Below are positions 1 to 64,000 of a DNA stretch of 64,000 bases, piece after piece. Where the stretch lies: assembly GCF_019802125.1 (NCBI RefSeq), contig NZ_JAHVHT010000001.1, positions 1,302,001 through 1,366,000 on the forward strand, given 5' to 3'. This DNA comes from Tateyamaria omphalii. GTDB taxonomy: Bacteria > Pseudomonadota > Alphaproteobacteria > Rhodobacterales > Rhodobacteraceae. The notes beneath the pieces are model-generated. The model had not been told where the DNA came from and searched no databases. It was given only the letters and a program-made list of their open reading frames with translations. A program made the translations under genes and the position numbers. Within the stretch, counting starts at the first letter, position 1. Every line of letters begins with the position of its first letter.

Positions 1-1
1 G

Positions 2-1129
2 CTGAGCGAGGATCAGTTCCTGCGGGCCCTGTCGCTGTGTATGCTCTTGCCGGGACCAGAGGCGATGCAGCTTGCCACCTATGCGGGCTGGCGGCTGCGT
101 GGTGTCGCGGGTGGCGTGCTGGCGGGGCTTCTGTTTGTGGTGCCCGGGGCAATGGTCATCCTCGCCCTGGCACTGGCCTATGTGCAATTCGGGGAGGTTC
201 CGCTGGTGCAGGCCGCCTTTCTCGGGGTCAAGGCGGCCGTGATCGTCGTCGTACTCCAAGCGCTCCTGCGCCTCGGGCAAAAAGCGCTGACGGATACGGC
301 GGCGTGGACACTTGCAGGAACGGCCTTTGTCGCCCTGTTTGTCCTTGGCCTTCCGTTCCCGCTGGTCGTTCTGGGCGCGGGCGTCTTCGGGGCCTTGCGT
401 GCAAGGAACCGACCCGCGAACACGGCTGGACCCTCGCAAGGGCGCACGTTACCTGCCGTAGGTGCCTTTGCCGCGCTCTGGGCCGCGCCGCTTATCTTGC
501 TCTGGTTCACGGCTCAGGATTTCCTGCTCGAGATTGGCCTGTTCTTTTCCAAGCTGGCCATTGTCACCTTCGGCGGAGCATATGCGGTGCTGGCCTACAT
601 GACGCAGGAGGTGGTGCAGGATCACGGTTGGATCACCACCGGGCAAATGATCGACGCGCTGGGCCTCGCCGAAACGACCCCCGGCCCCCTGATCCTCGTG
701 ACCGAGTTCGTGGCCCTGCTCGCGGGCTATGCACAGGGCGGCCTTGCCCTCGCGCTGGCCGCCGGAGCAGTGACACTCTGGGTGACCTTCGTGCCCTGCT
801 TTCTGTGGATCTTCGCCGCCGGTCCCTATCTGGACCACATCGCCGCGCGGCCGCGCCTGTCGGCGGCTCTGTCCGCGATCACGGCTGCCGTTGTCGGGGT
901 GATCCTGAACCTGTCGGTGTGGTTCGCACTGCACGTCGTCTTCGGCACGGTCACAAGCAGCACCCTTCTGGCACTGCCTCAACCCGATCTGTCCACGCTG
1001 AACATCTGGGCCTGCCTGCTGACCCTCACGGCAGCGTACCTGATGTTGCGGTTGCGCGTCGGATTGCTCACAACATTGGCAATGATGGCCGGCGCAGGTT
1101 GCGCTCTGTCCCTCCTGGGGGCCGTTTAG
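2..1129 (+). CDS. chrA: Chromate efflux transporter, ChrA/CHR family (5' end outside window)
   Basis: A membrane protein of the chromate ion transporter family, expected to export chromate from the cytoplasm across the inner membrane. The reading frame is already open at base 2, so the true start lies to the left and about 375 codons are visible. The CHR domain is duplicated in long-chain ChrA proteins and both copies show their Pro-Gly-Pro signature: LLPGPEAMQLATYAGW near the left edge and TTPGPLILVTEF around residue 215 of the visible part. About ten hydrophobic segments are visible. A polar linker near visible residues 130-145 separates the halves. The next gene, sspB, starts 75 bases downstream and looks unrelated. 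The family is confident; the substrate is inferred from the family. Confidence 0.9.
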   Translation: MSEDQFLRALSLCMLLPGPEAMQLATYAGWRLRGVAGGVLAGLLFVVPGAMVILALALAYVQFGEVPLVQAAFLGVKAAVIVVVLQALLRLGQKALTDTAAWTLAGTAFVALFVLGLPFPLVVLGAGVFGALRARNRPANTAGPSQGRTLPAVGAFAALWAAPLILLWFTAQDFLLEIGLFFSKLAIVTFGGAYAVLAYMTQEVVQDHGWITTGQMIDALGLAETTPGPLILVTEFVALLAGYAQGGLALALAAGAVTLWVTFVPCFLWIFAAGPYLDHIAARPRLSAALSAITAAVVGVILNLSVWFALHVVFGTVTSSTLLALPQPDLSTLNIWACLLTLTAAYLMLRLRVGLLTTLAMMAGAGCALSLLGAV

Positions 1130-1204
1130 CGCGAACAGCGCCCGCGGCCCCTTCCCTCCCGGTCAAATTGGGATATGGTTGGACCAAGCACCACGGGGGA
1201 TACC

Positions 1205-1708
1205 ATGAGCCGCAGCATTGATTACGGCAACCTGATGCACGAGGCCATGCGGGGGCTCATCCGCAAGGTGCTCACCGATGTGTCCAAAAACGGCCTGCCC
1301 GGCGCGCACCACTTCTTCATCACCTTCGACACCAGCCACCCCGACGCCGAACTGGCCGACTGGCTCAGCGACCGCTATCCGGGCGAAATGACGGTGGTGA
1401 TGCAGCACTGGTACGACAATCTCGACGTGGGCAGCGAAGGCTTCGCCGTCACGCTCAATTTCGGTGATGCACCCGAACCGCTCTACATCCCCTATGACGC
1501 GATCAAGACCTTCGTCGATCCGTCCGTGGAATTCGGCCTGCGCTTCGAAACCCAGGGGGAAGAGGACGACGCCTCCGCGCCAGCGACCCCGCCCGAGATT
1601 CTGCCCAGCCGCGCTCCGGCCGCCCCCAAACCGGCGGATGACGCCACGAGCGAAACCAAGGACGGCAAGGACGCCGACATCGTCTCTCTCGACAGCTTCC
1701 GCAAATAG
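1205..1708 (+). CDS. sspB: SspB family protein, ClpXP adaptor
   Basis: Alphaproteobacterial SspB homologue, an adaptor that delivers ssrA-tagged and other substrates to the ClpXP protease. The first ~120 residues form the conserved substrate-binding domain (SIDYGNLMHEAMRGLIRKVL, then HHFFITFDT and a PGEMTVVMQHWYDNL segment). The rest is an Ala/Pro/acidic linker ending in DIVSLDSFRK, the kind of short C-terminal peptide that docks to ClpX. I chose the ATG at 1205 because a GGGGGA ribosome-binding site lies just upstream; an in-frame GTG/TTG-type start at 1175 would add ten unlikely residues. It converges on the minus-strand gene that ends 4 bases away. Confidence 0.88.
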   Translation: MSRSIDYGNLMHEAMRGLIRKVLTDVSKNGLPGAHHFFITFDTSHPDAELADWLSDRYPGEMTVVMQHWYDNLDVGSEGFAVTLNFGDAPEPLYIPYDAIKTFVDPSVEFGLRFETQGEEDDASAPATPPEILPSRAPAAPKPADDATSETKDGKDADIVSLDSFRK

Positions 1709-1712
1709 CGGC

Positions 1713-2282
1713 CTAGCCGCGCTCCAGGAACGTATCAACCGCACGAAGAATGCGACCATCCCGGATGGTCTGAAAGCGAAGGTCCAGCCCGCCTTCGGTC
1801 AGTGTGCGATCATATTGCTGCAGACCGTATCCGCCATCGACATCGACAAACAGGGAAAAGACGGTCAGCGTGCTCCCGACGATCCGCGCCCAGACATAGG
1901 GTTCGCCTTTCATGGGATCGAGCTGCACCTCGTGCCCGAACACGTTCTTCTTCTGCGCCGCAGCATAGACCTGTCCCCGCCCGCTCGGCACGAAATCCAC
2001 GGTATAGGACTTTTCCGAAACCTTGCCCGACGCGCGGTAGGTCACCGACGTCCACGTGACGGTGAAGCCATACCTGGACTGGCTGATCTCGACACTCATG
2101 TCGCGTGGAACCGTGGTCCCGTCGACCTGCACAACCTCCGCACTGCCGGTGTAGGATCCAACGAAAGGGGCAATATCCGCGCGCGCAGCACCGGCCAGTG
2201 CCAGGATGGCGATGCCCAGGGTCATCAGGGTGGTCAAGACACCCTGTGGCGACAAGCGGGTCATGCTGCGTGATACGGTCAT
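1713..2282 (-). CDS. Exported hypothetical protein
   Basis: A 189-residue protein with an N-terminal signal peptide (hydrophobic stretch around residues 14-34, cleavage likely after ARA in GAARADIAP). The mature part is about 155 residues with alternating polar and hydrophobic residues, suggesting a small beta-rich periplasmic domain. I do not recognise a named family with certainty. The ATG at 2282 is preceded by a GAGGG ribosome-binding site. The open frame continues far upstream antisense to fumC, but that extension has no coding character. It is transcribed away from fumC and converges with sspB. Confidence 0.7.
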   Translation of the reverse strand: MTVSRSMTRLSPQGVLTTLMTLGIAILALAGAARADIAPFVGSYTGSAEVVQVDGTTVPRDMSVEISQSRYGFTVTWTSVTYRASGKVSEKSYTVDFVPSGRGQVYAAAQKKNVFGHEVQLDPMKGEPYVWARIVGSTLTVFSLFVDVDGGYGLQQYDRTLTEGGLDLRFQTIRDGRILRAVDTFLERG

Positions 2283-2462
2283 GGATCGGCCCTCATTCTT
2301 TCGGCACCTGTTATATAGGGAGTGCAAAAGGCGGATGCACCCTCGGGTATGCGGCTTGTGATCACATGGCAGGGACATGCGCACCGCCTGCGCTTGTCTG
2401 GCAGGCATACGCCCGGTACATGCAATACACGAAGACGACATTGCGCAACAAGGAGCCGCTCC

Positions 2463-3854
2463 ATGGCCGACACTCGCACCGAATCCGACAGCTTTGGCCC
2501 GCTGGAGGTCCCGTCCGACAAGTATTGGGGCGCGCAGACGCAACGCTCGATCATGAACTTTCCGATCGGCTGGGAAAAGCAGCCTGTCGCCGTGGTCCGG
2601 GCGCTGGGCGTGATCAAGAAAGCCTGCGCCATGCAGAACAAGGCGCAAGGCACGCTGGACGCCAAACGCGCCGATGCGATCATCGAAGCGGCGGGCGAAG
2701 TGGTCGCAGGCAAGCTCGACGACAACTTCCCGCTGGTGGTCTGGCAGACCGGCTCGGGCACACAATCGAACATGAACGCCAACGAGGTGATCGCAAACCG
2801 CGCCATCGAAATCCTGGGCGGCACGATCGGCTCCAAGGATCCGGTCCACCCCAACGATCACTGCAACATGGGCCAATCCTCGAACGACACGTTCCCGACC
2901 GCGATGCACATCTCGACCGCGATGACGGCGCGCGATGTTCTGCTGCCGGGTTTGGAAAAGCTGCACAAAGGGCTCGAGGCGAAGGTCGCCCAGTTCGACG
3001 GCATCATCAAGATCGGGCGCACCCATACACAGGACGCAACACCCCTGACGTTGAGCCAGGAGTTCTCGGGATACAGCCATCAGGTCGCCATGGGCATCCA
3101 GCGGGTCAAGGACGCGCTGGGGCGCATCTATGAACTGGCTCAGGGTGGCACCGCCGTAGGCACCGGCCTCAACACCAAGGTCGGCTGGGCCGAAGCGGTC
3201 GCAGCCCACATGGCCGACATCACCGGCCTGCCCTTCGTCACGGCGCCCAACAAATTCGAAGCGCTCGCCGCCCATGACGCCATGGTCGAGATGTCGGGTG
3301 CGCTGAAAACCGTGGCCGCCTCGCTCTTCAAGATCGCCAACGACATTCGCCTGCTCGGCTCCGGCCCCCGCTGCGGTCTGGGCGAACTGGTCCTGCCCGA
3401 GAACGAACCGGGGTCTTCCATCATGCCGGGCAAGGTGAATCCGACCCAGTGCGAGGCGCTGACGCAAGTCTGCGCCCACGTGATGGGCAATGACGCAGCT
3501 GTGGGCTTTGCCGGGTCTCAGGGCCATTTCGAGTTGAACGTCTACAAACCCATGATGGCCTACAATGTGTTGCAATCCATGCAGCTTCTGGGCGATGCCA
3601 GCGTCGCCTTTACCGACAACCTGATTGACGGGCTGCAGGCGGACGAGACGCGCATCGACAAATTGATGCGTGAATCGCTGATGCTCGTGACCGCTCTGGC
3701 GCCAGAAATCGGCTATGACAACGCCACAACCGTCGCCAAAACGGCCCACAAGAACGGCACAACCCTGATTGAAGAGGCGGTCAAGCTGGGCTTTGTCACC
3801 GAAGAGCGGTTCAACGAGGTCGTGCGCCCCGAAAACATGATCGGACCCAAGTGA
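2463..3854 (+). CDS. fumC: Class II fumarate hydratase
   Basis: Fumarase C, the iron-independent tetrameric enzyme that interconverts fumarate and L-malate in the citric acid cycle. Its 463 residues are the normal length. Features visible: the N-terminal substrate segment [13 protein letters not shown], the [19 protein letters not shown] region with the active-site Asn/Ser/His, and the fumarase/aspartase signature [13 protein letters not shown] near residue 319. The ATG at 2463 follows AAGGAG at a good distance; the open frame from 2322 includes 47 extra residues without family similarity. DUF4169 and two other small genes follow on the same strand. Confidence 0.97.
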
Positions 3855-3861
3855 TACAGCG

Positions 3862-4074
3862 ATGACTGAGCCGATCAATCTGAACAAGGCCCGCAAGGCC
3901 CGAGCGCGCGCCGAGAAAAAGGCGCGCGCAGATGCCAATGCGGTGACGTTTGGGCTGAGCAAGGCGCAGAAACAGCACGCGAAACACGAAAATACGCGCG
4001 CGGCGCGAGATTTGGATGGCAAAGCCGCCGAAACACCCCCGTATGGTGCGAATGGGAACGACAAAAAGCCATAA
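3862..4074 (+). CDS. DUF4169 family small basic protein
   Basis: A 70-residue, very Lys/Arg/Ala-rich protein that matches the DUF4169 family, common in Rhodobacterales and of unknown function. The family core NLNKARKARARAEKKARADAN is an almost continuous charged helix. It begins 7 bases after the fumC stop, so it is probably cotranscribed with fumC; two further small genes follow on the same strand. The charge suggests nucleic-acid or ribosome contact, but that is inference only. Confidence 0.75.
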   Translation: MTEPINLNKARKARARAEKKARADANAVTFGLSKAQKQHAKHENTRAARDLDGKAAETPPYGANGNDKKP

Positions 4075-4115
4075 ACCTTCGCCATGATGTGCGCGTTAAG
4101 AGGTACAGGTGTTCC

Positions 4116-4265
4116 ATGACCCAAGCTGACAAAAAGCGCATTCGCGCCTTGCGCCGCGCAAGACGTTACATCCGCGCCAATGAAGGCGCCCTGGCGCGTG
4201 TTCTGAACACGTATGAACGCATCGCCCGACTCGACCCATCGCGCCGCTTTTGGGCGGATCAGTGA
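4116..4265 (+). CDS. Small basic hypothetical protein (49 aa)
   Basis: ATG at 4116 opens a 49-codon frame ending in TGA at 4263-4265. The predicted peptide starts MTQADKKRIRALRRARRYIR and is helical and Arg-rich in its first half. The stop overlaps the GTG start of the ribbon-helix-helix gene (GTGA), which supports it being a real, translationally coupled gene. An AAGAGG stretch lies about 14 bases upstream of the start. I recognise no family. Confidence 0.5.
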   Translation: MTQADKKRIRALRRARRYIRANEGALARVLNTYERIARLDPSRRFWADQ

Positions 4266-4477
4266 GCGCGCGCCCACAAAAACACTCCCTCACCCTCAAA
4301 GGGCATCGGACAAGCGTGTCCCTGGAACCCGAATTCTGGGACGCATTTCGCACCATAGCAGCACTGAAAAACCGTCCAATCAACGACTTGGCGGCCGAAA
4401 TTGATGCAACACGAGGCGATATCGGTCTGGCCTCGGCCATCCGCGTCTTTGTCTTGCGACATTTCATGGACCGTTAA
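4262..4477 (+). CDS. Ribbon-helix-helix domain protein (RHH_4 type)
   Basis: A ~71-residue DNA-binding-type protein that is essentially one ribbon-helix-helix domain: the beta strand HRTSVSLEPEFWDAF, then helices around LKNRPINDLAAEID and IGLASAIRVFVLRHF. Family members are short alphaproteobacterial proteins presumed to be dimeric regulators. I prefer the GTG at 4262 because it overlaps the stop of the preceding 49-aa gene; a TTG at 4250 would add four residues. It is last in the fumC-DUF4169-small gene-RHH string, so it may be expressed with fumarase. Its targets are unknown. Confidence 0.75.
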   Translation: MSARPQKHSLTLKGHRTSVSLEPEFWDAFRTIAALKNRPINDLAAEIDATRGDIGLASAIRVFVLRHFMDR

Positions 4478-4710
4478 GAACACTCGCGGCAGGCATGCGG
4501 CATGACCCGAACTGCCACAGCCTGATCGCTAGATCCCGACAGCTATATGCGCGACCTATTTCGATCCAAGGCTGTACGCGATGGCGCTGTCATTCGACGC
4601 AAGCCCGCGACACTGACAGATTGATTGGTCGTGAGCGGTTCCTGGCGGAACTGCAACGGCGGGGTTCCGCGCCGTTGAAATTGCGTGCCAGACCGTTGTC
4701 TTCTGCAACG

Positions 4711-4834
4711 CCGAACCGGTTCGGGTTCTTACGTAGCCGGAAAGCGACACACTTTCCGTAGGTTTTCCGGCGCGGAAAACCGAGCGGGTTCCGGAAGTCG
4801 CGCCGATTTCCACCCGGTGTTCGCGCCGAAAACC
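4711..4834. repeat. Palindrome plus two hairpins downstream of fba
   Basis: The 359-base stretch 4478-4836 has no convincing gene. Its right part holds three inverted repeats. A perfect 14-bp palindrome CCGAACCGGTTCGG lies at 4711-4724. A 9-bp perfect stem GGTTTTCCG/CGGAAAACC with loop gcg lies at 4761-4781. An 8-bp stem with one mismatch (GGTGTTCG/CGAAAACC) lies at 4816-4834, two bases beyond the fba stop. The last one probably forms the 3' end of the fba mRNA; it has no U-run. The same two-hairpin layout recurs at 12840-12917. Confidence 0.65.
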
Positions 4835-4836
4835 GT

Positions 4837-5730
4837 TCAGGCGATGGACGCCCGATAAATCTGGTCGATATTCCCGCCCAGGGCCGCATGAAACCCATCG
4901 TCGGTCATGTCACGCTGCAACCCTTCGGTCAGGGCCCGGCTGAAGCTTGCAATCATCTTGTGATTCTGCGCCAGCCGCGCGCTCGCATCATCGGTCGAAT
5001 ATCCGCCAGACAGTGCCACCACGCGCTGAACACGCGGATGATCCGCCAGCGCATCATAGATGCCGGGCTGTTCGGGCAGTGTCAGCTTCAACATGATGTC
5101 CTGCCCCTCGCCCAGTGTCTCGGTTTGTGCCATCAACGCCTCGGCCAGCATTGCTTCGGCCTCGGCCTTCGTCTCGGACTTGATGTTCACTTCCGGCTCG
5201 ATGATCGGCACCATGCCCGCCGCGATGACCTCATGCGCCACCTCGAACTGGTTGTCGACAATGGCCTTGATCCCGTCCGCATTCGCGCTGTGCACGACGG
5301 ACCGTTCCTTGGTCCCGTAGATCCCCAGCGGCTTGGCCGCGGCGAGCGTCTCCGCCAAGCCCGGGATGGGCTTCAGCAGTTGAACGCCGTCCGCCTCGTC
5401 CTGAAGCCCCTTGTCGATCTTCAGAAACGGCACGACACCGCGCTTTTCCCACAGATAGGAGGGCACCGCCTGCCCTTCGATCTGCTCGTGCAGCGTCTTT
5501 TCGAACAGGATCGCGCCGATCACCTTCTGGCTGGTGAAATCCGGGCTCAGAATGATGCGTGCCCGCATCCGCTGAATTTCGGCAAACATCTCTTCCTCGG
5601 ACCCGTAGTCCGACGCATCCACGCCATACAGCGCCAGCGCCTTGGGCGTCGATCCCCCCGACTGGTCCAAGGCAGCGATAAAGCCGCTTCCGTTTTCCAT
5701 CTGGTCCCGCATCTTGGCAAAGTCGGTCAT
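4837..5730 (-). CDS. fba: Class I fructose-bisphosphate aldolase
   Basis: Schiff-base aldolase that interconverts fructose 1,6-bisphosphate with glyceraldehyde 3-phosphate and dihydroxyacetone phosphate in central carbon metabolism. About 297 residues, typical of the bacterial class I form. Features: IAALDQSGGSTPKAL near the N-terminus with the substrate-binding Asp/Ser, VPFLKIDKGL around residue 105 with a conserved Lys, and VPIIEPEVNI. I chose the ATG at 5730 (MTDFAKMRDQ) with GGAG upstream rather than 5748. It is a single gene with its own 3' hairpins, unlinked to the P450 behind it. Confidence 0.93.
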   Translation of the reverse strand: MTDFAKMRDQMENGSGFIAALDQSGGSTPKALALYGVDASDYGSEEEMFAEIQRMRARIILSPDFTSQKVIGAILFEKTLHEQIEGQAVPSYLWEKRGVVPFLKIDKGLQDEADGVQLLKPIPGLAETLAAAKPLGIYGTKERSVVHSANADGIKAIVDNQFEVAHEVIAAGMVPIIEPEVNIKSETKAEAEAMLAEALMAQTETLGEGQDIMLKLTLPEQPGIYDALADHPRVQRVVALSGGYSTDDASARLAQNHKMIASFSRALTEGLQRDMTDDGFHAALGGNIDQIYRASIA

Positions 5731-5815
5731 CCCGTGCTCCAAAGTCATCGCTTCAATTGCGACAGACCTAACCCATTCGCCGCCCCAACGTCATCCCGCC
5801 AAGGTGCTGTTTGCG

Positions 5816-7156
5816 CTATCTTTTGGCAAGATTCAGCCAAATTCCATCCTGGGCGCGCACGGTCAGGTGCGCCACGGGCACAGGCACCCGATCTTCGACC
5901 GGAGAAACCGCCATATCCCGCAACAATCGCGCCAGAATCAGCGGGCCCTCGACCATGGCAAAGCCCGCGCCCGTGCACACCCGCGCGCCCGCAGAAAACG
6001 GGATGTAGGCATCACGCCCGCAAGCCCGACCATTCTCCGTCTGCCAGCGGCCCGGATCGAACGCATCGGGGCGCTCCCACAGCCGCGCGTGCCGGTGCAG
6101 GTGCCACGGGCTCAGCACCAGCTGGCTGCCCTTTCTCACGTCACGATCCCGAAACCGCTCAGGACATGTCGCCTCGCGCACCATCATCGGCACGGGCGGG
6201 TACAGGCGCAGCGTCTCCCGAAACACATCGCGGGTGACAGGCAGCTTCGACATCACCGCAAAATCGCAAGCCTCCAGCGCCTGCGCCTCCGCGGCCACCT
6301 TCTCCTGCCACTCCGGGTACAGCGCCATCAGGTACAGCGCCCAGGCCAGCGCAGACGCGCTCGTCTCATGCCCGGCGAGGAAAAAGATCGCCACCTGATC
6401 GACCATTTCCTCGGGCGTGAACGTTTCGCCCGTCACCGGGTCGCGGGTCGTCATGATCTTGGTCGCCAGATCATCCGGGGCCTTGCCTGCCGCAATCTCA
6501 TCGGCCCGCCGATCCACCAACTGCCCGATCAATCCCCGGATGCGGGCCGCACTGGCGCGCGTGTCCCGACGAAACAGACGCGGCATCCAGCGGGGCAGAG
6601 GCACGAAAGCGGCCAGGTTCAGGATCGGCTGACTGCGCTGATAGGTGCGGAACTCGTGAAAAACGGCGGTCGCCAGCGCGTCCTCGATGGGAATGGAAAA
6701 CAACGTGCGAAAGATCACATCCGCCGCCGCGTGGCTCGTCTGCTCCTCGATCTCGACCACGCCCTCCGGCAACCGTGCCGCCGCCGCCTCGGACGCGGCC
6801 CACATCGCTGGAAACGTTTCACGCAGTCGGCCCCCTTCGAAGGCAGGGTCGATGATCCGCCGCTGCCGCTTCCAAACCTCTCCGTTGGTCAAAAAGACGG
6901 AGTTGCCCAAAAGCGGGCGCAACCCCTCGCCCACGCGGTCGGACTTGGGAAAGTCGTCAGGCCGGTCCTTCAGCACCGTTTTCACCAGCTCCGGCTGGTT
7001 CATCAGATAGCTGCGGAAAAACGGCGTCCGAAATTCGGCCATCCACGCGCGATAAAGCCGCGCAGGCTGCGCCGACAGGATGTCCTGCCGGAAAAGCTGC
7101 ATGTAGCGCCACAACGATACACGGTCCGGGCGGCTTGGGGGCTTCGGTGGGTTCAT
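5816..7156 (-). CDS. Cytochrome P450
   Basis: Heme-thiolate monooxygenase of 446 residues, soluble bacterial type without a membrane anchor. The diagnostic elements are present in order: the I-helix oxygen-binding motif AGHETSA (about residue 260), the ExxR pair ETLR on the K-helix, and the heme loop FSAGARVCTGAGFA with its ligand Cys near residue 390. The loop starts FSAGAR, whereas many family members have FGxGxR. No ferredoxin or reductase gene is adjacent, so electrons must come from elsewhere. Its start overlaps the stop of the upstream membrane hydrolase (ATGA, 7153-7156), so the two are translationally coupled and probably act on a shared lipid-like substrate. Confidence 0.93.
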   Translation of the reverse strand: MNPPKPPSRPDRVSLWRYMQLFRQDILSAQPARLYRAWMAEFRTPFFRSYLMNQPELVKTVLKDRPDDFPKSDRVGEGLRPLLGNSVFLTNGEVWKRQRRIIDPAFEGGRLRETFPAMWAASEAAAARLPEGVVEIEEQTSHAAADVIFRTLFSIPIEDALATAVFHEFRTYQRSQPILNLAAFVPLPRWMPRLFRRDTRASAARIRGLIGQLVDRRADEIAAGKAPDDLATKIMTTRDPVTGETFTPEEMVDQVAIFFLAGHETSASALAWALYLMALYPEWQEKVAAEAQALEACDFAVMSKLPVTRDVFRETLRLYPPVPMMVREATCPERFRDRDVRKGSQLVLSPWHLHRHARLWERPDAFDPGRWQTENGRACGRDAYIPFSAGARVCTGAGFAMVEGPLILARLLRDMAVSPVEDRVPVPVAHLTVRAQDGIWLNLAKR

Positions 7157-8388
7157 GCCGCCACGCTGGTGTATTTCGACACGGGCACATCGATGCGCGA
7201 CTTCGACGGCGGCCGGTCAGCGTAGCGGTCGGCTAGTGTCATCGGTCCGGCGGTAATCTGGAAATAATCGTAATCCCTGGGCCGATCAAAGGCACAGAGA
7301 TACTGGAAATGCAGACGGAAGAACCGCCAGCGCAACTCTTTCCACCGAGCGGGGCTCAAGGACTGCGTAAAGGCGGCAGAGAACACCAGCGGCCAGCGCT
7401 TGTCTTCAGGGGCCACACCCGACACCGACACCGGATCGCACAAGGCAAAGGCGCAGCCATCACCGGGTGCTGTCACATCCACCCAGGTCAGCTCATCACG
7501 CGCCGACAGATATTGCAGATCGGCCCGCAACCGATGCGCGTCGGGCAGGAAGGATACCATCGGCACAACCTGGCCAAGCGACAGGAAGGCAAGCGCCGGA
7601 CCATCGGCCGGAACCCGTCCGGCACGGATAAGGTCGGCCAGGATCGACACCGCCAGATGCGCGCCCGAGGAATGGCCGACCACCAGCACCTCGTCCACAT
7701 TGTCCTCAAGCGCTGCCGCTATGCTGTCCTGAAACGCACGCATACGCTCTTCCAATGCAGGCGGGTTGGCACCTTTCGAAGCAGCGGAATAGGCGTAGTC
7801 ATGCATTAGGTAATAGGCAAAGAACTTGCCGTCCTTGGCCTTGAACCAACGGAGCAGCGCCACAAAAGCCAAAACACCTGCCACTGCGGCAATCACCTCG
7901 CCCGCGAGGCCAAGCCACGGCGCCAGCAACGCCTTGCCAAAGGCAAGGATGAGAGCACCTGCCACGTAGGCAATCAGCAACTGCAAGAGCAACATGCCGA
8001 CAGGATACAGCGCCGCAATCACCGGCCCTTTGCGCAAACGCATCAATCGGCGCAACGCACCCGAGGCGATATAGGTCCATGCGGTGCGCACCAGTTGCAG
8101 GTAGGTGCCGGGAATGGACGCCTCCATACTGTCCCGCACAATGTCGGACCAGACCAGCACCTCGACATCCGCATGCACAGCCTGATCGCCGATCCGCGCA
8201 TCGACCTGCCAGCCGAAATGCTCGGATTTGGGTGCGGGTGTCAGCGCAATCTCGTAGCCGGAAATGGCAGCCTGCGCTGCCCCCTCCTTGCGATAGAGCT
8301 CGCGGTAGCGGCGGGGATGAATCGGGTCATAGCCGGGAATATAGAACACCCGGCGCCGCGTGACTGGTTTTGGATGCGACCTGCTCAT
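7153..8388 (-). CDS. Membrane alpha/beta-hydrolase-like protein
   Basis: A 411-residue protein with two or more hydrophobic helices (about residues 120-175, through PVGMLLLQLLIAYVAG and VIAAVAGVLAFVALL), followed by an alpha/beta-hydrolase core. The nucleophile elbow GHSSGAH (about residue 240) suggests an esterase or lipase Ser; candidate acid and His residues lie further down but cannot be assigned with certainty. The N-terminus carries RRVFYIPGYDP, a typical strand-loop opening of a hydrolase. It is coupled to the P450 gene downstream by an ATGA overlap. Substrate unknown; a lipid or ester processed together with the P450 is a guess. Confidence 0.75.
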   Translation of the reverse strand: MSRSHPKPVTRRRVFYIPGYDPIHPRRYRELYRKEGAAQAAISGYEIALTPAPKSEHFGWQVDARIGDQAVHADVEVLVWSDIVRDSMEASIPGTYLQLVRTAWTYIASGALRRLMRLRKGPVIAALYPVGMLLLQLLIAYVAGALILAFGKALLAPWLGLAGEVIAAVAGVLAFVALLRWFKAKDGKFFAYYLMHDYAYSAASKGANPPALEERMRAFQDSIAAALEDNVDEVLVVGHSSGAHLAVSILADLIRAGRVPADGPALAFLSLGQVVPMVSFLPDAHRLRADLQYLSARDELTWVDVTAPGDGCAFALCDPVSVSGVAPEDKRWPLVFSAAFTQSLSPARWKELRWRFFRLHFQYLCAFDRPRDYDYFQITAGPMTLADRYADRPPSKSRIDVPVSKYTSVAA

Positions 8389-8472
8389 TCATGCACCTCT
8401 TTGGCGCACCCTAGCGTGGTTCTGAGGCCAAAGTAAGGCGGAGACCGACGCGATCTGCGCGGCAAAAACCGC

Positions 8473-9225
8473 TTAGCCGAGCGTCGCCAGTGCTGGAAAC
8501 TGCTCAAGCAGCCAGAACGAAAATCGTGTAAACAGGCCAAACAACATGGCCGCGCCGACCAGCAATAGCAGACCGCCCATCACCTTCTCGATCAGCGCCA
8601 TGTGCCGCTTGATCCGGTTCATCAGGCCCATGGCACGGCTCATGAACATCGCCGCCAGCAGGAACGGAATGCCAAGGCCCGCGGCATAGACGCCCAGCAG
8701 AAATGTGCCCCGCGTCACGGACGCCTCTGTCGCGGCCAACGTCAGGATCGCGCCCAGTTGCGGTCCGATGCAAGGTGTCCACCCAAAGGCAAAGGCAAGC
8801 CCGAGGATATATGCCCCAAAGGCCGACCCACCCTGGTCCCCCGCCTCCATCCGCGCTTCGCGGTCAAGGAAGGGAATGCGGAACACGCCCAGAAAGTGCA
8901 GACCAAAGATCATGATGATGACGCCGGAGATCTGCGCAAAGAGCACCTGGTTCTGCAGAAAAAAGGCGCCAAACGCCGAGGCAGCAAAACCCAGGAAAAT
9001 GAACACCGTCGACAGGCCCAGCACGAAAAACAGGGCCGTCAACGTCGCGCGGCTGCGACCGGATTGATCGTCCGACATCTCGCCCACGGTCATGCCCGAC
9101 ATGTAGGCTAGGTAAGGCGGCACGATGGGCAGCACACAGGGGCTAAGAAAACTGATGATGCCCGCCAGAAGTGCCACGCTCATCGCGGGGATCAGGCTTG
9201 CGTCGATGATATCGATTCCGAACAT
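8473..9225 (-). CDS. ccdA: Cytochrome c biogenesis protein CcdA
   Basis: Inner-membrane thiol-disulfide transporter of the CcdA/DsbD-beta family that carries reducing equivalents from cytoplasmic thioredoxin to periplasmic apocytochrome c and other disulfide proteins. About 250 residues with six predicted membrane helices. The two redox Cys motifs are present: LSPCVLPIVPPY in helix 1 and GWTPCIGPQLG in helix 4. The ATG at 9225 has AGGTGGG five bases upstream; a GTG at 9234 is possible. It is divergent from the TusA-like gene, a pairing that places two thiol/sulfur-handling proteins side by side. Confidence 0.93.
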   Translation of the reverse strand: MFGIDIIDASLIPAMSVALLAGIISFLSPCVLPIVPPYLAYMSGMTVGEMSDDQSGRSRATLTALFFVLGLSTVFIFLGFAASAFGAFFLQNQVLFAQISGVIIMIFGLHFLGVFRIPFLDREARMEAGDQGGSAFGAYILGLAFAFGWTPCIGPQLGAILTLAATEASVTRGTFLLGVYAAGLGIPFLLAAMFMSRAMGLMNRIKRHMALIEKVMGGLLLLVGAAMLFGLFTRFSFWLLEQFPALATLG

Positions 9226-9319
9226 GTATCCCACCTAACCGCCCTTGCGGCTCAGGTCACGGGGGCCATCGGTCACATGTCTGTGGACAGGATGTAACAT
9301 CGCGCCTAACTCTGCCGGT

Positions 9320-9550
9320 ATGGACGATAACACACACGAACTCGACGCCGTTGGGCTGCTCTGCCCCCTGCCCGTGCTCAAGGCACGCAAACGCCTGCAA
9401 GCACTGTCCTCCGGTGACATCCTGATCATCGCGGCTGACGATCCCGCTGCCGTGGTGGATGTGCCCCATTTCTGTGCCGAGGCGGGGCACACGCTCGTCT
9501 CTGCAGACACGGATGGGCCCGTCCAGCGCTACGCCATCCGCAAGGGATAA
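9320..9550 (+). CDS. tusA: TusA family sulfurtransferase
   Basis: A 76-residue sulfur-carrier protein. Family members receive persulfide sulfur on a Cys in a Cys-Pro-x-Pro motif and pass it on for tRNA thiolation, molybdenum cofactor synthesis or sulfur oxidation. The motif is seen at GLLCPLPVLKARK near residue 15, followed by the expected alpha/beta fold (ILIIAADDPAAVVDVPHFC). The ATG at 9320 gives the normal family length; the Shine-Dalgarno is weak. It is divergent from ccdA and followed at once by a terminator-like hairpin. Whether it works in tRNA modification or another relay is not decided by sequence. Confidence 0.85.
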   Translation: MDDNTHELDAVGLLCPLPVLKARKRLQALSSGDILIIAADDPAAVVDVPHFCAEAGHTLVSADTDGPVQRYAIRKG

Positions 9551-9574
9551 AGGGCGCGCCACCGGCACGCCCTT
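9550..9574 (+). terminator. Terminator-like hairpin after tusA
   Basis: Inverted repeat AAGGGCG/CGCCCTT with an 11-base loop, starting inside the tusA stop codon and followed by a T-rich stretch (cgatctttcttct). It sits between tusA and the oppositely transcribed rne, so it may end both transcripts. Confidence 0.6.
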
Positions 9575-9585
9575 CGATCTTTCTT

Positions 9586-12426
9586 CTACTTGCCCAGCGA
9601 CCACCAGCCGCGCTTTTTCGGCTTGGGCGGCTCGTCGGGCGCGGGTGCAGACGCCTCCTCTGCCACCGGTTCGGGCACCTTTGCCTCTTCGGCTGAAGCA
9701 GGCTCCGGTGCCGCGTCCGGCACGCTCGTCGGCTCCGTCGCAACCACCGCCACATCGTCTGTGCTGGCCTCCGCCGAAACAGGGGCCGGTTCTTCCGTCT
9801 TGGTGGTCTTGGACCGGGTGCTGGTGCTGCGTGAGCGGGTCGAACGGGTTGTCTTTTTCGGCGCGGCCTCGGCCTCGGTCTCAGCAGGTTCCGCCGAAGC
9901 GCCGTCGTCGTCTTTCGCCTCTGCCGGGGCGTCCACGACCTCTTCCGTCTTTGCCTTGGTCGACGAGGCACTGCGCGATCGCGTCAACCGGCTGCTGGTA
10001 CTCCGGGTCCGGCTGCTGCTGCTGCTGCGCGTGGTCTTCTTCGGCGCGTCCTCGCCGGGCTCGGTTGCAGCGTCCGTATTCGCCGCCTCCGCAGCCTCCG
10101 TCGCGTCGCTTTGAGGTTCGGCATGTGCCGTTTCCGTATCAGACGCCTCCGACGCCTCCACCTCGGCCTGCTCTGTCGCCGCCTCGGCGGTCTCCGTGCT
10201 CGACGACTTGCTCCGGCTCCGGCTACGACGCCGACGACGGCGGCGCTTCGGCTTGGGTTCACCGTCCTCGGACGCAGGTGCCTCGGGGGCCTCGGCGACG
10301 GAATCCTCGTCCTCATCCACCTGATCCATGATGGACGTATCGACAGACACGACGGGCATATCGACCGCCTTCACCACGCGGGTCGCCGTCTTGAACTTCT
10401 CAAGCGAGAAGTCGGGGCTCACCAGATGCGGGTCGCCCTCGATGCGGACAGACAGACCGTAGCGGCCCTCGATCTGCGCTATATGCTCGCGCTTCTGGTT
10501 CATCAGGAAGTTTGCGATGCCCACAGGCGCCTTGATCAGCACCTCGCGCGACCGGCGACGGGTGCCCTCCTCCTCGATCTGGCGGAGAATGGACAGGGCC
10601 AGGTTGTCATCCGACCGGATCAAACCGGTGCCGTGGCACGCCTGACAAGGCTGGGTCGTGGCCTCGATCATACCGGGGCGCAGACGCTGGCGGCTCATCT
10701 CCATCAGGCCAAAGCCGGAAATCCGGCCCACCTGGATGCGGGCACGGTCGGTCTTCAACCGATCCTTCATCCGCTTTTCAACGGCCGAATTGTTCTTGCG
10801 CTCGTCCATGTCGATGAAGTCGATGACGATCAGACCGGCCAGGTCACGCAACCGCAACTGACGCGCCACTTCGTCGGCGGCCTCCAGGTTTGTCTTCAGC
10901 GCCGTCTCTTCGATCGACCCTTCCTTGGTCGCGCGGCCCGAGTTCACGTCGATGGCCACCAGCGCCTCAGTTACACCGATCACGATGTAACCACCTGACT
11001 TCAACTGAACGGTTGGGTTGAACATGCCCGCCAAATACGTCTCGACCTGGTAGCGCGCGAACAGCGGCAGAGCGTCCTGATACTGTTTCACGTTCTTGGC
11101 GTGGGACGGCATGATCATCTTCATGAAGTCCTTGGCGATGCGGTAGCCGCGCTCGCCCTCGACAAACACCTCGTCGATCTCGCGGTTATAGAGGTCACGG
11201 ATCGACCGTTTGATCAGGTCGCCCTCTTCATAAATCTTCGCAGGCGCAATCGACTTCAACGTCAACTCGCGGATCTGCTCCCACAACCGCTGCAGGTACT
11301 CGTAGTCGCGCTTGATCTCCGCCTTGGTCCGCTTGGCACCGGCGGTGCGCACGATCAGACCCGCACCCTGCGGCACCTCGATCTCGTTGGCGATTTCCTT
11401 CAGCTTCTTGCGGTCCGTGGCATTGGTGATCTTGCGGGAGATGCCGCCGCCGCGGGCGGTGTTCGGCATCAGCACACAGTAGCGACCAGCAAGCGACAGA
11501 TAGGTGGTCAGCGCAGCACCCTTGTTGCCACGCTCTTCCTTGACGACCTGGACCAGCAGGATCTGGCGAACCTTGATGACCTCCTGGATCTTGTAACGAC
11601 GCGGGCGCGGTTTGCGCGGCGGACGGATGTCCTCGCTGTCATCCTCGTCGGCCACGGATTCGATGCTGTCATCCTTCGATGTCGCATCCGCACCCTTTGC
11701 CTTGACCTCGTCCTCTTCGTCATCGGACGCGTCGTCTTCCGGGGCTTCTTCGCCCTTGGCATCGGCATCCTCGACCGGCGCCGCATCACCGTCCGCAGAC
11801 GCCTCCTCGGAGACAGAGGCTACATCAGCTGGTGCATCTTCGCCCTCTGCCGGTGCCTCCGCATCGGCCTCGGCCACCTCCTCGTCGGATTTCGGCGTCT
11901 CTACCGGGGTTTCCTTGACCGTCTCCATGGGGGATGCGGCCTCGCCCTCGGGCACGGTCACATCGGCGCCAGCCTCGGCGTCGGCATCAAGGTCGATGGT
12001 TTCCATCCCCTCGATCTCGGTCGTGACCTTGGCATCGGTGTCAGCGGCCTTCGACGCCTTGGACCGGGAACGGGACGAGCGGCTGCGCGTGGATTTGGGT
12101 TTTTCCTCTTCTTCGTCGCGCGCCTTCATCGCCTCGGCATAGGCGCGCTCTTCCTCCATCAGCGCCTCACGGTCGGCGACGGGGATCTGGTAGTAGTCCG
12201 GGTGGATTTCCGAGAACGCAAGGAAACCGTGGCGATTGCCACCATAGTCCACAAACGCCGCCTGCAGCGACGGCTCGACCCGTGTTACTTTTGCGAGATA
12301 GATGTTGCCAGCAAGCTGGCGCTTGTTTTCGGATTCAAAGTCGAACTCCTCAACCTTGTTTCCGTCCACCACCACGACGCGGGTCTCTTCCGCGTGGGTG
12401 GCATCGATAAGCATTTTCTTAGCCAT
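9586..12426 (-). CDS. rne: Ribonuclease E
   Basis: Endoribonuclease E/G of 946 residues, the central enzyme of mRNA decay and rRNA processing and the scaffold of the degradosome. From MAKKMLIDATHAEETRVVVV the S1 domain begins, but it is interrupted by an acidic Ala/Glu/Asp-rich insert of about 200 residues (roughly 95-300), as in other alphaproteobacterial RNase E proteins. The catalytic core follows with VAIDVNSGRATKEGS and IVIDFIDMDERKN, which carry the metal-binding Asp residues, and the Zn-link CQACHGTG. The C-terminal ~240 residues are disordered, alternating Arg/Ser-rich and acidic blocks, and end in KKRGWWSLGK. The ATG at 12426 matches the conserved N-terminus; a 61-residue upstream extension is not conserved in character. 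Confidence 0.95.
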   Translation of the reverse strand: MAKKMLIDATHAEETRVVVVDGNKVEEFDFESENKRQLAGNIYLAKVTRVEPSLQAAFVDYGGNRHGFLAFSEIHPDYYQIPVADREALMEEERAYAEAMKARDEEEEKPKSTRSRSSRSRSKASKAADTDAKVTTEIEGMETIDLDADAEAGADVTVPEGEAASPMETVKETPVETPKSDEEVAEADAEAPAEGEDAPADVASVSEEASADGDAAPVEDADAKGEEAPEDDASDDEEDEVKAKGADATSKDDSIESVADEDDSEDIRPPRKPRPRRYKIQEVIKVRQILLVQVVKEERGNKGAALTTYLSLAGRYCVLMPNTARGGGISRKITNATDRKKLKEIANEIEVPQGAGLIVRTAGAKRTKAEIKRDYEYLQRLWEQIRELTLKSIAPAKIYEEGDLIKRSIRDLYNREIDEVFVEGERGYRIAKDFMKMIMPSHAKNVKQYQDALPLFARYQVETYLAGMFNPTVQLKSGGYIVIGVTEALVAIDVNSGRATKEGSIEETALKTNLEAADEVARQLRLRDLAGLIVIDFIDMDERKNNSAVEKRMKDRLKTDRARIQVGRISGFGLMEMSRQRLRPGMIEATTQPCQACHGTGLIRSDDNLALSILRQIEEEGTRRRSREVLIKAPVGIANFLMNQKREHIAQIEGRYGLSVRIEGDPHLVSPDFSLEKFKTATRVVKAVDMPVVSVDTSIMDQVDEDEDSVAEAPEAPASEDGEPKPKRRRRRRRSRSRSKSSSTETAEAATEQAEVEASEASDTETAHAEPQSDATEAAEAANTDAATEPGEDAPKKTTRSSSSSRTRSTSSRLTRSRSASSTKAKTEEVVDAPAEAKDDDGASAEPAETEAEAAPKKTTRSTRSRSTSTRSKTTKTEEPAPVSAEASTDDVAVVATEPTSVPDAAPEPASAEEAKVPEPVAEEASAPAPDEPPKPKKRGWWSLGK

Positions 12427-12768
12427 AAAAGTCCATTGCGCGCGCCCAAGCGCCTCGCGCCAGGCGGCGCAAGAGTGTTGGGGGCGTGTCTTGTCTGGGC
12501 GATTGGAGACGCGCTGCAGATCGGGCCTGTTGGGCCGTCTGCCGGGATCAGTGATGTCCTCACGCGCGTCATCGCGGTTCTTCTCCGACACACGCACGAG
12601 TGGCCGCACGGTGTCCGTTCATACGCTGCGCCAGGCCTCGGCCCGCGTCAGCAACTCGTGGCCATTTCTGGCCCAATCGGTCTGTTGAAAGCGGCAGGGA
12701 TCCTGCCCGGATCAATCAACAGCGAAACTCACATGAAGCGGTGCGCCTGCACCTTGCGCTTCAACCCC

Positions 12769-12798
12769 TAGATAAGAGCAAGGGGTGGCAAATGACAA
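12769..12798 (-). promoter_or_regulatory. Candidate rne promoter with long 5' leader
   Basis: On the minus strand TTGTCA (12798-12793), 18 bases, then TATCTA (12774-12769). Transcription from here would leave a leader of about 335 bases before the rne ATG. The leader has no convincing gene. A long leader is expected, because RNase E in other bacteria controls its own mRNA through the 5' untranslated region. Confidence 0.35.
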
Positions 12799-12814
12799 TG
12801 GGCAATCTCCGTCA

Positions 12815-12917
12815 CCGGAAAATGACGCATGTTCCGGCCCGTTTTCCGACGCGGAAAACGGCGCATCGCGCATGGCAAACTGCGCCGGTTTCCCCACGGT
12901 TTTCGCACTGAAAACCG
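12815..12917. repeat. Hairpin cluster downstream of the exonuclease gene
   Basis: Three inverted repeats: CCGGAA/TTCCGG (12815-12837), a 9-bp perfect stem CGTTTTCCG/CGGAAAACG with loop acg (12840-12860), and an 8-bp stem CGGTTTTC/GAAAACCG (12897-12917) that lies 7 bases beyond the minus-strand stop at 12925. The last is probably the 3' hairpin of that mRNA. The core GTTTTCCGNCGCGGAAAAC and the placement repeat what is seen after fba at 4761-4834. Confidence 0.6.
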
Positions 12918-12924
12918 GACCTGT

Positions 12925-13728
12925 TCAGAACCGCAGTATCAGGGGCCTGTGATCCGACACCACCGGCTGTGCGGGAACGTCAAACTCCGCTGACAGCAAC
13001 CCATCGGACACGAGCATATAATCCGCAAAACGCTGCGGCTTCTCGTAAAGTGCCGTGCGGGTGTCGGTGATGCCATGATAGGCGATCAGGTCATGCAGCC
13101 CCGCCTGCCTGAACCTGGGAAAGGCGGAACTGTCGGGCAAAATGTTGAAATCTCCGGCCAGGACGGCGTGCGGCCCACCGTCCCACACCTGTTGAAACAG
13201 GGCGACAGCACGCGTCGTCTGCGCCTCCCGCGCTGGCGTATCGCCCTTGCCGTTCGGATCACGAAGGCCGTGGAAATGCCCGACACAGATAGCCCGGTTG
13301 CGGCTCGGGTCCGCCACCCGCGCCACCTGCATGGTCCGTGGCACCGGTTCCGCCCCCCACCCGTCGGCGCGGTAGCTGCCATGCACGAAGTCCTGCACAA
13401 TCTGCGTGACAGCCATGCCGCGACGGACCCACAGACCCAGCCCATGCTCCGACGGGACGGCCTCGCCTGCGTCATACGTCAACGTGCCGCGCGTGGCCGG
13501 CGCAAAGAACGCCTGGTGCTCCGGCAGCAGCGCCGAGACGTCTCCAAACAGATCGGCGCGTTGCGCCAGATCGCGGTAGGGATCAACATAACGAAGCCAT
13601 TCCGGACTGGGCACCGGAGCACGTGTGACCTCCTGCAGGCACAAAACATCCGGCTCAAGCGTTGAAAGCCAAGGCCGCAACGCATCCCAGACCTGCCCAC
13701 CCCAGGCATTCAGACTGACAATCTTCAT
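12925..13728 (-). CDS. Endonuclease/exonuclease/phosphatase family protein
   Basis: A 267-residue protein of the metal-dependent EEP fold (DNase I/ExoIII/phosphodiesterase superfamily). Motifs in order: MKIVSLNAWGG with the metal-binding Asn, LCLQEVTRAP with the catalytic Glu, VGHFHGLRD, AGDFNILPD and VVSDHRPLILRF with the catalytic Asp-His at the C-terminus. The ATG at 13728 gives the canonical start; the frame runs 23 codons further upstream without similarity. No signal peptide is seen, so it acts in the cytoplasm. The substrate (DNA, phosphoinositide-like or other phosphodiester) cannot be told. Confidence 0.85.
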   Translation of the reverse strand: MKIVSLNAWGGQVWDALRPWLSTLEPDVLCLQEVTRAPVPSPEWLRYVDPYRDLAQRADLFGDVSALLPEHQAFFAPATRGTLTYDAGEAVPSEHGLGLWVRRGMAVTQIVQDFVHGSYRADGWGAEPVPRTMQVARVADPSRNRAICVGHFHGLRDPNGKGDTPAREAQTTRAVALFQQVWDGGPHAVLAGDFNILPDSSAFPRFRQAGLHDLIAYHGITDTRTALYEKPQRFADYMLVSDGLLSAEFDVPAQPVVSDHRPLILRF

Positions 13729-13800
13729 GGCATATCCCGGATCATATCTGCTCAGCCAATCACCGCGCACGATCCTGTGCAAGCGATCCGGGCGCAAGGA

Positions 13801-14478
13801 TCATTCGGCAACACTGCGCTGACCAAATGCCCCGACCATCTCCAGCGCCGCTGCCAGATCGGGCGCGACCAGTTGCCCGAGCGCAGGCAGAGGTAGGTCC
13901 GGTGGCCGCATATCCGGCACCTGCACCGCACGGCAGCCCGCATGAACCGCAGCAGTGATCCCGCGATCACTGTCCTCGAACGCGGCACACAGATCGGGCG
14001 CAAGGCCAAGGGCCGCGGCCGCCTCCCGATACGGCGCGGGGTCGGGCTTGCGCGCCGACACCTCATCACCACCCAGAACGGCCTCGAAATGATCGAGCAA
14101 ACCAGCGCGCCCCAGGTGCCGCCGCGCGGCCTCGCCGTTGGTCGACGTGACAACCGCCATCCGCGCGCCCTGCCCCACGAGCCGCTCCAGACTGTCGCGC
14201 ACGGTTGGTCGCAAGGGCACATCGGCGCCCACCCGCACGGCCACTTCCGCGTGCCAGGCGGCGTTGAAGGCATGCACATCCGTCTCCGGCCTCAGGAACG
14301 CTTCCAACCGGCGCACGCTCTCGGCCCCGGAACAGCCCACCATCGTCAGGAAAAATGCATCCACCGCCGCGGCCTCATAGCCCCAGGGCACCAGAATGTC
14401 CCGAGCCACAGCGCCATAAATCCGCTCGCTGTCGAGCAGCAGACCATCCATATCAAACAGGTATGCATATGGGGGCAT
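13801..14478 (-). CDS. HAD-IA family phosphatase
   Basis: A 225-residue haloacid dehalogenase-like hydrolase of the beta-phosphoglucomutase/phosphoglycolate phosphatase subgroup. Motif I is LFDMDGLLLDSE (nucleophile and acid-base Asp), motif II VVTSTNGE, motif III around ARKPDPAPY and motif IV FEDSDRG. A helical cap of about 65 residues lies between motif I and II (C1 cap). Likely a cytoplasmic sugar-phosphate or small-molecule phosphatase. It lies 72 bases behind the exonuclease gene on the same strand. No specific substrate is supported. Confidence 0.87.
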   Translation of the reverse strand: MPPYAYLFDMDGLLLDSERIYGAVARDILVPWGYEAAAVDAFFLTMVGCSGAESVRRLEAFLRPETDVHAFNAAWHAEVAVRVGADVPLRPTVRDSLERLVGQGARMAVVTSTNGEAARRHLGRAGLLDHFEAVLGGDEVSARKPDPAPYREAAAALGLAPDLCAAFEDSDRGITAAVHAGCRAVQVPDMRPPDLPLPALGQLVAPDLAAALEMVGAFGQRSVAE

Positions 14479-14589
14479 GATGAAATCTCCTTGGGACCTA
14501 TGCGTCCCTCATGCCACGGCCCCACCCCACATGAAATGACCGCCGGGGGCACCGGCGGTCACATGTTCCAACAGGCTGTTACAGAAGGG

Positions 14590-15924
14590 TCAGAGGTAGT
14601 CCGAACGCTGCAACCCGTACTTCGCCATCTTCTCGTTCAGCGTCCGACGCGGCAGACACAGCTCTTCCATGACGGAGGCAATCGAGCCCTTGTGACGCCG
14701 CATCGTGTTGTCGATCAGCATCCGCTCGAACGCTTCCACATACTCCTTCAGTGGCTTGCCCTCGGTCGTCATCACGGGCTGCATCTCTTCGTGATCGTTC
14801 ATCAACAGGGACGCGATGGAACCGGTGCCGCGACGGGCCTGCAAAACAGCCCGCTCGGCGATGTTGATCAACTGACGCACGTTGCCCGGCCACGGGGCCT
14901 GCAACAGCTGGGCCGCTTCCTGCGCCGACACCTTGGGCGCCTCGCAGCCATATTCATCGGCAAACTGATCGCTCAGACGGGTGAACAGGGTCAGAATGTC
15001 CTCGCCCCGCTGACGCAGCGGCGGCACGGTGATCTTCAAAGCGGCCAGACGATAGTAAAGATCGGGACGCAACGCATCCTCACAGGTCTTGCCCGCCTCC
15101 TGCATGTTGCAGATGCCGACAATGCGCGTCTCGGCGGGGGTCCCCTGCTCGTTGATGACAGACAGCAACCGCGCCTGCAAAGCCTCGCTCAGCGCCTCGA
15201 TGTCCTCAAGGACAAGCGTTCCGCCACGGGCCTCTTCAACGGCGGGCAGCGCCGAATCCTCGGGCAACATCGGTCCAAACAGACGCTTCGCCAGCGCTTC
15301 CTCTTCCCAAGCCGAACAGCTCACCAGCACGAATTTCTTGCCAGCACGGCTGCCTACAGCATGCAAGGCGTGAGCAACAAGGGTCTTGCCCGTACCCGTC
15401 TCGCCATCGATCAAAACATGGCCATCAGCCTGCCCGAGGTCCAGAATATCCTCGCGCAACCGCTCCATCACCGGGCTTTGCCCGATCAGCTTCTTCATCA
15501 ACTGACCGCCATCGCTCAACTCGCGACGCAGCGCGCGGTTGTCCATGGTCAGCCGCCGCGCGCCGGTGGCGCGCTTGGCCAGCTCGCTCATCCGGTCGGG
15601 ATTGAACGGCTTTTCCAGGAAATCAAAGGCCCCCACGCGCATGGCTTCAACCGCCATGGGCACATCCCCGTGGCCCGTGATCATGATGACGGGCAAAGCA
15701 CTGTCATTGCCCATCAGTTTCTTCAAAAACTGCATCCCGTCCATGCCGGGCATCTTGATGTCTGAAATGACAATGCCGGGATATTCCGGCCCCAACACCT
15801 TCAGCGCGTCCTCGGCGCTGGCAAAGGTCTCGGTGTCATAGCCCGACAGGGCCAGCCACTGGCTGATGGATTGGCGCATGTCCTGCTCGTCATCGACAAT
15901 GGCAATCTTCATGGCTTGGGTCAT
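14590..15924 (-). CDS. dctD: DctD-like response regulator lacking the GAFTGA loop
   Basis: NtrC/DctD-family response regulator, partner of the DctB kinase gene just upstream (19-base gap). Receiver domain residues 5-120 with the acidic pair DDE and phosphorylatable Asp in VISDIKMPGMDG; AAA+ domain from about 150 with Walker A GETGTGKT and Walker B TLVLEDIE; C-terminal Fis-type helix-turn-helix (SIASVMEELCLPRRTLNEKM). The GAFTGA loop that contacts sigma-54 is absent: after RLFG comes PMLPEDSALPAVEEARGG, about five residues shorter than usual. It may therefore not activate sigma-54 promoters. The ATG at 15924 has AGGAG upstream. Targets are presumably C4-dicarboxylate uptake genes, which are not in this window. 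Confidence 0.88.
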   Translation of the reverse strand: MTQAMKIAIVDDEQDMRQSISQWLALSGYDTETFASAEDALKVLGPEYPGIVISDIKMPGMDGMQFLKKLMGNDSALPVIMITGHGDVPMAVEAMRVGAFDFLEKPFNPDRMSELAKRATGARRLTMDNRALRRELSDGGQLMKKLIGQSPVMERLREDILDLGQADGHVLIDGETGTGKTLVAHALHAVGSRAGKKFVLVSCSAWEEEALAKRLFGPMLPEDSALPAVEEARGGTLVLEDIEALSEALQARLLSVINEQGTPAETRIVGICNMQEAGKTCEDALRPDLYYRLAALKITVPPLRQRGEDILTLFTRLSDQFADEYGCEAPKVSAQEAAQLLQAPWPGNVRQLINIAERAVLQARRGTGSIASLLMNDHEEMQPVMTTEGKPLKEYVEAFERMLIDNTMRRHKGSIASVMEELCLPRRTLNEKMAKYGLQRSDYL

Positions 15925-15943
15925 ATATGCTCCTCGCGGGTCT

Positions 15944-17725
15944 CTATTCCGCCGCGCTGATCTTGTTGTTGTCACCTTCCGTGTCCTCGTCTCCGAGCAC
16001 CGGAAGCTGCATTTCAAATACGGCGCCGCCCATCTGTCCGTTGCGGGCAACGAGCCGTCCGCCTAAATCGTTCACAATGCCGGACGAGATGGCAAGGCCC
16101 AGACCAACCCCGTCACCGGGCTGCTTGGTGGTGTAGAATGGCTCGAACAGGCTGTCCAAATCCTCGATCCCCGGACCATTGTCGCGCACCGTCAGGGTGG
16201 CCGTCTCACCTGCGGACAGGATGATGTCGACCTGCGGCTCGCGTTCCGACTTGGTGGCATCGATGGCATTGCGCAAGAGGTTCACCATCACCTGTTCGAT
16301 GCGCATCCGGTCGCCCATGACCTCGATGGGTTCCGGGGGCACAACCCGGTTGATCAGCACCTGACGCTGACGCAATTGGGGTTCCATCATCGACAGACTA
16401 GACGCCAGCGCATCGCCCATGTTTACAGGGCTCAGCGCGTCCTGCCCCTTGCGGGCATAGGACTTGAGCTGGCGGGTAATGGCACCCATCCGTTCGATCA
16501 GATCATCAATGCGCCCGAAGCTGACCAGCGCCTCGTCCGGGCGATTGCGGCGCAGCAGCAGCCGCGCCCCGGCAAGGTACGTTTTCATCGCGGCCAGTGG
16601 CTGGTTCAGCTCGTGACTGACGGCGGCCGACATCTCGCCCAAAGCGGCCAGTTTCGACGATTGCTCCAGCGTCTGTTCGGCCTGTGCAAGGTCCTCCTGC
16701 ACCCGTTTTCGCTCGGCGATTTCCCGCTGCAACTGGATGTTCAGGTGGCGAAGCTCTGCCGACTCTCGCGCAAACAAGGCGACGCGCAGGGCCGACCGAC
16801 GGCTCATTGCATAAAAAGCGAGCGCCAAAAGAATGGCGAATCCCATGATTTCAAGGGCCAAGACCCCGTTCACCCGCTCGCGTACGGATTCGTATGTGGT
16901 GAACGACGTCATCCGCCATCCGCGGAAAGGGATGCGCGCCTCGAGCCGCATCACACCTTCACCCTGCAAATAGGCATCGGGCGGCAGCGCAGTCCAATCA
17001 GCGGTGGCCCGAATGGCACGTTCGATGGCACTTTGCGGGGTCTGGCGGGCCAACGCCTCCTCTTCGGTGCGACCGCGCCATCGCGGTTCTGTCGCCATGA
17101 TGATCCGGCCTTCGCTATCAGTAACGAGAACGGCAGCCGAAATGCCCGCCCAGGCGCGTTCGAACTTCTGAAGATCGACCTCGACAGCAATGACACCCAA
17201 GACATCGCCGCCCGCCGCCACACGCCGCGAGTAGATGAAGGAAAAGCCACCGGCTTCGCGCTCGCTCACCGTGAAAATGGTGTTGTTTGACCGCAATGCG
17301 TCAATAAAATAGGACGCCGTGCGGTGGTTCGACCCCAGTCGACTACGGTCCGTCGCGGCCACCGTGCGCCCGTCGCTGTCCAGCAGGATCAGGTTGGCCG
17401 CACCGATCTCTTCCACGAACGAGATCAGGCGCTGGGTCGATTGCTGGTAATCCTGACTGTTCAACGCCCCGATCAGCGTGGGATCCCGGGCCAGAAGCTG
17501 CGGCACGATCTGGCTTTGGCGCAGCTCGCTCAGCAGGTTGCCGGAGTAAAGCGCCAGTCGAAGCTCGGCACGGTTGCGCGTGGTTTCGGTAAAGCGGTCG
17601 GTCAGCAACCTGTTGGTGAAAAAGACGGTTGTCACCGCCGCAATGGTCAGAACGACCAACGCGATCCGAACACGCCAACTGGTCGTCGACGTTCTCGGTT
17701 CCTTGTTACGCGCTGCAACTGACAT
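15944..17725 (-). CDS. dctB: C4-dicarboxylate sensor histidine kinase DctB
   Basis: Membrane-bound sensor kinase of about 593 residues. A first membrane helix lies at residues 19-38 (IALVVLTIAAVTTVFFTN) and is followed by a large periplasmic double-Cache sensor domain. A second helix near 295-315 (GVLALEIMGFAILLALAFYAM) leads to a coiled coil (REIAERKRVQEDLAQAEQTL). The HisKA box is AAVSHELNQPLAAMKTYL with the phosphorylated His. The ATPase domain shows NLLRNAIDA, DNGPGIEDL and GVGLGLAISSGIV. The pair dctB-dctD is a typical two-gene unit. I chose the ATG at 17725, twelve residues into the open frame, to place the first membrane helix near the N-terminus. Confidence 0.9.
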   Translation of the reverse strand: MSVAARNKEPRTSTTSWRVRIALVVLTIAAVTTVFFTNRLLTDRFTETTRNRAELRLALYSGNLLSELRQSQIVPQLLARDPTLIGALNSQDYQQSTQRLISFVEEIGAANLILLDSDGRTVAATDRSRLGSNHRTASYFIDALRSNNTIFTVSEREAGGFSFIYSRRVAAGGDVLGVIAVEVDLQKFERAWAGISAAVLVTDSEGRIIMATEPRWRGRTEEEALARQTPQSAIERAIRATADWTALPPDAYLQGEGVMRLEARIPFRGWRMTSFTTYESVRERVNGVLALEIMGFAILLALAFYAMSRRSALRVALFARESAELRHLNIQLQREIAERKRVQEDLAQAEQTLEQSSKLAALGEMSAAVSHELNQPLAAMKTYLAGARLLLRRNRPDEALVSFGRIDDLIERMGAITRQLKSYARKGQDALSPVNMGDALASSLSMMEPQLRQRQVLINRVVPPEPIEVMGDRMRIEQVMVNLLRNAIDATKSEREPQVDIILSAGETATLTVRDNGPGIEDLDSLFEPFYTTKQPGDGVGLGLAISSGIVNDLGGRLVARNGQMGGAVFEMQLPVLGDEDTEGDNNKISAAE

Positions 17726-17762
17726 GGCCGGAACCCTACGGCCTCGGCCGTGTCGGCTCAAG

Positions 17763-18431
17763 TCACGCTGAGGTCAGCTGACCGACCACTGCGCGGAACA
17801 GCGCCTGTCCGTCCGTTCCACCATGGCCGGCATCCGCCGCCCGCTCCGGGTGCGGCATCATCCCGAGAACCTTGCGGTTTTCCGACAGAATACCCGCGAT
17901 GTCACGCTGCGATCCGTTTGGATTGTCGGTGTAGCGGAAAGCGACCCGGTCTTCGCTCTCAAGAGCATCGAGCGTGGCATCATCCGCAAAATAGTTGCCG
18001 TCATGGTGTGCAATCGGAATGTCGACCACATCGCCCGCATTGTAGCCTTCGGTGAACGCCGATTGCGAGGTCTCGACCCGCAGGCCGACGGTCTTGCAGA
18101 TGTATTTCAGACCCGCGTTCCGCAGCAGCGCGCCCGGCAGGATGCCCGTCTCCGTCAGCACCTGGAAGCCGTTGCACACGCCAAAGACATAGCCCCCCTT
18201 GTCCGCGTGGGCTTTCACCGCCTTGCAGATGGGCGAGTTCGCCGCGATGGCGCCACAGCGCAGGTAGTCGCCAAAGGAAAAGCCCCCCGGAACCCCAACG
18301 ATGTCGATGCCCCCGGGCAGTTCCGTGTCCTTGTGCCAGACCATTTCAACCTCTGCCCCGGCGGCACGAAAGGCAACAGCCAGGTCCCGGTCGCAGTTCG
18401 ATCCGGGGAAGACAACAACAGCAGCTTTCAT
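17763..18431 (-). CDS. purQ: Phosphoribosylformylglycinamidine synthase glutaminase subunit
   Basis: PurQ, the class I glutamine amidotransferase subunit that supplies ammonia to PurL in step four of purine synthesis. Residues: [12 protein letters not shown] at the N-terminus, the nucleophile Cys in [10 protein letters not shown], and the His/Glu of the triad in MMPHPERA. 222 residues, the normal length for the small-subunit type found together with PurS. The ATG at 18431 has GGGAG upstream. It lies 127 bases behind purS; the gap contains palindromes and a CtrA-like site, so it may have its own promoter. Confidence 0.96.
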
Positions 18432-18500
18432 GTCACGCACTCCCTGAGCGTTAAGGTTCTGGCAAGATTTGGGAGAAAAATCGAGGTGAAGTATGACTTA

Positions 18501-18555
18501 TAAATCACTGTTTCAAAGTGATTTAACCCATCATTAACCGTTCACATCTGTGAAC
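18501..18555. promoter_or_regulatory. Palindromes and CtrA-like box between purS and purQ
   Basis: A 9-bp perfect inverted repeat TAAATCACT/AGTGATTTA at 18501-18525, a TTAA-N7-TTAA site at 18523-18537, and a 6-bp hairpin GTTCAC-atct-GTGAAC at 18540-18555, three bases beyond the purS stop. The last probably ends or processes the purC-purS message. The AT-rich repeat and TTAA site lie about 90-105 bases upstream of purQ and could be regulatory. Confidence 0.5.
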
Positions 18556-18558
18556 TTC

Positions 18559-18789
18559 TCACCCCATCTCCACCCGGTAGCTTTCAATCACGGTATTGGC
18601 CAACAGCTTCTCGCACATGGCGGTCACATCGTCCTCGCTGGTGCCGTCGGCCAGGTCCAGTTCAATGACCTTGCCCTGCCGCACCCCGTTGACCCCGTCA
18701 AAGCCCAGGGCTCCCAAAGCATGGCGCACCGCCTCGCCCTGCGGGTCCAGAACCCCGTTCTTGAGCATCACATGCACGGTCGCTTTCAT
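18559..18789 (-). CDS. purS: Phosphoribosylformylglycinamidine synthase subunit PurS
   Basis: A 76-residue protein of the PurS family, which bridges PurQ and PurL in the three-part FGAM synthase. It starts MKATVHVMLKNGVLDPQGEA and contains the family core GFDGVNGVRQGKVIELDL and the C-terminal NTVIESYRVEM. It lies 14 bases behind purC on the same strand, with purQ next. PurL is not in this window. Confidence 0.95.
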   Translation of the reverse strand: MKATVHVMLKNGVLDPQGEAVRHALGALGFDGVNGVRQGKVIELDLADGTSEDDVTAMCEKLLANTVIESYRVEMG

Positions 18790-18803
18790 CTCGGCTGGGT
18801 CCT

Positions 18804-19565
18804 TCAGTTGATCAGGGTCGGTTTGGTGATGGGGGCGGCATTCTTGGGCATCACGCCCAGGCGCCGGGCCACCTCTGTATAGGCGTCGGCCAGGTTGCCG
18901 AGGTCGCGGCGAAACACGTCCTTGTCGAGCTTCTGGCCCGTCTCGATGTCCCACAGGCGGCAGCTGTCGGGGCTGATCTCGTCAGCAATGATAAGGCGCA
19001 TGAAGTCGCCCTCGTAGATCCGCCCGATCTCGATCTTGAAGTCCACCAACCGGATACCAACGGCAAGCATGACGCCCGACAGGAAATCGTTGACCCGCAG
19101 CGCCAGCGACAGGATGTCGTCCATATCCTGCTGGCTGGCCCAGCCGAAAGCAGCGATATGCTCTTCGGTGACCAGCGGATCGCCCAGCTTGTCGTCCTTG
19201 TAGCAGTACTCGACGATGGGCCGGGGCAGTTGCGTGCCCTCTTCGATCCCCAACCGCTCGCTCATGGTGCCGGCTGCGTAGTTGCGCACGATCACTTCCA
19301 GCGGCACGATCTCGCAGGATCGCACCAGCTGCTCGCGCATGTTGAGGCGCTTGAGGAAGTGGGTCGGCACGCCGATCTGGCCAAGGCCGGTCATGAAGAA
19401 CTCGCTCAGGCGGTTGTTCAGCACGCCCTTGCCCTCGATCACGTCCTTTTTCTGGGCGTTGAAGGCGGTGGCATCATCTTTGAAATATTGGACAATCGTG
19501 CCGGGCTCGGGACCTTCGTAGAGAATCTTGGCCTTGCCCTCGTAGATCTTCTTGCGTCGCGCCAT
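18804..19565 (-). CDS. purC: SAICAR synthetase
   Basis: Phosphoribosylaminoimidazole-succinocarboxamide synthase, which joins CAIR and aspartate using ATP in purine synthesis. 253 residues, normal. Signatures: [16 protein letters not shown] with the ATP-binding region, [16 protein letters not shown], and [10 protein letters not shown] and [15 protein letters not shown] near the active site. First gene of the purC-purS-purQ group. It is divergent from the DUF1476 gene at 19715, with a 149-base intergenic region that should contain both promoters. Confidence 0.97.
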
Positions 19566-19714
19566 GGGCGTCCTTTCGCATCTGCGGGCGGCTGAGTCTG
19601 CCCGCTGTTGCGCACCTCATAAGCAATAGACCCAATTGCCGCAAGCAATGGGGTTGCATGGGGCGCCCGTGCCTGCCTATCTGATAGGGAAACATTGCCA
19701 AAAAGGGGGGGCCG

Positions 19715-20032
19715 ATGAGCACCTTTGACGAACGCGAAAACGCCTTTGAAAACAAATTCGCTCACGATGCAGAGATGCAGTTCAAGGCCGAGGCCCGCCG
19801 CAACAAGCTCTTGGGCCTGTGGGCCGCAGACCTGCTGGGCAAGACCGGCGACGCGGCCGCCGACTATGCCCGCGAAGTGGTCAAATCGGATTTTGAGGAA
19901 GCGGGCGACGAGGATGTCTATCGCAAGGTGTCCGGCGATCTGGGTGCCAAATCCGATGAAGCGACAATTCGCGCAAAGATGACCGAACTGATGGCCGAAG
20001 CCAAGGCACAGCTGATGCAGGAAATTGATTGA
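19715..20032 (+). CDS. DUF1476 protein, zeta-type inhibitor of F1F0-ATP synthase
   Basis: A 105-residue protein of the DUF1476 family. In Paracoccus denitrificans the family member is the zeta subunit, which blocks the hydrolytic direction of the F1F0-ATPase with its N-terminal segment. The typical start MSTFDERENAFENKFAHDAE, then AEARRNKLLGLWAADLLGK, and the four-helix C-terminal part are all present. The ATG at 19715 follows a purine-rich stretch (aaaggggggg). A hairpin with TTTT at 20068-20099 probably ends the message. The family is certain; the inhibitory role is taken from the Paracoccus homologue and can vary between species. Confidence 0.88.
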   Translation: MSTFDERENAFENKFAHDAEMQFKAEARRNKLLGLWAADLLGKTGDAAADYAREVVKSDFEEAGDEDVYRKVSGDLGAKSDEATIRAKMTELMAEAKAQLMQEID

Positions 20033-20067
20033 TTTCAAAATTCTGACAGTTGAAGTTAATGTATTCT

Positions 20068-20099
20068 GGGCGCGCATCGTGCGGGATGGGCGCCCTTTT
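20068..20099 (+). terminator. Terminator-like hairpin after DUF1476 gene
   Basis: Inverted repeat GGGCGC/GCGCCC with a 16-base loop followed directly by TTTT, 36 bases after the DUF1476 stop codon. Confidence 0.55.
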
Positions 20100-20197
20100 G
20101 AATTGCATTGTCGGCACTTGCCAAAGCCCCATTAACAGTTGAGTTACCACTGCGCCCTAGCCGTTGGTTTGGGCGTTCGGGAAAAGGGGTCACGAGT

Positions 20198-22072
20198 ATG
20201 CACAGGTCACAGGCGGTGACCGTCGCGCGGGCGGCGGTGCGCATCAGCTTTCCCATCCTGATCCTGACCGGTTGCGCCATGCTTCTGGCCCGCCAGGTAC
20301 CTATAGAGGTGGTCGCGACCCTGCCCCGTCAGCTTGCGGATATCTCGGCGCTGCAATGGATCGCCGCCGCGGTGCTGACAGCGGGCAGTTTTTTCGCAGT
20401 TGCGCAATATGACGTGCAGGCCCACCGCACCCTGGGCACCGGCGTCTGCGCACGGCGCGGACGGATCACGGGGGCCGTGGGCATCGCGATCGGACAAACC
20501 GTCGGCTTTGGTCTGTTCTCCGGCGCGCTGGCGCGCTGGCGCATGTTGCCGGAGATGGGCGTTGGTCAGGCCCTGAAACTGTCGACATTCGTATCGCTGA
20601 CATTCGTGGTGGCCTGGGCCTGTGTCACTGGCGTGATCTGTGCGCTGTTGCCCGCGCCGCCATGGACCGTGGCGCTGTCGTTGGCCGCGTTGATCCTGCT
20701 GCCGCTGAGTGCGGCCCTGTTTTTCTGGTATCCGATGCTGCGCCTGGGCAAATTCGATATCCCGCTGCCCACCTTGCGCGTGTCTGGCGCGATCCTGCTG
20801 TGGGCGATGGTCGACATGGTGCTGGCGGCCGCGGCCCTTTGGGTTTTGCTGCCCGCAGGCACAATGGCGTTTTCGGCGCTCTTGCCGCTGTTCATGGTGG
20901 CCCTGGGGTGCGGGTTGATGTCGAACACGCCCGGCGGCGTGGGGCCGTTTGAACTGGTTCTGGTGTCCGCCCTGCCGCTCGGCGCGGAGGCAAGCGTGCT
21001 AGCGGCCATATTGGCCTTTCGCGTCGTGTACTACGCCGCGCCGGCCTGTATTGCGATGGGTGCGATGCTGCGCCCTCTGCCCGTTCCGGCGCCGCGCGCG
21101 GCCCTAGCATCCAACTGGAGCGAGATGCCGCGCAGCGAAGCACAGGCCCTGCGCCAAAACGGTGGACGGGTTGAGCACACCGCTGGCACCAAGGCGCCGA
21201 TCTGGCGCACCGCGCAGACAGAAACCATGTTCACGGATGCAAGGACCGCATCGCCCGGCACCTTGTCCGGCCTGAAGCAACTGGCAGGCGAAAACGGACG
21301 TGTGCCGCTGATCTACAAGTCCGGCGCGCGGCTGGCGCATGTGGCGCAGCAGGCCCGCTGGGCCGTTCTGCATATCGCCAATGATGCGGTCATCGACCTG
21401 GCCGATTATGACATCGACAGCCCGGCACGGCGACGTTTGCGCCGCAAGCTGCGCGCGGCGGACAAGGCTGGGATCACGCTCCGCTCTGGGGTGCTGCCGG
21501 ACGCGCGGGCGGCGGCACGCCTTGACATCGACTGGCAGGCGCGCTGCGGCAGGGCACGTGGTGGCAGCATGGGGCGATACTGCCCTGAATACGTTTCTGA
21601 ACAATGGGTTGTGAGCGCTTATTCAGGTAACGAACTGATCGCATTTGCCACCTTTCATCGCGGCGCAAGGGATTGGTGCTTGGACATCATGCGCCACGGT
21701 GCGGCGGCACCCGATGGCACCATGCACGCGCTGGTGCATCGCGCGCTGACAGAGGCGCAGGCGATCGGTGTCGTCCGTGTCAGCCTCGCCTCGGTCATAG
21801 CGTGCCCCGACCCGCACCGGGCGATTTGGCGTTGGGCGGCGGAACGTGCCGTGATCCAGGCGGGCGGGACCGGGCTGCGTCAGTTCAAATCTGCCTTCGC
21901 CCCGCGCTGGGTGCCGCGCTATGCAGCCGCGCCGACCTGGGCCGCGCTGGCCCTTGGACTGGCCGATGTCGCACGCACGATACGTGCGCCTGACCCGTTG
22001 CCCGCGGCCAATGCAAATCCTGCTCATCAAGAAGATGAGAATTATGAACTGGCTTCACGTTCAGTCGCATGA
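20198..22072 (+). CDS. mprF: MprF-like phosphatidylglycerol aminoacyltransferase/flippase
   Basis: A 624-residue bifunctional membrane protein. The N-terminal ~320 residues hold about eight membrane helices of the lysylphosphatidylglycerol synthase TM family with the conserved SNTPGGVGPFELVL motif. The C-terminal ~270 residues (from about 330) are a DUF2156 GNAT-fold synthase domain, which transfers an amino acid from aminoacyl-tRNA to phosphatidylglycerol. Such lipids reduce surface charge and protect against cationic peptides and acid. The amino acid (Lys, Ala or other) cannot be told. The start at 20198 (MHRSQAVTVARAAVR) has AGGGG upstream; the open frame begins 30 codons earlier without a good site. 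The C-terminal tail after residue 600 looks disordered. Confidence 0.85.
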   Translation: MHRSQAVTVARAAVRISFPILILTGCAMLLARQVPIEVVATLPRQLADISALQWIAAAVLTAGSFFAVAQYDVQAHRTLGTGVCARRGRITGAVGIAIGQTVGFGLFSGALARWRMLPEMGVGQALKLSTFVSLTFVVAWACVTGVICALLPAPPWTVALSLAALILLPLSAALFFWYPMLRLGKFDIPLPTLRVSGAILLWAMVDMVLAAAALWVLLPAGTMAFSALLPLFMVALGCGLMSNTPGGVGPFELVLVSALPLGAEASVLAAILAFRVVYYAAPACIAMGAMLRPLPVPAPRAALASNWSEMPRSEAQALRQNGGRVEHTAGTKAPIWRTAQTETMFTDARTASPGTLSGLKQLAGENGRVPLIYKSGARLAHVAQQARWAVLHIANDAVIDLADYDIDSPARRRLRRKLRAADKAGITLRSGVLPDARAAARLDIDWQARCGRARGGSMGRYCPEYVSEQWVVSAYSGNELIAFATFHRGARDWCLDIMRHGAAAPDGTMHALVHRALTEAQAIGVVRVSLASVIACPDPHRAIWRWAAERAVIQAGGTGLRQFKSAFAPRWVPRYAAAPTWAALALGLADVARTIRAPDPLPAANANPAHQEDENYELASRSVA

Positions 22073-22111
22073 CACATGACGGCATTCCCCGCGCGCGAGA
22101 GGTGATGCCCG

Positions 22112-23134
22112 ATGTCCAATTCCGATCCGTTGACCGACCTGCTGACCGAGAAAGGCACGTTGCTGGCTGACGGTGCCACTGGCACGAACCTGTTTGCCAT
22201 GGGCCTGATGTCGGGCGATGCGCCGGAGCTGTGGAACGAGGAGGAGCCTGCGAAGGTCCGCGCCCTGTATCGGGGCGCTGTTGACGCAGGCAGCGATGTG
22301 TTTCTGACCAACTCCTTTGGCGCGAATGCATCGCGGTTGAAGCTGCATGATGCGGGCCACCGCGCCTTTGAGCTCAGCAAGATCGCGGCCGAGATCGGCC
22401 GGGAGGTGGCCGATGCGGCGGGCCGGACGGTGTTGGTGGCGGGATCCGTTGGCCCGACGGGGGAGATCATGGAACCGGTCGGCAGTCTGACCCACGCCGA
22501 CGCCGTCGAGATGTTTCACGAGACCGCCGCCGGTTTGAAGGCGGGTGGTGCGGATATCGGCTGGCTCGAGACGATCTCGGCCCCCGAGGAGTACACCGCC
22601 GCTGCCGAAGGGTTTGCGCTGGCCGGGTTGCCCTGGGTTGGCACCATGAGTTTCGACACCGCCGGTCGCACCATGATGGGTGTGACAAGCACAGACATGG
22701 TGTCTCTGGTCGCGGGTCTGGAGTTTCCCCCTGTTGCCTTTGGTGCCAATTGCGGGACGGGCGCGTCGGATTTGCTGCGCACGGTTCTGGGTTTTGCGGC
22801 GACGGGTACCGAACTGCCCATCGTGGCCAAGGGCAATGCGGGCATTCCCAAGTATCACGACGGGCATATTCACTATGACGGCACGCCGGAATTGATGGCC
22901 GATTATGCCGAGATGGCCCGCAATTGCGGGGCCAGGATCATCGGCGGCTGTTGCGGCACGACCCCTGCGCATCTCGAGACGATGCGCGCCGCACTAGATG
23001 AGCGGCCCGTGGGCCTTGCCCCGACGCTCGATCAGATCGTGGCAGCCCTGGGTGCGTTTTCTTCCGAAACCGATGGCACCGGCGATGACGGCGGGCGGCC
23101 CGTGCGCAAGCGCCGTGGTCGCCGTGCGGCCTAG
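22112..23134 (+). CDS. bmt: Homocysteine S-methyltransferase module (betaine-homocysteine methyltransferase family / split MetH)
   Basis: Zinc-dependent homocysteine methyltransferase of 340 residues, equal to the N-terminal module of MetH standing alone. Motifs: LADGATGTNLF at the N-terminus, and zinc ligands in GANCGTGAS and RIIGGCCGTTPAH. The free-standing corrinoid protein at 24415 is the natural methyl carrier for it. Roseobacters are known to divide methionine synthase into separate homocysteine, corrinoid and pterin modules; databases often label this part betaine-homocysteine methyltransferase. A Gly-rich, basic tail (VRKRRGRRAA) follows the domain. The stop overlaps by 4 bases with the convergent radical SAM gene. 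Confidence 0.88.
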   Translation: MSNSDPLTDLLTEKGTLLADGATGTNLFAMGLMSGDAPELWNEEEPAKVRALYRGAVDAGSDVFLTNSFGANASRLKLHDAGHRAFELSKIAAEIGREVADAAGRTVLVAGSVGPTGEIMEPVGSLTHADAVEMFHETAAGLKAGGADIGWLETISAPEEYTAAAEGFALAGLPWVGTMSFDTAGRTMMGVTSTDMVSLVAGLEFPPVAFGANCGTGASDLLRTVLGFAATGTELPIVAKGNAGIPKYHDGHIHYDGTPELMADYAEMARNCGARIIGGCCGTTPAHLETMRAALDERPVGLAPTLDQIVAALGAFSSETDGTGDDGGRPVRKRRGRRAA

Positions 23135-24207
23135 AACAGGCTGAGTTGGGCGCTGTCCTTGCGCGGGGGCCGGAAGAGGTCCGTGCGCATGGGCGGTGCG
23201 GTTTCCCTTAACCCGAGGCGTTTGAGCGCGATCTTGAACCGATGTTGCACCAGTTCGGCATAGGCCCCTTCCCCCCGCATGCGGTGGCCCCAGCGCGCGT
23301 CGTAGTCGCGCCCGCCATGCATGTCGCGCAGCTTGGACATGATGCGGCCCGCGCGGTCGGGATAGTGCACGGCGAGCCATTCCTGCCAGAGCGGAGAGAC
23401 CTCGCGCGGGAGGCGCAGCATGATCCAGCTGGCCGTGTCGGCGCCTGCATCGCGGCCGGCTTCGAGGATCGTTTCGAGTTCGGGATCGGTCAGCGCCGGC
23501 ACCATGGGCGAGGCCATGACGCGCACGGGAATACCCGCCTGCGTCAGCCTGCGGATGGTTGCAAGCCGCCTTTCGGGCGTGGGCGCACGCGGCTCCATCT
23601 GGCGGGAAAGTTTCGGATCGAGCGTGGTGACCGAGATCCCCACGCGCGTCAGACCGCGTTGTGCCATACGGGCCAGGATGTCGATATCCCGCTCGATCAG
23701 CGTGCCTTTGGTGACAATGGCAACGGGATGGTGGCATTCCTCCAACACCTCGAGACAGGCGCGCATGATGCCGTGATCGCGGTCGATAGGCTGGTACGGG
23801 TCGGTGTTCGTGCCGATGGCGAGGGTCGCCACGCGGTAGCTCTTGCGCGCCAACTCGGCTTGCAAGACCTCCGGCGCGTCGGGGCGCGCCACCAGCTTCG
23901 TCTCGAAATCCAGTCCCGGCGACAGGCCCAGATAGGCGTGGCTGGGCCGCGCAAAGCAATAAACACAGCCGTGCTCACAGCCACGATAGGGATTGATCGA
24001 CCGATCAAAAGGCAGATCGGGCGAGCGGTTGTAGCTGATGATCGACCGCGGCCGTTCGATGCTGACCTCGGTGCGCAGCGTTGGCAAATCCTCGTCAATG
24101 TCCCAGCCGTCGGCCTCCGCGTGACGGGTGACACTGTCGTAACGGCTGACTGTGTTGCTCACCGCACCGCGTGCCTTGGGTGTCCGGGTCTGAAGGTCGG
24201 GTTTCAT
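23131..24207 (-). CDS. PA0069-type radical SAM protein (SPL-like)
   Basis: Radical SAM enzyme of 358 residues. The iron-sulfur motif is INPYRGCEHGCVYCFARPSH (Cys-x3-Cys-x2-Cys) near residue 76, followed by a TIM-barrel core (IGTNTDPYQPIDRDHGIM, VAIVTKGTLIERD, VGISVTTLD). The family is related to spore photoproduct lyase-like repair enzymes but its substrate is unknown. A LexA box (GAAC-N7-GAAC) lies 13 bases upstream of the ATG at 24207, so SOS control is likely and supports a DNA-damage role. Its 3' end overlaps the stop of the converging methyltransferase gene. Confidence 0.88.
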   Translation of the reverse strand: MKPDLQTRTPKARGAVSNTVSRYDSVTRHAEADGWDIDEDLPTLRTEVSIERPRSIISYNRSPDLPFDRSINPYRGCEHGCVYCFARPSHAYLGLSPGLDFETKLVARPDAPEVLQAELARKSYRVATLAIGTNTDPYQPIDRDHGIMRACLEVLEECHHPVAIVTKGTLIERDIDILARMAQRGLTRVGISVTTLDPKLSRQMEPRAPTPERRLATIRRLTQAGIPVRVMASPMVPALTDPELETILEAGRDAGADTASWIMLRLPREVSPLWQEWLAVHYPDRAGRIMSKLRDMHGGRDYDARWGHRMRGEGAYAELVQHRFKIALKRLGLRETAPPMRTDLFRPPRKDSAQLSLF

Positions 24208-24219
24208 CACCCGAATATA

Positions 24220-24234
24220 GAACACAACAAGAAC
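24220..24234 (-). promoter_or_regulatory. LexA (SOS) box
   Basis: GAAC-ACAACAA-GAAC on the plus strand, read as GTTC-N7-GTTC on the minus strand, the direct-repeat LexA operator of alphaproteobacteria. It lies 13 bases upstream of the radical SAM start codon and within the divergent region shared with the corrinoid protein gene. Confidence 0.7.
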
Positions 24235-24414
24235 ATTTGCCAGTGCCATGCCGCGCCCACCCGTCAAAGCGCATACAATCGCACACAAAAACCACTGCCC
24301 CGCGTCGCACCAGAAGCGGGCCATGTCGCAATTCGGACAGTCCGCCTGCGACATTCTGAACGATACATTGGAAAATAGGCACCGGGTCCGGCACCCACGC
24401 ATGAGGATTGCACC

Positions 24415-25116
<702 letters not shown>

Positions 25117-25144
25117 CCCTGTCGCCCCCCTGACGGAGGACGAC

Positions 25145-25690
25145 ATGCTGCTTAAAACGCCCGGCTGCGATTTCGGCGATCCTGCCCCGGACTTCAATCT
25201 GCCCGATGCTCACGGGCAGATGCACAGTCTGACCGATGTATCAGGGAAACACGGGGTTCTCGTCGCATTTATCTGTAACCACTGTCCGTACGTCGTGGCC
25301 CTGGCCGACCGGCTGGCATCGGACGCCAGGACCCTGCAGGCGGAAGGCATCGGCGTCGTCGCCATCAATGCCAACGACTACACCGCCTACCCTGCGGATG
25401 CGCCGGACAAAATGCCCGACTTTGCCGAAAAACACGGGTTCGGCTTTCCCTACCTGATCGACGAGGACCAGTCGGTCGCACGCGCCTATGGGGCCGTGTG
25501 CACACCGGATTTCTTCGGGTTCAGCGCGGACGGCCTGCTGCAATACCGCGGACGGCTGGACGACGCACGCATGGGCAATGCCAGTGACCGCACACCGGAA
25601 CTGGTGAATGCGATGCGCAAGATCGCCGAAACGGGCGTCGGCCCGCGCGACCAGACGCCCAGCATGGGCTGTTCGATCAAATGGCGCTGA
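25145..25690 (+). CDS. Thioredoxin-like/AhpC-TSA family protein
   Basis: A 181-residue cytoplasmic protein with a thioredoxin fold of the redoxin type. It opens GCDFGDPAPDFNLPDAHG and carries CNHCPYVVALADRL with a Cys-x2-Cys pair near residue 48. This subgroup, common next to metabolic operons, is expected to be a thiol reductase or peroxiredoxin-like protein; no peroxidase assay can be inferred. It starts 28 bases after the corrinoid gene and overlaps the DUF1638 gene by 10 bases. A role in keeping the cobalamin or zinc-thiolate system reduced is a guess from position. Confidence 0.8.
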   Translation: MLLKTPGCDFGDPAPDFNLPDAHGQMHSLTDVSGKHGVLVAFICNHCPYVVALADRLASDARTLQAEGIGVVAINANDYTAYPADAPDKMPDFAEKHGFGFPYLIDEDQSVARAYGAVCTPDFFGFSADGLLQYRGRLDDARMGNASDRTPELVNAMRKIAETGVGPRDQTPSMGCSIKWR

Positions 25691-26313
25691 GCGACGCGGC
25701 TCTGACCGAAGACGGGCTTGCCGCCAAAGGCACGGGGCGCATCCTGCTGATTGCCTGCGGGGCCCTGGCGCGCGAAATCCTGGACCTCAAGGCCATGAAT
25801 GGCTGGGACCACATGGATCTGACCTGCCTGCCCGCCAAATACCACCTCTACCCCGACAAGATCACGCAAGCCGTGCGCGACAGTGTAGCGAAACACCGCG
25901 ACGCCTATGACACGATCTTTGTCGTCTATGCCGATTGCGGTACTGGGGGCCTGCTGCAGGCAGCCTGCGCAGAGATGGGCGTCGAAATGATCGCAGGCCC
26001 GCATTGCTACAGCTTTTTCGAAGGAAATGAACGCTTTGCCGCGCAAAGTGAAAGTGAAATCACCACCTTCTACCTGACCGATTTTCTCGTCCGCCAGTTC
26101 GAGGCGTTCATCATCAAACCCATGGGCCTCGACCGCCACCCAGAGCTGCGGGACATGTATTTCGGCAATTACGAAAAACTTGTCTATCAGGCCCAGACAG
26201 ACGATCCGGCCCTCACGGAAAAGGCTCGCACTGCCGCAGACACGCTCGGCCTCACATTCGAACGCCGCTTCACAGGCTACGGCGACCTGCAAAAGACACT
26301 GAGCGCGCTCTAG
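25681..26313 (+). CDS. DUF1638 domain protein
   Basis: A 210-residue protein of unknown function, DUF1638 family. Conserved-looking Cys and His residues are in LLIACGALAREILDL, VVYADCGTGGLL and IAGPHCYSFFEG, which may bind a metal. The ATG at 25681 lies inside the last codons of the thioredoxin-like gene (10-base overlap), so translation is coupled. In this family I associate such genes with corrinoid methyltransferase loci, and here it is in a string with the corrinoid protein, so a role in methyl transfer or cobalamin reactivation is plausible. That is inference. Confidence 0.78.
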   Translation: MALSDAALTEDGLAAKGTGRILLIACGALAREILDLKAMNGWDHMDLTCLPAKYHLYPDKITQAVRDSVAKHRDAYDTIFVVYADCGTGGLLQAACAEMGVEMIAGPHCYSFFEGNERFAAQSESEITTFYLTDFLVRQFEAFIIKPMGLDRHPELRDMYFGNYEKLVYQAQTDDPALTEKARTAADTLGLTFERRFTGYGDLQKTLSAL

Positions 26314-26319
26314 TCCTTC

Positions 26320-26377
26320 TTCTGACTGAAAATACCATCGGGGGAGATCGAGGGGGCAGACAGCCCCCTCGTCAGAA
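26320..26377. terminator. Nested inverted repeat between DUF1638 and sufE
   Basis: An inner 9-bp perfect stem CGAGGGGGC-agaca-GCCCCCTCG (26349-26371) enclosed by an outer TTCTGA/TCAGAA repeat (26320-26325 with 26372-26377), followed by AAAA on the plus strand. It sits between two convergent genes and probably ends both transcripts. Confidence 0.6.
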
Positions 26378-26409
26378 AAAATGAATCGTGTCGCGCAGCG
26401 GCCTTTGGA

Positions 26410-26814
26410 TCAGGCAGCGGCCACGGACTGGATCCGCTCAATCATCGCGCGCAACCCATTTGAGCGCTGCGCCGACAGGTGGTCATTCAACCCCAAACGC
26501 GCCATCTCGGCCCGTGCATCCACGGCCTGCACTTCGGCGAGCGTCAGACCGTTATACAGCCGACGCAGGACTGCAATCAGCCCCTTCACGATCATCGCAT
26601 CGCTCTCGCCATCGAAGCGGAACACGCCATCCTCGACCTGCGGGTGCAACCAGACCTGGCTTGCGCAGCCGTCAACCTTTGTCGCCGGCACTTTCAGGGC
26701 ATCAGGCAGTGGCTCCATCGCCTTGCCCTGCTCGATGACATAGCGATAGCGGTCTTCCCAGTCCTCAAGGAACTCGAAATCCTCGACAATCTCTTCGAAA
26801 CTCGGCGTTGCCAT
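26410..26814 (-). CDS. sufE: SufE family cysteine desulfurase activator
   Basis: SufE accepts persulfide sulfur from the SufS cysteine desulfurase for iron-sulfur cluster assembly in the cytoplasm. 134 residues, normal. The sulfur-accepting Cys is in VDGCASQVWL near residue 50, with the preceding RYRYVIEQGKAMEPLP and following GLIAVLRRLYNGLT segments as in the family. Single gene, convergent with DUF1638 and divergent from the lipoprotein gene at 26951. Suf operon genes are not in the window. Confidence 0.92.
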   Translation of the reverse strand: MATPSFEEIVEDFEFLEDWEDRYRYVIEQGKAMEPLPDALKVPATKVDGCASQVWLHPQVEDGVFRFDGESDAMIVKGLIAVLRRLYNGLTLAEVQAVDARAEMARLGLNDHLSAQRSNGLRAMIERIQSVAAA

Positions 26815-26950
26815 CGGTTGCCCCCCGGGTGTGATCGTGTTTCTTGTGACGTATGCGCCCCCGTCCCAAAGGTCCAGAGCGGCAAAGGATGCTTTTCAAC
26901 GGGCGCGGCTTCCGTTACCAACTTGCCAAAAGCAAAGACGCGAGCGGACG

Positions 26951-27484
26951 ATGCCCAAGATCCTTCCAGCCCTTCTGGTGGCCACCCTGACACTGTCGGC
27001 CTGCGGCGCGGTGCGCGACAGCCGGGTGAACCCGTTCAACTGGTTCGGGGGCAGCCGGTCCGAGCCGGTGCAGCCCGATCCGCGCGCGGCGACCAACCCG
27101 CTCATTCCAGAGACAACCCGTGCCGGCCTGTTTTCCAACCTGCGCGAACAGTCGCAGGTCTACGTGGGCACCCCCATCGACCAAGTGACCGATCTGGTGA
27201 TCGAGCGTGTGCCTGGCGGTGCGATCGTGCGGGCGACGGGCATCGTGGACGAAGATCGTGCCTATGACGTGCGCCTGACCACCGAGAGCGACGAGAATGT
27301 GCCCGTCGATGGCGTTCTGACCTACCAGATGCGCGCCGTCCACACCGACCGCCCGACGCGCACGCTCAGCCAGCGGGTGCGCACCGTCACCGCAGCCCGC
27401 CGCCTGACGGATCAGGAACTGGCCGAGATCCGGGTGATCCGGGTCGAGGGTCGTCGCAACGCGCAGACCACGACCCGTCGTTAA
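26951..27484 (+). CDS. Putative lipoprotein
   Basis: A 177-residue predicted lipoprotein. The signal peptide MPKILPALLVATLTLSACG ends in the lipobox LSAC with the Cys at residue 19. The mature chain opens with a Pro/Asn/Arg-rich segment (NPFNWFGGSRSEP), then a folded domain of about 110 residues with VIERVPGGAIVRATG and LTYQMRAVHTDRPTRTLSQR. It is similar in style to small alphaproteobacterial envelope lipoproteins, but no function is known to me. The ATG at 26951 is chosen because it places the signal at the N-terminus; the frame runs 40 codons further up. It converges with rnd, 9 bases away. Confidence 0.75.
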   Translation: MPKILPALLVATLTLSACGAVRDSRVNPFNWFGGSRSEPVQPDPRAATNPLIPETTRAGLFSNLREQSQVYVGTPIDQVTDLVIERVPGGAIVRATGIVDEDRAYDVRLTTESDENVPVDGVLTYQMRAVHTDRPTRTLSQRVRTVTAARRLTDQELAEIRVIRVEGRRNAQTTTRR

Positions 27485-27493
27485 AGCCGGCTG

Positions 27494-28654
27494 TCAGTCG
27501 AGCGGGATGATCTGAACGTCGGCCCCGTTGGCCGTCAACGCCACCTGCCCATCACAGAGCCGCAATGCGTCGGTGCCGAACACCTCGGACCGCCACCCGT
27601 GCAGTGCGGGCACGTCCCGCACCCCGGCAGCGAGCGCATCCAGATCCGCCGCCGACGCGATCAGCTTGGCCGCCACGCCCGCGCTTTCGGTCTTGGCCTT
27701 GAGCAGAACGCGCAACAGGTCGGCAAGTGCCGGGTTCACCTGCAGCTTTTCGCGGGACCTGTCCGGGCGCGGCATGACGTCGGGATCCATATCGACCCCG
27801 CGCTTCACCGCCTTGAGGATGCCGTCCGCAATGTCGCCCTTGCGCGCTTCGCGCAGAAGCAGGCGGGAACGACCGAGGTCTTCGTAGGATTTGGGCTTGT
27901 TGCTGGCCAGCTCGACCAGCGCATCGTCCTTGAACACACGGTTGCGCGGCACGTTGCGGGACTGTGCGTGCGTCTCGCGAAACGCGGCCAGCTCCTTGAC
28001 CACGGCCAGGAAGCGCGCGGAATTGGTGCGTGTCTTTACCCGCTTCCAGGCCTCTTCCGGCTGGATGATGTATGTGTCGGGGCTGAGCAGCGTCTGCAGC
28101 TCTTCCGAGACCCAGCGGGCCCGCCCGCTGTCGTTCAGCTTGGCCGACAGGAATTCGTAGATCTGGCGCAGATGCGTGACGTCCGCGACGGCATAGGTTT
28201 TCTGTGCGTCCGTCAGAGGCCGCCGGGACCAGTCGGTAAAGCGGGAGGTCTTGTCGAGCGACTGCTTGGCGATCTTGCGCACTAATGTCTCGTAGCCGAC
28301 CTGCTCACCAAAGCCGCAGACCATGGCGGCCACCTGCGTGTCAAAGAGCGGCTCGGGAAAGACCTGCGCGTCGACATAGAAAATCTCGAGGTCCTGGCGC
28401 GCGGCGTGGAACACCTTGACCACGGACGTGTCGCGGAAAAGCTCGTAGAGCGGCTCAAGCGACAGGTTGTTTGCCAGCGGGTCCACCAGCACGGCACTGT
28501 CGTCGCCGTTGCCGGGCATGGCAAGCTGCACAAGGCAAAGTTTGGAGTAATACGTGCGTTCGCGCAGGAACTCGGTATCCACGGTCACATACGGGTGCGC
28601 GCGGGCCTGGGTACAGAATTCGGCCAGCGCATCCGTTGTCGTGATGGTTCTCAT
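27494..28654 (-). CDS. rnd: Ribonuclease D
   Basis: 3'-5' exoribonuclease of the DEDD family that trims tRNA and other small RNA ends. 386 residues. The exonuclease domain has Exo I YVTVDTEFLRERTYYSKLCL (Asp-x-Glu), Exo II around VFHAARQDLEIF and Exo III with YAVADVTHLRQIYEFL (Tyr-x3-Asp). An HRDC helical domain follows near residues 205-290 (RNVPRNRVFKDDALVELA). It stands on the same strand as purN-purM but is separated from purN by 66 bases of AT-richer DNA. Confidence 0.93.
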   Translation of the reverse strand: MRTITTTDALAEFCTQARAHPYVTVDTEFLRERTYYSKLCLVQLAMPGNGDDSAVLVDPLANNLSLEPLYELFRDTSVVKVFHAARQDLEIFYVDAQVFPEPLFDTQVAAMVCGFGEQVGYETLVRKIAKQSLDKTSRFTDWSRRPLTDAQKTYAVADVTHLRQIYEFLSAKLNDSGRARWVSEELQTLLSPDTYIIQPEEAWKRVKTRTNSARFLAVVKELAAFRETHAQSRNVPRNRVFKDDALVELASNKPKSYEDLGRSRLLLREARKGDIADGILKAVKRGVDMDPDVMPRPDRSREKLQVNPALADLLRVLLKAKTESAGVAAKLIASAADLDALAAGVRDVPALHGWRSEVFGTDALRLCDGQVALTANGADVQIIPLD

Positions 28655-28720
28655 ATGCGGTTCTTTTTGTTGCTTTTCACCGTCTGGTTGTTTGGTCCTA
28701 CACCAACTCGCCGGACATGG

Positions 28721-29311
28721 CTAGAGCATCAGGGGTGCACGCTCTCCGGCTGCGAAGCGGCGCAGCACTGCCGGGTACAATTTGTGTTCCTGCACCAGAA
28801 CGCGGGCAGCAAGTGCGTCGGGTGTATCGCCCTCTTCCACCGGCACCCGCGCCTGACCCAAAATCGGGCCATCATCCAGTTCAGGTGTGACCAGATGCAC
28901 CGTACAGCCATGTTCCTTGTCGCCTGCCTCGAGCGCGCGGGCGTGGGTGTGAAGACCGCGGTATTTTGGCAAGAGTGAGGGATGGATATTCAGCATCCGG
29001 TCACGCCACGGCGTGACGAAACCCGCCGTCAGCACGCGCATGAACCCGGCTAGGCAGATCAGGTCGAGATCGTGGGGCAAGAGCGCCTCGGTGATCGCGG
29101 CCTCGAAGGCCGCACGGTCGCGGCCAAAGGGGCGATGGTCGACGACCGCAGTGGCAAGCCCCGCGTCTCGCGCCCAGGCGATGCCGCCCGCCTGTCCGTT
29201 GTTCGACAGAACGATGATGGGCTCTGCCGGGTGCGCGGCATCCATATCCTCGACCAGCGCCCGCATGTTCGAGCCGCCGCCCGAAACGAAAATCCCGACC
29301 CGTTTCTTCAA
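28721..29311 (-). CDS. purN: Phosphoribosylglycinamide formyltransferase
   Basis: GAR transformylase, which adds a formyl group from 10-formyltetrahydrofolate in purine synthesis. 196 residues. Family marks: [13 protein letters not shown] at the start, [30 protein letters not shown] with the active-site Asn-His-Pro, and [13 protein letters not shown] with the catalytic Asp. The start is best read as TTG at 29311, which overlaps the purM stop as TTGA and gives the normal N-terminus ([13 protein letters not shown], read with Met). Expression is thus coupled to purM. Confidence 0.94.
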
Positions 29312-30354
29312 AGAAGGGAACCCGAATACGTGACGCCCTGCCCCGCACCGACCGCGCCGATCCGCGTGACGGTCTGGCCTTCGGCGTGCAATGCGGCGGT
29401 CACTTCGGCTTCGGACGCCGGGTCCGCAACCACGACCATGCCGATGCCCGCATTGAAGGTCTTGAGCATCTCGGCCTGATCCATTCCGCCCTGCGCCGCG
29501 AGCCACTGGAACACTGGTGGCAGCGTCCATGTGTCCAGATCGACACTCACGCCCAAGCCGTCGGGCAGCACCCGCGGCAGGTTCTCGGTCAGCCCGCCCC
29601 CGGTGATATGGGCAAACCCGTGCACGCCGCCTGCCTTGATCGCAGCCAGCGCGGCCTTGACGTAGAGCCGTGTAGGCGTCAGCAAAGCCGCGCCAAGCGT
29701 GCTCTCGCCCCATGGGCATGCGTCGTCCCAGCCAAGGCCCGAGGCGTCGACAATCTTGCGCACGAGCGAATAGCCGTTGGAATGGACCCCATCGGACGCA
29801 AGGCCCAAGAGGACATCGCCTTCGCTCACATCCGCTGGCAGGGCCGTGCCCCGCTCCATCGCGCCGACCGAAAATCCTGCAAGGTCGAAGTCGCCTGCCG
29901 GATACATGCCGGGCATCTCCGCCGTCTCGCCGCCGATCAGGGCGCAGCCGGAGGCTTCACAGCCTCGCGCGATCCCTTCGATGATGCGCGCGGCCTGATC
30001 AAGCTCCAGCTTGCCGGTGGCGAAATAGTCGAGGAAAAACAGCGGTTCGGCCCCCTGGCAGACCAGATCGTTGACGCACATGGCAACCAGATCGACACCC
30101 ACGCCGTCCACGTTGCCAGTGTCGATAGCAATCCGCAGCTTGGTGCCCACGCCGTCGGTCGCCGCGACCAGAACCGGATCGACAAAGCCCGCCGCCTTAA
30201 GGTCAAAAAGCCCGCCAAACCCGCCAAGGCCCGAAGCGACACCAGGCCGTTTCGTGGCTGCAGCGGCCGGTTTGATCCGATCCACAAGCGCGTTGCCCGC
30301 GTCGATATCCACGCCCGCATCGGCGTATGTCATCCCGTTCTTGCCCTGCGCCAT
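29308..30354 (-). CDS. purM: Phosphoribosylformylglycinamidine cyclo-ligase
   Basis: AIR synthetase of purine synthesis, converting FGAM to AIR with ATP. 348 residues. Marks: [17 protein letters not shown], the Gly-rich [51 protein letters not shown] (split over the ATP-binding site), and [14 protein letters not shown]. The ATG at 30354 has GGGGAC upstream. First gene of purM-purN; the overlap TTGA with purN shows a two-gene operon, separate from purC-S-Q at 17.8-19.6 kb. Divergent from the CAU tRNA. Confidence 0.96.
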
Positions 30355-30418
30355 CGCTGTCCCCGTCCGCTGGTTGCGCACCTGCTAGACCAGTTGCGCT
30401 TTGGGCGCAACGGACGTC

Positions 30419-30447
30419 TTGACGCCACCGCGCGCGCCGCATACGCA
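30419..30447 (+). promoter_or_regulatory. Candidate promoter of the CAU tRNA
   Basis: TTGACG (30419-30424), 17 bases, then TACGCA (30442-30447), 11 bases before the tRNA. The -35 box is close to consensus, the -10 box is poor. Confidence 0.35.
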
Positions 30448-30458
30448 TCACGCATGGC

Positions 30459-30535
30459 GGGCCTGTAGCTCAATTGGTTAGAGCAGAGCGCTCATAACGC
30501 TTTGGTTGCGGGTTCAAGTCCTGCCGGGCCTACCA
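30459..30535 (+). tRNA. tRNA with CAU anticodon (probably tRNA-Ile2, possibly elongator Met)
   Basis: A 77-base cloverleaf: acceptor GGGCCTG pairing with CGGGCCT (G1-U72 wobble), D-arm AGCTCAATTGGTTAGAGC, anticodon stem AGCG/CGCT around the loop CTCATAA, T-arm with GGTTCAAGTCC, and CCA encoded. The variable/T region (TTTGGTTGCGGGTTCAAG) resembles bacterial tRNA-Ile2, whose CAU is modified to lysidine to read AUA, more than elongator Met. It is not an initiator: the GC-rich initiator anticodon stem is absent. Confidence 0.9.
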
Positions 30536-30549
30536 AAATTCCGCTAATC

Positions 30550-30996
30550 TCAGGCTTTGCGCACGTGCCAGCCTACGGTCATTGTTACGACCGTATCGCC
30601 CTCGCCATCGCGGATGTCGACGTTGATGTCGAAGGCGGTCTTGCCCACCTCTTGCAGTTCCTTGACCAGTTCCGGGCCCGGGCGTTCAGTTTTGGCGTGT
30701 GCTTCAAGTCGGCCCTTGGCGATCTTGACGTAAGAGATCTGCGCACCCGAGGCGACGGGCCGGGCCTGGAAGATCATCGGGCCGAAGGCACCGGCAAGCG
30801 CTGCGCCCGAGGCCGCCTCGCCCAGCGTGAACATGGCGCCCGCGTGCTGGGTCTGGATATGGTTTGACGTCTCGGGCCGTTGGTCCAGCGCCGCGACGCC
30901 CAGCCCGTCGCCCACTTCGATCAGCTCGACGCCCACGTGGTTGGCGAAGGGCACGGCCTTGCCCAACTGTTCGCGGATCATGTCGTATGGGGTCAT
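30550..30996 (-). CDS. DUF4442/PaaI-like hotdog-fold thioesterase
   Basis: A 148-residue protein with the hotdog thioesterase fold, DUF4442 type. The central helix region NHIQTQHAGAMFTLGEAASG is typical for the PaaI/DUF4442 group. The family hydrolyses acyl- or aroyl-CoA thioesters, though many members are untested. It lies 77 bases behind the histidine kinase gene on the same strand, and its 3' end is 14 bases from the tRNA. No substrate can be named. Confidence 0.8.
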   Translation of the reverse strand: MTPYDMIREQLGKAVPFANHVGVELIEVGDGLGVAALDQRPETSNHIQTQHAGAMFTLGEAASGAALAGAFGPMIFQARPVASGAQISYVKIAKGRLEAHAKTERPGPELVKELQEVGKTAFDINVDIRDGEGDTVVTMTVGWHVRKA

Positions 30997-31073
30997 TTCG
31001 GGCGCTCCTGTTCGTTTGTTTTGCGCAGCTAAGCCCGTGTCGCGCCGACCGGCAAGCGTGCCGCTGCGGCAGA

Positions 31074-32393
31074 TCAGCGGGCGATGACGATGTCGGCACG
31101 CAGCCCACCCAGCCTGCTGCTTTGACCGAGCCGCAGGGTGCCGCCATGCGCCCGGGCGATATCCGTCGCGATGGCGAGGCCCAGACCGACCCCAGAGCCC
31201 TTGTCCTGATTGCGTGCGGGATCAAGCCGGGTGAAGGGGCGTTGCGCATCCGCCCGCTGGTCTTCGGGGATGCCGGGGCCGTCATCCTCGACCCGGAAGC
31301 GGAGGGACTTTTCGGTGATCCGCACCGACAGTTCGGCCTTGGCGCCATAGCGGACCGCGTTGGAGATCAGGTTGTCGAGCGCACGGCGCATGGCCAGTGG
31401 GCGCAGGCGGACGGTGCCCTGCCCTTCGACCTCTTGGAGCGTGACCGGTTGGCCCGCGCGCTGCGCATCCTCGACCAGTGCGTGCGCCAAGGCGATCGGA
31501 TCGATGCGTTCCGGCTCGCTCTCACCGTCACCCTTTGCGAAGTCGAGAAAGGCGTCGATCATGCCCTGCATGTCGTCCACGTCCTGTTCGAGCGCGGCGC
31601 GGTCGTCATCGTCCAGCATCGAAAGTGACAGCCGCATCCGCGTGAGCGGCGTGCGCAGGTCGTGGCTGACCCCCGACAGCATGAGCGTGCGGGTCTCGAT
31701 CTGCCGTTCGATCCGGTTGCGCATGTCGACAAAGGCCGTACCCGCGGCCCTGAGTTCGGTGGCTCCGCCAGGGATGAAAGGGATGTTGCGCCCGCGCCCG
31801 AAGGCTTCGGCCGCCCGCGCAAGCCGCCGGATGGGCCGCAGCTGGTTGCGCAGGTAGATGAAGGACACCATCGTCGTCAGGATCGAGAAGAAGACCATGT
31901 AGACCAGCAGCTGGTGCGGGTTGCGGGCCGAAATGCGCCGCCGATCGAAACTGATGGCAACCGGCCCTGTCCCGGCCTCGACCGCCAGTCGGACCGTCGC
32001 GCTGCTCGACAGATCAAAAGACCGGATCTCGGGCACCTGCTCGCTCAGGCGTCGGATGACCACGCGGCCCGAAAAATCGTCCCAGTCCCGCCTGTCGGGT
32101 GCCTCCAGGGCCGACCGGGGAATACGCTCCACCACCATGTCGAGCGGTTCGGCGACGTCAGCCGAGGCGACCTGCACATCCGCGCCACCCGGCAGGTCGG
32201 ACAGGTCCTGCAACACCAGCCTGATCTCGCGTTCGACCGTGTCGGCCATCTGCACGGTGACGCCCTCAAAATGGCGCTGCGCAAAGAGGACGGAAACCAC
32301 GATCTGCACCACGACGACGGGCAGCAGCAGGATCAGCGCCGCCCGTGCGTAGATGCCGCGCGGCATATAGTGTTTGAGCCAGGCAAAGGACAT
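31074..32393 (-). CDS. EnvZ-like sensor histidine kinase without adjacent response regulator
   Basis: Membrane sensor kinase of 439 residues. Helix 1 is at about 17-37 (ALILLLPVVVVQIVVSVLF), then a periplasmic domain of ~125 residues, helix 2 near 165-187 (YMVFFSILTTMVSFIYL), a HAMP linker with RLARAAEAFGRGRN, the HisKA box SGVSHDLRTPLTRMRLSLSM and an ATPase domain with NLISNAVRYG, EDDGPGIPE and GSGVGLGLAIATDIARAHGG. It is closest in layout to EnvZ. No OmpR-type regulator is next to it: a thioesterase follows and a hydrolase diverges. It may pair with a distant regulator. Confidence 0.88.
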   Translation of the reverse strand: MSFAWLKHYMPRGIYARAALILLLPVVVVQIVVSVLFAQRHFEGVTVQMADTVEREIRLVLQDLSDLPGGADVQVASADVAEPLDMVVERIPRSALEAPDRRDWDDFSGRVVIRRLSEQVPEIRSFDLSSSATVRLAVEAGTGPVAISFDRRRISARNPHQLLVYMVFFSILTTMVSFIYLRNQLRPIRRLARAAEAFGRGRNIPFIPGGATELRAAGTAFVDMRNRIERQIETRTLMLSGVSHDLRTPLTRMRLSLSMLDDDDRAALEQDVDDMQGMIDAFLDFAKGDGESEPERIDPIALAHALVEDAQRAGQPVTLQEVEGQGTVRLRPLAMRRALDNLISNAVRYGAKAELSVRITEKSLRFRVEDDGPGIPEDQRADAQRPFTRLDPARNQDKGSGVGLGLAIATDIARAHGGTLRLGQSSRLGGLRADIVIAR

Positions 32394-32435
32394 GGGCTAG
32401 ACCCTATCTGGCCGCGAACGGGGACGAAAGACACC

Positions 32436-33347
32436 ATGCAATTGCCAGATGATTTTGACCCTGCCATCGGCGTGGCCGAAGTGATGGAACCCGGCCTGCG
32501 GCGCATCGTGGCACCAAACCCTTCGCCCATGACCTATCGCGGCACGAACACCTACCTGGTGGGTGAAACCGCTCTGGCCGTCGTCGACCCGGGACCCGAG
32601 AGCAGCGCGCATCTGGAGGCGATCCTGCTGGCCATATGCCCGGAACAGAGCGTTTCGCACATAATCGTTACACACAGCCATCTCGACCACTCCCCGCTTG
32701 CAGGGCCCCTGTCGGAGGCGACCGGTGCGCCGGTTCTGGCCTTTGGTGATGCGACAGCCGGGCGAAGTGCCATCATGCAACGGCTTGCCGATGCCGGACT
32801 GTCCGGCGGCGGCGAAGGGATCGACGCGGGCTTTGCACCTGATCATCACGTGGCCGATGGTGACATCATCGCAGCCACTGGCTGGCAGCTGGAGGTCCTC
32901 CACACGCCGGGACATCTGGGCAACCATATCAGCCTCGGGTTTGGCAATGCGTGCCTGACCGCGGATCATGTCATGGGCTGGGCCAGCTCGCTTGTGTCGC
33001 CACCGGACGGTGACCTGACGGATTTCATGGCCTCCTGCGCGCGGCTGATGCAAAGAGACTGGCGGGTGTTCTATCCAGGCCACGGCGCGCCGATCACCGA
33101 TCCGCGCGCGCGCCTCACATGGTTGGTGGAGCACCGGCAGGGGCGTGAGGCTGCCATTGTCGCCGCTCTGAACTCAGGGCCTGCCACCGCTGCGGAGATT
33201 GCGGGCAAGGTCTACACCGACACCCCGCCGGCCCTGCTGCCTGCAGCCGCGCGCAATGTGCTTGCTCATCTGATCGATCTGATGGGAAAATCACTGGTTA
33301 AACCGCTTGATCCACTGGGCGGAGAGGCCCGATTTGTCCGCATCTAA
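32436..33347 (+). CDS. MBL-fold metallohydrolase (LACTB2-like)
   Basis: Metallo-beta-lactamase superfamily hydrolase of 303 residues. The metal motif is VTHSHLDHSPL (HxHxDH), further metal ligands are in HTPGHLGNH and LTADHVMG, and PGHGAPI closes the core. After residue 225 there is a small winged-helix-like C-terminal domain (AAEIAGKVYTDTPP), as in LACTB2/glyoxalase II-type proteins acting on RNA or thioesters. Its start lies 42 bases from the divergent kinase start. Function inferred only at family level. Confidence 0.87.
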   Translation: MQLPDDFDPAIGVAEVMEPGLRRIVAPNPSPMTYRGTNTYLVGETALAVVDPGPESSAHLEAILLAICPEQSVSHIIVTHSHLDHSPLAGPLSEATGAPVLAFGDATAGRSAIMQRLADAGLSGGGEGIDAGFAPDHHVADGDIIAATGWQLEVLHTPGHLGNHISLGFGNACLTADHVMGWASSLVSPPDGDLTDFMASCARLMQRDWRVFYPGHGAPITDPRARLTWLVEHRQGREAAIVAALNSGPATAAEIAGKVYTDTPPALLPAAARNVLAHLIDLMGKSLVKPLDPLGGEARFVRI

Positions 33348-33387
33348 CCGGCGCGCAAATTTTTCGCACCCACCACGCAAATCCCTC

Positions 33388-33416
33388 TGGACGACCTGAA
33401 TCGCCCTTGCTATACG
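33388..33416 (+). promoter_or_regulatory. Candidate promoter of tRNA-Asn
   Basis: TGGACG (33388-33393), 17 bases, then TATACG (33411-33416), 12 bases before the tRNA. Both boxes match the housekeeping consensus at four of six positions. Confidence 0.45.
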
Positions 33417-33427
33417 GCGCGAACCGT

Positions 33428-33502
33428 TCCGGCGTAGCTCAGCGGTAGAGCAGTTGACTGTTAATCAATTGGTCGTAGGTTCGATCCCTACCGCCGGAGC
33501 CA
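33428..33502 (+). tRNA. tRNA-Asn (anticodon GUU)
   Basis: A 75-base cloverleaf: acceptor TCCGGCG/CGCCGGA, D-arm AGCTCAGCGGTAGAGC, anticodon stem TTGA/TCAA around CTGTTAA, T-loop GGTTCGATCC, discriminator G and encoded CCA. The anticodon GTT decodes Asn. Confidence 0.97.
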
Positions 33503-33944
33503 AAATCTTCCAACCCTTGCAGGTTTTTTGCGTGCAAAGGCCGTTGAAGATGCTCGTCTCTGACCAGACCAAGACCTGCATTTGTGGTCGCCCATTCTGA
33601 CACATCGATGGTGCGGGTAGCGGAGACGCCCCGTGTTTTTGCGACATGGCGGTCAGCTTGTTTCACTCGAGCAAGCATCACATCGGTTTTAGGGCATATA
33701 AGGGTCCTAGCGTGTCTTGTGCTGACCATTGTCCCACGGAGTACGCGCCTGTTGCAAAATCGGGCTTTTCAAACCGTGCATCGCAGACAAGTCTTCCGGA
33801 CCATCGGTCCCGCGTTTAAGATCTCACCGATACCTGTCATTCCTGCAATCCGCAGACGCAAAGCCCGGATTTGGCGACATTCCTTTTATCCATGGAGCCG
33901 ATGACAGCGGTGCGGCAGCCTTGGATACAACCTTGCAAAACGGC
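33503..33944. other. Gene-poor gap downstream of tRNA-Asn
   Basis: 442 bases without a convincing gene on either strand. Just after the tRNA an inverted repeat CCTTGCA/TGCAAAGG (33515-33541) with T6 in its loop could be the tRNA transcript end. Further right the sequence is less GC-rich than its surroundings and only broken short frames are present. A position beside a tRNA 3' end is a usual integration point for mobile elements, but no integrase, direct repeat of the tRNA end or transposase was found. Confidence 0.5.
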
Positions 33945-34340
33945 TCATGCCAGATGTGCGGTTGCTTCGATCTCCACCACCGCGTCATCCTCGACCAATG
34001 CCGAAACGACCACCATCGACATTGCGGGGAAATGTTTGCCGAACACCTCCCGATACACCGTGCCAACCTCAAATTGCCGTTTTGCGTATTCCTGTTTGTC
34101 GGTCACAAACCAGGTCAACCGCGTGATATCCGTCACCTGGCCCCCGGCAGCCTCAACGATATCCTTGATGTTTTGAAGCGCCTGGCGCATCTGGCCGATG
34201 AAATCCTTCGACACGAAGGTCTTGTCTGCGTCCCACCCGATCTGCCCTCCGATGTAGAGCGTGCCGTCTTTTGTCAGCATTCCGTTGGCGTAGCCCTTTG
34301 CCGGCAGCCAGCTTTCCGGATGGATTGTCTTGTGGCTCAT
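33945..34340 (-). CDS. Rid-family (YjgF/YER057c/UK114) protein
   Basis: A 131-residue Rid-superfamily protein, last gene of the aminobenzoyl-CoA operon. Family marks: LYIGGQIGWDAD, QMRQALQNIKDIVEAAGG and the C-terminal VEIEATAHLA. In true RidA a catalytic Arg sits in a Pro-Ala-Arg-Ser motif; here the same place reads FPAMSMVVVSAL, so Arg is replaced by Met. RidA hydrolyses reactive enamines and imines, and the product of the operon's monooxygenase/reductase is an enamine, so a role in ammonia release is tempting. The lost Arg argues for a different Rid subgroup or chemistry. It overlaps the thioesterase gene by ATGA. Confidence 0.85.
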   Translation of the reverse strand: MSHKTIHPESWLPAKGYANGMLTKDGTLYIGGQIGWDADKTFVSKDFIGQMRQALQNIKDIVEAAGGQVTDITRLTWFVTDKQEYAKRQFEVGTVYREVFGKHFPAMSMVVVSALVEDDAVVEIEATAHLA

Positions 34341-34744
34341 GCCGCTTCTTCCTTTTGATCTTGAAGTTTTCGACGCAATGCATCGGGCCAAGGTGTCGGT
34401 TTTCCGTTTGCGTCGACATGAACAAGCACGCCGTTGGCCTCGAACCGCAGCTCCGATCCTGCATGGGCTGTCATGTCGTAGCTCATCGAGGTTCGTCCGA
34501 CGCGGTCGATCATGATGCGCAGGACAAGGATGTCACCGTGGCGGCTGGGAGCTGTAAACCGCGCCTTGATCTCGGCCGTCGGCACCCCGGCCGACAACAG
34601 CAGCCCCTCCCACGGCGTGCCAAGGCACTGATCAAAAAACGCTTCCAGACTGTCATTGATCATCTCGAAATAGCGCGGGAAAAAGACGATGCCCGCAGGA
34701 TCGCAGTGCCGAAACAAGACCTTTTGATGCACCTCAAACGTCAT
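34337..34744 (-). CDS. Acyl-CoA thioesterase, 4-hydroxybenzoyl-CoA thioesterase type
   Basis: A 135-residue hotdog-fold thioesterase. The family core FRHCDPAGIVFFPRYFEMIN near residue 11 contains the Asp used by 4-hydroxybenzoyl-CoA thioesterases. It should release CoA from stalled aroyl- or alicyclic CoA intermediates, rescuing the CoA pool; the exact substrate is inferred from its place in the operon. The ATG at 34744 is the start that gives the standard N-terminus (MTFEVHQKVLFRH). It lies 103 bases behind the ligase gene and overlaps the Rid gene by 4 bases. Confidence 0.87.
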   Translation of the reverse strand: MTFEVHQKVLFRHCDPAGIVFFPRYFEMINDSLEAFFDQCLGTPWEGLLLSAGVPTAEIKARFTAPSRHGDILVLRIMIDRVGRTSMSYDMTAHAGSELRFEANGVLVHVDANGKPTPWPDALRRKLQDQKEEAA

Positions 34745-34847
34745 AGTCGTGTGCTCTTTCCGATATTCCGGCACCCTCTTCCGGGCCTTGCCGAGGCAAT
34801 CGACCCTTCAGAATGGCCGAAGCGTGTCGCACCGCTGACAGCCCACA

Positions 34848-36473
34848 TCACGCACGCACCGCTTTCGGCTTCAACATGAACCGCTGTATCTTGCCGGTTT
34901 GCGTTTTCGGCAAAGCATCGGCGAAAACGATGGACCTTGGGTACTTGTAGGGCGCAATGGCCGCTTTCACGTGATCCTGCAGTTCCTTGATCAGCACGTC
35001 GTCTGCTGAAAAACCCGCGTTCGCGACGACATGTGCCTCGACGATGTGCCCACGTTCCTCGTCCGGGGCGCCGATCACGGCGCATTCGGCGACGGCCGCA
35101 TGGCTCAGAAGGGCGGCCTCCACCTCGGGACCGGCTATGTTGTATCCCGCCGAAATGATCATGTCGTCATTGCGCGCGGCGAAGTGGAAGTATCCTTCCT
35201 CGTCCTGGGTGAAGCTGTCGCCGGTGATGTTCCAGCCGTCCCTGACATATGCCGTCTGCCGCTCGTCCCTGAGGTAGCGGCATCCCGTTGGCCCGCGCAC
35301 CGCCAGACGGCCAACTTGCCCCAAAGGCGCTTCGGTTCCGTCCTCGGCCAGCACCTTGGCTTCATATCCGGTCACCGGCTTCCCGGTGCAGGCAGGGCGG
35401 TGGTCGTCAAAACGGTTTGAGATGAAGATATGCAGCATCTCGGTTGCGCCGATCCCGTCAAGCATCGGCTTGCCAGTCCTGACGATCCATTCGTCATAGA
35501 CCGGCTTGGGCAACGTCTCACCCGCTGAGACCGCCGCGCGCAGGCTGGACAGATCTGCGCCCTCCTCCATGGCGCGCAGCATGACGCGGTAGGCCGTGGG
35601 CGCCGTGAAACAGACCGTCGCTTTGTACTTTTCGATGATCTCGATCATGTTCGGCGGCGTCGCCTGTTCGAGCAGTGTCGCCGTGGCGCCGAACCGCAGC
35701 GGAAACAGTGCAAGCCCGCCCAATCCGAAGGTAAAGGCGAGCGGCGGCGATCCGACAAAGACATCTTCGGGCACGACGCCCAGCACCTCCTTCGCGTAGC
35801 CGTCCGCGATGATCATCAGATCCCGGTGGAAGTGCATCGTCGCCTTGGGCTCACCGGTCGAACCGCTTGTGAACCCCAGAAGTGCCACATCATCACGGCT
35901 GGTCGGCACCGCCTCGAAGGTGACGGGTTTTTCCAGCGCCAGCCGATCCAGCTCCGCATCATGATTGGAGGTGCCATCGAAGGAGAGGACCTTGAGCGTG
36001 GGGCATTCGGCAGCGCAGCCCTCCATCTCCTCCATCAGGCGTGCGTCGCAGAGCGCAAAGCCGACCTCGGCCTTTTCCACGTATTTCCGGAGTTCGACAG
36101 CCCGCAGCATGGGCATGGTGTTGATGACAACCGCTCCGACCTTGGTCGCCGCGAGCCAACAGGCCACCATGGCGGGATTGTTCGCAGAGCGGATCATGAC
36201 GCGATTGCCCGGCTGCACGCCCAGATCATCGACGAGGACATGCGCCAGCCTGTTGGTCCAGTCGCTGAGTTCCTTGTAGGTGCGCATGCGCCCGTTGCCG
36301 ATCAGCGCCGTATGGTCCCCGAACCCTTTGGCGACCATCGCATCGGTCAGCTCGTATCCGGCATTGAGCACCTCGGGATAGTCGAACCCGTCCAGCAGGA
36401 AGTCAGGCTGATCGGTCTGGGCCGGGAGGTTGTCGCGGGCAAATGTGTCAACGTGAGCCGTCGCGCCTAGCAT
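34848..36473 (-). CDS. abmG: 2-aminobenzoate-CoA ligase-type acyl-CoA synthetase
   Basis: AMP-forming CoA ligase of 541 residues, benzoate/2-aminobenzoate-CoA ligase family. It should activate anthranilate to 2-aminobenzoyl-CoA with ATP, the entry step of this operon. Motifs: phosphate loop [20 protein letters not shown] (about residue 193), [10 protein letters not shown] and the C-terminal-domain hinge [13 protein letters not shown], with the catalytic Lys in [14 protein letters not shown]. Kynureninase, encoded 12 kb away on the same island, makes anthranilate, which supports the substrate. The start overlaps the acyl-CoA dehydrogenase stop by 7 bases. Benzoate or salicylate remain possible substrates. 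Confidence 0.85.
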
Positions 36474-37627
36474 TGCGATCCTCCGTGATGAGCGGCCATG
36501 GTCTGGCGGGCGATGATGATCTTTTGCACATCGGAGGCGCCTTCGTAGATGCGCAGGGCGCGGATCTCGCGATAAAGCGTCTCAACCGGCATGCCGGAAC
36601 GCACGCCATCGCCGCCGAAAAGCTGCACCGCCTTGTCGATCACCTGTTGCGCCTGATCGGTGGCAAAGAGCTTGGCCATCGCCGCCTCGCGCGTCACACG
36701 AGGCGCGCCGCTGTCCTTGGCCCAGGCGGCGCGGTAGATCAGCAGCGCGCTGGCATCGATGTCGAGCGCCATGTCCGCGATGTGCCCCTGCACCATCTGC
36801 AAGTCCGCGAGGGGTGCGCCCTGTACGTTTCGCGTTTTGACGCGGGCCAGAGCCTCGTCCAGCGCCCGCCGCGCAAAGCCGAGCGCTGCGGCCGCCACGG
36901 TCGAGCGGAAGACATCCAGCACAGACATGGCGATCTTGAACCCCTGCCCCGGCGCGCCGATCAGATCACCTGCCGGGACGCGCACATCATCAAATCGCAG
37001 CCGGGCCAAGGGATGCGGCGCAATGGTCTGCAACCGTTCGACAACCTCGAACCCCGGCAAATCGGGTGTAACGACGAACGCGGACATGCCCTTGGCGCCC
37101 GATGCCTCCTCCTCGCTGCGGGCAAAGACCGTGTAGACGTCCGCGATCCCGCCGTTTGAAATCCAGGTCTTCTCACCGCTGAGGACGAAGTGGTTGCCAT
37201 CGCGCGTGGCGGTCATCGTGTTGTTGGCCACGTCCGAACCCGATCCGGGCTCGGTCAGCGCAAAGGCAGAGATTGCCGAGCCGCTTCGTGTCCTTGGCAG
37301 CCACGTCTGCTTTTGCGCGTCGGACCCAAAGAGCGAAATCGCCCCTGTCCCCAGCCCCTGCATTGCAAAAGCGAAATCCGCCAGCCCGTCGTGACGTGCC
37401 AGAATTTCGCGGCAGAGGCACAGGCCGCGCACATCGAGCACGCCGTTCTCACTGCCGGTATGCGCCAGCAGCCCCGCCTCACCCAATTGGGCAACCAGAT
37501 GTCGGCAGGCCGCATCGGTGTCCGCGTGATCCACGGAAAGGCCCTGCGCAACCTCTTCGACGCGTTCTGCCAGAACAGCATGCTCGGGCGCAAAAAACGG
37601 CCAGGACAGGAAGCTCTGATCGCTCAT
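36467..37627 (-). CDS. Acyl-CoA dehydrogenase
   Basis: Flavoprotein acyl-CoA dehydrogenase of 386 residues. Marks: [15 protein letters not shown] (FAD/substrate loop), [11 protein letters not shown], the C-terminal helical domain with [19 protein letters not shown], and [18 protein letters not shown] with the catalytic Glu. Its substrate should be a ring-derived CoA thioester formed after aminobenzoyl-CoA reduction. It is tightly packed: TGATG with the hydratase upstream and a 7-base overlap with the ligase downstream. This is separate from the glutaryl-CoA dehydrogenase at 42061, so the pathway would use two dehydrogenation steps. Confidence 0.9.
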
Positions 37628-38427
37628 CAGTTGCCCTCGAACACTGGTTTTTCCTTGGCAACAAACGCGGTGTAGGCGCGTTCAAAATCACCGGTCTGCA
37701 TGCAGATCGCCTGGGCCTGCGCCTCGGCCTCGATGGCTTGCTCGATCGACATCGACCATTCCTGCGCCAGCATCGTCTTGGTCATCATATGCGCAAAGTT
37801 GGGTCCCGCCGCGATGCGTTCGGCCATCTCCTGCGCGGTTGTGGTCAAGCTATCCTGCGGCACAACCCGATTGTAAAAGCCCCAGGCCGCCCCTTCATCT
37901 GCCGACATCGACCGCCCGGTGTAGAGCAATTCCGCTGCGCGTCCCTGCCCGATCAGCCGCGGAAGTATCGCGCACGCCCCCATATCGCACCCGGCCAGAC
38001 CAACACGTGTGAACAGAAAAGCGCATTTGGCCTCGGGCGTGGCGATCCGTAGATCCGACGCCATGGCGATGATGGCCCCGGCCCCTACGCAGACACCGTC
38101 AATGGCAGCGATCACCGGTTTGCCGCAGTTGACGATTGCCTTGACCAGATCCCCGGTCATACGGGTGAAGGTCAGGAGTTCCTTCATGTTCATCCGGGTC
38201 AGTGGGCCGATGATGTCGTGAACGTCACCGCCGGACGAGAAGTTGCCACCGTTGGACCCGAAAATGACGACATCAAGATCGTCGCGATAGACAAGGCCAC
38301 GAAACCAATCGCGCAGTTCCGCATAGCTTTCGAAGGTCAGGGGGTTTTTCCGGTCCGGCCGGTCCAGCGCCACATGGGCAACGCGCTTTTCAATCCGACA
38401 TTGGAAATGTTCGACGGGCTCAGTCAT
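37627..38427 (-). CDS. Enoyl-CoA hydratase/isomerase family protein
   Basis: Crotonase-fold protein of 266 residues. The first oxyanion-hole segment is [15 protein letters not shown] (about residue 60), the second [21 protein letters not shown] Glu expected in the active site of classical hydratases is not clearly placed ([19 protein letters not shown]), so it may be a ring-opening hydrolase or isomerase of the superfamily instead. ATG at 38427 follows AGGAGA; it overlaps the MarR stop by 8 bases and the next gene by 1 base. Confidence 0.85.
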
Positions 38428-38905
38428 CACGGGCTCTCCTTGCGGTCAGGCTGGTCTCCAACGTCTGCAGGTCATCCGCCAATGCGCGCGCGGATTCCGC
38501 GTCAAACCCTGACAACATGTCGCTGATCCACGCCTCATGTGCGGCAGCCTGCCGGGCAAATTCCTCTTGTCCGCGCTGAGTGAGCCGCACCAGCGACGCG
38601 CGACGATCCCCCGGCACCGGAACCCGGATCAACAACCCTTCCTCGGCCAGCCGATCCACAATGCCCGTGACGTTGCCATTGGACACTTTCAGCACGCCCG
38701 AGATCTGGCTCATCTTCAGGCCATCGGCATATCGTGACAGGGCTGCCAGCACATCGAACCGCGGCAAGGTCGTGTTGAACTCCGCCTTGAGGTTCTCGCG
38801 CAGGGAGTTTTCGACAGAGCGGCTGGCTTTCAGGAACCGCAGCCAAAGGCGCAATCGCTCCTTGGAGGCGGTTTCCAAGGGGGCCTTGGACGGGCTTATG
38901 GTCAT
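38420..38905 (-). CDS. MarR family transcriptional regulator
   Basis: A 161-residue winged-helix regulator. The DNA-binding core is around residues 50-110: [20 protein letters not shown] then [20 protein letters not shown] with the wing. MarR regulators in aroyl-CoA operons commonly bind the CoA ester as inducer, which is a reasonable model here. The gene lies inside the operon, overlapping the SDR stop by ATGA and the hydratase start by 8 bases, so it would be autoregulated. The 27-bp inverted repeat at 41983-42009 is the best candidate operator. Confidence 0.9.
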
Positions 38906-39630
38906 ATTTCGCCTCCTGACAGGCTGAGCGCGTGGCCGTTCACGGCCTGGGCGGCTTCCGACAAAAGCCACATGACCGCGCTTGCCACTTCTTCGGTTTG
39001 GACAAAGCGTTTTTGCGGGTTGTTCGCGGCCAGCGACTTGGCCGCCTCCTCACGCGCCATACCCGTCTTGTCGACGATGTTGGCGATGGACCGGTCCAGC
39101 ATGGGCGTTTCCACGAAACCCGGACAAACCGCGTTCACTGTGATCCCGGTGCGTGCAAGTTCCAGTGCCAGCGCGCGGGTCATGCCCACGACACCATGCT
39201 TGGCTGCGCAATATCCCGACACATAAGGATACCCTTTGAGCCCCGCAGTCGACGCCACTGCAACCAGACGGCCGGTCCCGGCCTCCATCATATCCGGAAG
39301 CGCAGCCTTCCAGAGGTGGAACACTCCGGCCAAATTGACATCCGTCATCGCTCGCAGGTCGCTGCCTGTCATCTTGTGAAAGGGTAAGGAGGTCGCAGCA
39401 CCTGCATTGGCAATCGCGGCCCCTATCGGGCCCTGATCGTTGCGCGCAGCCATGCAGGCGGCTGCGACGGCCTCCTCATCGGTCACATCACAGATCTGGT
39501 AGGGAAGGTTTTGTGCGGCCAGCGAGGCTTCGGTCCGGCCGAGGATTGTCACTGCGTGGCCGTCGCGCGCGAGGGTTTGCGCGATCTCTGCGCCGACGCC
39601 CGTGCCGCCACCTGACACCACAACATGCAT
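38902..39630 (-). CDS. Short-chain dehydrogenase/reductase
   Basis: SDR of 242 residues. Cofactor loop VVSGGGTGVGAEIA, NAG motif IANAGAAT, and catalytic triad Ser (VAVASTAGLKG), Tyr-x3-Lys (YCAAKHG). It should oxidise or reduce a hydroxyl/keto group of an alicyclic CoA intermediate, NAD(P)-dependent. ATG at 39630 lies 2 bases after the monooxygenase stop; the stop overlaps marR by 4 bases. It is the second gene of the operon. Confidence 0.9.
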   Translation of the reverse strand: MHVVVSGGGTGVGAEIAQTLARDGHAVTILGRTEASLAAQNLPYQICDVTDEEAVAAACMAARNDQGPIGAAIANAGAATSLPFHKMTGSDLRAMTDVNLAGVFHLWKAALPDMMEAGTGRLVAVASTAGLKGYPYVSGYCAAKHGVVGMTRALALELARTGITVNAVCPGFVETPMLDRSIANIVDKTGMAREEAAKSLAANNPQKRFVQTEEVASAVMWLLSEAAQAVNGHALSLSGGEI

Positions 39631-39632
39631 GA

Positions 39633-41927
39633 TCAGACCCGCCCGGCCATTTCCATGGCCCGGTCCGCCAGCCGCCAAGCCTGGTCACGCCCGGCTTCAT
39701 AGGGTTTGGGCCAGACCTCCTGCCGATCACCGATCTCGGCCGCGGCGTGCAGTGTCCAATAGGGATCCGACAGATGAGGCCGCGCGAGACAGACCAGATC
39801 CGCCCGGCCCGCCATCAGGATCGAGTTGACGTGGTCCGGCTCATAGATGTTGCCGACCGCCATCGTTCTGATCCCACGCTCGTTACGAATACGGTCGGAA
39901 AATGGGGTCTGGAACATGCGCCCGTAGACAGGCTGTGCCTGTGTCGAGGTTTGCCCCGCAGAGACGTCGATGATGTCGGCACCAGCGGCCTCGAAAGCAG
40001 CCGCAATTCTGACGGCTTCTTCGGCTGTCACCCCATCGTCCCCCGCCCAATCGCTTGCAGAGATCCGCACCGACATCGGCTTGTGCGCTGGCCATACCTT
40101 TCTCATCGCGCCGAAGACCTCCAGCGGATAGCGCAGGCGGTTCTCGAGGCTGCCGCCGTAGGCGTCGTTGCGGGTGTTGGACAGCGGGGAAATGAAGGAC
40201 GAGATGAGGTAACCATGCGCCGCGTGCAGTTCGATCATGTCAAAACCCGCGCGCTCTGCCATCTGAGCCGCCGATACGAACTCCTCGCGAATGCGATCCA
40301 TATCGTCGCGATCCATGGCCTTGGGCACGGCGTTTTCGTCCGACCACGGAATCGCTGATGCGGACAGAACCGGCCAATTGCCGTCAGGCAGAGGTTCATC
40401 CATACCGTCCCAGCCCAAGCGCGTTGACCCTTTGCGCCCCGCATGACCGATCTGGCAACAGATCTTGGCCTCTGTTTCGGCATGAACAAAACTCGTCAAC
40501 CGCTTCCAGGCTGCCTCATGCTCTGGAGCATATAGCCCCGGACAACCTGGCGTGATGCGCCCATCGGCCGAGGTACAGGTCATTTCGGTGTAGACCAGCC
40601 CCGCGCCGCCCTTGGCGCGTTCGCCGTAATGTATCAGGTGCCAGTCGGTCGGACAGCCATCGACAGCTTTGTACTGGGCCATCGGCGAGACGACGATACG
40701 GTTCTTCAACTCCATCTCGCGCAACCGGAAAGGCGCGAACATCGGCGCGCGCGCCGGTGCGTTGCGCCCGGCACCTGCCTGTTCCATGAACCAGCTTTCT
40801 GCCGAGCCCAACCATTCGGCATCGCGCTCGCGCAGGTTTTCGTGGCTGATCCTCTGACTGCGTGTGAGCAGCGAATAGTTCAATTGCACCGGGTCAAGAT
40901 CGAGATACCGCTCCACATCCTCAAACCACTCAACTGAATTTCGCGCCGCCGATTGCAGTCGTAGCACCTCAAGCCGGCGTTCTTCTTCATAGCGCGTGAA
41001 TGCCGCGTCCAATGTGTCTTCGGACTGGATCAAGTCAGCGAGCGAAATGGCGCTTTCGAGGGCCAGCTTTGTGCCTGACCCGATGGAAAAATGTGCCGTG
41101 GCGGCCGCGTCCCCCAAAAGCACGACGTTTTCGTGATGCCACTTTTCGCAAAGAACACGCGGAAACCGCAGCCAGGCAGAGCCGCGGATGTGGTTCGCGT
41201 TGGTCATCAGCGGGTGGCCGTCCAGGTGATCGCGGAACACATCTTCACAGATGGCGATGCTGTCCTGCTGGCTCAGATTGCCGAAACCATAGGCGTCGAA
41301 CGTCTCCTGCGTGCATTCGACAATAAACGTCGCCGTCTCGTCATCGAATTGGTAGGCGTGCGCCCAAAGCCAGCCCTTGTCGGTTTTCTCGAAAATGAAG
41401 GTGAAGGCGTCATCGAACTTCTGATGCGTCCCGAGCCATACGAACTGACACAGCCGCCGATCGATATCCGGCTGAAAGACATCGGCAAATTCCGTGCGGG
41501 TCTTTGAATTCAGCCCGTCGGCCGCGATCACGATGTCATAGTCTTCCTTGTAAGCGCTCGCGCTCTCGACCTCGGTTTCGAACTTCAGCACAACGCCCAG
41601 TTCTCGCGCGCGCTCTTGCAACAGCAGCAACAAGCGCTTGCGGCCGATACCGCAGAACCCATGACCACCGGACACAGTGCGCTTGCCCTGATGGACCAGC
41701 GCGACATCGTCCCAATAGGCGAAATGCGCGCGGATCGCATCGGCGCTGACCGCATCGTTTTGCGCAAGGTTATCGAGCGTCTCATCCGACAGAACGACAC
41801 CCCATCCGAACGTGTCGTCGGGGCGGTTGCGTTCGATCACGACGACCTCCGCGCCGGGATCACGCAGCTTCATCGAGATTCCGAAGTACAAACCCGCCGG
41901 ACCGCCACCGAGACAAGCAATGCGCAT
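39633..41927 (-). CDS. abmA: 2-aminobenzoyl-CoA monooxygenase/reductase (salicylyl-CoA 5-hydroxylase/oxidoreductase family)
   Basis: A 764-residue fusion of two flavoenzymes. Residues 1-380 are an FAD monooxygenase ([20 protein letters not shown]; the DG fold [35 protein letters not shown]). Residues 395-764 are an old-yellow-enzyme-like FMN oxidoreductase ([56 protein letters not shown]). The Azoarcus evansii homologue hydroxylates 2-aminobenzoyl-CoA and then reduces the ring to a non-aromatic oxo-cyclohexene product. First gene of the operon, starting opposite gcdH. Databases often call this family salicylyl-CoA 5-hydroxylase; the link to kynU supports aminobenzoyl-CoA here. Confidence 0.9.
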
Positions 41928-41982
41928 TTCAAGGCCCCTTTTTCGACTTCACGTGTTGACGGTATGGGGCGTTCACATCAAT

Positions 41983-42009
41983 TTCAAGTACAAATATTTT
42001 ATACTTGAA
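41983..42009. promoter_or_regulatory. Inverted-repeat operator between abmA and gcdH
   Basis: Perfect 8-bp inverted repeat TTCAAGTA-N11-TACTTGAA. The 11-base spacer is AT-only except one C and holds AAATATTT. It lies 55 bases upstream of abmA and 51 bases upstream of gcdH in an otherwise GC-rich genome, as expected for a MarR operator over a divergent promoter. Confidence 0.7.
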
Positions 42010-42060
42010 GTAAATGCATGAATGACTACGCTCCGCGGCAAATCGCAGAGGAGTGCCAAG

Positions 42061-43290
42061 ATGAATGCCCCGACAGCCATGACAACCGGCCCCGAAATTG
42101 CCCGTACGAAACCTGCACCGCTCGCCTGGGACGATCCATTCCTGCTGGAGCAGCAATTGTCGGAGGAAGAGCGCATGGTGCGTGACGCCGCCCACGCCTA
42201 TGCCAAGGATGGGCTTTTGCGCCGCGTGGTCGATGGCAACCGGCACGAAGTCTTTGACAGAGAGATCATGACCGAGATGGGCGCACTCGGCCTCCTGGGT
42301 TCCACCCTGCCCGAGGAATATGGCGGTGTGGGCGCGAACTATGTGTCATATGGTCTTGTCGCGCGTGAGGTCGAGCGGATCGACAGTGGCTATCGCTCGG
42401 CCATGTCGGTGCAAAGCTCTCTGGTGATGCATCCGATCTATGCCTACGGAACGGAACAGCAGCGGCAAAAGTATCTGCCGAAACTAGCAAGCGGTGAATG
42501 GGTTGGATGCTTTGGGCTGACCGAGCCCGATGCAGGCTCCGATCCAGCAAGCATGACCACACGCGCAAAACCCGTCGACGGTGGCTTCATCCTTTCAGGA
42601 GCGAAGAACTGGATCACAAATGCACCGATCGCGGATGTGTTCGTTGTTTGGGCCAAGTCGGAAGCGCATGACGGCAAGATCAAAGGTTTCATTCTGGAAA
42701 AGGGCATGACGGGCCTCCATGCGCCCAAGATCAATGGCAAGTTTTCTTTGCGCGCGTCGATCACGGGCATGATCCAGATGGATGAGGTTTTTGTACCCCA
42801 GGAGAACCTGTTGCCAGAAGTGTCCGGCCTTGCAGGTCCGTTTGGCTGCCTGAACCGCGCGCGCTACGGCATTTGCTGGGGTGCGATGGGCGCGGCAGAA
42901 GCGTGTTTCCATGCCGCCCGGCAATACACACTCGACCGCAAACAGTTCGGCAGACCGCTTGCGCAAACCCAGCTTGTCCAGAAGAAACTGGCCGACATGC
43001 AGACCGAGATCGCGCTTGGCCTGCAGGGTGCGCTGCAATTGGGTCGTATGCTGGATGCCCACACTGCCCCTGCAGAGCTCATCAGCCTGATGAAACGCAA
43101 CAATTGCGGAAAGGCACTCGGCATCTCGCGGGAGGCCCGGGACATGCACGGCGGCAACGGGATCAGCGACGAATACGGCGTGATCCGCCACGTGATGAAC
43201 CTGGAGGCCGTCAACACATACGAAGGCACCCATGATGTCCATGCCTTGATCCTTGGACGCGGGATCACAGGTTTGCAGGCCTTTCACTGA
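42061..43290 (+). CDS. gcdH: Glutaryl-CoA dehydrogenase
   Basis: Acyl-CoA dehydrogenase of the glutaryl-CoA type, 409 residues, which oxidises and decarboxylates glutaryl-CoA to crotonyl-CoA. Marks: [38 protein letters not shown] typical of Gcd[16 protein letters not shown], and [20 protein letters not shown] with the catalytic Glu. GGAG lies upstream of ATG 42061. It diverges from the aminobenzoyl-CoA operon across the inverted repeat, so glutaryl-CoA is probably an intermediate on the way to acetyl-CoA. Confidence 0.92.
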
Positions 43291-43312
43291 CGACGATGTC
43301 CCTTTCGGTCAT

Positions 43313-44254
43313 CTAGCGCCGTCTGTGACTGGGAGGTTTGCCAAATCGCGCTTTGTAGTCACGTGAGAACCGGCCCAGATGAGAAAAACCACAGCTGTAA
43401 GCGGCGTCCGTTACGCTGACCGGGTCCTGCCCCTGGATCAACATGTAATGCGCCATGTCGAGCCGTGCGGATTTGACATACTGCATCGGCGACAATCCAA
43501 AGTTCGCACGGAAACCGAGTTGCAGTGTGCGTACATTGACGTCGGCGGCATTTGCGATCTGGGTCAGGTCAATCGGGTCGATCAGGTTGGCATGTATGTA
43601 GTCGACCGCGCGTCTGAGCGCCGCGGGCAGGATCTGATCTCCTGACGCATCAATCATGTGCGTTATGTTGCTGCGTTGATGGGTCAGCAACGCAAGGGCG
43701 AGTTGCGTTTCAATCTGATGATCATGCCCCATCCTTGCCGGTGAAAACAGACGGCCCTGTTCAATAGCCATCGCACAGGACACCATCTGTCGACGGATCA
43801 GCGCTCCGCCAGCGCGCTGCATGTCCAATTCGGCTTCAAAGCGGATCGGGCCGGGCAGCTCGCGCCCGATCAGGGATTGCGCGACCCTTTCCAGATGGGC
43901 CTTGTCGATCTGCATAAGCAGCTTTGCGCAGTCGTGGCTCCACACCATCTGCGTGGTCCGATCCGGGTTCAGCACAGACGCAACCTGGGTGCTTGCAAAC
44001 ACGTCCGAACCGCGATGGCGAATGTGCGCCTGCCCCGCAACCGGCACTTGGACGAGATAGAATGTCCTTAGCGCGCCGGGGTCGATCAATACGTCCCCGC
44101 CGTAGCGGATATAGTTGAGAGACACGGCCCGGCCCGCCGCATGGTTGTGCGTGACGGAAAGAGACACCCTTTTGCCCAAAGGTTCCAACCGGTGATCACA
44201 GAACTTCCGTGCAACGGTCGCGCGCGCTTCGTCGACCGAAGAGGTCTCGAACAA
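43313..44254 (-). CDS. AraC family transcriptional regulator (start uncertain)
   Basis: Regulator with an N-terminal cupin-like AraC-binding domain and a C-terminal double helix-turn-helix (IANAADVNVRTLQLGFRANF, then DPVSVTDAAYSCGFSHLGRF, ending SHRRR), the layout of AraC_binding_2 members. The first in-frame standard start is TTG at 44254, giving 313 residues. However, the frame continues upstream with a sensible N-terminus (DTLEYLSANRLFETSS) to a TGA, where only a CTG at 44290 could start. The ATG at 44295 with a strong GGGGAG site reads only Met-Phe-stop in another frame. It diverges from the cupin/monooxygenase genes and probably regulates them. Confidence 0.85.
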   Translation of the reverse strand: MFETSSVDEARATVARKFCDHRLEPLGKRVSLSVTHNHAAGRAVSLNYIRYGGDVLIDPGALRTFYLVQVPVAGQAHIRHRGSDVFASTQVASVLNPDRTTQMVWSHDCAKLLMQIDKAHLERVAQSLIGRELPGPIRFEAELDMQRAGGALIRRQMVSCAMAIEQGRLFSPARMGHDHQIETQLALALLTHQRSNITHMIDASGDQILPAALRRAVDYIHANLIDPIDLTQIANAADVNVRTLQLGFRANFGLSPMQYVKSARLDMAHYMLIQGQDPVSVTDAAYSCGFSHLGRFSRDYKARFGKPPSHRRR

Positions 44255-44425
44255 GCGGTTCGCGCTTAGGTATTCAAGCGTATCCCTCAGAACATGTGTC
44301 TCCCCTCAATCAGCGTTCCAAGGATCGGGAGAAATTTCAAGCCTGAAGAAATTCCTTTCGTTTTTTGGATAAAGCCTTCCGGCAAACAGGTGCAGCATCC
44401 CTCGATCATCAAAAGGGGAGCGATC

Positions 44426-44884
44426 ATGGACAGCGGAGTAGTCACCGCATCAAGCGGCATCGAAAACATCACGTGGAATGTCGTGGGCCAGACCTATGTG
44501 CCCAAACTCATCAGTCCCAACGCCTTTGTCTGGCACGCAATCATTCCGGCAGAGACGTTCGTTCCGCCGCATATTCATCCGACACAGGACGAATGGATCA
44601 CGGTGCTGTCCGGCGACCTCGAAGTCGAATTCGGGCATGACGAAGGCAATGTCACCACCCACAATGCGACCGCTGGAGACATCGTGCGCATGCCAATGGG
44701 TAGATCGCACGGCATCTTCAACCGCTCTGGTGCCGAGGCGCGCTGTATCTTCGGTGTGGCGCCATCGCGTAAGCTGTTTGACCTGTTTCAGGCGCTCGAC
44801 GGTGTCACCGATCCGGCCGAACTGACCCGCCTGTCCGCGCTGCACGAGGTCGATTTCCTCCCGCCCCCGCCCGACGCACAATAA
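44426..44884 (+). CDS. Cupin domain protein, copy 1
   Basis: A 152-residue single-domain cupin. Motif 1 is VPPHIHPTQDEWITVLSGDLEVE with two His and a Glu as likely metal ligands; motif 2 is AGDIVRMPMGRSHGIFN with a His. AAAGGGGAG lies upstream of the ATG. It is a paralogue of the cupin at 46491: both have TxWNxxGQxYxPK, HPTQDE, AGDIVRMPMG and end AxHxVDFLPP. The FMO gene starts 12 bases behind it. Likely a dioxygenase or isomerase on an aromatic substrate, or a ligand sensor; the reaction is unknown. Confidence 0.85.
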   Translation: MDSGVVTASSGIENITWNVVGQTYVPKLISPNAFVWHAIIPAETFVPPHIHPTQDEWITVLSGDLEVEFGHDEGNVTTHNATAGDIVRMPMGRSHGIFNRSGAEARCIFGVAPSRKLFDLFQALDGVTDPAELTRLSALHEVDFLPPPPDAQ

Positions 44885-44896
44885 GGAGACGGCAGC

Positions 44897-46384
44897 ATGA
44901 TAGAGCGCAAGAAGGTCGCCGTGATCGGCGGTGGTGTGTCCGGATTGGCTGCAGCCAAGGCCTTTGATGAACGTGGTCACCGGGTCGTGGGCTTTGAGCG
45001 CAGCCATGACTTTGGCGGCGTATGGGAGCCCAGCCGGTCCTATCCGGATGTACAGACCCAATCGCCCAAGGATCTGTATTGCTACACCGACCATCCGATG
45101 CCGGACAGCTATCCGGAATGGCCCAAAGGCCCTCAGGTGCACGCATACCTGCACTCCTATGCCGAGAAGCACAACACGGCACGGCTGTTCAAACTGAATA
45201 CCAACGTCAAGGCGATGAACCAACGCTCCGATGGACAGCCAGGCTGGACGCTGACCCTGGAGGCTGGCAGCCATAGGTGGCACGAGGATTTCGACTTTGT
45301 TGCGGTGGCCACGGGCCAATTCTCGGACAAGAACATCATCCGCCATCCCGGTCAGGATGGCTTTGTCGCCGCCGGCGGGGCGGTCATGCACTCGTCGGAA
45401 TACACAGACCCGGAGATGATCAAGGGCAAGCGGGTGGTCGTGCTGGGCGGGTCAAAGTCAGCGACAGATATTGCAGTCAACGCCGCCAACAGCGGCGCAC
45501 GGTCAGTACATTGGGTTTATCTCGAACCGGTTTGGCGGGTGCCCTATTTCGTGGGCGGCATCAATTTCAAGCGCCTGCTCTACATGCGCGCGCAAGAGCA
45601 GCAGTTCAACGCCTGGGGCAAAAGCGCGCTTCAACGTGTCGTGGCGGCGGTGTTGAAACCGCTGGTGTGGGCAAACTTCCGGGGCCTGGAAACACTGTTG
45701 AAGACCCAGCTTGGCCTGAGGAAATACGGGCTCGTTCCGAAAGCTCCCATCGAGCGCGAAGTGTCTTGCTCGGTCCCGATCGTGACCCCAGGTCTGTTCG
45801 AGGCTTTGAAAGCCGGGAAGATCAAGAACATCGAGGGCACCTTTGACCGCTACGACGGGAAAACCATCCATCTTACCGGTGGGGAGAAGATAGAGGCCGA
45901 CACCACCATCCTCGCCGTGGGGTGGAAGCTGGGCGTGCCCTATCTGCCGCAGGAGTTTCAGGACAAGCTGATTGAACCGGACGGCCAATACCGGGTCTAC
46001 CGGCTGGCAGTGAACCCGGATTTGCCCGACATGGGATTTGTCGGATTCAATTCGAGCTTCTGTACGGTTCTGTCCGCCGAAATGATTGCAAACTGGCTGG
46101 TGCGCTATGCAGACGGTCAGCTGTCCAACCAGCCCACGACGTCCCAGATGAATAGCAACATCGACCTGATGCTGAACTGGAAGCGCGCCGAACGCCCCGC
46201 CGCCCAGATCTATGGCGGTCTGTGTTCCGCACCCTTCCATTTCAAGCATTTTGATGAACTGCTGGCAGATATGGGAGCGCGCAAGACCAAGCGCAGCAAC
46301 CCCCTGGCCGAACAGTTCGGATATCCAAGCCACACGGCCTATGGTGAATTTTTGGCGTCTTGCCCGCAATACCAGGCCGGATAG
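44897..46384 (+). CDS. Flavin-containing monooxygenase (class B type)
   Basis: A 495-residue flavoprotein with two dinucleotide folds: FAD site VAVIGGGVSGLAAAKAFDER at the start and NADPH site VVVLGGSKSATDIAVNAANSG near residue 180. Between them GAVMHSSEYTDPEMIKGK resembles the FMO/Baeyer-Villiger fingerprint (FxGxxxHxxxY). It starts 12 bases behind the first cupin and is followed after 106 bases by the second. It should hydroxylate or insert oxygen into a nucleophilic substrate. The locus suggests a tryptophan-derived compound, but that is inference. Confidence 0.85.
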   Translation: MIERKKVAVIGGGVSGLAAAKAFDERGHRVVGFERSHDFGGVWEPSRSYPDVQTQSPKDLYCYTDHPMPDSYPEWPKGPQVHAYLHSYAEKHNTARLFKLNTNVKAMNQRSDGQPGWTLTLEAGSHRWHEDFDFVAVATGQFSDKNIIRHPGQDGFVAAGGAVMHSSEYTDPEMIKGKRVVVLGGSKSATDIAVNAANSGARSVHWVYLEPVWRVPYFVGGINFKRLLYMRAQEQQFNAWGKSALQRVVAAVLKPLVWANFRGLETLLKTQLGLRKYGLVPKAPIEREVSCSVPIVTPGLFEALKAGKIKNIEGTFDRYDGKTIHLTGGEKIEADTTILAVGWKLGVPYLPQEFQDKLIEPDGQYRVYRLAVNPDLPDMGFVGFNSSFCTVLSAEMIANWLVRYADGQLSNQPTTSQMNSNIDLMLNWKRAERPAAQIYGGLCSAPFHFKHFDELLADMGARKTKRSNPLAEQFGYPSHTAYGEFLASCPQYQAG

Positions 46385-46443
46385 CGGCAAGGGGCCGGCG
46401 CTTGGGCTAAAGGACGCGTTGGCACCGGGAAAGACCCCGACGT

Positions 46444-46459
46444 CGGGCGAGAGCGCCCG
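46444..46459 (+). other. Short hairpin upstream of cupin copy 2
   Basis: Perfect 6-bp stem CGGGCG-agag-CGCCCG, 31 bases before the ATG of the second cupin, in the 106-base gap behind the FMO gene. It could be an mRNA processing or attenuation element. Confidence 0.35.
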
Positions 46460-46490
46460 TGTCACACACTCGCAAAACGGAGAACGTCAC

Positions 46491-46940
46491 ATGAAAGATC
46501 TTGAAAAAGGCATCACCCGGAACGGCATCGGCTACAAGGAGACGACCTGGAACATTCTGGGTCAGGCCTACTATCCCAAGGCCGTTTGCGAGACGACCTT
46601 CGCGTTCGAGACGAACTCGAACCCGGGCGATCACGTGCCGGTGCACGTCCATCCAACCCAGGACGAGTTCATTCTCGTTCAGGAAGGTGAGCTCGACCTG
46701 AAACTCGACGGTGTCTGGACCAAGGCGAGAGCTGGAGACATCGTTCGAATGCCGATGGGCATTCCTCATGGCTACTTCAACAAGTCAGACAAACCCTGCC
46801 GCGCGCTGTTTTGGGTGTCTCCGACGGGCAAGCTCAAAGACCTTTTCGAAGAACTGGATGAGATGACGGATGTCGAACAAATCGTCAAAATCTCTGCCGC
46901 CCATGACGTTGATTTCCTGCCGCCGGAGGCAAATGAGTAG
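46491..46940 (+). CDS. Cupin domain protein, copy 2
   Basis: A 149-residue cupin, paralogue of the one at 44426. Motif 1 is VPVHVHPTQDEFILVQEGELDLK with two His and a Glu; motif 2 is AGDIVRMPMGIPHGYFN. It begins 106 bases behind the FMO stop, with a CGGGCG-agag-CGCCCG hairpin (46444-46459) in the gap. Its core metal ligands are intact, so both copies may be active. The 208 bases behind it are non-coding up to the GntR gene and contain its likely operator. Confidence 0.85.
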   Translation: MKDLEKGITRNGIGYKETTWNILGQAYYPKAVCETTFAFETNSNPGDHVPVHVHPTQDEFILVQEGELDLKLDGVWTKARAGDIVRMPMGIPHGYFNKSDKPCRALFWVSPTGKLKDLFEELDEMTDVEQIVKISAAHDVDFLPPEANE

Positions 46941-47120
46941 AAGGCACCAGCTTCATGATCTCCGGCCGCTCCTGCGCAAGCAAGTGAACGACACCCTGCA
47001 TCCCGATGGGGCAGAGACTGCAAGAGAAAGCGCGGTTCTGTGTCGTTCGGCGTCGGGTACTTCGCTTCGGGCCAGAATCCGTAATGGCGAGCGGCCTGTA
47101 AAAATCACGGTTGAAAACAT

Positions 47121-47136
47121 AAATCATATACGATTT
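47121..47136. promoter_or_regulatory. Palindromic operator upstream of the kyn operon
   Basis: AAATCATATACGATTT, a 16-bp imperfect palindrome (AAATC-N6-GATTT with central TATA), 13 bases before the GntR start codon. It resembles the ATCGTATACGAT-like sites of FCD-type GntR regulators and is likely the autoregulatory operator. Confidence 0.6.
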
Positions 47137-47148
47137 ACAAAATAGAGC

Positions 47149-47955
47149 ATGAACGCTACTGTGCCGGTGAAAGGCGGTGCATTGATGCAAACCTCATCAA
47201 AGTCGGATGCTCTTTATGCCCAGATGAGAGCAGATATCCTGTCACTCGATCTGACACCGGGAAGCGCCCTGCGCCTCCCGGCCCTGTCCGAGCGATATGA
47301 CGTCGGTGTGACCCCGATCCGGGAGTGCCTGAACCGGCTGAGCACTGACAAACTGGTTGTTATCGAGCACAACAAGGGCTTTCGCGTGGCGGACCTGGCG
47401 CTGGGGGATCTGCTGGATATCGAACGCGGTCGCAGCACGATCGAAGGTGCCTTGTTCTTGCGCGCGATCCGGAACGGAGGTGACGCTTGGGAGGCTGCGA
47501 TCATAGGCGCCCACCACCATCTGGCCGCGACATCACCGGTATCGGTTCTGGGCACGCAAGACGAGCTGGACCGCTGGAACAGGCGGCATGCTGCGTTCCA
47601 TGACGCCTTGATCGCGGGCGCCGATGCGCCGTGGATGCAGCACTTCCGCCAGCAACTGACCGACCAGCTTGGACGCTATCAGAAGTATATTCAGACCGGC
47701 TTGCGGGACCTATACGAAAGCCACCCGGACGCCGCTCCCAAAGCGGCCGAAACATATGCGACCGCATTGGCGATGAAACCGCATGATGAACTTTATCAGG
47801 TGGCCCTATTACGCGACGAAACCGCCGCGGAGGCCGTCTTTCAAAGCCATGTCAACTTGTCGCTTCATGCCTTTGAGAACCTCATGGCGCTGATCCCGGC
47901 CAACACGGCGATGGCCCGGACATTGCGCATACCGATGGTGGAGATCCAGATATGA
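47149..47955 (+). CDS. GntR family (FCD-type) regulator of the kynurenine genes
   Basis: A GntR regulator of up to 268 residues. Winged helix at about 20-85: LYAQMRADILSLDLTPGSAL, ALSERYDVGVTPIRECLNRL, HNKGFRVADL; then an FCD-type helical ligand domain with RHAAFHDALIAGAD and FQSHVNLSLHAFENL carrying candidate metal/ligand His residues. Start is ATG 47149 or 47185; the second has GGCGG upstream. Its stop overlaps the kynA start by ATGA, so it is the first gene of gntR-kynA-kynU and probably senses a kynurenine-pathway metabolite. Confidence 0.88.
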   Translation: MNATVPVKGGALMQTSSKSDALYAQMRADILSLDLTPGSALRLPALSERYDVGVTPIRECLNRLSTDKLVVIEHNKGFRVADLALGDLLDIERGRSTIEGALFLRAIRNGGDAWEAAIIGAHHHLAATSPVSVLGTQDELDRWNRRHAAFHDALIAGADAPWMQHFRQQLTDQLGRYQKYIQTGLRDLYESHPDAAPKAAETYATALAMKPHDELYQVALLRDETAAEAVFQSHVNLSLHAFENLMALIPANTAMARTLRIPMVEIQI

Positions 47956-48782
47956 CAGCCTATGACCCATCTGCGGACGGTGCACAGATGTCCTTTGCCA
48001 AGGACATGTCCTACATCGACTACCTCGCGCTTGATCCCATCCTTGGTGCCCAGCATCGCAAGTCTGACGCGCATGATGAAATGCTGTTCATCATCCAGCA
48101 TCAGACTTCCGAGCTCTGGATGCGCCTGGCGCTCCACGAGCTTGCCATCGCGCGCGAAGAATTGGCTGATGGCAACTTTCCGGCCGTGTTCAAGATGTTG
48201 GCACGGGTGGCGCGGATCTTTGAACAACTCAACAGCGCCTGGGACGTGCTGCGCACGATGACGCCGAGCGAATACACGGCGTTCCGGGACGATCTGGGCA
48301 AGTCGTCGGGCTTTCAGTCGCACCAGTACCGGCTTATCGAGTTCATCTTCGGCAACCGCAATACCTCGATGATGAAAATGCACGCGCACCGGCCCGAACT
48401 GCACCATATGCTGACGCAGGAAATAGGTCGCAAATCGATGTATCATGTGGCCCTGGATCAACTGGCGGGTCATCTTGGGGTGAACTTCGAACCGACAGCG
48501 TACAGGCTCGACCAACCCCACGAGGCGCATCAATCCGTGATGGACGCATGGACCGTGGTGTATGAAGACCCGGGCAAGCACTGGCCCCTTTACGAATTGG
48601 CGGAAAAGCTTGTCGACATTGAGGATTACTTCCGTCGATGGCGCTTCAACCACGTGACAACCGTTGAGCGCATCATCGGGTTCAAGCGCGGTACCGGTGG
48701 CACATCGGGCGTGAAATACCTGCGCAAGATGCTCGAGGTCGAGCTCTTTCCGGAACTCTGGCATCTGAGGGGACAACTATGA
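47952..48782 (+). CDS. kynA: Tryptophan 2,3-dioxygenase
   Basis: Heme enzyme that opens the indole ring of L-tryptophan to N-formylkynurenine. 276 residues, usual for bacteria. Marks: FIIQHQTSELWMRLALHEL with the distal His, FQSHQYRLIEFIFGNRN, RRWRFNHVTTVERIIGFKRG with the heme-ligand His, and GTGGTSGVKYL at the substrate site. It overlaps the regulator and kynU by ATGA each. It should provide the first step of the tryptophan route feeding the aminobenzoyl-CoA operon. Confidence 0.96.
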   Translation: MTAYDPSADGAQMSFAKDMSYIDYLALDPILGAQHRKSDAHDEMLFIIQHQTSELWMRLALHELAIAREELADGNFPAVFKMLARVARIFEQLNSAWDVLRTMTPSEYTAFRDDLGKSSGFQSHQYRLIEFIFGNRNTSMMKMHAHRPELHHMLTQEIGRKSMYHVALDQLAGHLGVNFEPTAYRLDQPHEAHQSVMDAWTVVYEDPGKHWPLYELAEKLVDIEDYFRRWRFNHVTTVERIIGFKRGTGGTSGVKYLRKMLEVELFPELWHLRGQL

Positions 48783-49981
48783 AAGACGCCGCTTACACTC
48801 TGCCCATGAAGGATCGTTTCGAGCTGCCACCGGGCATGATCTATCTGGATGGCAACTCCCTGGGTCCGCTGCCCAAAGGCACATCGGACAGGCTGCAGAC
48901 AATGGTGGCCCAGGAATGGGGTCAGCACCTGATAACGGGCTGGAACCGGGACGGATGGATGGAACAGCCCGCGCGCGTGGGAAACATGATCGCCCGGCTG
49001 ATCGGTGCGCCGGAGGGCAGCGTCACCATGGGCGACACGCTTTCGGTCAAGGTCTATCAGGCGCTTTCGGCAGCGCTCAAGATGCGGCCCGAGCGACGGG
49101 TGATCTTGTCCGACAGCGGGAATTTTCCGTCGGATCTTTATATGGCGCAGGGCCTGATCCGGCAGCTTGGCCAAGGATATCAGTTGCGCGTGGTGGCACC
49201 TGAAGAGGTCGGCGATGCCATGGACGACACCATTGCCGTCGCGATGATCACCCAGGTGGATTACCGGACCGGACGGATGCATGACATGGCGGAGATCACG
49301 AGGGCCGCCCATGCTGCAGGGGTCGTCATGCTATGGGACCTTGCCCACAGTGCGGGGGCGCTGCCGGTCGATCTGGCCACCGCCAACTGTGAATTCGCGG
49401 TGGGCTGCACCTACAAATACCTCAATGGCGGACCTGGGGCACCGGCCTTTATCTACGCGCGCAGCGACGTGGCCCCGATCATGGAACCGGCTCTGGCGGG
49501 GTGGCTGGGTCATGACGCCCCGTTTGCCTTTGAACCGGACTACCGCCCTGCCCCCGGCATCGCCCGCATGCGCGTCGGCACACCGCCGGTGATGCAGATG
49601 ACCGCGCTTGAGCACGCTCTGTCGATCTGGGACGAGGTGGATATGAATGCCCTGCGCGCGGCATCCATCGCGCTCTGCGATCTCTTCATCAGCGAGGTCG
49701 AGGCGCGCTGCCCCGGCTTGACCCTGGTCAGCCCACGCGACGGTGCCGAACGGGGCAGTCAGGTCTCCTTTGCTTTCGAACATGGGTATGCGGCGATGCA
49801 AGCACTGATTGATCGGAAGGTTATCGGAGATTTTCGCGCGCCAAACATCATGCGCTTCGGTTTCACGCCGCTCTACATTGATGAGGGTGACGTGCTGAAG
49901 GCGGTGGATGTTCTGGAACAGGTTGTCCGGAACCGTCTATGGGACAATGCGGTGTATCAACGAAAGGCGCTGGTCACCTGA
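48779..49981 (+). CDS. kynU: Kynureninase
   Basis: PLP enzyme that cleaves kynurenine to anthranilate and alanine. 400 residues. Marks: YLDGNSLGPLPKGT, LWDLAHSAGALPVDL with the PLP-binding Asp and His, and FAVGCTYKYLNGGPGAPAF with the PLP-Lys near residue 220. It overlaps kynA by 4 bases. A formamidase is required between KynA and KynU, but none is in the window. Anthranilate then suits the CoA ligase at 34848. Confidence 0.96.
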   Translation: MKDAAYTLPMKDRFELPPGMIYLDGNSLGPLPKGTSDRLQTMVAQEWGQHLITGWNRDGWMEQPARVGNMIARLIGAPEGSVTMGDTLSVKVYQALSAALKMRPERRVILSDSGNFPSDLYMAQGLIRQLGQGYQLRVVAPEEVGDAMDDTIAVAMITQVDYRTGRMHDMAEITRAAHAAGVVMLWDLAHSAGALPVDLATANCEFAVGCTYKYLNGGPGAPAFIYARSDVAPIMEPALAGWLGHDAPFAFEPDYRPAPGIARMRVGTPPVMQMTALEHALSIWDEVDMNALRAASIALCDLFISEVEARCPGLTLVSPRDGAERGSQVSFAFEHGYAAMQALIDRKVIGDFRAPNIMRFGFTPLYIDEGDVLKAVDVLEQVVRNRLWDNAVYQRKALVT

Positions 49982-49992
49982 GGGCGACAGCC

Positions 49993-50418
49993 TCACCCAT
50001 CTGCGAACCATTCAGGTGAAACGTCTTCCGGCGTGTTGTCCATGTCAAACGCCATCCGCCAGGTACCGTTTTCCTTGCGGAACAGCAGGAACACACGGCC
50101 GGTTGACCCCTCCTTGCCCGTCGCGGCTTCTTCAGCCGGTGGCTGGAAGTAGTAGGACCCGAGGATCCCCGCCAGATTGCCGGACTGCCAGGCCGCTTCC
50201 TCCTTGTGCAGCAGCCGTCCCTTGAGGTTCGGGATGGATCCCGCGTACCAAGGCTTCACCGCCTCAAGCCCGCGCCTCAACGGGGCCTTGGCATTCGCGT
50301 AGACACTGTCATCGGTGTAAAGAGCAAAAAGCGCGTCCAGATCCTTGCCGTTGAATGCGGCAAGCCAGTCTGTGAGGGCTTGCCGAGCGGCGTTCATCTC
50401 GTCCTGATTTTCGATCAC
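49993..50418 (-). CDS. NTF2/SnoaL-like protein, copy 1
   Basis: A ~141-residue cone-shaped NTF2-like protein (TDWLAAFNGKDLDALFALYT, then a beta sheet with GRVFLLFRKENGTWRM). The family covers ketosteroid isomerases, dehydratases and binding proteins. Start is GTG at 50418 with GGGAG seven bases upstream, one base after the stop of the AKR-Rid fusion gene (TGAGGTG); an inner ATG at 50397 is possible. It is last gene of the minus-strand arm. A second NTF2-like gene is paired with the other AKR at 57440. Confidence 0.75.
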   Translation of the reverse strand: MIENQDEMNAARQALTDWLAAFNGKDLDALFALYTDDSVYANAKAPLRRGLEAVKPWYAGSIPNLKGRLLHKEEAAWQSGNLAGILGSYYFQPPAEEAATGKEGSTGRVFLLFRKENGTWRMAFDMDNTPEDVSPEWFADG

Positions 50419-50419
50419 C

Positions 50420-51874
50420 TCAACTCTCCCCTGTCTCGGCCACGAGGGCCTCGGCCTCAATCTCAACGCGGAAATCACCGACGAGCTTGCCAACGACAAA
50501 GGTCGTGTTGGTGGGAGGATGCGCCCCGAACACACGGCCATGGGCGCGGCTCACCGCTTCGACGTCCTCCTCATGCACAATGTAGGTTCGCGTTCGGACA
50601 ACATCGCCCAGCCCCGCGCCGAGGGCTGTCAGCGTCGCTGCGATCTTGTCCAGAATGTAGGTGGTCTGCGCGCCGGCATCACCGGGGGCAATATCGTGAT
50701 CATGACCGTGCGTTGCGGTTGTTCCGGACACCACGATGCGTGCGCCGTCGCGCAGGCCTCGGCAATAGCCCGCAATGGGTTCCCACTTCGATCCCGAGAA
50801 GGCGCGGCGGCGTCCGCGGTCATCCGTCTCTACTTCCAGAACCGATGGAATCTGGCTCAGATGATGTGACAAGTCACCACTCGCCGTCAGGAAGGGCGGC
50901 TGGCGGTATTCATCCCCGCAATCCCCGGGGATGGGCTGGGTCCGGGCAAATGCGGCATCAAGCAGCGCGTGATCCTCGGCATCAAGGCTGAACTGAAACA
51001 GCTTCAGATTGTCTGTGCGGTGCTCGGCCTCTCCCAAACGCGCGCCGATGATCACGCCGGCCACGTGGGCTTGTTCCAGCACCCAGCGGGATGCGACATT
51101 CGATACCGATACGCCATGTTTCCGCGCCACCTGCGCGGCAGCCCGCAGCACAGCCTGAAAGGCGTCCCACCCGCCCGCGGTCTCGATAAAGCGCATGTAT
51201 TTCATCCGGCTCCAGTCCGGGATGTCCTCGGGTTTTGGCTGATCCAGCCATTTGTCCGTCAGAAAGCCACCGCAGAGGGTGCCATAGGCAAGCAGGCGGA
51301 CGTTCCGCTCTCGGCACAGATCCGCCAGATGCCCGGCAGCGCGCCTGTCCACCAGAGAGAAGGACACCTGGTTGGACACCAGCGGGATCCCTTCGGCCAG
51401 CGCCAGTTCGAGATGCGCTGCATCAAAGTTGGTGACCCCCAGGGCCCGTATCAGCCCTTCCTCCTTCAGGGTCGCGAGTTCCCTCAAGGCGTCCAGCCAA
51501 GCCGGGTGCTCAAAACTCCACCAGTGAAATTGCAAAAGATCGACGGTATCGACGCCAAGGCGATCCAGGCGCTCCTGCACACCGGCGCGCACGATCTCTG
51601 GCGTCATGGGCCCGGGTTCAGGGCACCACTTGGTGAAGGCATGCGCCTGCGGCTCGCGGCGCAGCATCTTGCCCGCGATCAACTCGGCGCTGCCATAGTG
51701 ATCGGCCATGTCGAAGGTATCGAACCCGGCCTGCGCATACTTCTGCAATGCGTCCGCTGCAGCGCTCAGATCCGTTTGCCTGCCGTCGCGTTCCTGATCT
51801 GCAACCTGCCAGAGACCGGTGAGAATGCGGGAAATGTTCAACCCTTCGGTCAGATCCGTTCTATCAGGTGTCAT
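50420..51874 (-). CDS. Aldo/keto reductase fused to a Rid domain
   Basis: A 484-residue two-domain protein. Residues 1-325 are an aldo/keto reductase with its tetrad visible: Asp and Tyr in DMADHYGSAE, Lys in FTKWCPEPG and His in LLQFHWWSFEHP. Residues ~350-484 are a Rid/YjgF domain (SGSKWEPIAGYCRGLRDGAR, TTYILDKIAATLTALG, FRVEIEAEALVAE). The RidA catalytic Arg position (Pro-Ala-Arg) reads PTNTTFVVG, so it is absent. A reductase joined to an imine-handling domain suggests a nitrogen-containing substrate converted to a carbonyl. It overlaps the permease gene by 11 bases, so it belongs to the importer operon. Confidence 0.88.
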   Translation of the reverse strand: MTPDRTDLTEGLNISRILTGLWQVADQERDGRQTDLSAAADALQKYAQAGFDTFDMADHYGSAELIAGKMLRREPQAHAFTKWCPEPGPMTPEIVRAGVQERLDRLGVDTVDLLQFHWWSFEHPAWLDALRELATLKEEGLIRALGVTNFDAAHLELALAEGIPLVSNQVSFSLVDRRAAGHLADLCRERNVRLLAYGTLCGGFLTDKWLDQPKPEDIPDWSRMKYMRFIETAGGWDAFQAVLRAAAQVARKHGVSVSNVASRWVLEQAHVAGVIIGARLGEAEHRTDNLKLFQFSLDAEDHALLDAAFARTQPIPGDCGDEYRQPPFLTASGDLSHHLSQIPSVLEVETDDRGRRRAFSGSKWEPIAGYCRGLRDGARIVVSGTTATHGHDHDIAPGDAGAQTTYILDKIAATLTALGAGLGDVVRTRTYIVHEEDVEAVSRAHGRVFGAHPPTNTTFVVGKLVGDFRVEIEAEALVAETGES

Positions 51875-52820
51875 GGCGGGTCCCCAGATGTTTTGAGATG
51901 GTCTGGCGCTCCGGCAACAATCCCTGCGGGCGCCAGAGCAGCAGCAGGCAGAGCATCACGCCGATCACGACGATCTGCAGTGAAGCCGCACGCGCTTGCT
52001 GATCCGCCGGAAAGACTTCGGAAATCAGACTGCCGGACAGCGCCCAGATGGCCCACACCAGCACCGCGCCCAGGATGGCGCCCATGTTGTTGCCCGACCC
52101 GCCCACGATCAGCATCGCCCAGACCTGAAAGGTCAGCATGGGCAGGTAGTTCGGGGGTGAGATGAAGCCCACGAAATGCGCCTGCACTGCACCTGCGAGC
52201 CCCATGATCGCGCCACCCAGCGCAAAGGCCTGTAACCGCAGGGCCGCAGGGTTCTTGCCCAGCGATTGCGCCGCCGCTTCATCCTCCCGGACCGCGCGCA
52301 AGACGCGGCCCCAGGGAGAGCGGGCCAGATGCTCCAGCACCAGATAGAGCACCACGACCAGCGCCGCCGCCAGCGCCAGATTGGCATAGTTGAACAGCAG
52401 GGCATTCGCCTGAACACTGCCAAAGGCACGGGGGATGAACCCGACACCGAAGACACCGCCAGTCAACACCTCGATATTCTGAAAGCACAGCTGAAGCGCA
52501 ATCGCGATCCCGAAGGTTGTGATCGCGAGATAATCGGACCGCAGGCGAAGCGTCAGCGCGCCCACCAGAAAGGAGACGACCGCGCTCACACCCGCCGCAC
52601 CGATCCAGCCAACGGCAATGGGCAAGCCGAAGCCACCGATACGGTCCGGCGTGGCGGGTGTTGTCAGAAGAACCGACGTATAGGCCCCCACCCCCACGAA
52701 CGCCGCGACACCGACGTTGAAAAGACCTGTCTGCCCCCACTGCACATTGAGGCCAAGGCAGATGATCGAAAAGGTCATTGCGAGTGTCAAAAAGAAGGCG
52801 GCATAGGCAAGGTATTCCAT
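51864..52820 (-). CDS. HAAT ABC transporter permease, LivM type
   Basis: Inner-membrane permease of 318 residues with about nine helices, LivM family of the hydrophobic amino acid transporters. Marks: GLNVQWGQTGLFNVGVAAFV near the N-terminus and the EAA-like cytoplasmic loop GRVLRAVREDEAAAQSLGKN that contacts the ATPases. The ATG at 52820 overlaps the LivH stop (TGATG). Although the family is named for branched-chain amino acids, many members import aromatic acids or amides, as the catabolic genes around it suggest. Confidence 0.9.
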   Translation of the reverse strand: MEYLAYAAFFLTLAMTFSIICLGLNVQWGQTGLFNVGVAAFVGVGAYTSVLLTTPATPDRIGGFGLPIAVGWIGAAGVSAVVSFLVGALTLRLRSDYLAITTFGIAIALQLCFQNIEVLTGGVFGVGFIPRAFGSVQANALLFNYANLALAAALVVVLYLVLEHLARSPWGRVLRAVREDEAAAQSLGKNPAALRLQAFALGGAIMGLAGAVQAHFVGFISPPNYLPMLTFQVWAMLIVGGSGNNMGAILGAVLVWAIWALSGSLISEVFPADQQARAASLQIVVIGVMLCLLLLWRPQGLLPERQTISKHLGTRHDT

Positions 52821-53737
52821 CAGGAAGGCCTCCCGAACAGGCCTGTGGGGCGCACCAACAGGACAAGGACAAGAACAATGAAAGCCACGCCTGCCCGCCA
52901 TTCTGCCCCAAAGATCTGGACGGCGAATGCCTCTGCCAGCCCGATGATCAAGCCACCGATCACGGCACCCGGAATGGATCCGACCCCGCCCAAGATCGCC
53001 GCAGCAAAGAGCGGCAGCAGCAAATCAAAGCCCATGTAGGGCCTGATCTGGACCAAAAGGCCTGACATCACACCGGCGACGCAAGCCAGGCCTGCCCCGA
53101 TGATCCAGGTGACACGAATGACACGCTGCACCTCGATCCCGTAGACACCGGCAAGGGCCGGGTTTTCCGAGACCGCCCGCATCGCCCGCCCCATCGGGGT
53201 GCGGGTGACAAACAGGTTCAGCGCCACGACCAGTACGGCCGTCAATCCGATCGTCAGCAACTGATCAGGCGTCGCGCGCATACCCAAGCCAAGTGGCTCT
53301 GCTATCTGCAATTCCCGGGTCAGATACTGGGGGTTCGCTGTGTAGATGAACTCCAGAAGCGAGCGCAGCGCCATGGATGCACCGAAACTCGCCATCACGA
53401 TGATGATCGCGTCCGCACCCCGCCGTCGCAGCCGACCAAAGAGCAGCTTGTCGAGCGCCATCGTAAGGAGAATGGTCAACGTGATCCCAATGATAAGCGA
53501 GACAGGCAGTCCCCAACCGAAGCTGAACGGACCTAGCGGTGTGGTAACCCCCAAACTCGCCACCAGCCCACCGAGAAAGCCGGACACCGAAAGTGTCAGA
53601 TAAGCCCCCCAGGCGAGGAAGTCTCCATGCGTGAAATTCGCAAATCGCAGGATTGAGTAGGTCAGCGTCAGGCCAATCGCCCCAAGGCCAATCGTTGTTC
53701 CCGCGATGAGTCCGTCGATTATCGCCTGAAAGCTCAT
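52820..53737 (-). CDS. HAAT ABC transporter permease, LivH type
   Basis: Inner-membrane permease of 305 residues with about eight helices, LivH family. Marks: GLTLTYSILRFANFTHGDFL at the start, the coupling loop RTPMGRAMRAVSENPALAGV, and AAILGGVGSIPGAVIGGLII. It overlaps LivF by ATGA and LivM by one base. Partner of the LivM permease in a heterodimeric channel. Confidence 0.92.
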   Translation of the reverse strand: MSFQAIIDGLIAGTTIGLGAIGLTLTYSILRFANFTHGDFLAWGAYLTLSVSGFLGGLVASLGVTTPLGPFSFGWGLPVSLIIGITLTILLTMALDKLLFGRLRRRGADAIIIVMASFGASMALRSLLEFIYTANPQYLTRELQIAEPLGLGMRATPDQLLTIGLTAVLVVALNLFVTRTPMGRAMRAVSENPALAGVYGIEVQRVIRVTWIIGAGLACVAGVMSGLLVQIRPYMGFDLLLPLFAAAILGGVGSIPGAVIGGLIIGLAEAFAVQIFGAEWRAGVAFIVLVLVLLVRPTGLFGRPS

Positions 53738-54465
53738 GCCTGCGCGCGCTCCGGTGATTGGCCGAGAAAGAGCTGACCGAGTGTCTTGCCATCCCGCAGC
53801 GCCTCAGTCGGTCCATCATGGGCCAATGCGCCATCGACAAGCACCAGCGCCCGCGTCGTTATTTCCAAGGCTGCGCGCACATTCTGTTCCACCAGAATCA
53901 GGGTGACCCCCGTCTCGTGAATGCGCCGCAACGTGTCAAAGACTTGCCCGACAAGCTTTGGCGAAAGACCAGCGGACGGTTCGTCGAGCATCAAGACGGG
54001 CGGGTCCGTCAAAAGGGCCCGCGCTGCCGCAAGCATCTGGCGCTGACCACCGGACAAGGCCCCTGCGAGGGCGTTGGGTCTCTCTTTCAGGTCCGGGAAC
54101 ATGTCGAACATCTTGTCGATCTGATCAGCCCGCTTGCTTGCAGGCACCAGTTCTGCCGCGATCTGCAGGTTTTCGCGAATGGTCAGCTGTGTGAAGATGT
54201 TTTCAGTCTGCGGCACGAAACCAAGGCCGCGCCGCGCCAGCGCGTGAGATGGTGCGCCTGTAATGTCATCATCGCCGAGCTGAACGCGACCTCCCAAACA
54301 GATGACCTGCCCCGCGATCGCCTTTACGAGTGTCGACTTTCCGGCGCCGTTCGGCCCCACCACGGAGACCGCCTCACCCACCTGAACATCAAAGCTCACT
54401 CCTTTGACGATTGGTAGATCAGGGTCGTATCCGGCCTGAAAATCGGTAACGGACAAAGCGGTCAT
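53734..54465 (-). CDS. HAAT ABC transporter ATP-binding protein, LivF type
   Basis: ATPase of 243 residues. Walker A VVGPNGAGKSTLVKAIA, the Q-loop near GFVPQTENIF, signature LSGGQRQMLAAARAL, Walker B VLMLDEPSAGLS and the switch His equivalent position in LVEQNV. The LVEQN motif and the short length place it in the LivF group. ATG at 54465; overlaps LivG and LivH by 4 bases each. Confidence 0.92.
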   Translation of the reverse strand: MTALSVTDFQAGYDPDLPIVKGVSFDVQVGEAVSVVGPNGAGKSTLVKAIAGQVICLGGRVQLGDDDITGAPSHALARRGLGFVPQTENIFTQLTIRENLQIAAELVPASKRADQIDKMFDMFPDLKERPNALAGALSGGQRQMLAAARALLTDPPVLMLDEPSAGLSPKLVGQVFDTLRRIHETGVTLILVEQNVRAALEITTRALVLVDGALAHDGPTEALRDGKTLGQLFLGQSPERAQA

Positions 54466-55232
54466 GACGGCATCCCATCCAGGTAGACGTCCACGACCTC
54501 GGGACGGCGCGTCACCTCTTGCGGCGCGCCTTCGGCCAGAAGCCGTCCAGCCGCCATCACCACCACCCGCGAACACAGCCGGGCGATCATGTCCATGTTG
54601 TGCTCGATCAGCAGGATAGAGATCCCGCGGCTATTGATATCGGCAATGCGGTCAATGATCAGATCAAGGAGCGCCGGGTTCACCCCGGCTGCAGGTTCGT
54701 CCAGGAGAATGACCTTTGGTTCCGTCATCAGGACCCGCGCAAGCTCGAGCAGCTTGCGTTGCCCGCCTGACAGGACGGAAGCTGGTCGGTCTTCCAGATG
54801 GCTGAGCGACACGAAGTCGATCAATGCGCGCGCCCGGGCCACGTTCGCGCGCTCCTGCGCGGCAACAGCCCCGGGACGTATCAACACCGACAAGACGTTT
54901 TCACCCACCTGCCCCTGCGCCGAGGTCATCACGTTCTCGAGGACCGTCATACGCGCGAAAGGTTTGGGAATTTGGAAACTTCTGCTCAAGCCACTGCCGC
55001 AGCGTCCCTGTTGCGACCGATCCGTGACATCCTCACCTGCAAGACGGATCACACCCGCCTTCGGCCGGAGCGTGCCAGCCAACAGATTGAACATCGTCGT
55101 CTTTCCGGCACCATTGGGGCCAATCAAACCCACAAGCTCGCCCGTCCCGACATTCAGAGACATGTCACGGACAACGTTATGGCCACCAAAGCTCATGCTG
55201 AGCCCATCGGCGGAAAGAGCGGGATTCGACAC
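54462..55232 (-). CDS. HAAT ABC transporter ATP-binding protein, LivG type
   Basis: ATPase of 256 residues, LivG group. Walker A LIGPNGAGKTTMFNLLAG, Q-loop in SRSFQIPKPFARMTVLENVM, signature LSGGQRKLLELARVL, Walker B VILLDEPAAGVNP and the switch LIEHNMD. The start is GTG at 55232 with AAGGAAG four bases before it. First gene of the minus arm, divergent from the GntR gene across two palindromes. Confidence 0.92.
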   Translation of the reverse strand: MSNPALSADGLSMSFGGHNVVRDMSLNVGTGELVGLIGPNGAGKTTMFNLLAGTLRPKAGVIRLAGEDVTDRSQQGRCGSGLSRSFQIPKPFARMTVLENVMTSAQGQVGENVLSVLIRPGAVAAQERANVARARALIDFVSLSHLEDRPASVLSGGQRKLLELARVLMTEPKVILLDEPAAGVNPALLDLIIDRIADINSRGISILLIEHNMDMIARLCSRVVVMAAGRLLAEGAPQEVTRRPEVVDVYLDGMPS

Positions 55233-55255
55233 GCGACTTCCTTAACGTCTTTAAA

Positions 55256-55284
55256 AGTTGATCAACTATCAATAATCGATTATT
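55256..55284. promoter_or_regulatory. Twin palindromes in the divergent promoter of the importer locus
   Basis: Two perfect palindromes: AGTTGATCAACT (55256-55267) and AATAATCGATTATT (55271-55284), three bases apart, in the 114-base region between the LivG and GntR starts. They are good candidate operators for the GntR regulator encoded at 55347. Confidence 0.65.
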
Positions 55285-55346
55285 AAGATGTCAAGCCCTA
55301 TCGGCAGGTCCGTTGGGTTTGGGCGACGCAACACCCGGAGGTTTCC

Positions 55347-56057
55347 TTGAGCCAGGATCCCGTAACATTGAACGGTCTGTCAGGCCTCGCGCCTGTCGCG
55401 CGTGAAACGGCGCAAGATCTTGTTTATTCGCAACTTCGCAGATCACTGATCTGCGGCGGGTTTGACGCCGGCGATGTTTTCAAGCCCGCGGACGTTGCAA
55501 AACGCATGTCCGTCAGCTCCATGCCCGTACGCGAGGCATTGGCGCGACTGGTGTCTGAACGTGCGCTTGAAGCGATGCCCAACCGTCGGGTCCGCGTGCC
55601 CTTGCTCAACCGCGATCAGATGCGCCGCATCCTCCATGCCCGCAAATTGATCGAGGGCGATCTGGTCAAAAGCGCGCTGAACAACATAACCGCACGGGAC
55701 ATCACCAAGATGGAGCTGCTCACGGACGAGTACGAGGCCGCCTCAAACGAAACGGAGGTGGCACTGGCGAACCATGCGTTTCATTTCACCATCTACGATC
55801 AGGCCCAGTCCCAGGTTCTGTTGCCATTTGCCGAAAGCCTCTGGATGCAGGCGGGTCCGTACATCCGCGCCGCGTCGCGCCTCGTATCAACGCCGCTGTC
55901 GACATCTGCCACGAAGTTTCACCACGAGATTATAGATGCCCTCCGGAACAAGGACGGCGAGGCCCTGTTGACGGCCCTCTACAACGACTTGTCGGGGCCA
56001 TTCGACATCCTTGAACACGCCCCTGAACCCGTTTGGGGAAAACCGCACCGTGCCTGA
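55347..56057 (+). CDS. GntR family (FCD-type) regulator of the importer locus
   Basis: A 236-residue GntR/FCD regulator. Winged helix at about 22-85: VYSQLRRSLICGGFDAGDVF, DVAKRMSVSSMPVREALARL, ALEAMPNRRVRVPLLNRD; the helical C-terminal domain has ALANHAFHFTIYDQAQSQVL and KFHHEIIDAL with likely metal-binding His. TTG start at 55347 preceded by GGAGG at an ideal distance. It is first gene of the plus arm and is likely to control both arms through the twin palindromes. Confidence 0.9.
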   Translation: MSQDPVTLNGLSGLAPVARETAQDLVYSQLRRSLICGGFDAGDVFKPADVAKRMSVSSMPVREALARLVSERALEAMPNRRVRVPLLNRDQMRRILHARKLIEGDLVKSALNNITARDITKMELLTDEYEAASNETEVALANHAFHFTIYDQAQSQVLLPFAESLWMQAGPYIRAASRLVSTPLSTSATKFHHEIIDALRNKDGEALLTALYNDLSGPFDILEHAPEPVWGKPHRA

Positions 56058-56394
56058 CGATCAGTTTCAGCTATGGGATCTGCGGGTCGAGGTCGTGGCG
56101 CCCAAGGGCGCAACGTTGTGGTGCGGCGCCAAGGTCGGTGATTGGTTCGAATTGCAGGGCGAGATGCTGCATTTGCCGGACGGGCAAGGAATTTCAATCT
56201 ACTCGCTGGCATCGGTCCTGCCACTCTTGGCAGCCAAACAGCGCCAGGCCGATCCCGCAGACTGGATGACCACCGACGCAGAGATCGCCTGCCCTGATCC
56301 AAATTGCACCTCGCGGCTGAAGATCACCCGGACAAAGCTGCGCACATTTCGTCACGGCGACACGACCGCCGTCCCCTTGAAAGGCACTCCATGA
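56050..56394 (+). CDS. TIGR04076 family protein
   Basis: A ~114-residue protein resembling the TIGR04076 family of unknown function. Marks: a beta-rich front with GDWFELQGEMLHLPDGQG, YSLASVLPLLAAKQR and the C-terminal MTTDAEIACPDPNCTSRLKITR; the two Cys of CPDPNC may bind metal. Start is GTG 56050 (8-base overlap with GntR) or TTG 56011. The stop overlaps the AKR start as ATGA, so it is translationally coupled to that reductase. Confidence 0.7.
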   Translation: MPDDQFQLWDLRVEVVAPKGATLWCGAKVGDWFELQGEMLHLPDGQGISIYSLASVLPLLAAKQRQADPADWMTTDAEIACPDPNCTSRLKITRTKLRTFRHGDTTAVPLKGTP

Positions 56395-57440
56395 CACATG
56401 TGCACCTCGGCGCCGGTCCGACCATGTCACGGGTCATCAAGGGTGGTTGGCAACTGGCTGGAGGCCATGGTCAAGTGGACCGGACCGAAGCCATCGCGGA
56501 TATGATCGCATTTTGCGATGCCGGGATCACCACCTTCGATTGTGCCGACATTTACACCGGGGTCGAAGATCTGATTGGCGCATTCCGCACCGAATACCAA
56601 AATCTTCGCGGCGCGGAAGCAGCGCGCGCCATACGTGTCCACACCAAGTACGTCCCCAATCTCGAAAATCTGACGCGAGTGACACGCGCCGATGTCGAGG
56701 CGGCCATCGACACTTCCTTGACCCGACTCAGGACCGATCAGCTGGACCTCGTCCAGTTTCACTGGTGGGATTATGAGCTTGGCAACTTGCTGGAGGTCGC
56801 GGGTTGGCTGACGGACCTGCACAAATCCGGAAAGATCCTCAACCTCGGGGGAACCAACTTTGACACCGCGCACAGCCTCGCAATGGTTGAGGCCGGTATG
56901 CCGCTGGTGTCCATGCAAGTGCAATACTCGCTGTTGGACAACAGACCAACGCATCATATGGTCGACGCGTTTGCCCCGCACGACATCCAGTTGATCTGCT
57001 ACGGTTCTGTTGCTGGCGGGTTGCTGTCCGACCGCTGGCTCGGTCAGCCCGAAATGACCACACCCTACGAAAACCGCTCTCTGACCAAGTACAAACTGAT
57101 GATTGACGAGTTTGGTGGCTGGTCCCTCTTTCAGGATCTCTTGCAGGCGCTCCGCGACGTCGCTGACCGGCATGATACAGACATCGCCACGGTGGCAAGC
57201 CGAACCATTCTGGATCGCCCCGGCGTGGGCGCGGTCATCGTCGGCGCGCGCAATCGCAGTCACCTGCCGCGCAATCTCGAAATCACCACACTGACGCTGA
57301 CCGATCAGGACCGGCAGGACATTCAGGCCGTTCTGGCGCACGCGCAACCCATTCCGGGTGATGTCTTTGACCTCGAACGCGATCGGTCGGGTCGCCATGG
57401 ATCCATCATGAAATACAACCTCAACACGGAGTCCGCATAG
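56391..57440 (+). CDS. Aldo/keto reductase, copy 2
   Basis: A 349-residue aldo/keto reductase, paralogue of the AKR part at 50420. Tetrad: Asp and Tyr in TFDCADIYTGVE, Lys in RVHTKYVPN, His in LVQFHWWDYEL; the shared QFHWW string, GGxNFDxAH and the AQPIPGD C-terminal motif show common origin with copy 1. It lacks the Rid extension. It is coupled on both sides: ATGA with TIGR04076 and a one-base TAGTG overlap with the NTF2-like gene. Confidence 0.9.
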   Translation: MTHVHLGAGPTMSRVIKGGWQLAGGHGQVDRTEAIADMIAFCDAGITTFDCADIYTGVEDLIGAFRTEYQNLRGAEAARAIRVHTKYVPNLENLTRVTRADVEAAIDTSLTRLRTDQLDLVQFHWWDYELGNLLEVAGWLTDLHKSGKILNLGGTNFDTAHSLAMVEAGMPLVSMQVQYSLLDNRPTHHMVDAFAPHDIQLICYGSVAGGLLSDRWLGQPEMTTPYENRSLTKYKLMIDEFGGWSLFQDLLQALRDVADRHDTDIATVASRTILDRPGVGAVIVGARNRSHLPRNLEITTLTLTDQDRQDIQAVLAHAQPIPGDVFDLERDRSGRHGSIMKYNLNTESA

Positions 57441-57850
57441 TGGCCGATCTCCTTGCACTCGCCGAGACCGAAATCCGCAAGCGCCATGTCTTTTTTGTCG
57501 ATTGGTATCGCGGAACGGCGGACCTGTCTGAAATGGACGTGACTGCCGCATGTTTTGCACCGGATTTTCGGATCATCTGGCCCTCGGGTGGGTATCTGGA
57601 GCGCGCACCGCTGCTGACAGCGCTGGCCAAGGCGCACAATTCAACCGGGCCTGAGTTTGAAATTCGGATCGACATCGATCACGCTGTCGCCCTGAGTGAC
57701 GACCTCTGCCTGATGACCTTCGATGAATACCAAGAGACCGCAAACGGTCCCAATGCGCGGCGGGGAACTGCTGTTTTCAGTCGCGACGACAAGGCGCCGA
57801 ACGGCGTCGTGTGGCGGCACTTGCAGGAGACATGGCTTACCCAGGAGTGA
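57440..57850 (+). CDS. NTF2/SnoaL-like protein, copy 2
   Basis: A ~136-residue NTF2-like protein starting with GTG (57440) that shares one base with the AKR stop. Sequence marks: LALAETEIRKRHVFFVDWYR and CLMTFDEYQETANG, and TAVFSRDDKAPNGVVWRHLQ. It follows the second AKR as NTF2 copy 1 follows the AKR-Rid fusion. Function not known; such proteins act as isomerases, dehydratases or small-ligand carriers. Confidence 0.78.
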   Translation: MADLLALAETEIRKRHVFFVDWYRGTADLSEMDVTAACFAPDFRIIWPSGGYLERAPLLTALAKAHNSTGPEFEIRIDIDHAVALSDDLCLMTFDEYQETANGPNARRGTAVFSRDDKAPNGVVWRHLQETWLTQE

Positions 57851-57881
57851 CGCGCGCCAAAACCCAACAAGGAGAGATCAC

Positions 57882-59138
57882 ATGAGTTCAATGAAACATG
57901 CAGCCGGGGCGGCGTTTTTGTCGCTGATGGCATCAACCGCCATGGCCTGTGAAGTAACCGTCGGCGTTGTGCTGGAATTGACCGGGCCCGCAGGCGCTTT
58001 TGGTCAGGCGGGCGCGAAATCCATTGAAATGGCTTTCCGCGACATCAACGACGCAGGTGGGGTCATCGACGGCTGTACGCTTGTCACGGACACCCGGGAC
58101 AGCCAAAGCCAGGGCAACGTGGCCGTCGATCAGGCGACACAATTGGTGAGCATCGGGAAGGTGCCAGTTGTGATCGGTGGCATCATCTCATCCGTGTCTG
58201 TTCCGGTTCTGACCTCTGTCACCGCCCCGGGAAAAATCGTGCAGATGTCGCCGGCTTCATCGTCGCCGACATTGACGCAACTTGGGCGTGAAGGAAAAAC
58301 CGGCGGATACTTTTTCCGAACCATCACATCCGACGCGCTACAGGGCGTGGCGGCGGCAAAATATGCCCGTGACAACGGCCTCGATAATCTGGCGATTATT
58401 CACGTTAACAATGACTTTGGTGTCAACTTGATGCGTGAATTCACCTCTGCCTTCGAAGCGCTCGGCGGGACCATCAAATCGACAACACCCTACAACGAAA
58501 ACCAGGCCAACTACGCATCCGAAGTCACCGCCGCCCTGTCAAGCGACCCGGAGACACTGTATCTCATCTCCTACCCCGTAGATGGGGCCACAATTGCGCG
58601 AACCTGGATCTCTCAGGGCGGGCCGCGGCAGTATCTGTTCAACGACGGCATGAACGCAGCCGAGTTCATCGAGGCGGTGGGCCCCAAATTCCTGGAAGGT
58701 GCCTTTGGCACGTCGTCCGGTACGACCGAGACGAAATCCACCGAGTACTTCTATGCCAACTACGGAGACGTCTCCGGCGGCTTTGAACCTTCGGCACCAG
58801 CGGCCGATCGATCCTATGATGCGGGTGCAATCGTTGGTCTGGCGATTGCAAAGGCCGGTGTTGCCGAAGCCGACGCCATCCGCGACGCCATCCGAGACGT
58901 TGTCGATCCGGCGGGTGAGCCGATTTATGCAGGGCCCGAGGAATTCGAGAAGGCGCTTGGCCTGATCGCCGAGGGCAAGGCGATCAAGTATGAAGGAGTG
59001 ATTGGTCCTGTGGCCTTTGATGACTACGGCGACATCTCCGGCCCGTTCCGCCTATGGCAGATCGTTGAGGGCGAGGCCGTGACAACAGGGCAAATGACGA
59101 CCGAAGAAGTTGCGGAAACGGTTGCTTCAATACAATAG
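57882..59138 (+). CDS. HAAT ABC transporter substrate-binding protein
   Basis: Periplasmic binding protein of 418 residues, LivJ/Peripla_BP_6 family. Signal peptide at 1-22 (AAGAAFLSLMASTAMA), mature start CEVTVGVVLELTGPAGAFGQ. Two lobes follow with GKVPVVIGGIISSVSVPVLT and NNDFGVNLMREFTSAF. GGAGAG precedes the ATG at 57882. The permease and ATPase genes are on the other arm, divergent from it. A Cys follows the signal cleavage but the lipobox is not canonical, so a soluble protein is more likely. Confidence 0.92.
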   Translation: MSSMKHAAGAAFLSLMASTAMACEVTVGVVLELTGPAGAFGQAGAKSIEMAFRDINDAGGVIDGCTLVTDTRDSQSQGNVAVDQATQLVSIGKVPVVIGGIISSVSVPVLTSVTAPGKIVQMSPASSSPTLTQLGREGKTGGYFFRTITSDALQGVAAAKYARDNGLDNLAIIHVNNDFGVNLMREFTSAFEALGGTIKSTTPYNENQANYASEVTAALSSDPETLYLISYPVDGATIARTWISQGGPRQYLFNDGMNAAEFIEAVGPKFLEGAFGTSSGTTETKSTEYFYANYGDVSGGFEPSAPAADRSYDAGAIVGLAIAKAGVAEADAIRDAIRDVVDPAGEPIYAGPEEFEKALGLIAEGKAIKYEGVIGPVAFDDYGDISGPFRLWQIVEGEAVTTGQMTTEEVAETVASIQ

Positions 59139-59170
59139 CGCATCGTCTGGGGCCTGGTATCTCTCGGGCC

Positions 59171-60307
59171 TCAGACCATCTTCCCCAACGCGGCATGTGT
59201 TTCGGAAAGCAGCCGGGACACATCACTTTCAGACGTCACGATCCCCGGCGAAAAGCGCAGGATGTGATCCCGTCGGTCAAGCGCGAACCCCCGCTCCAAA
59301 AGCGCGTTCAAGAGTGTTTCCGCAGCCTCGACCTGAATCATGATACTTCCGCCGCGCGCCTCTGGATCGTCGGGACTGACGCATGTCAGACCCATATCCT
59401 GAAATCCGCGACGCAGACCTTCCCCCAACGCATACGTATGCTCACAAAGCTGCTCCCTGTCTTGCACCATATTCCATCGCAGGGCGGGTAAAGACGCAAT
59501 CGCAGGAACGATCGCAGGCGTGCCGTGATCGAAGCGGCGGATGTCCGGCGCTAGGGCGAATGTCTCAAGATCCCAGCTGAACGGGTTGTCCTGACTGAAC
59601 CACCCCCTAAGGGTCGGCTCACATTTGTTCAGACAGGATGGGGAAACGTAAAGGATTCCAGCTCCGGGCGTGCCGCATAGCCATTTGAGAGAGGTGGAGA
59701 CAACAAAATCCACCTCGGGGCTGGTCACATCAAAGGTCAGCAACCCCGCCCCTTGAGTGATGTCCACACCGATCACGCTGCCCATCTGTCGGCCGTGCCC
59801 GATGAGCGTGTCGAGGTCGGACCGATGGGATGTTGTCGAGGTGATCCATGTCAGCAGGGCCAGTCCAACCGTTTCGTCCCAATGGCGGACAAAGTCCTCA
59901 TCTTCGACCCAATGTGCACCTTGGCGCATGGGAACAGTTTCAAGCGTGAAGCCCAGCCTCGCTTCCAACCCGCGCAACAGGAAATGCAGCGATGGAAAAC
60001 AATCGGCTGCGATCAGTACCTTCTTGCCGTGCAGATACCGTTCTGGAAGCGAACCCAGCAGTGAAGCAAACCCGGATGTCACGCCCTCCGTTGTCGTCAG
60101 ACTGCCCGCCGGTGCGTTGATCAAGCCGGCCCAGAGTTCGATGAACTCCTGTCGCAACGGAAGCATCCGGTCCCAATGCCCGGTGTCCGACGCGCCAAAG
60201 CCTTCTGCAAATTCACTCAGGATAGCTGCGGTTTGACTGCCCTTCCCTGGATAGGTTCCTATGGAGTGATAGAGAAAGTACCCTGTGCTGTGTTCCGATG
60301 TGCTCAT
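59171..60307 (-). CDS. Kynureninase-like PLP enzyme (aminotransferase class V fold)
   Basis: A 378-residue fold-type I PLP enzyme related to kynureninase. GSLTTTEGVTSGFASLLGSL corresponds to the PLP-phosphate loop, IGVDITQGAGLLTFDV to the Asp/His region, and VVSTSLKWLCGTPGAGILYV to the PLP-lysine loop; kynU has YKYLNGGPG at the same place. It is a distant paralogue of KynU at 48779 rather than a copy. It overlaps the VOC-bicupin gene by ATGA. It probably cleaves or desulfurates/transaminates an amino acid with an aryl-ketone-like side chain, but the reaction is not known. Confidence 0.82.
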   Translation of the reverse strand: MSTSEHSTGYFLYHSIGTYPGKGSQTAAILSEFAEGFGASDTGHWDRMLPLRQEFIELWAGLINAPAGSLTTTEGVTSGFASLLGSLPERYLHGKKVLIAADCFPSLHFLLRGLEARLGFTLETVPMRQGAHWVEDEDFVRHWDETVGLALLTWITSTTSHRSDLDTLIGHGRQMGSVIGVDITQGAGLLTFDVTSPEVDFVVSTSLKWLCGTPGAGILYVSPSCLNKCEPTLRGWFSQDNPFSWDLETFALAPDIRRFDHGTPAIVPAIASLPALRWNMVQDREQLCEHTYALGEGLRRGFQDMGLTCVSPDDPEARGGSIMIQVEAAETLLNALLERGFALDRRDHILRFSPGIVTSESDVSRLLSETHAALGKMV

Positions 60308-61413
60308 GTGGTTTCGGTCACGAAATCCGCGCGCAGGCTGACCTCGATCACTTCACAATCGGCGCTGGGGTTCGTGTATCGGCTTTTGAGGAAAGGCGGC
60401 AACACAAAGGCGTCGCCCGCCACAAGCTGATATGGATCTTCGCCTGTAACCTCGAGTGTCATGGTCCCCTCTTTCACAAATGTGAAAAGGATATCGGTGT
60501 CGTGGCTGGTCCACACCGTATCCGTGCCATCGGGGCGGGCGACGTGGACGCCCGCAACGTTTTGCGTCGCCTCCCCAATTCCCGTATCGCGGCTTTCCCA
60601 ACCCGGAATGCGCCACGGCCCCCAAGTCGCTTCGGACACTTTGTGGTGGACGAACTTTGTCCCCTGCCAGTCGCGATCCGGGTTCACCGTGCCGTTGGGC
60701 AACTCCATCTCATGGTCGATCGTGGTGATGTGTTCAGCGGGCACACCGATCTCCAACACCTCGACATTCGCAGATGCCTCGAGAACACGGTGGCGGATCT
60801 GGGGGGGCTGGATGACGCAGCATCCTTCCTCCAGGACAAACGGCGCACCTTGGTCCTCGTAAACCAGCCGGACCCATCCGCGATAACAGAAAATCAGCTG
60901 AAATCCGACGGTGTGGTAATGCACCATATCTGGCACCGGCCCACCATCCGGAATGCGAATATGGCTGGCGATGATCGATCCGCCCAGCCGATCCGGGATC
61001 AGATCGCGGTAGCGCATCCCGGCCCGGCCAATGACCCAAGCATCGCTGTCACGTAAATGACGTACCATAAACGAGTGCTGTGTCTCTGGCATATCGAGGG
61101 GAGGTTTCGCATCCACAATCTCGATCACGTTGCCGCTGGGACTGGTCAGCGTGTCAGCACCGCCCGCAAAGCTGTCGGGTTCCAGGCACCGCAAGCGAAG
61201 TCGACCCGGCGGCATATCCGCATCACGGTCGAGCCGAATGCGCATCCCATGCCCAGATACCAATGCAACGGCCGGATCATCAGCTGGAAATATTTCTTCG
61301 AGGCGAAAGCCCAGCTGCTTGAGGAAGAACGGCATCTCGGTCTTCAGGTCATCGACGGGAAGATAGACCTCTGCGTGCTCGATCTTGCTGGTTTCGGTTG
61401 CGATGTCTTTCAT
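60304..61413 (-). CDS. VOC-bicupin fusion protein
   Basis: A 369-residue protein with three parts. Residues 10-105 resemble a VOC/glyoxalase-like domain (HAEVYLPVDDLKTEMPFFLK, LGFRLEEIF). Residues ~115-250 are a cupin with an HxH metal motif (VPDMVHYHTVGFQLIFCYRG, VIQPPQIRHRVLEAS), and ~260-369 a second cupin (TDILFTFVKEGTMTLEV, GDAFVLPP). The first cupin has a full ligand set; the second appears degenerate. Coupled by ATGA to the kynureninase-like gene. A ring-cleaving dioxygenase role would fit both domain types, but is not shown. Confidence 0.82.
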   Translation of the reverse strand: MKDIATETSKIEHAEVYLPVDDLKTEMPFFLKQLGFRLEEIFPADDPAVALVSGHGMRIRLDRDADMPPGRLRLRCLEPDSFAGGADTLTSPSGNVIEIVDAKPPLDMPETQHSFMVRHLRDSDAWVIGRAGMRYRDLIPDRLGGSIIASHIRIPDGGPVPDMVHYHTVGFQLIFCYRGWVRLVYEDQGAPFVLEEGCCVIQPPQIRHRVLEASANVEVLEIGVPAEHITTIDHEMELPNGTVNPDRDWQGTKFVHHKVSEATWGPWRIPGWESRDTGIGEATQNVAGVHVARPDGTDTVWTSHDTDILFTFVKEGTMTLEVTGEDPYQLVAGDAFVLPPFLKSRYTNPSADCEVIEVSLRADFVTETT

Positions 61414-61422
61414 TGTCAGCTC

Positions 61423-62028
61423 CTAAGGCGAGACTGCGTCAGCGGTTGTGGTCAGCACCAGGATCCGCGCCATCCCGCCCTCGCCGGCGAGATAGGCGTG
61501 CGGCATGGTCCCATCGAAATAGATGGAATCCCCCGCATCCAATAACAGCGGAGCGTAGTGAGCGGAGTGCAGAACGAGCTGTCCCTCCAGAACGTAGAGG
61601 AACTCCTCTCCCGGGTGGCCGGACAAGGTATCATCCGGGCCGAACCTATCGCGACTGACAACGTTGATGGCTGGATGCATCTGCTTTTTCGACAGATCAC
61701 TTGCAAGGATCGTAGTCAGAAAGCGGTCCGTTTGAAGGTCGCGCCCCTGCCCCGCGCGTGAAACCGAGCGGATACCTGATTGCAAGGGATGCGCGGCATG
61801 GGAGTAGAACGCCGTGATATCGACACCCAGCACCTGTGCCAGAACATAGAGGTTATGGGCGGAAACAAGTGTCTTGCCCGTTTCGACCCGCGAGAGTGTC
61901 GCGTCGGAAATCCCCGTCGCAGCAGCCAGCTTGGCCAGAGACCAGCCCTGCTCCGAGCGAAGCTGCTTGAGACGCGCACCGATGTCAGGCGGTTCGGGAA
62001 TACCGGGCTTTTCAACAACGTTGCTCAT
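61423..62028 (-). CDS. XRE-cupin transcriptional regulator
   Basis: A 201-residue regulator with an N-terminal helix-turn-helix of the XRE type (residues ~16-72: RLKQLRSEQGWSLAKLAAAT, GISDATLSRVETGKTLVSA) and a C-terminal cupin domain (HPGEEFLYVLEGQLVLHSA, DAGDSIYFDGTMPHAYL) that binds a ligand. It starts the minus-strand operon and diverges from the thiolase-like gene. Such regulators control amino-acid or aromatic catabolism genes next to them. Confidence 0.9.
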   Translation of the reverse strand: MSNVVEKPGIPEPPDIGARLKQLRSEQGWSLAKLAAATGISDATLSRVETGKTLVSAHNLYVLAQVLGVDITAFYSHAAHPLQSGIRSVSRAGQGRDLQTDRFLTTILASDLSKKQMHPAINVVSRDRFGPDDTLSGHPGEEFLYVLEGQLVLHSAHYAPLLLDAGDSIYFDGTMPHAYLAGEGGMARILVLTTTADAVSP

Positions 62029-62184
62029 GTGTCGACCTCTCGAAGCGCATCCTGAATACCATGCTCAATACAAAATAAGCAATGATATTTCATATGTGTG
62101 ATAAAATCCCATAAATGTCACGCCTTGCCTGGATGGATTTTGGCCGCGATAGGACCCGATGATTTTGGGAACGCCATGCTTTCG

Positions 62185-62240
62185 GGATCAGCCTGATCCG
62201 CCGCTGCTTTATAAGTAAATTTTTGACTTAAAAACTTAAG
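62185..62240. promoter_or_regulatory. Palindromes in the divergent region upstream of the thiolase-like gene
   Basis: The 220-base region 62029-62248 has no gene. It contains a perfect 7+1+7 palindrome GGATCAG-c-CTGATCC (62185-62199) and, further right, AT-rich repeats with TAAGT/ACTTA (62212-62216 with 62226-62230) and another ACTTAAG (62234-62240). They are likely regulator sites for the two divergent transcripts. Confidence 0.5.
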
Positions 62241-62248
62241 CAAGATAT

Positions 62249-63487
62249 ATGATTTTACATTTAAACGGTGCCAAGCAAAGCGACGCGCCGATAGAGATGG
62301 AAACGTGCCGGGCAATGCGGCAAAGGCAGAAATACGATGGCGTGGCGCTGGTCGCACCATACACGGAACCCTACGCGCGCTACTCCTCACATACGGCGCA
62401 CTGGTGGATTGCGCGCGCTCTGCGCGGTTGCCTTCAGACAGCGGGGCTGAACAAGAACGCCCTGGACGGTTTCTGTGCCAGCAGCTTTTCTCTTGCACCT
62501 GATACGGCCGTCGGGCTGACACAGCATCTGGGGCTGTGCTTGCGCTGGCTTGACCACATCCCCATGGGCGGCGCCAGTGCGATCGTCGCGCTCAGACGTG
62601 CGGCCCGGGCGGTACAGGCCGGGGATGCGGAAATCATTGCCTGCGTGGCCGGCGACACCAACCATACTGACAGCTTTCGCAAACTGCTGTCAGGGTTCTC
62701 ACGATTTGCGTCCGATGCTGCATACCCTTACGGCTTCGGCGGCCCGAACATGAGCTTTGCGCTGCTCACCGATCACTACATGAAAACCTACGGTGCCACA
62801 CGGGCGGATTTTGGCAAGATCTGTGTGGCGCAACGGGACAACGCCTTGCACGCACCCGGCGCGTTGATGACGAAACCGCTAACGCTGGAGCAATATCTGA
62901 ACGCCCGGATGATCTCTGATCCGATCGCGCTTTTTGACTGCGTCATGCCGTGCGCCGGCGCCGAGGCCTTTCTGGTCATGACGACGGACCGGGCAGTGAA
63001 GATGGGCCTGCCCTTCGCCCGGATCTCCGGCCTGATTGAACGGCACAACGCCCATACTGATGACCCGATCCAGTTCCGTGGCGGGTGGACCATGGATGTG
63101 GATGAGCTTTACGCAATGGCCGAAGCGACACCAGAGCAGATCGACCTGCTGCAATCCTATGATGACTATCCGGTGATCTCGATGATGCAGATGGAAGATC
63201 TGGGCTTTTGCGCAAAGGGCGAAGGCCCCGCATTCGTGCGCAGGCACGATCTGACCATCGACGGGTCCTTCCCGCACAATACATCGGGCGGCCAAATCTC
63301 CGGCGGCCAGGCTGGGGCCGCGGGCGGATATCTCGGCCTTGTAGAGGCCATTCGTCAGGTGACGCACACAGCAGGTTCAACGCAGGTGAAGGGTGCCAAA
63401 CGGGCGATGGTGTCGGGCTTCGGGATGATCAATTATGATCGCGGCTTGTGCACAGGCGCCGCAATACTGGAGGCAGGCGACATATGA
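62249..63487 (+). CDS. Thiolase-like protein lacking the nucleophile Cys (possible acyl-CoA retro-aldolase)
   Basis: A thiolase-fold protein of up to 412 residues, SCP2/lipid-transfer thiolase type. Front: DGFCASSFSLAPDTAVGL; the nucleophile loop, usually with CASG, reads PMGGASAIVALRRAARAV, so the Cys is replaced by Gly. C-terminal: FPHNTSGGQISGGQAGAAGG, the Asn-x-x-Gly-Gly region. This pattern together with a DUF35 partner gene (ATGA overlap) is that of steroid-type acyl-CoA retro-aldolases such as Ltp2. Start uncertain: ATG 62249, 62297 or 62315; none has a strong ribosome-binding site. Confidence 0.82.
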   Translation: MILHLNGAKQSDAPIEMETCRAMRQRQKYDGVALVAPYTEPYARYSSHTAHWWIARALRGCLQTAGLNKNALDGFCASSFSLAPDTAVGLTQHLGLCLRWLDHIPMGGASAIVALRRAARAVQAGDAEIIACVAGDTNHTDSFRKLLSGFSRFASDAAYPYGFGGPNMSFALLTDHYMKTYGATRADFGKICVAQRDNALHAPGALMTKPLTLEQYLNARMISDPIALFDCVMPCAGAEAFLVMTTDRAVKMGLPFARISGLIERHNAHTDDPIQFRGGWTMDVDELYAMAEATPEQIDLLQSYDDYPVISMMQMEDLGFCAKGEGPAFVRRHDLTIDGSFPHNTSGGQISGGQAGAAGGYLGLVEAIRQVTHTAGSTQVKGAKRAMVSGFGMINYDRGLCTGAAILEAGDI

Positions 63488-64000
63488 GCAGCCGCGCACA
63501 CATGCCAAAGAAAGATCCACAAAAGCGGACAAACACGCCTACGCAACCGCCACCACAACGCAGCCGGGCAGCTCTCGGCCTCACAGCTGCAGCAGCCGAA
63601 GGTCGTTTCATGCTCCAGGTCTGTCCGGAATGCCGCGCCGTGCAATACCCACCGCGCGATGCCTGTGTCGATTGCCTCGACACGGCGCTGCAATGGCAAG
63701 ACATCACTCCCACCGGCCAACTGCTTGCCGACACAACAGTTCGAACCTCCACCAACCTTTACTTTCGTGAACGAGGAGATTGGCGTGTCGGGACCGTGGA
63801 ACTTGACGCCGGCCCCAAGATTGTCTGCCATCTCGCGCAGGATTGCAGCGCTCCTGAACGCGTCACATTGCTTGCACGGCTCGACCGGTCCGGCCAGGGC
63901 GTGTTGGTGGCGCAGCCGGAGAACAGCAAGACGCGGCTTGCCGATGACCCCCAACTGAAGGCTTTGACAAGCGATCCACGCCACGCACGGGTGCTGGTGA
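63484..64000 (+). CDS. DUF35 Zn-ribbon/OB-fold protein (3' end outside window)
   Basis: The frame opens at ATG 63484, overlapping the thiolase-like stop as ATGA, and runs without a stop to the window edge, at least 172 codons. Residues ~43-63 are a Zn ribbon (FMLQVCPECRAVQYPPRDAC then DCL: Cys-x2-Cys and Cys-x3-Cys spacing) and an OB-fold follows (ITPTGQLLADTTVRT, GTVELDAGPKIVCHL). DUF35 proteins are obligate partners of thiolase-like condensing or cleaving enzymes. The frame goes on past the usual DUF35 length (about 140 residues), so a fused C-terminal domain is likely. Confidence 0.85.
   Translation, partial: MSSRAHMPKKDPQKRTNTPTQPPPQRSRAALGLTAAAAEGRFMLQVCPECRAVQYPPRDACVDCLDTALQWQDITPTGQLLADTTVRTSTNLYFRERGDWRVGTVELDAGPKIVCHLAQDCSAPERVTLLARLDRSGQGVLVAQPENSKTRLADDPQLKALTSDPRHARVLV

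Follow-up and report, generated by a model that had tools for sequence, protein, structure and literature searches.

A conserved bacterial gene module combining a HAAT-type importer with two related aldo-keto reductases and a TIGR04076 protein

Introduction

Aldo-keto reductases (AKRs) and Rid proteins often act as damage-control enzymes. Imine hydrolysis by Rid proteins requires an arginine that is missing from the subfamilies Rid4–Rid7; the genes of RidA and Rid3 cluster with those of FAD amine oxidases, and the role of the Arg-less proteins has been termed "mysterious" (PMC4433059, in the portions consulted). The string "aldo" has no match in the main text of that paper, and a paper on 2-aminomuconate deaminase (PMC6742747), searched for the catalytic Arg, gave nothing useful. 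A TIGR04076-family protein of Bilophila is annotated as "potentially involved in redox reactions or iron cluster metabolism" (PMC8667426, in the excerpt available). Here we describe a locus in which such families meet, found in a stretch of 64,000 nucleotides (the window). A plan of importer plus enzymes is familiar; a literature search on the families and gene combinations, mostly without full text, returned no description of this module and its enzyme set.

Results

Layout of the locus

The locus consists of two divergent operons of mostly overlapping genes with a common promoter region. The minus arm runs LivGFHM, AKR-Rid and SnoaL, and the plus arm GntR, TIGR04076, AKR, NTF2-like protein and binding protein. 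Gene order, strands and coordinates all agreed on re-examination with an earlier note on this DNA, which also held that nearly every junction overlaps: seven of the nine intra-operon junctions do (by 11, 10, 4, 4, 8, 4 and 1 bp), the other two having gaps of 1 and 31 bp. The features are as follows.

34848..41927, minus strand: CoA ligase, acyl-CoA dehydrogenase, enoyl-CoA hydratase, SDR and flavin monooxygenase/OYE fusion (Pfam, NF006101)
47952..48782, plus strand: tryptophan 2,3-dioxygenase (TDO), convergent neighbour (PF03301, 5e-69)
48779..49981, plus strand: kynureninase, convergent neighbour (TIGR01814, 291 bits, cut-off 246)
49993..50418, minus strand: SnoaL/NTF2-like protein N1, GTG start (PF12680, 3e-9)
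50420..51874, minus strand: AKR-A fused to a Rid domain (PF00248, 1.8e-59; PF01042, 4.7e-19)
51864..52829, minus strand: LivM-type permease (PF02653)
52820..53737, minus strand: LivH-type permease (PF02653)
53734..54465, minus strand: LivF-type ATPase (PF00005)
54462..55232, minus strand: LivG-type ATPase (PF00005)
55256..55267, no strand: palindrome AGTTGATCAACT, likely operator, between both arms
55347..56057, plus strand: GntR/FCD regulator (PF07729 and PF00392)
56050..56394, plus strand: TIGR04076 protein (TIGR04076, 58.2 bits, curated cut-off 33)
56391..57440, plus strand: AKR-B (PF00248, 9e-64)
57440..57850, plus strand: NTF2-like protein N2 (structure model; profile match to 1tp6)
57882..59138, plus strand: HAAT-type substrate-binding protein (PF13458)

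With two permeases, two ATPases and a periplasmic binding protein, the transporter is of the HAAT/LIV type. The pocket positions S103, A125/S126/S127 and D255 of the binding protein are mostly conserved, from which we infer an amino-acid-like pocket. The motif TGATCA was present in 67 of 67 intergenic regions between LivG and GntR (60 shuffles gave a mean of 5.2 and a maximum of 11), these regions being bounded by the ends of BLAST matches and hence including slight coding sequence; the palindrome is likely to be the operator.

Conservation of the module

Three kinds of relatives were pooled, namely plasmid hits, genomes chosen for AKR-B and the best 80 of 571 relatives, giving the sets of 136, 107 and 104 loci counted below, all of which exclude the window itself. 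Many of these loci are close kin, so the Fisher values overstate independence. Matches were scored with bit cut-offs of our own: 300 for AKR-B, 250 for AKR-A, 220 for DAO, 120 for Liv and binding proteins, 90 for TDO, 150 for kynureninase, 60 or 100 for GntR, 60 for DUF3830, 50 for TIGR04076, 45 for Rid and 40 for N2.

Across the 107 loci with long flanks (8.5 kb or more on each side), TIGR04076 adjoined AKR-B in 106, the full importer was present in 88 and the binding protein in 92. In a sample of 292 genomes of the order, AKR-B was found in 29 and AKR-A in 27; both occurred in 22, within 10 kb of each other in 21. TIGR04076 was found in 28 of these genomes, each of which also had AKR-B (Fisher 3e-38). 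Co-occurrence is not complete, however: 7 of 29 AKR-B genomes were without AKR-A, 5 of 27 AKR-A genomes were without AKR-B, and 18 of the 107 loci had no Liv gene, AKR-A or DAO, although 17 of these kept TIGR04076. By this comparison the block is a scattered yet tightly conserved bacterial gene module whose near-invariant core is AKR-B plus TIGR04076, and the expectation that importer, AKRs and TIGR04076 are kept together across relatives was borne out. The comparison shows the importer, this core, the AKR-Rid slot and the shared TGATCA site travelling together.

The near-constant pairing of TIGR04076 with AKR-B had gone unremarked in the earlier note. The start of the TIGR04076 gene is best read as the GTG at 56050. 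Cys24, Cys80 and Cys85 (numbered from the codon at 56053) are invariant in 43 aligned bacterial proteins, and the profile found zero relatives in the PDB at E 1. Two of the 136 loci gave no TIGR04076 match (L007 and L117), and the stretch of L007 starts 121 bases ahead of AKR-B.

In a class-level sample, 21 of 385 matched AKR-B, one of them (G473) being an AKR-A. Among the matches listed, AKR-B is distributed over alpha- and some betaproteobacteria and haloarchaea, a spread that may point to a substrate common in the environment.

The two aldo-keto reductases

AKR-A and AKR-B aligned with 37% identity over 332 residues (E 5e-59). With AKR-A as the query against its own genome, AKR-B was the top non-self match (39%, 186 bits) and the next best reached 30% and 56 bits; a tree that included six further AKRs from the genome placed the two together, separated from the rest by a long branch. 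They are thus related families by sequence, nearer to one another than to the other AKRs examined from this genome, as had been proposed. Two shared strings had been put forward in support. QFHWW is a real motif, occupying the catalytic His position in both proteins; AQPIPGD is not shared as such, the common string being QPIPGD (AKR-A has TQPIPGD). PIPGD was discarded as an AKR-B signature, since none of the six further AKR-B proteins in the initial alignment has it.

Both window proteins carry PF00248 and the Asp-Tyr-Lys-His tetrad of the AKR superfamily. In AKR-A the tetrad (D55-Y60-K82-H117) is intact, as it is in 79 of 79 family members. In AKR-B, D50, Y55 and K86 are present in 137 of 137 members and H124, present in the window protein, in 102, being missing in 35. 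Among the named PDB relatives, the best match to AKR-B was general stress protein 69 (1pz1, profile 1.6e-34), which we take to be Bacillus GSP69 with the gene name YhdN. This relative, together with the damage-control roles frequent among AKR and Rid families, would suit a module that detoxifies reactive carbonyls brought in by the importer rather than supporting growth on them. A dedicated importer, a local regulator and adjoining degradation genes speak against that account, as does the flavin oxidase that replaces AKR-A elsewhere (see below), since such a substitute would make peroxide; we consider detoxification very improbable.

Exchange of AKR-Rid with DAO and DUF3830

Among the 104 loci bearing an importer, AKR-A was present in 66 and a DAO-family FAD enzyme (at least 220 bits) in 28, with both in none. 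Likewise, an Asn-type Rid was present in 71 and DUF3830 in 27, again with both in none. Four of the DAO loci lack DUF3830, and these four, and no others, have a stand-alone Asn-type Rid. Rid and DUF3830 have different folds. Three loci qualify these counts: L120 was scored as without DAO despite a DAO-fold gene at 38%, and L024 and L046 are without Rid solely because the contig ends inside AKR-Rid. Against strict exclusion, six AKR-Rid loci have a weaker DAO-fold protein (83–119 bits). On the AKR-B tree the DAO label requires six changes, five of them forced by supported branches; DUF3830 was gained only about two times, so the exclusion between Rid and DUF3830 rests on few independent events.

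When aligned to YjgF (1qu9), with one Rid taken per locus, the Arg105 position was Asn in 84 of 84, and 77 of these 84 were fused to an AKR. The Rid domain thus lacks the residue that marks a RidA-type imine deaminase.

Because AKR-A never stands beside DAO at the chosen cut-off, the exchange hints at oxidation and not carbonyl reduction, a direction taken from gene replacement rather than from chemistry. This makes the earlier proposal of two carbonyl-reduction steps doubtful, and the loss of the catalytic His from 35 of the 137 AKR-B proteins was also weighed against it.

The NTF2-like proteins

N1 is a SnoaL-type NTF2-like protein (PF12680, 37.8 bits, cut-off 27). N2 had Pfam matches under the cut-off and a profile match to the PA1314 structure 1tp6 (2e-21); its model (pLDDT 95.7) has an order of helices and strands that was read by eye as NTF2-like. 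The two showed no detectable sequence similarity when aligned (E 0.52). N1 was found in 1 of the 107 long-flank relatives (L092) and N2 in 36; on these counts N1 is a local addition outside the conserved module and N2 an optional accessory. Mirrored pairs of AKR and NTF2-like protein, seen in the earlier note as the design of the locus, were accordingly dropped as a conserved arrangement. A scheme of two carbonyl reductions in parallel, with one NTF2-like helper apiece, would match the layout of the window and of L092, which carries both NTF2-like genes, but the helpers are unconserved and a flavin enzyme takes the place of AKR-A elsewhere, and we regard this scheme as quite improbable.

The tryptophan/kynurenine and aryl-CoA neighbourhood

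The kynureninase next to the module exceeds the TIGR01814 cut-off, and the TDO exceeds its Pfam cut-off while staying under that of TIGR03036 (371.9 against 390.7). Of the 40 other genomes having both TDO and AKR-B, 6 had the two within 30 kb of each other, against 0.59 expected; these linked genomes (four at 15 kb), counted by eye, come down to roughly four lineages (P 0.003), and G660, one of the six genomes, has a divergent TDO (28%). In the Aurantimonas locus L017, TDO and kynureninase lie within the importer operon, not far from the flavin monooxygenase/OYE fusion; L046 combines TDO with a CoA-ligase fragment, and in the two closest relatives the entire block lies near the module. The fusion protein matches NF006101 (salicylyl-CoA 5-hydroxylase/oxidoreductase) with 1313 bits (cut-off 1078), and the CoA ligase scores 353 bits against the benzoate-CoA-ligase family, below the cut-off of 375. 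A fusion of the salicylyl-CoA 5-hydroxylase type presumably resembles 2-aminobenzoyl-CoA monooxygenase/reductase. The fusion was counted by eye in 26 of 29 AKR-B genomes and 93 of 263 others (Fisher 1.3e-8), a genome-level association confounded by relatedness; TDO is in any case common (172 of 292 genomes). The AKR-A-only loci L132–L134 and L136 were rejected as fusion carriers, the match covering the OYE half only.

Since TDO recurs near AKR-B above expectation, the module probably feeds a tryptophan/kynurenine route, for which the TDO, kynureninase and aryl-CoA gene block is the likely downstream part. The earlier hunch of kynurenine or anthranilate has thereby gained support from gene linkage. 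Against the tryptophan route, TDO was found in just 3 and kynureninase in 4 of the 107 long-flank stretches fetched; as the kynurenine genes occur in so few, lineages may vary in the route that lies downstream. This scarcity also favours a second account, in which the same module serves an amino-acid-like or peptide-derived compound other than a tryptophan derivative and the kynurenine genes are nearby only through catabolic islands. Importer-free loci neighbour SSF/MFS carriers, an M20 hydrolase and DUF885, a haloarchaeon locus has a dipeptide-type ABC importer and peptidases, and HyuA-type hydantoinase genes occur in 6 of 136 loci. The above-chance linkage of TDO and its position, with kynureninase, inside the operon of L017 count against such a substrate, which we hold to be a serious possibility, short of a probable one. 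Hypaphorine was considered as a substrate; a literature search gave nothing relevant.

Alternatively, AKR-Rid could act on the dearomatised product of the fusion, 2-amino-5-oxo-cyclohexene-carbonyl-CoA, the AKR reducing the 5-oxo group and Rid removing the amine. The chemistry fits, the product has been described for Azoarcus evansii (PMC4539516, in the part available), and the window, L017 and the two close relatives all have the fusion in the vicinity. The catalytic Arg is nevertheless missing from every Rid domain aligned, only L017 of the 136 fetched loci has the fusion inside its AKR-B stretch, and AKR-A is missing from 98 of 119 fusion genomes (counted by eye). AKR-Rid was therefore rejected as a required enzyme for this product, and the whole scheme appears very improbable.

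Discussion

Overall, the block seems to take up an amino-acid-like compound, which two related reductases, together with a small partner protein, would then oxidise. Our preferred reading, held tentatively and at a little under an even chance, is a GntR-controlled module for uptake and conversion of a tryptophan/kynurenine-family compound through oxidative steps, with its downstream route in the neighbourhood. The HAAT importer would take up the compound, for which a derivative of the tryptophan or kynurenine family is the likeliest candidate, and AKR-B paired with TIGR04076 would perform the defining redox step. For the second oxidation, AKR-A could serve as an NAD(P)+-dependent dehydrogenase, its place being taken in other lineages by the DAO-type flavin oxidase. 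The Arg-less Rid, or DUF3830 in other lineages, may then handle the reactive product (an imine/enamine or a tautomer), which would enter the adjoining tryptophan, kynurenine, anthranilate and aryl-CoA route, with the NTF2-like proteins as optional helpers. A bolder version, which we think unlikely, makes TIGR04076 a partner subunit dedicated to a novel type of aldo-keto enzyme able to do without its catalytic His, and the Arg-less Rid and DUF3830 interchangeable enzymes that catalyse one and the same reaction in a new branch of tryptophan-family catabolism.

Three families without known function (TIGR04076, DUF3830 and the Arg-less Rid) are placed in one module. The exclusion patterns predict which family can replace which, and the role of the Arg-less Rid becomes testable by a swap of Rid and DUF3830 in one operon.

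Like LIV/HAAT amino-acid importers, the locus has a full LivGFHM set with a binding protein; unlike them, its divergent operon includes AKRs. AKR-B shares the AKR fold with GSP69/YhdN and differs from it in its TIGR04076 neighbour, its frequent loss of the catalytic His and its dedicated importer. The CoA ligase and fusion of the window, beside TDO and kynureninase, could serve a 2-aminobenzoyl-CoA pathway like that of A. evansii, whose description, in the part available, does not mention an AKR-TIGR04076 module (PMC4539516); AKR-B is missing from 93 of the 119 genomes with the fusion. The isethionate cluster of Bilophila also has a TIGR04076-family protein, which there, according to the excerpt available, adjoins a glycyl-radical enzyme and microcompartment genes, unlike in the module (PMC8667426). 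The PF01042 domain of AKR-Rid, finally, shares with Rid4–Rid7, as far as the consulted portions describe them, the missing Arg for imine hydrolysis (PMC4433059), and is set apart by its constant Asn at that position and its usual fusion to an AKR.

Organization of the locus and relationship of the two reductases

The minus and plus arms of the importer locus, and the site lying between them, are laid out below.

Genes and common site in the window (coordinates, arm, feature)
49993-50418, minus arm, SnoaL-like protein (N1)
50420-51874, minus arm, AKR-Rid (AKR-A, aldo-keto reductase fused to a Rid domain)
51864-52829, minus arm, LivM
52820-53737, minus arm, LivH
53734-54465, minus arm, LivF
54462-55232, minus arm, LivG
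55256-55267, TGATCA-core site AGTTGATCAACT
55347-56057, plus arm, GntR/FCD
56050-56394, plus arm, TIGR04076
56391-57440, plus arm, AKR-B (aldo-keto reductase)
57440-57850, plus arm, NTF2-like protein (N2)
57882-59138, plus arm, binding protein

Gene positions, strands and the two-operon layout were as the earlier note gave, and the overlapping junctions that it described were found in 7 of 9 cases within the arms, the other two being gaps of 1 and 31 bp. The TGATCA core was present in all 67 divergent LivG/GntR regions (the window and 66 loci), compared with a mean of 5.2 and a maximum of 11 in 60 shuffling rounds; GntR probably binds this site.

AKR-A and AKR-B were 37% identical over 332 aligned residues, and the top non-self match of AKR-A in its own genome was AKR-B (186 bits; runner-up 56 bits). 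In a tree of 43 rows, single groups were formed by AKR-A (14 rows, support 100/99), by AKR-B (18 rows, 90/87) and by a third AKR type present in some relatives (5 rows, 100/99). A branch of 1.11 (support 100/98) separated the three types from the genome's six other AKRs, among which the program flagged long branches. The proposed kinship of the window's two reductases was thus borne out by both the tree and the own-genome search. The catalytic His position falls within the QFHWW string. The full catalytic tetrad was intact in 79/79 AKR-A. AKR-B proteins conserved its Asp, Tyr and Lys in 137/137 cases and its His in 102/137 (otherwise F 17, Y 14, C 2, N 1, S 1). PIPGD was rejected as an AKR-B family feature. 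The third type (34-38% to AKR-B) adjoins the module in L118, L121, L122, L123 and L126 (L-numbers denote fetched loci of relatives), with HyuA/HyuB hydantoinase-type genes in all of these except L122. AKR-Rid was also found apart from AKR-B, in other settings (L132-L137), four of these stretches having an OYE-domain match and L136 NAD-kinase-like and GcvP-like genes.

Conservation and distribution

Plasmid records, a genome-contig scan for AKR-B (best 80 of 571 relatives used) and stretches from further genomes (sets of 20, 20 and 15) gave 136 loci with AKR-B of at least 300 bits; in 107 of them the sequence extended at least 8.5 kb to each side. Within this set of 107, TIGR04076 was found in 106, the binding protein in 92, all four Liv genes in 88, GntR in 76, AKR-A in 55 and a DAO-type oxidase in 24. 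In an order sample of 292 genomes, AKR-B occurred in 29 and AKR-A in 27; 22 had both (at most 10 kb apart in 21), 7 AKR-B alone and 5 AKR-A alone. All 28 genomes with TIGR04076 had AKR-B, and the AKR-B match in the one AKR-B genome without it (G113) was partial. A plasmid search returned 24 AKR-B records at 51-64% identity, the next being at most 34.5% among the 40 matches listed; two were haloarchaeal and the rest, as far as named, Hyphomicrobiales or Rhodobacterales. AKR-A, AKR-B and TIGR04076 were all absent from the three sampled congeners; the block is therefore patchily distributed, as might be expected of a transferred one.

The earlier note described two AKR and NTF2 pairs, one on each arm. 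N1 (SnoaL-like by Pfam) was found in 1/107 relatives and N2 in 36/107, and their alignment revealed no detectable mutual similarity; the mirrored pairing is therefore a local picture and not the general design of the system. The N2 structure model was confident (pLDDT 95.7), and by profile N2 matched PA1314, a protein of solved structure.

Two exchangeable slots

Among 104 full-importer loci, AKR-A was present in 66 and a DAO-family FAD enzyme (DAO; at least 220 bits) in 28, never both, with neither in 10. Likewise, Rid was present in 71 and DUF3830 in 27, never both, with neither in 6 (two of which are cut by a contig end). The 28 DAO loci had DUF3830 (24) or a stand-alone Rid (4), and the 18/107 loci without any Liv gene lacked both AKR-A and DAO. 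Against the AKR-A/DAO exclusion, six AKR-Rid loci, namely L104 and five from Hoeflea, had a weaker DAO-fold protein (83-119 bits) as well. Mapped onto the AKR-B tree, the DAO label needed 6 changes, 5 of them forced; DUF3830 needed just 2, so that the Rid/DUF3830 exclusion is supported by few events. Asn occupied the RidA catalytic-Arg position in 84/84 Rid domains (one per locus; 77 fused, 7 stand-alone). Rid subfamilies without this Arg are described in PMC4433059 as apparently not hydrolysing imines and as of unknown function.

Probable link to tryptophan catabolism

In the window, a pair of genes for tryptophan 2,3-dioxygenase (TDO) and kynureninase is convergent with the minus arm, and a CoA ligase/acyl-CoA dehydrogenase/hydratase/SDR/flavin monooxygenase-OYE fusion set lies at 34.8-41.9 kb. 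In G034, the closest relative, the same catabolic block ends ~3 kb short of the module (L139/L092), and in the next-closest, G021, it is ~12-23 kb away (L138/L093). In the Aurantimonas locus L017, the genes for kynureninase and TDO lie in the same orientation between LivM and AKR-Rid. TDO also occurs in L046, accompanied by the end of a CoA ligase, and in L104; kynureninase occurs in L122, together with a peptide-deformylase homologue and a divergent member of the TDO family, and L123 and L126 carry kynureninase-like genes. A haloarchaeal plasmid carries indoleamine dioxygenase and kynureninase ~9-10 kb from the AKR-B module. TDO was at most 30 kb from AKR-B in 6 of 40 other genomes having both (0.59 expected, P 3e-5); counted as about four lineages, P was 0.003. 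AKR-B genomes more often had TDO (26/29 versus 146/263 others) and the flavin fusion (26/29 versus 93/263). However, TDO was found in 3/107 and kynureninase in 4/107 fetched stretches.

Several neighbouring genes were recorded as well. The window's TDO (47952-48782) is slightly divergent (371.9 bits; TIGR03036 cut-off 390.7). The stretch 44294-46940, which has an AraC-type gene on one side and the TDO operon on the other, encodes two cupins with an FMO-like flavin monooxygenase (PF00743) between them. Adjoining the binding protein (59171-62028) are a PLP enzyme resembling kynureninase (29% to the window's own; 53% homologue in L058), a cupin protein (73% homologue adjoining the module in L093) and an HTH-cupin regulator. 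A thiolase-like gene (PF22691; 62249-63487) at the window edge perhaps starts another catabolic block. Peptide-deformylase homologues near the module (L088 8511-9011; L122 1875-2369) could act as N-formyl hydrolases. In the haloarchaeal plasmid locus (L004 973-21023), which also holds the indoleamine dioxygenase and kynureninase, TIGR04076-AKR-B adjoins a dipeptide-type ABC importer and peptidases.

Proposed mechanism

Beside the observed gene content, co-occurrence, common site and residue patterns, we offer hypotheses on substrate and chemistry. Judged from sequence, the binding protein would keep the residues with which LIV-type proteins bind amino acids: S103 was conserved in 113/113, and position 255 was D in 85/113 and N in 23. 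In other loci a flavin enzyme takes the place of AKR-A, which suggests an oxidative role for AKR-A in vivo; in that case, Rid and DUF3830 would act on one and the same reactive product. Since AKR-B and TIGR04076 occur in nearly every version, the defining step should be theirs. Three Cys conserved in 43 bacterial TIGR04076 proteins may form a metal site; the haloarchaeal copy (L004) lacks them. Some lineages at least, the window's probably among them, would feed the product into the kynurenine/anthranilate route.

Overall, the module is real, conserved and, judging by the papers searched, apparently undescribed; the best-supported new facts are the pairing of AKR-B with TIGR04076 and the two slots whose occupants can be exchanged.
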